Shown here one piece after another: positions 1 to 15,796 of a stretch of DNA of 15,796 nt. Under the pieces are notes generated by a model. It was not told the DNA's origin, made no database searches, and saw only the letters and a program-made list of their open reading frames with translations. A program made the position numbers and the translations under genes. The stretch is taken from positions 1 through 15,796 of the forward strand of contig CALCHY010000144.1 in assembly GCA_937907415.1 (NCBI GenBank), read 5' to 3'. The stretch comes from an uncultured Trueperaceae bacterium (GTDB taxonomy: Bacteria > Deinococcota > Deinococci > Deinococcales > Trueperaceae). Numbering within the stretch: position 1 is the stretch's first letter; each line of letters opens with the position of its first letter.

Positions 1-143
1 TTGAGGTCTGCGAACTCAGCCTCAACGCTGCCGAGTCTCAGCGAACGCTGGCCGTAACCGGGTGAGGCGGCCGCAAGATGCAGCTGCTCGTGGAGTTCCG
101 CCTCGCTCTCGAGGGCGTTGGGGAGCGTGAGCGAGAAACTCAC
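1..143 (-). CDS. N-terminal part of an unrecognised protein (runs off the window)
   Basis: A GTG at 141-143 opens a minus-strand frame that stays open to the window edge, giving 47 residues that begin VSFSLTLPNALESEAELHEQ and continue with a mix of charged and hydrophobic residues that looks coding. Other frames here are interrupted or biased in composition. No clear Shine-Dalgarno sequence precedes the GTG, so the real start could differ. I do not recognise a family; the visible part has no signal peptide or membrane segment. It lies 74 bases downstream of the AbiE-type pair on the same strand and could be co-transcribed with it. Confidence 0.5.
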   Translation of the reverse strand, partial: MSFSLTLPNALESEAELHEQLHLAAASPGYGQRSLRLGSVEAEFADL

Positions 144-217
144 AGGCGGAAGCTAATGAGTAGCGCGGAGCACTACTCCCGGGCATCCGGGTGGCGCCCA
201 TCAGGTACGCCTAGGCC

Positions 218-992
218 TCAACCCTGGGGTCGGCCGGCGAGCACGTAAGCGGACTCTAGGAGGCGGGTGACCTCTTCCGGGGCTGTGAACGCGACCTTGA
301 GGTTTTTCAGGTCGCCTGCGCTCAGGTCGAAGGCGTCCAGGAATTCGCGCACGTCAGCGCGGACGGCTGCTGGGACGTCGTCGATGGGCGTTGGTATGAG
401 GAGCTGCGCTAGGCGCACGATGTCGTTGCGGTGCTTCTTGATGTCGCGCGAGTCGACATGTTCGGCGCGGTCACGCCTGGCGCGCAGGTCGAGGTAGGCG
501 CGCGCCTTGAGCGGGATGAGGTGCTGCGCGCCGACGGTCGGCACGCCACTGGTGTGGCGCCGTCCCGCCATTACCCAACGGTAGTAGGTGTCGTCCAGCA
601 GGATGGCGGAGAGACTGGAGAGATCCGAGTCGGTGGGGACAGGCGTCAGGTTCACGTCGGCCGGCACGCTGATCCCGTCGGGCCTGCGGGAGAACAGCTC
701 GAGCATGTGGGGGTAGGCGGCATCGCTCGGTTTTTGGAAGCGGTAGTAGGTGCGCGCGCCGGTGGCTTGCTCCTGGCGCGCGTAGCCGGCCGGCCTTCAC
801 GAACGCCCAGAAGGCGGCCAGGAAGCGCTCGTCGAGAACCTCGATGCAGAGGATGATGTCGAGGTCTTTGGTGGCGCGGAAGTCGAGGCCTTCTTCCTCC
901 ATGGCGAGCTGGCTGGCGGCGCCGCCGATGAGCAGGTAGCAGTCGGTGTGCTCCCGGAAGTGGTCGCGGAAGAGCTCCAGGCCTCTCACCAC
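218..992 (-). pseudogene. AbiEii-like nucleotidyltransferase (toxin of a type IV TA pair), one-base frameshift
   Basis: The start is GTG at 992, overlapping the TGA of the upstream gene by a few bases, which implies translational coupling. The N-terminal half carries the nucleotidyltransferase signature LLIGGAAS followed by TKDLDIIL (the Gly-Gly...Asp-x-Asp core that binds NTP and metal). After residue ~65 the frame is lost and resumes in the +1 frame as GYARQEQATGARTYYRFQKP and then MLELFSRRPDG to the TGA at 218. The break lies in a CCGG-rich run (785-795); removing one base restores FVKAGGYARQEQ, which fits how this family reads as I remember it, and gives a protein of about 256 residues, a usual length. 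In AbiE systems AbiEii is the toxic transferase and AbiEi its regulator. Either the toxin is dead here or the base is a sequencing or assembly error. Confidence 0.75.
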
Positions 993-1993
993 GGTAGGGC
1001 CTCCAGGGCTTGCTCGAGTGCGAGCTCGATGCGTTCGTCGTGCGTGTCGCGCAAGGAGAGGTAGAGCGACAGCACGTCAACGTGAGGGCCTTGCGTGAGG
1101 ACGCGCGGGTCGTAGGCCCACACCTCCACCAGCGTGTGGTGCGGCTCGAGGGCGCCGTCGCGGAAAGCTTCCGGCTCCAGTTCGGCCTCAAGTTCGCGCC
1201 AGGCGTCTTGGGCGAGCGCGACGGTGGGCTCGCGTGGCGGCGCTAGGTCGCTGAGGCGCCCGAGCGCGCTTAGGCCAGCCACTACGGCGCCGGGGATCTG
1301 GTGTGCGGCCGTGAGGTAGCGCGCGCGCACCGGCGAGCGCAGCAGTGGCTGCGCCCGCTGCCAGGTCTCGCGTTTGGGGCGCGCCAGGCGCGCGGGGCGC
1401 GGGCGGCCCGCGCGCGGGCGGGTGATGAGATCCGCCGATTCGAGCTCCTTGAAGGCGCGGCTCACCGTCATGGCCGAGACGCCCAGGGCGCGCACCAGGT
1501 CCTGGGCGTACAGGTCGCCCGCGTCCTCGGCGAGTAGGGCGCGGAGCAGGAGGAGCTGGGTGGTGGGGGCGAGCGCCTCAGGGGCGGCGCTCTGGGTGAC
1601 GCCACGGGGGCGGGCCGCCGCGCGCGAGTCGATGAGGGCGGGTGGTAGGTAGGCGTGGACGAAGGGCACGACGAACGGCGCGCGCCGCTCCACCAGGCGC
1701 TGCCGGTCGCGGGCGGGCAGGGCGTCGAGGACCAGCACGGCGGGGCGGCCGAGCGCTTCGGTCAGGCGCGACAGGCGCTTCTCGAGCGCCGCCGGCGTGC
1801 GTGGGGCAGCGGGCTTCAGGGTGGCGAACACGCACGGCACGTTCAGGATGTCGCCGCAAGCGAGTTCGAAGGTGTGCGCTAAGTAGGCGGGCAGCGGGGT
1901 GTCTGGGCAGGGCTCGAGGCGCACCGCTACGCCCGTCACCTCCTTAAGGTAGGTGGGGAGGGTGTCGGTGGTGTTCGGAGCCGGTGTTAACAT
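986..1993 (-). CDS. AbiEi-like winged-helix antitoxin/autorepressor
   Basis: This 335-residue protein has a typical winged helix-turn-helix at about residues 143-200 (LYAQDLVRALGVSAMTVSRA, then a Lys-Glu-Leu recognition-helix end and an RPRAGRPRP wing), preceded by a domain containing PFVVPFVHAYLPP and followed by an acidic C-terminal domain. The arrangement of a winged-helix gene overlapping a nucleotidyltransferase gene matches AbiEi/AbiEii, where AbiEi represses its own promoter and counteracts the transferase. The ATG at 1993 is chosen because a perfect TATAAT lies at 2007-2002 on the minus strand, only 8 bases upstream. This leaves almost no leader, and no Shine-Dalgarno sequence is seen. 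Inverted repeats over this promoter (separate entry) are the likely operator. The AbiEi label is a family-level inference from fold and partner. Confidence 0.7.
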   Translation of the reverse strand: MLTPAPNTTDTLPTYLKEVTGVAVRLEPCPDTPLPAYLAHTFELACGDILNVPCVFATLKPAAPRTPAALEKRLSRLTEALGRPAVLVLDALPARDRQRLVERRAPFVVPFVHAYLPPALIDSRAAARPRGVTQSAAPEALAPTTQLLLLRALLAEDAGDLYAQDLVRALGVSAMTVSRAFKELESADLITRPRAGRPRPARLARPKRETWQRAQPLLRSPVRARYLTAAHQIPGAVVAGLSALGRLSDLAPPREPTVALAQDAWRELEAELEPEAFRDGALEPHHTLVEVWAYDPRVLTQGPHVDVLSLYLSLRDTHDERIELALEQALEALPW

Positions 1994-2046
1994 CGCGTCG
2001 GATTATAACATACGCCCTGTTATAATCCATTGCGGTGTTAGCATCC
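1985..2046 (-). promoter_or_regulatory. Promoter/operator of the AbiE-type operon with TGTTANNATC repeats
   Basis: A perfect inverted repeat has arms GGATTATAACA (2000-2010) and TGTTATAATCC (2018-2028) around a 7-base spacer. The same half-site occurs as further direct copies, TGTTAACATCG at 1985-1995 (over the start codon) and TGTTAGCATCC at 2036-2046. The arms contain TATAAT in both directions, so the repressor would cover the -10 box. No good -35 box is visible. Binding of the AbiEi-like protein is inferred from known AbiE autoregulation through promoter inverted repeats. Confidence 0.65.
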
Positions 2047-2078
2047 CTCGGGGTCGTGCGTCGTCAACGGCGCTCTAG

Positions 2079-2798
2079 CGGGAGCAGGGCGGCGGCAGCA
2101 GGGACGCGCTCCTGGCACTAATGCCTGCTCTCATGGCGCTCGACGAACCGCCCCGTGTAGTGAATGTGGCCGCCTACCGTGGATGGCACGGCTTCCCGCA
2201 GGACCACCTAGCGAACCGCCACCTTTATCCACTCGCCTCCGAGCGTTGGTCTCCCGAGGAGCGTACGGCGGTCGAGTCGCTCATGGCGGACTTCACGCCA
2301 GCTTGGCGACCCCCGGAAGACGAGTTCAGTGATTGGCACGCCATGGTCGTCTCGCCAGCGAATGCAGGCGAACCGTCCTACCTGGGTCGACCGGTTGTCG
2401 TCCTAATGGACGCAGCGTGCTTCAGCGCAACAGACGTGTTCCTTTCCGCCCTAGGCGTGCTGCCCAACGTACTGCTCGTGGGCGAAGCCAGCGGTGGCGG
2501 CAGTGCCCGCGCTCAGGTGGTGGAGTTACCGAACTCCGGCGTGAAGGCGCGCTTCGCTTCCATGGCGTCGTTCCAGGCTTCAGGCGAACTGTTCGACGGA
2601 ACCGGCGTGCAGCCCGACTTGCGGGTAGATGTGGAGCCGGACTACTTCCTATCGGACGGGGCAGACCACATCCTTCAGGCCGGCAAGAAGGAACTGCTTG
2701 CGCGGCTCACGCGCGAAGCGCAAGGGATGGGCTACTATATAGAGACGTCAGTACCTAATGCCCCGCCAAAGGCGCCCGCGACCGAGGTTCCCCTATGA
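2079..2798 (+). pseudogene. 5'-truncated S41-family (C-terminal processing-like) peptidase
   Basis: The first ATG is at 2121, but the frame is open back to a TAG at 2076-2078 and the extra codons read GGGSRDALLALMPALM. This looks like the middle of the S41 catalytic domain (the Asp-x-Arg-Gly-Asn-x-Gly-Gly-Gly stretch). The part of the protein before it is absent, replaced by the AbiE operator region, so this is a 3' remnant. What remains includes VVVLMDAACFSATDVFLSAL with the nucleophile-region serine, GEASGGGSA and a late DGTGVQPDLRVDVEPDYFL segment. The general-base lysine that usually follows Gly-Glu-x-Thr-x-Gly is not at its expected place; tricorn-like or Ser-His variants exist. The 3' end overlaps the next gene by ATGA (2795-2798). 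Translation from 2121 would give 225 residues of doubtful function. Confidence 0.65.
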
Positions 2799-3337
2799 CC
2801 ACTAAGGCTCAACTACGCAAGACGGCACTCAGTCTCCCCGACGCGGTCGAGGATCAGCGGGACGGGTTGCCCGTTTACACCGTGCATGGCAAGGTGTTCG
2901 CCTCCCTCTCCGCAACGAAGCAGGTATCCCTCGCGCTGGATGAGGCCACCGTTCGAGACTCCTTGGGTCATTGCTCCATCACACGGATGCCCGCACCGAA
3001 CGGCGAGCGACTCTTGGTCTCGGTCCCACTTACGGACGTGAACGGCATGGAGCTCAACAACCTGGTGTTCAAGTCCTGGCTCAATCAGGCTCCACAGGAC
3101 CTTGCGTCCGCTGCGCGGGCAGCCATGAAGAGCGAAGCGCCAGCCGGACCAGACGCGCTACCGAAAGCCATCGGCAAGCCTGCCACCAGAGCGCTTCTCC
3201 TAGCCGGGATCACCAACCTTGAGCAGGTCGCCGCCCACACGGAGTCCCAGTTGCTCGCACTGCACGGCGTGGGGCCGCGCGCTATGAAGATTCTGCGCGA
3301 GACGCTCAGTGCCGCAGGGCGGGAACTCGCTCGGTGA
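2795..3337 (+). CDS. MmcQ/YjbR-type protein with C-terminal helix-hairpin-helix domain
   Basis: The 180-residue product starts at the ATG that overlaps the preceding stop codon (ATGA), so it depends on translational coupling or on transcription from the truncated peptidase gene. Residues 1 to about 110 fit the MmcQ/YjbR fold (SLPDAVEDQRDGLPVYTVHG, KVFASLSA, a Trp-Leu near the end of the domain). Residues about 120-175 (LPKAIGKPATRALLLAGITN, then LLALHGVGPRAMKILRETL) form a helix-hairpin-helix/RNA polymerase alpha-CTD-like module with the GVGP hairpin, suggesting nucleic-acid contact. The exact biochemical function is not known for the family. Confidence 0.7.
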   Translation: MTTKAQLRKTALSLPDAVEDQRDGLPVYTVHGKVFASLSATKQVSLALDEATVRDSLGHCSITRMPAPNGERLLVSVPLTDVNGMELNNLVFKSWLNQAPQDLASAARAAMKSEAPAGPDALPKAIGKPATRALLLAGITNLEQVAAHTESQLLALHGVGPRAMKILRETLSAAGRELAR

Positions 3338-3367
3338 GCTGAGTCACCAAGCGACTAGCGGCAGTAC

Positions 3368-3637
3368 TCACTCATCTTCTTCCGCCAATGGGCACTTACC
3401 CCGGCGGTCCTCCCCAACCAGCGCGTGGTCCCGTTCCTTCCCTGGCGGCACAAAGACCACGCCGCGTGCCTCCGCGTAAGCGCGCACGTCGGTCGCTCGC
3501 ACGCACGTCGCTCCACCCTCCTCTACCGTCTTGATCAGCCCAGTCCTCAGTAGCCTTTCCAGCCATGGCAACGAAACTCCTAGCGCTTCCGCGGCTTCGC
3601 TCTTGGTCAAGAACATGCTTCTCTGGTCATCGTCCAT
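3368..3637 (-). CDS. Excisionase/MerR-like HTH protein
   Basis: An 89-residue protein whose residues ~9-58 are an excisionase-family winged helix: FLTKSEAAEALGVSLPWLER, a short turn, LIKTVEEGG, then ATDVRAYAEARG. The ATG at 3637 follows a GGAG about 8 bases upstream. The C-terminal tail is charged and has no domain I recognise. The same module is found fused to Phd and to TacA in nearby genes (3938 and 6764 starts), so this looks like the free-standing form of the domain. It converges on the YjbR gene with only 30 bases between stops. It probably binds DNA as a small regulator or antitoxin; a partner toxin (in related loci often a PIN protein) is not present. Confidence 0.6.
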   Translation of the reverse strand: MDDDQRSMFLTKSEAAEALGVSLPWLERLLRTGLIKTVEEGGATCVRATDVRAYAEARGVVFVPPGKERDHALVGEDRRGKCPLAEEDE

Positions 3638-3675
3638 ACTCTCGGCTCCAGGTCGAGTCGCTGGCTTGATTGGTT

Positions 3676-3700
3676 CGGGCGCCGAACTAACCGGCGCCCG
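3676..3700. repeat. GC-rich hairpin in divergent intergenic region
   Basis: CGGGCGCC (3676-3683) and GGCGCCCG (3693-3700) form an 8-bp perfect stem with a 9-base loop. An alternative smaller hairpin, GTTCGG-GCG-CCGAAC, overlaps the left arm, so two foldings compete. It lies 39 bases upstream of the minus-strand HTH gene and may be an operator. The rest of 3638-3937 holds no gene I can support; a Shine-Dalgarno GGGAGG (3923-3928) for the next gene lies at its end. Confidence 0.35.
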
Positions 3701-3937
3701 CGGCGGAACCTTGAAGCGAAGTAGGGGGAGAGGACGTAGGGCTCAGCCGCTACGGGCAACTACATTGACGAGCCAGCAACGAACCATTTCCAGAGTCGAC
3801 GAACACCAACAACGGCGTGCGGCCCGTCGTTCCCCCACGGCGGGCCGTTCTCCGTTCTGGCTGCGATCGCCGTATCGGGTTGGCGCGCTCGGTCCAGGTG
3901 CAGGGTGGCGGTAGCCTGATTTGGGAGGTGGTGGCTG

Positions 3938-4318
3938 GTGCGTAGTGTGAGCGTGACGGTGGCGCGCAGGAACTGGTCGAAGCTGCTGGCGGCGGTCGAG
4001 GCCGGCGAAGTGGTCATGATCACGCGCTACGGGAAGCCGGTGGCGCGCTTGGAGCCGGCGGCTGTCGTGGGGGTGTCCGCGAGCGATTCCGGGCCGGGGG
4101 AGGTGATGAGCGTGGAGGCGGCCGCGCGACTCTTGAACGTGTCGCGCGCGTGGTTGGAGGGGCTGCTGGCGCGTGGTGAGCTTGAGGCGTTGGTCACGGG
4201 TGCTGGCGTGCGTTTGCGGTCGGCGGAGGTGGTGGCGTTCAAGGAGAGGCGTGACGCGCGCCGCCGGGAGCTGTGGAAGGGGAATGGCGTATACGCAAGA
4301 GGAGATCGACCTCATTGA
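3938..4318 (+). CDS. Phd/YefM-type antitoxin fused to an excisionase-like HTH
   Basis: The GTG at 3938 has a good GGGAGG 9 bases upstream. Residues 4-42 (VSVTVARRNWSKLLAAVEAG, then EVVMITRYGKPVARLEP) are the Phd/YefM N-terminal DNA-binding fold. Residues ~56-108 (MSVEAAARLLNVSRAWLEGL, VRLRSAEVVAFKERR) are an excisionase-type winged helix like those in the genes ending at 3368 and 6264. The usual C-terminal Phd toxin-binding extension is replaced by this domain. The last 11 residues are probably not original: a +1 shift in the GGGG run at 4279-4282 would continue the protein as ELWKGMAYTQEEIDLIESDV to the TGA at 4358, giving an acidic tail. No Doc, RelE or PIN toxin follows. Confidence 0.7.
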   Translation: MRSVSVTVARRNWSKLLAAVEAGEVVMITRYGKPVARLEPAAVVGVSASDSGPGEVMSVEAAARLLNVSRAWLEGLLARGELEALVTGAGVRLRSAEVVAFKERRDARRRELWKGNGVYARGDRPH

Positions 4319-4358
4319 GTCGGATGTGTGGGACGGCTGGGGCCGCGAACAGGAGTGA
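4284..4358 (+). CDS. 24-residue acidic ORF, or the frameshifted tail of the Phd-HTH gene
   Basis: ATG at 4284 preceded by GGAAGGGG opens a 24-residue reading frame, MAYTQEEIDLIESDVWDGWG plus four residues. It overlaps the 3' end of the Phd-HTH gene by 35 bases in the +1 frame. It could be a coupled small protein. I think it is more likely the true C-terminus of the Phd-HTH protein, separated from it by one extra G in the GGGG run just upstream, because the join reads smoothly and acidic tails are common toxin-contact segments of antitoxins. Confidence 0.4.
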   Translation: MAYTQEEIDLIESDVWDGWGREQE

Positions 4359-4451
4359 GGAGTTCCCGGGTTGGTGGGGGTGGCGGCGCGCTTTCTCAGT
4401 TTGTGGAGGCCAAGGAGGCAGCGATTTAACAGTGAGCCCGGGAGGCAACGC

Positions 4452-4724
4452 ATGAGCGCGGAGGGTCAGCGGGACATCACGGCGGGTACCGGCAACGTCT
4501 TCGCTGACCTGGGCCTGCCTAATCCCGAGGAGCGCCTCGCGAAGGCGCGCCTGGCGAGCCGGATTCTGGACGCAATCGAGGCGCGCGGCTGGACTCCCGG
4601 GCATGTTGCTGAGGTGCTCGCCTTGAGCGAGGCGGAGACTTCCCTGCTTCTGGCCGGCAGGCTCAAGGGTTTCAGCATCGAGCGGTTGACGCGGCTCCTG
4701 GCGGTTGTGGAGGGCGGCGGCTAG
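4452..4724 (+). CDS. HigA2-like XRE-family antitoxin, orphan
   Basis: The start is the ATG at 4452 with GGGAGG 6 bases upstream; an ATG/GTG further upstream only adds a non-conserved basic stretch. The 90-residue product has the pattern GNVFADLGLPNPEERLAKAR, then an XRE helix-turn-helix (ILDAIEARGWTPGHVAEVLA) and LLAGRLKGFSIERLTRLL. This is the signature of the small XRE antitoxins that normally follow a HigB/Gp49-like RelE-fold toxin. No such toxin is found in the 90 bases upstream or anywhere nearby. Its stop codon shares a CTAG palindrome with the stop of the convergent gene 4721-4888. Confidence 0.75.
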   Translation: MSAEGQRDITAGTGNVFADLGLPNPEERLAKARLASRILDAIEARGWTPGHVAEVLALSEAETSLLLAGRLKGFSIERLTRLLAVVEGGG

Positions 4725-4888
4725 TTGTCGTCGGTCTCTTGGTGGAGGCCGCGTACGTGCCAGCCGAGCCGGTGGGCTTCCCGGGCTGTGGTGTCGTGCC
4801 AGGCGCTCCAGTCGGTGGCGGGTCTGCTGGTGGTGGGCGCCCAGGCGTTGGTGGGTTGCGCGACGAAGTACCGGACGGTGAGCGTCAC
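4721..4888 (-). CDS. Small hypothetical protein (55 aa)
   Basis: GTG at 4888 opens a 55-residue frame beginning VTLTVRYFVAQPTNAWAPTT and ending HVRGLHQETDDN. The GTG overlaps a TGA of the preceding frame (GTGA at 4885-4888), which is operon-like. The protein is rich in Trp, Thr and His/Arg with no cysteines and no membrane segment. I do not recognise it. It is last in a minus-strand set of XRE regulator, 50-residue protein and this protein. Its stop shares CTAG with the convergent HigA2-like gene. Confidence 0.45.
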   Translation of the reverse strand: MTLTVRYFVAQPTNAWAPTTSRPATDWSAWHDTTAREAHRLGWHVRGLHQETDDN

Positions 4889-4962
4889 TTCGGCAGCGTC
4901 GTGCGGCCGGTGATGGTGATTGCGTTGGGGTGCCCGGGGGAGCGCGCCGGCCTTGAGGCCTG

Positions 4963-5115
4963 TCAGGAGAAGCGCAGCGCGTGACGCAGTTCGTCGAGGC
5001 CTGAGGGCTCACGCATGATCCGCTGGGCGCCTGGGCCGCAGCGGACGACGCGGTAGAAGTGATCGCCCGGTGTGTTGTCGTCCCCGTGCGGGCTGTCAGG
5101 TCGTGGGTCGTTCAT
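4963..5115 (-). CDS. Small hypothetical protein (50 aa) coupled to an XRE regulator
   Basis: The ATG at 5115 overlaps the TGA of the XRE gene as ATGA. The product starts MNDPRPDSPHGDDNTPGDHF and ends DELRHALRFS. After the TGA, coding-like sequence continues in other frames (LLTGLKAGALP, then GHPNAITITGRTTLPK), and the last of these ends at the GTGA where the next small gene starts. So the original protein may have been about 75 residues, with two compensating one-base changes near 4965 and 4937, or the tail is chance. I do not recognise a family. An ATGA overlap with a putative antitoxin gene is where a partner gene would sit, but nothing here resembles a known toxin fold. Confidence 0.5.
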   Translation of the reverse strand: MNDPRPDSPHGDDNTPGDHFYRVVRCGPGAQRIMREPSGLDELRHALRFS

Positions 5116-5444
5116 TCGCGTATCGGACGATGGGGGTCGCGTGCGTCGTGCAGCGCGCGCAGGTAGGCGCGCAGCGTCGCCAGCTGCAGCGCGTCCGGGT
5201 GGCCTTGCTCGAGGCGGGCGAGGTAGCTCTCTGGCACGCGTAGGCGCGCCGCCAGCTCGGCGCGGGTGAGGCTGGCCGCCTGCCGGCGTTCGGCGAGGGC
5301 GTTGCCGGTGGTGGCGGCTATGAGACGGCGCTTGTGTGCTGCCACGGCCTGCTCGTCCAGGTGGCCTTCCTTGACGGCCTTGGCGCGCACGTCGCGCCAG
5401 CGAGCGGCCTTGGGTGCGCGTTGCTTCTGGTGCGGCATGCTCAT
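5112..5444 (-). CDS. XRE-family HTH regulator, antitoxin-like
   Basis: The 110-residue product has a basic N-terminus, a linker helix (KEGHLDEQAVAAHKRRLIAA) and an XRE helix-turn-helix at residues ~50-85 (RQAASLTRAELAARLRVPES, YLARLEQG). This order is common in HigA-type antitoxins of high-GC bacteria. Two starts are possible: ATG 5444 and ATG 5438. The second lies 7 bases after a TAGAGT (minus strand 5451-5446), which would make a leaderless transcript. A small inverted repeat ATAAC-8-GTTAT (5443-5460) overlaps this box and could be its operator. One of the structured repeats lies 113 bases upstream. The gene is followed without a gap by the 50-residue ORF. Confidence 0.7.
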   Translation of the reverse strand: MSMPHQKQRAPKAARWRDVRAKAVKEGHLDEQAVAAHKRRLIAATTGNALAERRQAASLTRAELAARLRVPESYLARLEQGHPDALQLATLRAYLRALHDARDPHRPIRE

Positions 5445-5460
5445 AACTCTATGCGGTTAT
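5443..5460 (-). promoter_or_regulatory. Putative -10/operator of the XRE gene
   Basis: ATAAC (5443-5447) and GTTAT (5456-5460) are inverted around 8 bases that include TAGAGT on the minus strand, a TANNNT -10 match placed 7 bases before the ATG at 5438. Autorepression would be natural for an XRE regulator. Confidence 0.35.
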
Positions 5461-5493
5461 GGGGGTAGTGGCGCTATCGGGGGATCTGGTTCG

Positions 5494-5541
5494 GGTCCGC
5501 GCGGAATGGTCGTGGCCCGCGGACCGAGGTCATGGCGGGCC
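5494..5541 (-). promoter_or_regulatory. Two overlapping, mutually exclusive hairpins in the leader of the XRE gene
   Basis: GGTCCGCG (5494-5501) pairs with CGCGGACC (5518-5525), and GGCCCGC (5514-5520) pairs with GCGGGCC (5535-5541). Bases 5518-5520 are needed by both stems, so an RNA from the minus strand could adopt only one at a time. This is the usual layout of an attenuator switch, but no U-tract follows either stem, so a purely structural or chance origin in GC-rich DNA remains possible. Confidence 0.35.
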
Positions 5542-5556
5542 GCTTCTCTTGCGGGG

Positions 5557-5630
5557 TTCGTATCCGGGGGTCATCATCGGCCCTTGCCCCGGAGCGGATA
5601 TGCCCCGGGACTCCGGGAGGGGAATAGCAG
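5557..5630 (-). repeat. Structured ~72-bp repeat, copy B
   Basis: This copy begins 18 bases after the HigA stop codon (minus-strand sense). Read on the minus strand it has TGCTAT, a CCC-rich stretch, GTCCCGGGGC, a small central hairpin (CGG...CCG), then GATGATGA and CCCCCGGATA. The outer segments CCCGGGG and CCCCGG can pair around the central hairpin. It aligns along its full length with the copies at 6153-6223 and 6825-6896. B and the C copy also share CCGCGGGCCACG further along (plus-strand positions 5511-5522 and 6795-6806). Confidence 0.7.
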
Positions 5631-5647
5631 CTAGCGCTGGTGAGGGC

Positions 5648-6067
5648 TTAGGTGTCGCTGTTGCCCGCGTGGGGCGTGATGGCTGCCAGCTCGTGGCTGA
5701 TTCGTTCGCGCGTGACCTCAAGGTCGTGTTGCGCTTGCAGGTTGAGCCAGAACTCGGGGGTGGTGTCGAAGTAGCGCGCCAGGCGCAGGGCGTCGTCGGC
5801 GGTGATGGGCCGCTGGCTGCGCGCCAGTGATGCGGCGCTCTCGACTGGCAGGCGTAGGCGTTCGGCCAGGTCCGCGGCGGTGAGCTCGAGTGGGTCCAGG
5901 AACTCCTCCTGGAGTGTTTCGCCGGGATGCACGGGCGGCAGGGCGTCTTCGCTCAGGAACTCTTGGATGCGTTCTTCGGTGTATATCTCGGGCTCGGGTG
6001 TGCCGGCGGGCTGTTGGCCGGGCTTTTCGGTTTCGTCCTGCGGGTTGGGGTCGGGAATGTCGTTCAT
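5648..6067 (-). CDS. higA: HigA-family antitoxin, orphan
   Basis: The ATG at 6067 follows a strong GGAGGAA. Residues 44-125 have the HigA pattern PPVHPGETLQEEFLDPLELT, an XRE fold (AADLAERLRLPVESAASLAR), then ITADDALRLARYFDTTPEFW and LNLQAQHDLE. The 139-residue protein is longer than the usual ~95-105 because of an N-terminal extension of about 40 residues (PNPQDETEKPGQQPAGTPEP, then IYTEERIQEFLSE), with a polar start that looks disordered. A HigB toxin gene normally lies directly upstream; here the upstream 196 bases hold only a palindrome and a structured repeat. It may be a stand-alone regulator or a neutraliser of a toxin encoded elsewhere. Confidence 0.85.
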   Translation of the reverse strand: MNDIPDPNPQDETEKPGQQPAGTPEPEIYTEERIQEFLSEDALPPVHPGETLQEEFLDPLELTAADLAERLRLPVESAASLARSQRPITADDALRLARYFDTTPEFWLNLQAQHDLEVTRERISHELAAITPHAGNSDT

Positions 6068-6120
6068 GGGTTCCTCCCGGGGTGCTCGTCGGTCTATCGG
6101 CGCGGTGGTGGGAGAGAGAA

Positions 6121-6146
6121 CTGCGGAACGCCCGGGCGTTCCGCAG
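6121..6146 (-). terminator. Perfect 26-bp palindrome with pyrimidine tail (terminator/attenuator candidate)
   Basis: The 26 bases form a perfect palindrome (arms CTGCGGAACGCCC and its complement), giving an 11-bp stem with a CCGG loop in RNA. On the minus strand it is followed by TTCTCTCTCCC, a weak U-rich tract. It sits between repeat A and the HigA start, 54 bases before the ATG, so it may be an attenuator in the higA leader. It could also be a protein-binding operator, which would equally well be a perfect palindrome. Confidence 0.5.
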
Positions 6147-6152
6147 GTGGAG

Positions 6153-6223
6153 CTCTTACCCGGGGTTCATCACCGGTCTTTGCCGGGAGGGGAGTAGCCT
6201 CGGGACTCGAGGGGATGATAGCA
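6153..6223 (-). repeat. Structured ~72-bp repeat, copy A
   Basis: The copy starts 40 bases after the TacA-HTH stop. On the minus strand it reads CTGCTATCAT (an extended -10-like TGNTATNNT), CCCCTCGAGTCCCGAGG, CTACTCCCCTCC, the hairpin CCGG-CAAAGA-CCGG, TGATGA and ACCCCGGGTAAGAG. CCCGAGG and CCCCGGG can pair as an outer stem with one mismatch. Compared with copies B and C, the stem positions change in both arms while TGCTAT, the CCGG-type hairpin position and ATGA-CC are kept. Confidence 0.7.
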
Positions 6224-6263
6224 GGCGGGCTCGGCCGGCACGCGAGGGGCCGCGCGGCCGGGG

Positions 6264-6764
6264 TCAGTAGCCGTGTCCTTGTTCCTGAGCGTCGCGGGTG
6301 AGCTCGTCGAGGACCCGTTGGCGTTCCTGGTCGTCGCGCGCCTTGTAGGCGAGTAGGGAGCCGCGGTCGATGCGCAGGCGGGCGCCCTCGCCATGGTGGT
6401 CAATCTGGCCTTGAGCGAGGAGGCCTTTCACGTAGGACCGGGAGGCGTTGAGCAGCTCGGCGGCCTGGTGGAGGGTGAGTTCCGCGGGCAGCGTGGCGGC
6501 GTCCTGTGGGCGGGGGCGGGCGAGCAGGTCGCGGAGGGCGGGGTTGGGTTCGCCGGGGTTCCGGAGCGACTCGGCGACGCGCCGGCTTTGCTCGGCGTTC
6601 AGGTACATGACTTCGCCGTTGATCACGCGGCGCGCTTGCGCTTCGGCGGCCGCCGTTACGAAGTCGGCGAGGAAGACGTCCGCGTGGGCAGCTGCTTGCG
6701 TGATGAGGTCTCTCTGGGTGGGTGTGAGGCGCAGGGTGAGGCGCGCGGTTTTCGGTTCGCTCAT
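6264..6764 (-). CDS. TacA-type RHH antitoxin fused to an excisionase-like HTH
   Basis: The ATG at 6764 is preceded by a GGAGAGGAG stretch. Residues 7-47 (ARLTLRLTPTQRDLITQAAA) are the DUF1778/TacA ribbon-helix-helix. Residues 55-83 (LNAEQSRRVAESLRNPGEPN, PALRDLLA) match the TacA toxin-neutralising segment with its N-P-x-x-P-N-x-x-L motif. So the antitoxin part looks complete. A second DNA-binding unit follows at residues ~94-143 (AELTLHQAAELLNASRSYVK, LRIDRGSLLAYKAR), ending in a charged helix LDELTRDAQEQGHGY like the tails of HTH antitoxins paired with PIN toxins. At 166 residues it is well above the ~90-100 of TacA. The GNAT acetyltransferase toxin (TacT) that should follow is missing; repeat A and higA come next. 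Confidence 0.8.
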   Translation of the reverse strand: MSEPKTARLTLRLTPTQRDLITQAAAHADVFLADFVTAAAEAQARRVINGEVMYLNAEQSRRVAESLRNPGEPNPALRDLLARPRPQDAATLPAELTLHQAAELLNASRSYVKGLLAQGQIDHHGEGARLRIDRGSLLAYKARDDQERQRVLDELTRDAQEQGHGY

Positions 6765-6824
6765 GGCGGCTCCTCTCCTGGGTCTTGATTGGAACGTGGC
6801 CCGCGGTGTGGGGGTCAGGCCTTT

Positions 6825-6896
6825 GGCTTACCCGAGGCTCATGCACCGGCGCTGGTGCGGGAGGGGGCGCTCGGGGCTACGTGGTGAGGATAGCAA
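6825..6896 (-). repeat. Structured ~72-bp repeat, copy C
   Basis: This is the outermost copy, upstream of the TacA-HTH gene and 18 bases downstream of the stop of a decayed minus-strand frame. On the minus strand it reads TTGCTATCCTCA, CCCCGAGCGCC, CCCTCC, a hairpin GCACC-AGCGCC-GGTGC, ATGA, GCCTCGGGTAAG. The outer stem is CCCGAG/CTCGGG. The central hairpin differs in sequence from copy A (GCACC/GGTGC against CCGG/CCGG) but keeps pairing, which supports a conserved structure. Confidence 0.65.
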
Positions 6897-6913
6897 TGGG
6901 TTCGTGAGGGTTT

Positions 6914-7203
6914 CTAGGGGTCATTGGGTGGCCCAGAAGGGGGGGCGTCGCTGTCGGTTTCGTGGCTGGTTCCGGGGTGATTGCGGAGGGTGAGGGTCCA
7001 CTTGCCGGCGGGGGTGCCGAACTTGACGCGAGTAGGTTCGATGCGGTTCTCGTCAAGGAGGTGGGTCTTACCGTCCAGCCCCGGGCGGTGTGGTTGGGCG
7101 CTTCGCGTAGGCGGTTGCCTGATTCAACTTCCGGAATGGCTTGGCGCGTCCATGGGTGTACGGACTCCTGGTGGCGGTGTACGATTGCTGTCAGGCGCGA
7201 TAG
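6914..7203 (-). pseudogene. Decayed minus-strand coding region of unknown family
   Basis: Two abutting open stretches in different frames look coding. From about 7203 to 7075 the minus strand reads LTAIVHRHQESVHPWTRQAI, then PEVESGNRLREAPNHTARGW. From 7075 to the TAG at 6914 a shifted frame reads DGKTHLLDENRIEPTRVKFG, then TPAGKWTLTLRNHPGT. Composition is balanced and unlike the repetitive Pro/Arg/Ser of neighbouring shadow frames. The start TAIVHR and a later PEVE recall HicB-like antitoxins, but the match is too weak to name. It ends 18 bases before repeat C, the same spacing as higA to repeat B. Together with repeat C it accounts for most of the gap 6765-7243. No intact start codon is seen. 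Confidence 0.35.
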
Positions 7204-7243
7204 TTATGCTTTGTGGGCGACGCGACTTTCTTCGGGGGTTCCA

Positions 7244-9490
7244 ATGAAGCACTTGACTCGTTCTCTTTTGGTCGTTCTCTCTCTCGTGCTGGTGGCCTGT
7301 CAGGGTCCTGGTGTGGTGGGTCCGGGTGTGGATGATCCCGGAGCGCCTGAGGGCGTGATTGTTGGCACGCTTACGGACCGTGCGGGCGTGCCCTTGGTGG
7401 GTGCGCAGGTCACGTTGGGGGGCGGGAGTGTCAGCGCGGCCGGGTTGACGACTGTCGCCGTGGATTTGGTTTTCACTAACGTTCGGGGCGAGTTCGCTTT
7501 CAACGTGGGCGAGGAGGGGGAGTACACCCTTACGAGTCTTCTTGATGATCAGGGAGCGTTCGCGCGCGTCTTGGTTACGCGGGGTGCGGATGGCAAGCTC
7601 GTCTCGGGCGCCGTGAGTTTGCAGGCGGTTGAGTTAGGGGCGGTGGCGGGCCGTATTGCCGGTAAGGGGGCGGGTGCGTGGGCGTATTTGTTGGGCACGA
7701 GTTTCCTGGCCAGCACTGATGCCGATGGCGCGTTCGTGATCTCGCGCGTGCCTGCGGGCACGTATCAACTGGCGCCTGGCCTTCTGGGTGCGACAGGTGC
7801 GCCGGTGTCCGTGACGGTTGAGGCGGGCAAGCTCACGACCGTCGCTGCTCCGCTGGTGTTAGGTCCGGTCATCACCGGCGTCGAGCCTAGCGGCTTCTCG
7901 ACCTGGGGGCGCGCCTGGGACACGGGCTCTGATACACCGAGTGAGGTGGTTATCCGGGGGAGCGGCTTCGGTGATGAGGTGGGGTTGTCGCAGCTACGTT
8001 ACGCCGGTTGGGAGCTCTCGAACGCCGTGCTTTCCTGGTCCGACGATGAGATCGTCTTGAGTACGCGCCACGACTGGGGACGCAACCGCACGGTTGACTT
8101 TGAAGAGTTGCGCTTCTCGTTCGCGTCAGTGACCGGATCTGCGCTCTCCAATGTCGGGGGCATCGTGAGCGGGTACGGGAGTACATTTGAATGTCTCCCT
8201 GCTGTTCATAACGAGGGTTGGGTGGGGATCGCTCCACGGGTCTTCTGGGATACCCGGGTTAGGGGCGCCGAGGTTGCCTTCACGGTCTTCAACGGCAGCG
8301 CGCGTAGCGGGCCTGGTGGCGCGATGGTCAGCGTCATCACGACGGACGACGATGGTTGTGCGGCGGCGTACATAGAGGCTGACGCCAACGCGCGCCTCCC
8401 GGTCGTCGCCGAGGTCAGCTTCCACGGCGCAACGCTGGAGCCGCTGGTAGTCGGCAATGGCGCGTACTTAGAGCTTGACAGCTACTACGTGGAGCCGGGC
8501 CCGAACGTGGTTCAGGGTCAACTCCTGCTGTGGGAGACCGGCGAGCCGATGGATGACGATGGCAACTACACGGCGGGCATGAGCTGCATGTACCGCGGTG
8601 TGAAAGTCGAGGTTCCGATAAGCCTCGATAACGAGGGCCGGTTCTCGGTGCCGCTAGAAGTCTCCGATGAGCCGTGGTGCGATCATCTGGTCATCAAGTA
8701 CCGAGGTGTGGAAGTTTCGGGTGCATCTCTTTCCGTGATTTCCGAGCCTGAGACGCAGTACGTGGCGGCCACCACGAGTGCTTATTCGCCCGTTGCCAGT
8801 GCACACCTTCAGCCTGGCTGGAGCGCTCGCTTCGAGGTTGAGGTTGACGCCACCGTCGCGAACGCTGGGGCGGCGCTCTACCTCGAGCTCAGTCAGGACC
8901 TCCCAACGGAAGTAGTTTGGCGAGGGGCAGCCTATTACAGCGCAAGCAGAGAGCGCTTCAGCGCAACTCCTATGGGGCCCGCATCAGAGGGCCAACTACA
9001 ACCCAGTTCTATCGATGTGTTAATAACATGCCGCGGTTCTTGTGTGATCGTGGACTCGACAACTGCCACTGCGGTGGTGACCGTTACGAACCCGTACGAG
9101 TACGACTACTTCTTCGACCTCTACGCTTACACCGAGGCCTTCAATGACCTGAGCGAACCCATGAACGACTCTCGCGCGGGCGCCGAGCTCTTCTCCTTGA
9201 CCGAGGGTGCGAGCGGCGCCCTCGAGACCATCGGGGACGTGGACTATTACCAGGTTAGCCTTGACGGGCCTTCTTCCGGGATTCTGGACCTCTATACTTC
9301 CGGATTTGTTGAGGCGGTTGTCTTCGTTGAAGACGCATCTGGCTTAACAGAGCATGGGCCGTATTACCCTGGCGACCATTTCGACGTTCTAGCCGGGGAT
9401 TACTTGCGGGTTCAAGCGGTGGGGGACGTCGCGGCGGCGTCCGCAAACAGCGCTTATTACCTCTACCTCGTGAGCCACGCCGGCTGGTAG
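7244..9490 (+). CDS. Large lipoprotein with regulatory-like, IPT/TIG and PPC-like domains
   Basis: The ATG at 7244 starts a lipoprotein signal peptide, MKHLTRSLLVVLSLVLVAC, with lipobox LVAC and lipidated Cys19. An in-frame open stretch further upstream has no signal and is not used. The mature part has two carboxypeptidase-regulatory-like beta domains (about residues 36-97, GVIVGTLTDRAGVPLVGAQV, and 132-180, DGAFVISRVPAGTYQL), an IPT/TIG-like domain (about 206-285, VITGVEPSGFS...VVIRGSGFGDEVG) and a large central region I do not recognise. The final ~108 residues contain GALETIGDVDYYQVSL, typical of pre-peptidase C-terminal (PPC) domains. There is no catalytic motif. It is probably an outer-surface adhesion or scaffold protein. 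The Shine-Dalgarno is weak (GGGGG). It stands alone, with no same-strand neighbour close by. Confidence 0.8.
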   Translation: MKHLTRSLLVVLSLVLVACQGPGVVGPGVDDPGAPEGVIVGTLTDRAGVPLVGAQVTLGGGSVSAAGLTTVAVDLVFTNVRGEFAFNVGEEGEYTLTSLLDDQGAFARVLVTRGADGKLVSGAVSLQAVELGAVAGRIAGKGAGAWAYLLGTSFLASTDADGAFVISRVPAGTYQLAPGLLGATGAPVSVTVEAGKLTTVAAPLVLGPVITGVEPSGFSTWGRAWDTGSDTPSEVVIRGSGFGDEVGLSQLRYAGWELSNAVLSWSDDEIVLSTRHDWGRNRTVDFEELRFSFASVTGSALSNVGGIVSGYGSTFECLPAVHNEGWVGIAPRVFWDTRVRGAEVAFTVFNGSARSGPGGAMVSVITTDDDGCAAAYIEADANARLPVVAEVSFHGATLEPLVVGNGAYLELDSYYVEPGPNVVQGQLLLWETGEPMDDDGNYTAGMSCMYRGVKVEVPISLDNEGRFSVPLEVSDEPWCDHLVIKYRGVEVSGASLSVISEPETQYVAATTSAYSPVASAHLQPGWSARFEVEVDATVANAGAALYLELSQDLPTEVVWRGAAYYSASRERFSATPMGPASEGQLQPSSIDVLITCRGSCVIVDSTTATAVVTVTNPYEYDYFFDLYAYTEAFNDLSEPMNDSRAGAELFSLTEGASGALETIGDVDYYQVSLDGPSSGILDLYTSGFVEAVVFVEDASGLTEHGPYYPGDHFDVLAGDYLRVQAVGDVAAASANSAYYLYLVSHAGW

Positions 9491-9857
9491 GTCTGTGAGT
9501 AGCTGGTCCGGGACCGGCTGCCAGGCTGGTACCGGTGCTCTTCTTGGTTCATGGCTCGCGAATCGCATTGCCGTTCGATTGATGACTGGCATGCACTTCC
9601 CGGGATTTGCCTGAGCCTTGAAGAGGCCGGCATTTGCCTGGCGCACTGGAATGGCGTGACTAGAAGCCTGCCAGCCGCATTTGGGCGTGGCTTTTGTCCC
9701 CGGCAGAATGGGAATAGAACGCAGTAGTGTGCCCACCACTTCAGGACGGTGCGGAAAGCGGCTTCATCACTGGCCCCCAATGGCTAATGCGCCGCGCCAG
9801 CTTAAGGGCGCTGATGCGTGAGCCGAGGACCACCGCACCCCTGTTCGCCAGTAGCTG
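9491..9857. other. Intergenic region without a supported gene
   Basis: After the lipoprotein stop there is a short GGTCC-G-GGACC palindrome (about 9508-9518) without a T-tract, and ATTTGCCTG occurs twice about 30 bases apart near 9604-9640. A minus-strand frame (GASDEAAFRTVLKWWAHYC near 9775) looks briefly coding but lacks support beyond that. I see no RNA gene. Confidence 0.3.
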
Positions 9858-10460
9858 CTACGAGTCCGCGATTGGGCTACGGCCCGTGCTGGTTTGGCGA
9901 TCGAGCGTGCGGTACACGGTGGGCCGTGAGATGGAGAACAGCTCGGCCAGATCGCTGACCGAGTAGTAGCCGGTGTCGTACATGCGCCTGAGCTCCTGCT
10001 GCTGCCGCGTCGACAGCTTGGGCCTGCGGCCCTTCAGTTTGCCTTTGGCTCGTGCGATGGCCATGCCCTCGCGGGTGCGCATGCGGATGAGGTCGGCTTC
10101 GAACTCGGCGAAGGTGGCGAGGATGTTGAAGAAGAGCTTGCCCATGGGGTCGTTGGGGTCATGAACACTGGCGCCGATCTGGAGCTTCACTCCGTTGGCT
10201 GCGAGGTTGTCGCCGATGGCGCGCGCGTCGGGCACGGATCTCGCCAGGCGGTCGAGCTTAGGCACCACCAGCGTGTCGCCCTTGCGAGTGGCGGCGAGTG
10301 CCTGGTCGAGGCCGGGGCGGGCGCGGTTGGTGCCGGTGAAGCCGTGGTCGGTGTAGATGCGCTCGGCCGCCACGCCAAGATTTAATAGCGCATGCTTCTG
10401 GGCGGCGAGGTCCTGCTTGTCGGTGGAGCAGCGGGCGTAGCCGATGAGGGTGGGCGCCAT
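9858..10460 (-). CDS. Serine resolvase/invertase (Tn3 resolvase type)
   Basis: The start is the ATG at 10460 (MAPTLIGYARCSTDKQDLAA); the open frame continues upstream but its sequence is not resolvase-like. The 200-residue size is normal for the small serine recombinases. Ser12 in YARCSTDKQ is the nucleophile, with the arginine cluster KLDRLARS at residues 68-75 and the E-helix region FAEFEADLIRMRTREGMAIA. A helix-turn-helix DNA-binding domain lies at ~150-190 (LSTRQQQELRRMYDTGYYSV, LFSISRPTVYRTL). A TACACT lies 5 bases before the ATG, so the transcript may be nearly leaderless. ATGCG-9-CGCAT (10459-10477) overlaps it. No transposase of the Tn3 type is present, so this is a stand-alone recombinase, possibly a remnant of a transposon or plasmid resolution system. 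Confidence 0.9.
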   Translation of the reverse strand: MAPTLIGYARCSTDKQDLAAQKHALLNLGVAAERIYTDHGFTGTNRARPGLDQALAATRKGDTLVVPKLDRLARSVPDARAIGDNLAANGVKLQIGASVHDPNDPMGKLFFNILATFAEFEADLIRMRTREGMAIARAKGKLKGRRPKLSTRQQQELRRMYDTGYYSVSDLAELFSISRPTVYRTLDRQTSTGRSPIADS

Positions 10461-11036
10461 GCGTGAGTGTATCGCATGACGCCCCTTCACTGAGAATGTT
10501 ATCGGACCACCTATGTGAGACGCACTGCGCCTCGCCAAACTCGTGTTTGGGCCCTTGTTGGCGGAGCGTCCGTTGAGCGGTCCCCTAACGGGCGCTATGG
10601 AAATGCCCATGCTCTGACCGAGGTTGACAATCTCCCAAGGGCGGGTTTGCCATCTATCGCTTGAGCGGCTCAGCGTGCTGGCTTTCGAGATTGGCCAGCG
10701 GCGGCTACGAGACCGCACAGTAGTGAACATGGACGAGAACGCCTCCGGGGAAGACCTTCCGTAGTGAGCATGTCATACGCGGCATACTGCGATTGGAGGT
10801 AAATCCGTGCCTCTACCAAAGGCGAGCGGTTTGCCCTTCGTCCCGGTCCCGCCCGGGATTCGGTGGAGGTCCTGCGCCAAAGTGGAGAGGAGTCATCAAG
10901 AAACGTAGGTAGCGGCGCGGTCGCGACCCTTGACTCTCCCGTTGGACGCTTTCCGGCTTCTGAGCGAGGATGACTTCCAGGCCCTATAAGGCATGGCGCA
11001 GGACGCGAGGCGAGTAGCGGCCGAGCTGAGTTCCGT
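10461..11036. other. Long gap without a supported gene
   Basis: I find no convincing gene here. On the plus strand a short stretch before a TAA at about 10986 reads LPLDAFRLLSEDDFQAL and could be the tail of a lost gene; a 33-codon frame with GGAGG and a GTG start lies near 10796-10909 but looks random. The segment next to the resolvase would be the natural place for a res recombination site, but I cannot delimit subsites by eye. Confidence 0.3.
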
Positions 11037-11573
11037 TCACCGCGCTGTGCGGGAACGCCCGGATGCGGGCACATGACCCTGCATCATGCGCGTTTCCCGC
11101 TTGGTGAACCTGGGGGTGCCGTTGTCCGGTTCGCAGAGGGGGTCAGAGAAGACGAAGCTACCTGACCAGGTGCGTCCCTGGATGGTGCACTGCATGGAGA
11201 TGGACCAGGCGTGATAGCCGTACCGGAAGCACTTCACTTCCACCAGGTCAGCGCTGCGGCAGTAGATCGTCCGGTAGGCGGAAGAGCCGAAGCCCTCGAA
11301 TGCCGCTGGACGTAGGTGGGTGTCACCGCTATTGGGGCCGACTGAAAAGTTGACAATCTCGGTCTTTGGTTCTGGAGGGGCAAGCTCCACGTGTCGAAGG
11401 AGCCGGGGCCGGTCGGATGCGCTCATTGCAGACGGGTCGGTGCCAAGGTTGGAGCGCTCAAGGGCGAAGGTCACGCCGCCCATGGCCACGAGGCATGACC
11501 TATTGGTGTGGCTCAGGTGGGCTCTTCCACTGCTCCTGGCGGGAGCGATCTTGTGGCAACTGCTCGCCAACAC
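11037..11573 (-). CDS. Hypothetical protein, possibly degenerate
   Basis: A 178-codon frame, with alternative starts at 11483 (MGGVTFALERSN) and near 11426 (MSASDRP). The C-terminal two thirds (IVNFSVGPNSGDTHLRPAAF, YGYHAWSISMQCTIQGRTWS, PLCEPDNGTPRF) has the composition and cysteine spacing of an exported beta-rich domain. The N-terminal part has no signal peptide, and the first ~50 residues look non-coding. So this may be a gene that lost its original 5' end. No Shine-Dalgarno is apparent at any start. No family is recognised. Confidence 0.4.
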   Translation of the reverse strand: MLASSCHKIAPARSSGRAHLSHTNRSCLVAMGGVTFALERSNLGTDPSAMSASDRPRLLRHVELAPPEPKTEIVNFSVGPNSGDTHLRPAAFEGFGSSAYRTIYCRSADLVEVKCFRYGYHAWSISMQCTIQGRTWSGSFVFSDPLCEPDNGTPRFTKRETRMMQGHVPASGRSRTAR

Positions 11574-11650
11574 TGGACCGTAACGCGGCCACCCATCGTT
11601 CAGTTACGTTGACGCACATCCACTACAGAACGGCGCTCGCTAACGAAAGG

Positions 11651-11688
11651 CTCGCCTCCCGCCCGGGAGAACCCGGGCGGGAGGCGAG
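11651..11688. terminator. 17-bp perfect stem-loop, terminator of the lipoprotein operon
   Basis: CTCGCCTCCCGCCCGGG (11651-11667) and its exact complement (11672-11688) flank a 4-base loop (AGAA on plus, TTCT on minus). It begins 35 bases after the stop of the minus-strand lipoprotein gene. A short CCTTTCGTT follows on the minus strand and a TGCGTTTGC on the plus strand, so termination, if intrinsic, is U-poor. No plus-strand gene ends close upstream. Confidence 0.6.
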
Positions 11689-11722
11689 TGGCTTGCGTTT
11701 GCTCAAGGATGCAGCTTGGCCC

Positions 11723-12916
11723 CTACGGTAGGCCCGGAATCGTCAACTCCAGGAAGAAGTCGGCGATCGGGAAGTCTGGGCGGTCCGCGAACGTCAGCAG
11801 TAGCGGCACGGTGTTCGCGTAGCCGTAGAGGACGTCCATGTCGAGGCTGCCGGTGATGTCGACGTACTTGCGGCCCACGGTCAGCTTCGCCGAGTCGAAC
11901 TCGATGGCGGACGGCCGCGCGAGCTCGCCGTCTTCGCCCGTTACGCCCCATTCGAACGAGAGCCCGATCCCGCTATCGGCCTGGCCGGCGTGCAGGTCGA
12001 ACGAGCCGTTGAAGGGGCCCTCGATGCCGTTCAGCTGGCAGCTCTCGGCGCTGCGGGTCACGGCGCCGGCGGTGAAGTCGGCGGCGGCGGAGAAGGGAAC
12101 GCGCAGCGATCCGCTCGCGACGCTCCCCTTGAGGCTGATGGCGATGGTCTCGTCCGCAGAGTGGTCGAACGCGAAGCTCTCGAGCTCGATGACCTGCGAG
12201 CCGCTGCGGAATGATCCTGAGGCGGTCACGGTCCGGTACTCGAGCAGTCGTCCGCAGGAAGTCTCGGCCCACGTCTGCTCGACGTCGAGGTGGATTATCT
12301 CGTTGCCACTCTGCTTGGCGTTCAGGGTGATGCGGCTGGGAACGTCCAGCTCCTGGTCCACCAGGAAGTAGGGCAGGTAGAGGCCTTGCGTGGGCACGTA
12401 GGGCACGTACGGGAAATTGACCTGGTGGTCGTAGGTCTTGGCCCTCACGATGCCGTGCCAGTCGAGGCGCACCTCCACCGGGTCGCCGCTTTCCGCGTGC
12501 GACCAGCTGACGATGAGGGATTCGGCGGGCTGGGCGTCGTAGGTGAAAGCGTTGCTTGCCTCGTCGTAAGTGTAGGTCCCTGAAGCCAGCCGCATGTTCG
12601 TGGGCTCCCACTCCTCCGCGTACTCGTAGACCATCAGGAAGATGCCGGGGAAGAAGCTGACGTGCGCCTCGGAGTCGAGCCCACAGTACCCGCAGTCGGG
12701 GAAGCCGCCGGCGTCGGTGAAGGTAGAGTTGCTGGCGATGCCGCTGGCTACCGACACGAAGTCGGCCATCAGGGCGTTCAGCCCGCCCACCGCCTCCTCG
12801 AAGGTGGCGCGCTCCGGCGGGGGCGTGCCGCCGCCAGGGCCGTCGGAATTATCGCAGCTGACGAGCAGCAGAGTTAGAGCGAGGGTTACGAGGATGCCGA
12901 GTGGACGTCTGAACAT
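11723..12916 (-). CDS. Hypothetical lipoprotein (397 aa), second gene of operon
   Basis: The ATG at 12916 follows a perfect AGGAGG, and the product begins MFRRPLGILVTLALTLLLVS with lipobox LVSC (Cys21), so it is exported and lipid-anchored. The mature protein starts with a Gly/Pro linker (DNSDGPGGGTPPPE). Then come an alpha-helical start (FEEAVGGLNALMADFVSVAS), a Cys pair in DCGYCGL, and a long beta-rich body with repeated self-similar strands (SGSFRSGSQVIELESFAFDH, NGSFDLHAGQADSG) up to LELTIPGLP. Two later cysteines (SCGRL, ESCQLNG) may form a disulfide. I do not recognise the family; no enzyme motif is seen. It is 8 bases downstream of the preceding lipoprotein gene, whose TAG is part of this gene's ribosome-binding site. 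Confidence 0.75.
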   Translation of the reverse strand: MFRRPLGILVTLALTLLLVSCDNSDGPGGGTPPPERATFEEAVGGLNALMADFVSVASGIASNSTFTDAGGFPDCGYCGLDSEAHVSFFPGIFLMVYEYAEEWEPTNMRLASGTYTYDEASNAFTYDAQPAESLIVSWSHAESGDPVEVRLDWHGIVRAKTYDHQVNFPYVPYVPTQGLYLPYFLVDQELDVPSRITLNAKQSGNEIIHLDVEQTWAETSCGRLLEYRTVTASGSFRSGSQVIELESFAFDHSADETIAISLKGSVASGSLRVPFSAAADFTAGAVTRSAESCQLNGIEGPFNGSFDLHAGQADSGIGLSFEWGVTGEDGELARPSAIEFDSAKLTVGRKYVDITGSLDMDVLYGYANTVPLLLTFADRPDFPIADFFLELTIPGLP

Positions 12917-12924
12917 GACGCCTC

Positions 12925-13608
12925 CTAATGGGTAGCAGTACTTGACGGCGAGAGGTGAACGGTGGCCTCGCCCGGCGCCAGGCCAAAGCGGAGCTCCAAC
13001 TCCAGAGCCGGATCGGGCTCGTCGGAGTGCAGGTAGACGGGTTCGATGGTCAGTTCCAGCACGACGTCGACGAAGAACGTCGATCTGGGACGCGGCCAAC
13101 CCGGCGGTGCGGCCGGTATCTGCTGCGGGCCGAGGGCGAAACTCAGCAGGTTGTCGGGCGCACCTACGCTGTACTCACAGTAGGATTCGAAGCAGGCGCC
13201 GCGCTGCAGCGTGGCGTTAACGGCTATCTCCCGGGCGAACGCCAAGGAGCCCTCGTCGTTATGGATGTTCACCGACCACTTGGCGGCAAGAACCGAGAGC
13301 TCATCGGGCAGGGCCGAGGTTATCGGATCCGCGCCCTCGCGGACAAGCGCCAACTTCCACGCGGGCGTCGTGCCTACCGGAACGGTCATGGCCTTTACCC
13401 GAGACAGCGAGGGCATGAACCAAGGAGCTTGGTGGCTGACCTGCCAGGCGACCTCGCTCCTTGAGATGACCCCGGACCGAAGCACCACCTGCCGACCGCT
13501 CAGGCTGAGCATGTCCGACATCGTAACTACCTGCGTGGCAGGCGTGGAGCAGGCCACCAATAGCAGCAGTACGACCGGCCCGATCATGCGTACAGGCTTA
13601 TGCCTCAT
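12925..13608 (-). CDS. Hypothetical lipoprotein (227 aa), first gene of operon
   Basis: ATG 13608 is preferred. A GTG at 13617 and an ATG at 13587 are also possible, and all three keep the signal peptide MIGPVVLLLLVAC with lipobox LVAC. The mature protein has a Ser/Thr-rich start, a central part with Cys pair CFESYC, and a beta-strand-rich C-terminus (FFVDVVLELTIEPVYLHSDE, LELELRFGLAPGEATVHLSP). No family is recognised. The C-terminal strands FFVDVVLELTIEPV and those ending the next gene (FFLELTIPGLP) look alike, so the two proteins may share a small beta domain or interact at the same membrane. The gene is the likely promoter-proximal member of the two-gene operon; no convincing promoter was found in 13609-13694. 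Confidence 0.65.
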   Translation of the reverse strand: MRHKPVRMIGPVVLLLLVACSTPATQVVTMSDMLSLSGRQVVLRSGVISRSEVAWQVSHQAPWFMPSLSRVKAMTVPVGTTPAWKLALVREGADPITSALPDELSVLAAKWSVNIHNDEGSLAFAREIAVNATLQRGACFESYCEYSVGAPDNLLSFALGPQQIPAAPPGWPRPRSTFFVDVVLELTIEPVYLHSDEPDPALELELRFGLAPGEATVHLSPSSTATH

Positions 13609-13980
13609 CGGACTCACGAAGATCTGATTGCACTAGCTCCCCCCGCTGGGCGTAACGACTACGTGTAGTGCATGAGGGTCGTGGCGCCGCTGGATGTTGT
13701 ATTCCGCCTCAGGAACAGAGACTCCAGCATCTTACATCTATCGTGCTAGGGAGTGAATGGGTTCAGCCTAGTTGGGACGTTCTGAGGTTCCTGGCGTGAT
13801 GGTACTGCATGGGGGTGAGGTAGTTGGGGGCTTGGTGGGGGCGGGTGTGGTTGTAGTGGTGCACGTAGGCGGCTAGGGTGGCGCGGTCTTCTGTCAGGGT
13901 GAGGCTGGGGGTTTGGCCTTGCCCCGTTCCTGTGGACCATTCGCTTGCTCCCGCTCTTGGCGGGAGGGGAGGATGGGTTC

Positions 13981-14259
13981 ATGGCTCGCAGGTATTCAGA
14001 GGAGTTCAAGCAGGGGGCGGTCAGGCTCTATAGGGAGTCGGGGTTGGGTTACCGCAAGATCGCTGAGGATCTGGGGATCAGCGCCTACGCGCTAAGGCAG
14101 TGGGTGCAGCAGGAGGGCGTGGGTAACGGTTCAGCGCCGAGCTCGGAGAGCGAGGAGCTGAGGCGCCTCAGGCGTGAGGTTCGGATCCTGCGAGAAGAGC
14201 GGGAGATCTTACGAAAGGCGGCAGCCTTCTTCGCGCGGGACGAGCTGAAGACAAAGTAG
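13981..14259 (+). CDS. IS3-family OrfA (transposase N-terminal HTH)
   Basis: The ATG at 13981 begins MARRYSEEFKQGAVRLYRES; an open frame upstream is not used. Residues 1-45 are the helix-turn-helix for terminal-repeat binding (GLGYRKIAEDLGISAYALRQ, WVQQEG). Residues ~57-85 are a leucine-zipper helix (ELRRLRREVRILREEREILR, KAAAFFARD), as usual in OrfA. The orfB frame is -1 relative to this one. AAAG motifs at 14214-14217 and 14253-14256, the second just before the TAG, are candidate slip sites for producing the OrfAB fusion transposase. Confidence 0.9.
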   Translation: MARRYSEEFKQGAVRLYRESGLGYRKIAEDLGISAYALRQWVQQEGVGNGSAPSSESEELRRLRREVRILREEREILRKAAAFFARDELKTK

Positions 14260-14321
14260 CGGTCTTCGAGTTCATCCAGGCGGAGAAGGCGAATCACAGT
14301 ATCAGGACCCTGTGCCGAGTC

Positions 14322-15137
14322 ATGCGCGTGTCGAAGAGCGGCTTCCTGGCGTGGCGCAAGCGCCAGCCGTCGCGGCGCGCGCTGCGGGACGCCGAGCTGA
14401 TCGAGCTCATCAAGCGCATTCACGAGGAGAGCCTCGGCACTTACGGCGCGCCGCGCGTTCACGTGGAGCTGCGCGAGGCGCACGGCGTCAGGGTCGCTAG
14501 GAAGCGCGTGGCGCGCCTCATGCGCCAGGCTGGCCTCCAGGGCGTGCACCGGCGCCGCGAAGGGCGCCCGGCTGATCGTGGCGCGCGAGAGCCGGTGTTC
14601 GAGGACCTGGTGCAGCGCGACTTCACGGCTGACGCTCCGAACCGGTTGTGGGTGGCGGACCTGACGCAGCATAAGACGGGTGAGGGCTGGCTCTACTTAG
14701 CGGCGGTGATGGACGTGTTCGGTAAGCGCATCGTGGGCTGGTCGATGGGCGAGCGCATGCAAACCGAGCTGGTGGTTGACGCCGTGGAGATGGCGGTAGC
14801 GAACCGCCGCCCGGCGCCGGGTTTGATTCATCACTCCGATAGGGGCAGTCAATTTGGCAGCTTGAGCTTCGGGCGTCGCCTGAAGGAGTCGGGCATCGTT
14901 GGCAGCATGGGCAGCAAGGGTGACGCCTACGACAACGCGGCCATGGAGAGCTTCTTCGCGACGCTGCAGACGGAGCTTCTCGGCCGCCGGGAGTGGGAGA
15001 CGCAGGCCGAGCTCAAGGCCGCCATCTTCCACTTCATCGAGGTGTTCTACAACCGCAAGCGCCGGCACTCGAGCCTCGGGTACTTGAGTCCCGCGGAGTT
15101 CGAAACCCGGTATGTTCAACGGACGGCAGCCGCGTGA
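14322..15137 (+). CDS. IS3-family OrfB (DDE transposase catalytic domain)
   Basis: The coding-like frame starts upstream of the ATG, at about 14253, with KVAVFEFIQAEKANHSIRTL, which belongs to the OrfAB fusion made by -1 frameshifting. ATG 14322 is the first methionine in frame. The protein has the HTH_21-like segment IKRIHEESLGTYGAPRVHVE, then the integrase core: Asp in LWVADLT, Asp in IHHSDRGSQFG, and Glu in DNAAMESFFATLQ, the complete DDE triad. The C-terminus has the IS3-typical FYNRKRRHSSLGYLSPAEFE. The length of ~271 residues is normal. There is no internal stop or missing catalytic residue, so it could be functional. Confidence 0.92.
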   Translation: MRVSKSGFLAWRKRQPSRRALRDAELIELIKRIHEESLGTYGAPRVHVELREAHGVRVARKRVARLMRQAGLQGVHRRREGRPADRGAREPVFEDLVQRDFTADAPNRLWVADLTQHKTGEGWLYLAAVMDVFGKRIVGWSMGERMQTELVVDAVEMAVANRRPAPGLIHHSDRGSQFGSLSFGRRLKESGIVGSMGSKGDAYDNAAMESFFATLQTELLGRREWETQAELKAAIFHFIEVFYNRKRRHSSLGYLSPAEFETRYVQRTAAA

Positions 15138-15567
15138 GAACGGCCGCCGAAACTGGTCCACGGGACCGGAGTTACTTCAGTTCGTAGGCGTAGTGTTCTT
15201 CGCGGCTGCTGCTTTGCGCGCGTTCGACCAAGCCGTTGGCTTTGGGGGTGGCTGGTGGGATGGTGGACAGCTGGATGTTGAGTTGTTGGCAGGCTTGTTC
15301 GAACTCGCCTTTGTACTCGCTGCCGTTGTCCACTTGGATCCTCTTGATGGGTCCGGGGAAGGCGGTGATGAGTTCTTGCAGGAATCGGGCGGCGTTGCGG
15401 CTGGTGGGGCAGCTGTAGAGTTGCGCGTAGTAGTGGCGTTCGGTAGGGTCCACCGCCGTGAACTGGTAGCGGGGGCGGCCCAGCAGCGAGATCTCGTGTA
15501 GGGTATCCACTTGCATTCTAGAGCGGTGGACCCCGCCTGTTAGGCAGTTCCTTTTGGTTCTTAGGTT

Positions 15568-15722
15568 CTAGCACAGGTTCATGACCTGCTCCTGGGGTTG
15601 AGCCGGCAGCGGTGTTGCCGGCGGTGATGACTGACTGTAAGCCTCGACCGGAGTCCGGTCCTGCAGGCTGGAGTGCGATCGCTCGCCGTTGTAGTAGCCG
15701 CGATGTAGTTACTGACGCCCTT
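15568..15722 (-). pseudogene. C-terminal remnant of another IS3-type transposase
   Basis: The minus strand reads HKGVSNYIA (about 15722-15700) and then, one frame over, GYYNGERSHSSLQDRTPVEA, ending at the TAG 15568-15570. This is the signature end of IS3-family OrfB proteins (YYN-x-x-R-x-H-S-S-L-x-x-R-T-P-x-E-A), but differs clearly from the intact element at 13914-15179, so it comes from another IS. It is frameshifted near 15700 and lacks everything upstream. Bases 15723-15796 hold nothing I recognise. Confidence 0.65.
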
Positions 15723-15796
15723 ATGTTTGTCAAGCGGCGACCTGGAGTTGGTTGACCTGGGTGTTGCGTTGCTATATGAGGTAGTAGGCCTCTCTG

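Follow-up and report, generated by a model that had tools for sequence, protein, structure and literature searches.

A conserved promoter-RNA candidate repeated before orphan antitoxin genes in a branch of the Trueperaceae

A short element stands before each of three antitoxin genes on a 15,796-nt stretch of DNA from an uncultured Trueperaceae bacterium (GCA_937907415.1, contig CALCHY010000144.1, positions 1 to 15,796; the whole stretch is referred to as the window), and from its sequence it appears to be a real, conserved and lineage-restricted promoter-RNA candidate without a known family. Copies C, B and A precede genes 1, 2 and 3, respectively, and two further copies, D and E, are present in a complete genome labelled Truepera (G093). 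We favour, with a probability of about 40%, the reading that the element joins a promoter to a short structured RNA, which would be made beside each of genes 1 to 3 and would in most cases be terminated.

Gene 1 (6264..6764, minus strand) encodes a TacA1-like antitoxin with an HTH_17 C-terminus (Pfam PF08681, 9.6e-15; PF12728, 6.6e-8), for which no toxin partner was recognised. Gene 2 (5648..6067, minus strand) encodes a HigA-like antitoxin whose HTH_3 match of 22.4 bits falls just under the cut-off of 23; 28 proteins among the matches listed, the window's own included, show 67-100% identity to it over 95-100% coverage. The 27 others range from 67 to 90% identity, and for six of these the longest contig measures 33-140 kb. 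Gene 3 (5112..5444, minus strand; likely start 5438) codes for an XRE-type antitoxin (Pfam HTH_25, 9.2e-9; HTH_31 and HTH_3). Altogether six antitoxin-type genes are found between 3368 and 6764, and no toxin was recognised by Pfam among the 20 window proteins scanned. The HTH_17 C-termini are fused to different antitoxin N-termini (TacA1 and Phd) and the G093 translations differ in make-up, from which we suggest that these orphan antitoxins may have been assembled by domain shuffling. In a database protein, P0044, a HigA domain like that of gene 2 seems, by eye, to be fused with the N-terminal part of gene 3. Elsewhere in the window, two overlapping minus-strand frames at 218-992 give the impression, from their translations, of one interrupted nucleotidyltransferase-like gene, with no Pfam match for either frame, and are adjoined by a winged-helix gene at 986-1993. 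A 26-nt inverted repeat at 1985-2043, whose arms are 81% complementary across a gap of 7 nt and which shows TGTTATAATC on either strand, lies between divergent genes and is likely a promoter/operator.

The pattern TGCTATN{35,60}ATGANCYYSGGRTA has exactly three matches in the window, all on the minus strand (5561-5629, 6157-6223 and 6829-6895), and none in 200 dinucleotide shuffles, which bears out an earlier sequence-only reading that had described three copies in one orientation. Local alignments of the inter-genic stretches score 77 for A-B, 56 for B-C and 41 for A-C, while the best of 300 mononucleotide shuffles reach 43, 39 and 39; A-B and B-C are hence clearly above the shuffles and A-C narrowly so, its similarity being marginal if taken alone. 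A chance or low-complexity repeat is ruled out by the shuffles together with the independent G093 copies. The same reading placed the start of every copy 18-40 bases past a minus-strand stop; this is correct for A (18) and B (40) and wrong for C, before which no minus-strand gene was recognised, only a divergent plus-strand gene (start probably 7244, by eye).

All copies carry a TAnnnT-like hexamer that resembles a -10 box (A to E: TATTCC, TATCAT, TATCCT, TACCAT and TATCCT). In the window the hexamers lie on the minus strand at 5621..5626 (A), 6215..6220 (B) and 6887..6892 (C), each preceded by TGC (5627-5629, 6221-6223 and 6893-6895). Copy A, the poorest match, is without the final T and copy D without the TG, and the hexamer was chosen with a pattern written after the copies had been seen. 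From the hexamer start to an invariant G the distance is 12 bases in five of five copies, AGYCCCG following at 13-14. The conserved core begins at this G, and 26 of the 66 columns in the core alignment are invariant. The window cores, again on the minus strand, span 5557..5614 in A (predicted 5' end G 5614; A/E alignment), 6153..6209 in B (G 6208) and 6825..6880 in C (predicted transcript 5' end G 6880), and score 69.1, 67.2 and 65.9 bits, respectively, as training sequences of a structured model, R2, built from all five copies. Upstream of the G the similarity between C and D drops sharply; upstream of the hexamer little is common to the window copies, and nothing obvious to C and D.

This spacing matches that of leaderless promoters in the lineage. 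Among 305 candidate starts in 400 kb of G093, taken from crude gene calls, TAnnnT occurs 12 or 13 nt before the ATG in 24 cases (16 at 12 and 8 at 13), with a background in the same set of 0-3 per position at 17-39; a backward control motif is also raised at distance 12 (9 versus 16 for TAnnnT). PMC12340547 describes Deinococcota leaderless promoters in which TANNNT lies some 6-7 bp ahead of the ORF, the motif being found at this distance in D. radiodurans and present across the phylum. Because the hexamer-G spacing equals that of these promoters, by the G093 calibration and by the same paper (PMC12340547), the core would start where the RNA should start. The element thus has the hexamer type and the spacing to a predicted +1 that PMC12340547 gives for leaderless promoters, but those carry the start codon at +1, whereas here a non-coding conserved core follows. 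No TTGACA/TATAAT (sigma-70) promoter pair was found in window 5000-7300 or in G093 9300-11600. A leader-peptide reading (ATG xxx CYC GGR TAA) was rejected, its stop being present in B, C and D and absent in A and E.

Copies A, B, D and E are each followed by a hairpin of 7-13 pairs, which begins 62-75 nt and ends 88-105 nt past the predicted start. Copy A has a GC-rich hairpin with 7 outer pairs in its fold (5515..5543, minus strand), and copy B an 11-bp GC-rich one with a T-rich tail (6121..6146, minus strand), terminator-like both in the scan and in the fold. The corresponding hairpin of copy C (6798..6821, minus strand), traced by the C/D alignment and by folds, has a decayed left arm and is intact in its G093 counterpart D. 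Perfect stems of at least 8 follow B, D and E; of 121 co-directional gaps examined in G093, 10 have such a stem no more than 90 nt from the stop. The yardstick is rough, since the distance from the preceding stop to the element hairpins is about 80-120 nt. Both this GC-rich hairpin and the invariant G are absent from the sequence-only reading. A terminator scan gave one site, after copy B, in window 5000-7300 (2.5 expected in shuffles) and five in G093 9300-11600 (1.1 expected), where the site over the hairpin of E lies on the opposite strand and the sole sense-strand site at the gene 2 stop. A good T-tail is found in copy B only. We regard the assignment as a terminator as good for B, fair for D and doubtful for A and E; the latter two hairpins may instead end antisense transcription, because their T-rich flank is on the opposite strand (A by eye, E by scan).

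Within the core, RNAalifold recovered an outer stem and a CCGG hairpin, with an unfavourable covariation term (+1.32). The outer CCCGRG/CYCGGG stem had been assigned to all window copies, yet only C forms all six pairs, B having A x C and A having C x A at the stem base; in G093, copy E forms all six (one G-U) and D five. The central hairpin, said to change in sequence while still pairing, is mostly a conserved CCGG...CCGG motif and its covariation equals that of shuffled controls (339 of 500 as good). Nor did the covariation expected of a structured cis-regulatory RNA or riboswitch rise above background: 86% of cells are paired compared with a shuffled mean of 85.6% and the score is 0.100 compared with 0.089, five sequences giving low power. 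Since covariation and counted pairs match the shuffled controls, the fold is put forward as a proposal and not as an established structure. Fold energies of the window cores are ordinary (z -0.3 to -0.9), and reach z = -1.1 to -2.8 with the hairpin included.

The route to G093 led through P0008, a homologue with the source name Truepera sp., and a class-level search. A sequence-only model built from the window's three copies alone detected D and E with E-values of 1.6e-10 and 6.3e-9 (36 kb searched), in an array syntenic with that of the window: D stands before gene 1 and E before gene 3. In G093 a single fused gene (235 aa) corresponds to genes 1 and 2, which leaves copy B without a counterpart. 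Neither G093 copy contains TGCTAT. Gene 3 carries a leaderless-type -10 box of its own, TAGAGT, 13 nt ahead of the ATG in both genomes (window 5446..5451, minus strand, ATG 5438); in G093 the ATG of gene 1 is preceded at 14 nt by TACTAT. The arrays become homologous at 6880, where the core of copy C begins (element C/D). Their flanking genes differ, and so, judged by the translations, does the domain composition of genes 1, 3 and 5. A GC-rich hairpin that both arrays keep ahead of the Phd gene (window 3819-3864; 11324-11369 of the G093 locus L167) marks the opposite edge of the shared block. Genes for TniQ, TniB, a Mu-type transposase (TniA) and a TnsA-like protein (L167 12245-18935) adjoin the G093 array; they may belong to a Tn7-like transposon with the array possibly among its cargo, and a repeat search at this set showed no evident ends. 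Mobility of the array as a whole seems likely, because the homologous block begins at 6880 and the G093 array adjoins the Tn7-like set, even should recombination not take place at the element itself. A scan of 400 kb of G093 together with the array region, 420 kb in all, found only D and E, the next hits of 19.2 and 14.8 bits being far weaker.

The taxonomic distribution appears narrow. When R2 was scanned over 111 genomes of the class, with the first 50 candidates scored per genome, 65 had a match at E up to 1, only the two of G093 being strong (about 1e-15), and no further clear copy was seen among these candidates. The next-best matches, in G070 (4e-4), G020 (1e-3) and G103 (6e-3), were rejected for broken pairs, gaps or a missing ATGA, and for having no hexamer 12 bases before +1. 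Another model, R1, matched one of 39 family genomes (up to 102 candidates scored per genome). A looser pattern found none of the 111 class genomes and a strict one no stretch in the species genomes; both require TGCTAT, which the G093 copies do not have. HigA-like homologues occur in 22 of the 39 family genomes and are just 27-53% identical outside G093; the 19 such loci inspected (one per genome, G093, G083 and G108 excepted) hold no element. In the species genomes, the best 80 of 518 relatives of P0008 are mostly ordinary HigA genes, and none is titled Truepera. A widespread or viral element was rejected: a loose pattern returned 54 IMG/VR stretches, none like the core on inspection and many of them repeating a single 57-nt sequence with the look of coding DNA, while two stricter patterns gave no match and related-protein searches no relative in IMG/VR. 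In plasmid DNA, 15 records match stretches of genes 1 and 2 only, and the 19-35-base matches of 13 records to copy A were dismissed as chance. Moreover, the tail of protein P0012 (ENA, 507-base contig) reads through an apparent sixth copy: its back-translation permits TGCTATCATC and, by eye, 17 bases of the 3' motif of E, and does not permit CCCG of the 5' stem strand. This suggests a sixth copy of the element with a different 5' stem strand.

Comparison with Rfam 15 returned no family at the gathering cut-off in the whole window. Sub-threshold matches touch the element in the window with 17.9 and 11.4 bits, against cut-offs of 50 and 45. In G093 one such match covers D and the hairpin that follows it (20 bits, cut-off 37), and another lies next to E on the other strand (26 bits, cut-off 80). 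The Rfam result is in line with the earlier remark that no described element is known to have this sequence; we call the element undescribed in the sense that none of the literature titles listed describes it and no Rfam family matches it at the cut-off.

According to the reading we favour, each copy would be a small transcription unit with an (extended) -10 promoter. The transcript would start at the invariant G and cross a core of about 50 nt with an outer stem, a C-rich loop, the CCGG hairpin and an ATGA bulge; in four of the five copies it would then meet the GC-rich hairpin and yield a short RNA, some 90-105 nt long. What the sequences show is the conservation, the spacing, the synteny and the placement ahead of genes 1 to 3; transcription, termination and the RNA fold are predicted. 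Features of such a small RNA are present to different degrees, hexamer and spacing in five of five copies and the hairpin in four of five. The element lies between hexamer and same-strand gene in all five copies, and three of the downstream genes carry a -10 box of their own. These boxes, at gene 3 in both genomes and at G093 gene 1, are why we favour a separate short RNA there: at A and E, and also D, it would be made beside the next antitoxin gene and not as its leader. The promoter of copy C most likely drives gene 1, since the hairpin of C is decayed. As for a target, pairing of the C-rich loop with Shine-Dalgarno sites would be a guess; of 15 core-Shine-Dalgarno duplexes, only some are better than their shuffles, 2 to 152 of 200 shuffles being as good.

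The main rival, which we hold to be possible if on the unlikely side, shares the same promoter and RNA and takes the hairpin as a conditional terminator and the core as a sensor, so that read-through into the antitoxin gene would be regulated. Bacterial structured leaders and attenuators of the riboswitch-like kind likewise show a promoter, a compact core and a GC hairpin followed by the gene. The element stands before each of genes 1 to 3, copy B is missing where the G093 genes 1 and 2 are fused, and window genes 1 and 2 have Shine-Dalgarno sites and, by eye, no -10 box of their own. Furthermore, pairing of the outer-stem 3' strand with the hairpin in copy B (-20.1 kcal/mol, 0 of 500 shuffles as good) resembles an antiterminator alternative; however, the same pairing is unexceptional in A, D and E (37, 103 and 28 of 500 as good). 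Against an attenuated leader speak also the separate -10 boxes and the control-level covariation; these two features and the missing Rfam match set the element apart from known structured leaders. A leader exerting common control, as the sequence-only reading thought possible, is doubtful for A and E on account of the gene's own box, and a model search of the window placed no copy at the other antitoxin-type genes (3368-3637, minus; 3938-4318 and 4371-4724, plus). Of the two readings it offered, a promoter with structured RNA nevertheless fares better than a cassette border, gaining from the spacing in five of five copies, the placement and the stem and hairpin recovered by RNAalifold, and losing from the unfavourable covariation. 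We consider unlikely a plain DNA repeat, either a promoter with a downstream operator for the antitoxins or a repeat spread by gene duplication, in which any RNA fold would be incidental. GC-rich inverted repeats would suit helix-turn-helix antitoxins, and the ordinary fold energies and control-level covariation are what this explanation expects; A and B may have been copied along with their genes, because genes 2 and 3 both have HTH_3-type domains and a common 40-nt stretch at 80% identity. Yet copy C stands before a gene of a different family, gene 1 (TacA1-HTH_17), the core is located past the predicted start site and begins at +1, and the copies share little upstream of the hexamer.

That the element is the border of a mobile unit, a cassette or recombination element, seems very unlikely. 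In its favour, array homology does begin at C/D with differing flanking genes, the G093 array stands beside TnsA/TniA/TniB/TniQ genes, and genes 1, 3 and 5 differ in domain make-up. Like integron attC sites, the copies are imperfect repeats of comparable size that separate small genes, and two of the three in the window lie just past a stop. The attC consensus has R'' RYYYAAC and R' GTTRRRY, but neither motif occurs in the five inter-genic stretches carrying copies; no integron integrase was seen among the 20 window and 9 G093 proteins scanned, and a copy precedes the first gene whereas none follows the last or lies elsewhere in the 420 kb of G093. Type III toxin-antitoxin systems similarly place a short RNA (ToxI-like) and a terminator beside their genes and have a ToxN-family gene downstream. 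The element differs from them in having no tandem repeats and no recognised endoribonuclease toxin gene, a ToxN-family domain being absent by Pfam among the 20 window proteins. Frpo/ssi promoters, which would give early antitoxin expression from single-stranded DNA on DNA entry, hold -10 and -35 in a folded stem. In single-strand DNA folds, by contrast, the hexamer is paired at 0, 1, 2, 3 and 4 of its 6 bases in A to E, there is no -35, and no relaxase or transfer gene lies above cut-off among the scanned proteins; a sub-threshold NikA-like match was noted on gene 1. We therefore give such a promoter almost no probability, and considered it because PMC11541004 reports orphan antitoxins to be enriched in plasmid leading regions together with Frpo-like repeats, several related same-strand copies likewise standing before orphan antitoxin or anti-defence genes, so that the gene content fits.

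Returning to the promoter with a short RNA, a wider interpretation would make it a new structured-RNA family, confined to toxin-less antitoxin arrays of one Trueperaceae branch and made beside each antitoxin, as a common regulator or as the RNA partner of the array (e.g. by binding to the Shine-Dalgarno sites in mRNAs for toxins or antitoxins); we think this decidedly doubtful. If the element is transcribed, a lineage-specific RNA would be common to several orphan antitoxin genes, drawn from two families or more, and joint expression of toxin-free antitoxin arrays ('anti-addiction' islands) would become testable. The element further suggests a way in which structured RNAs could lie next to leaderless promoters in Deinococcota.
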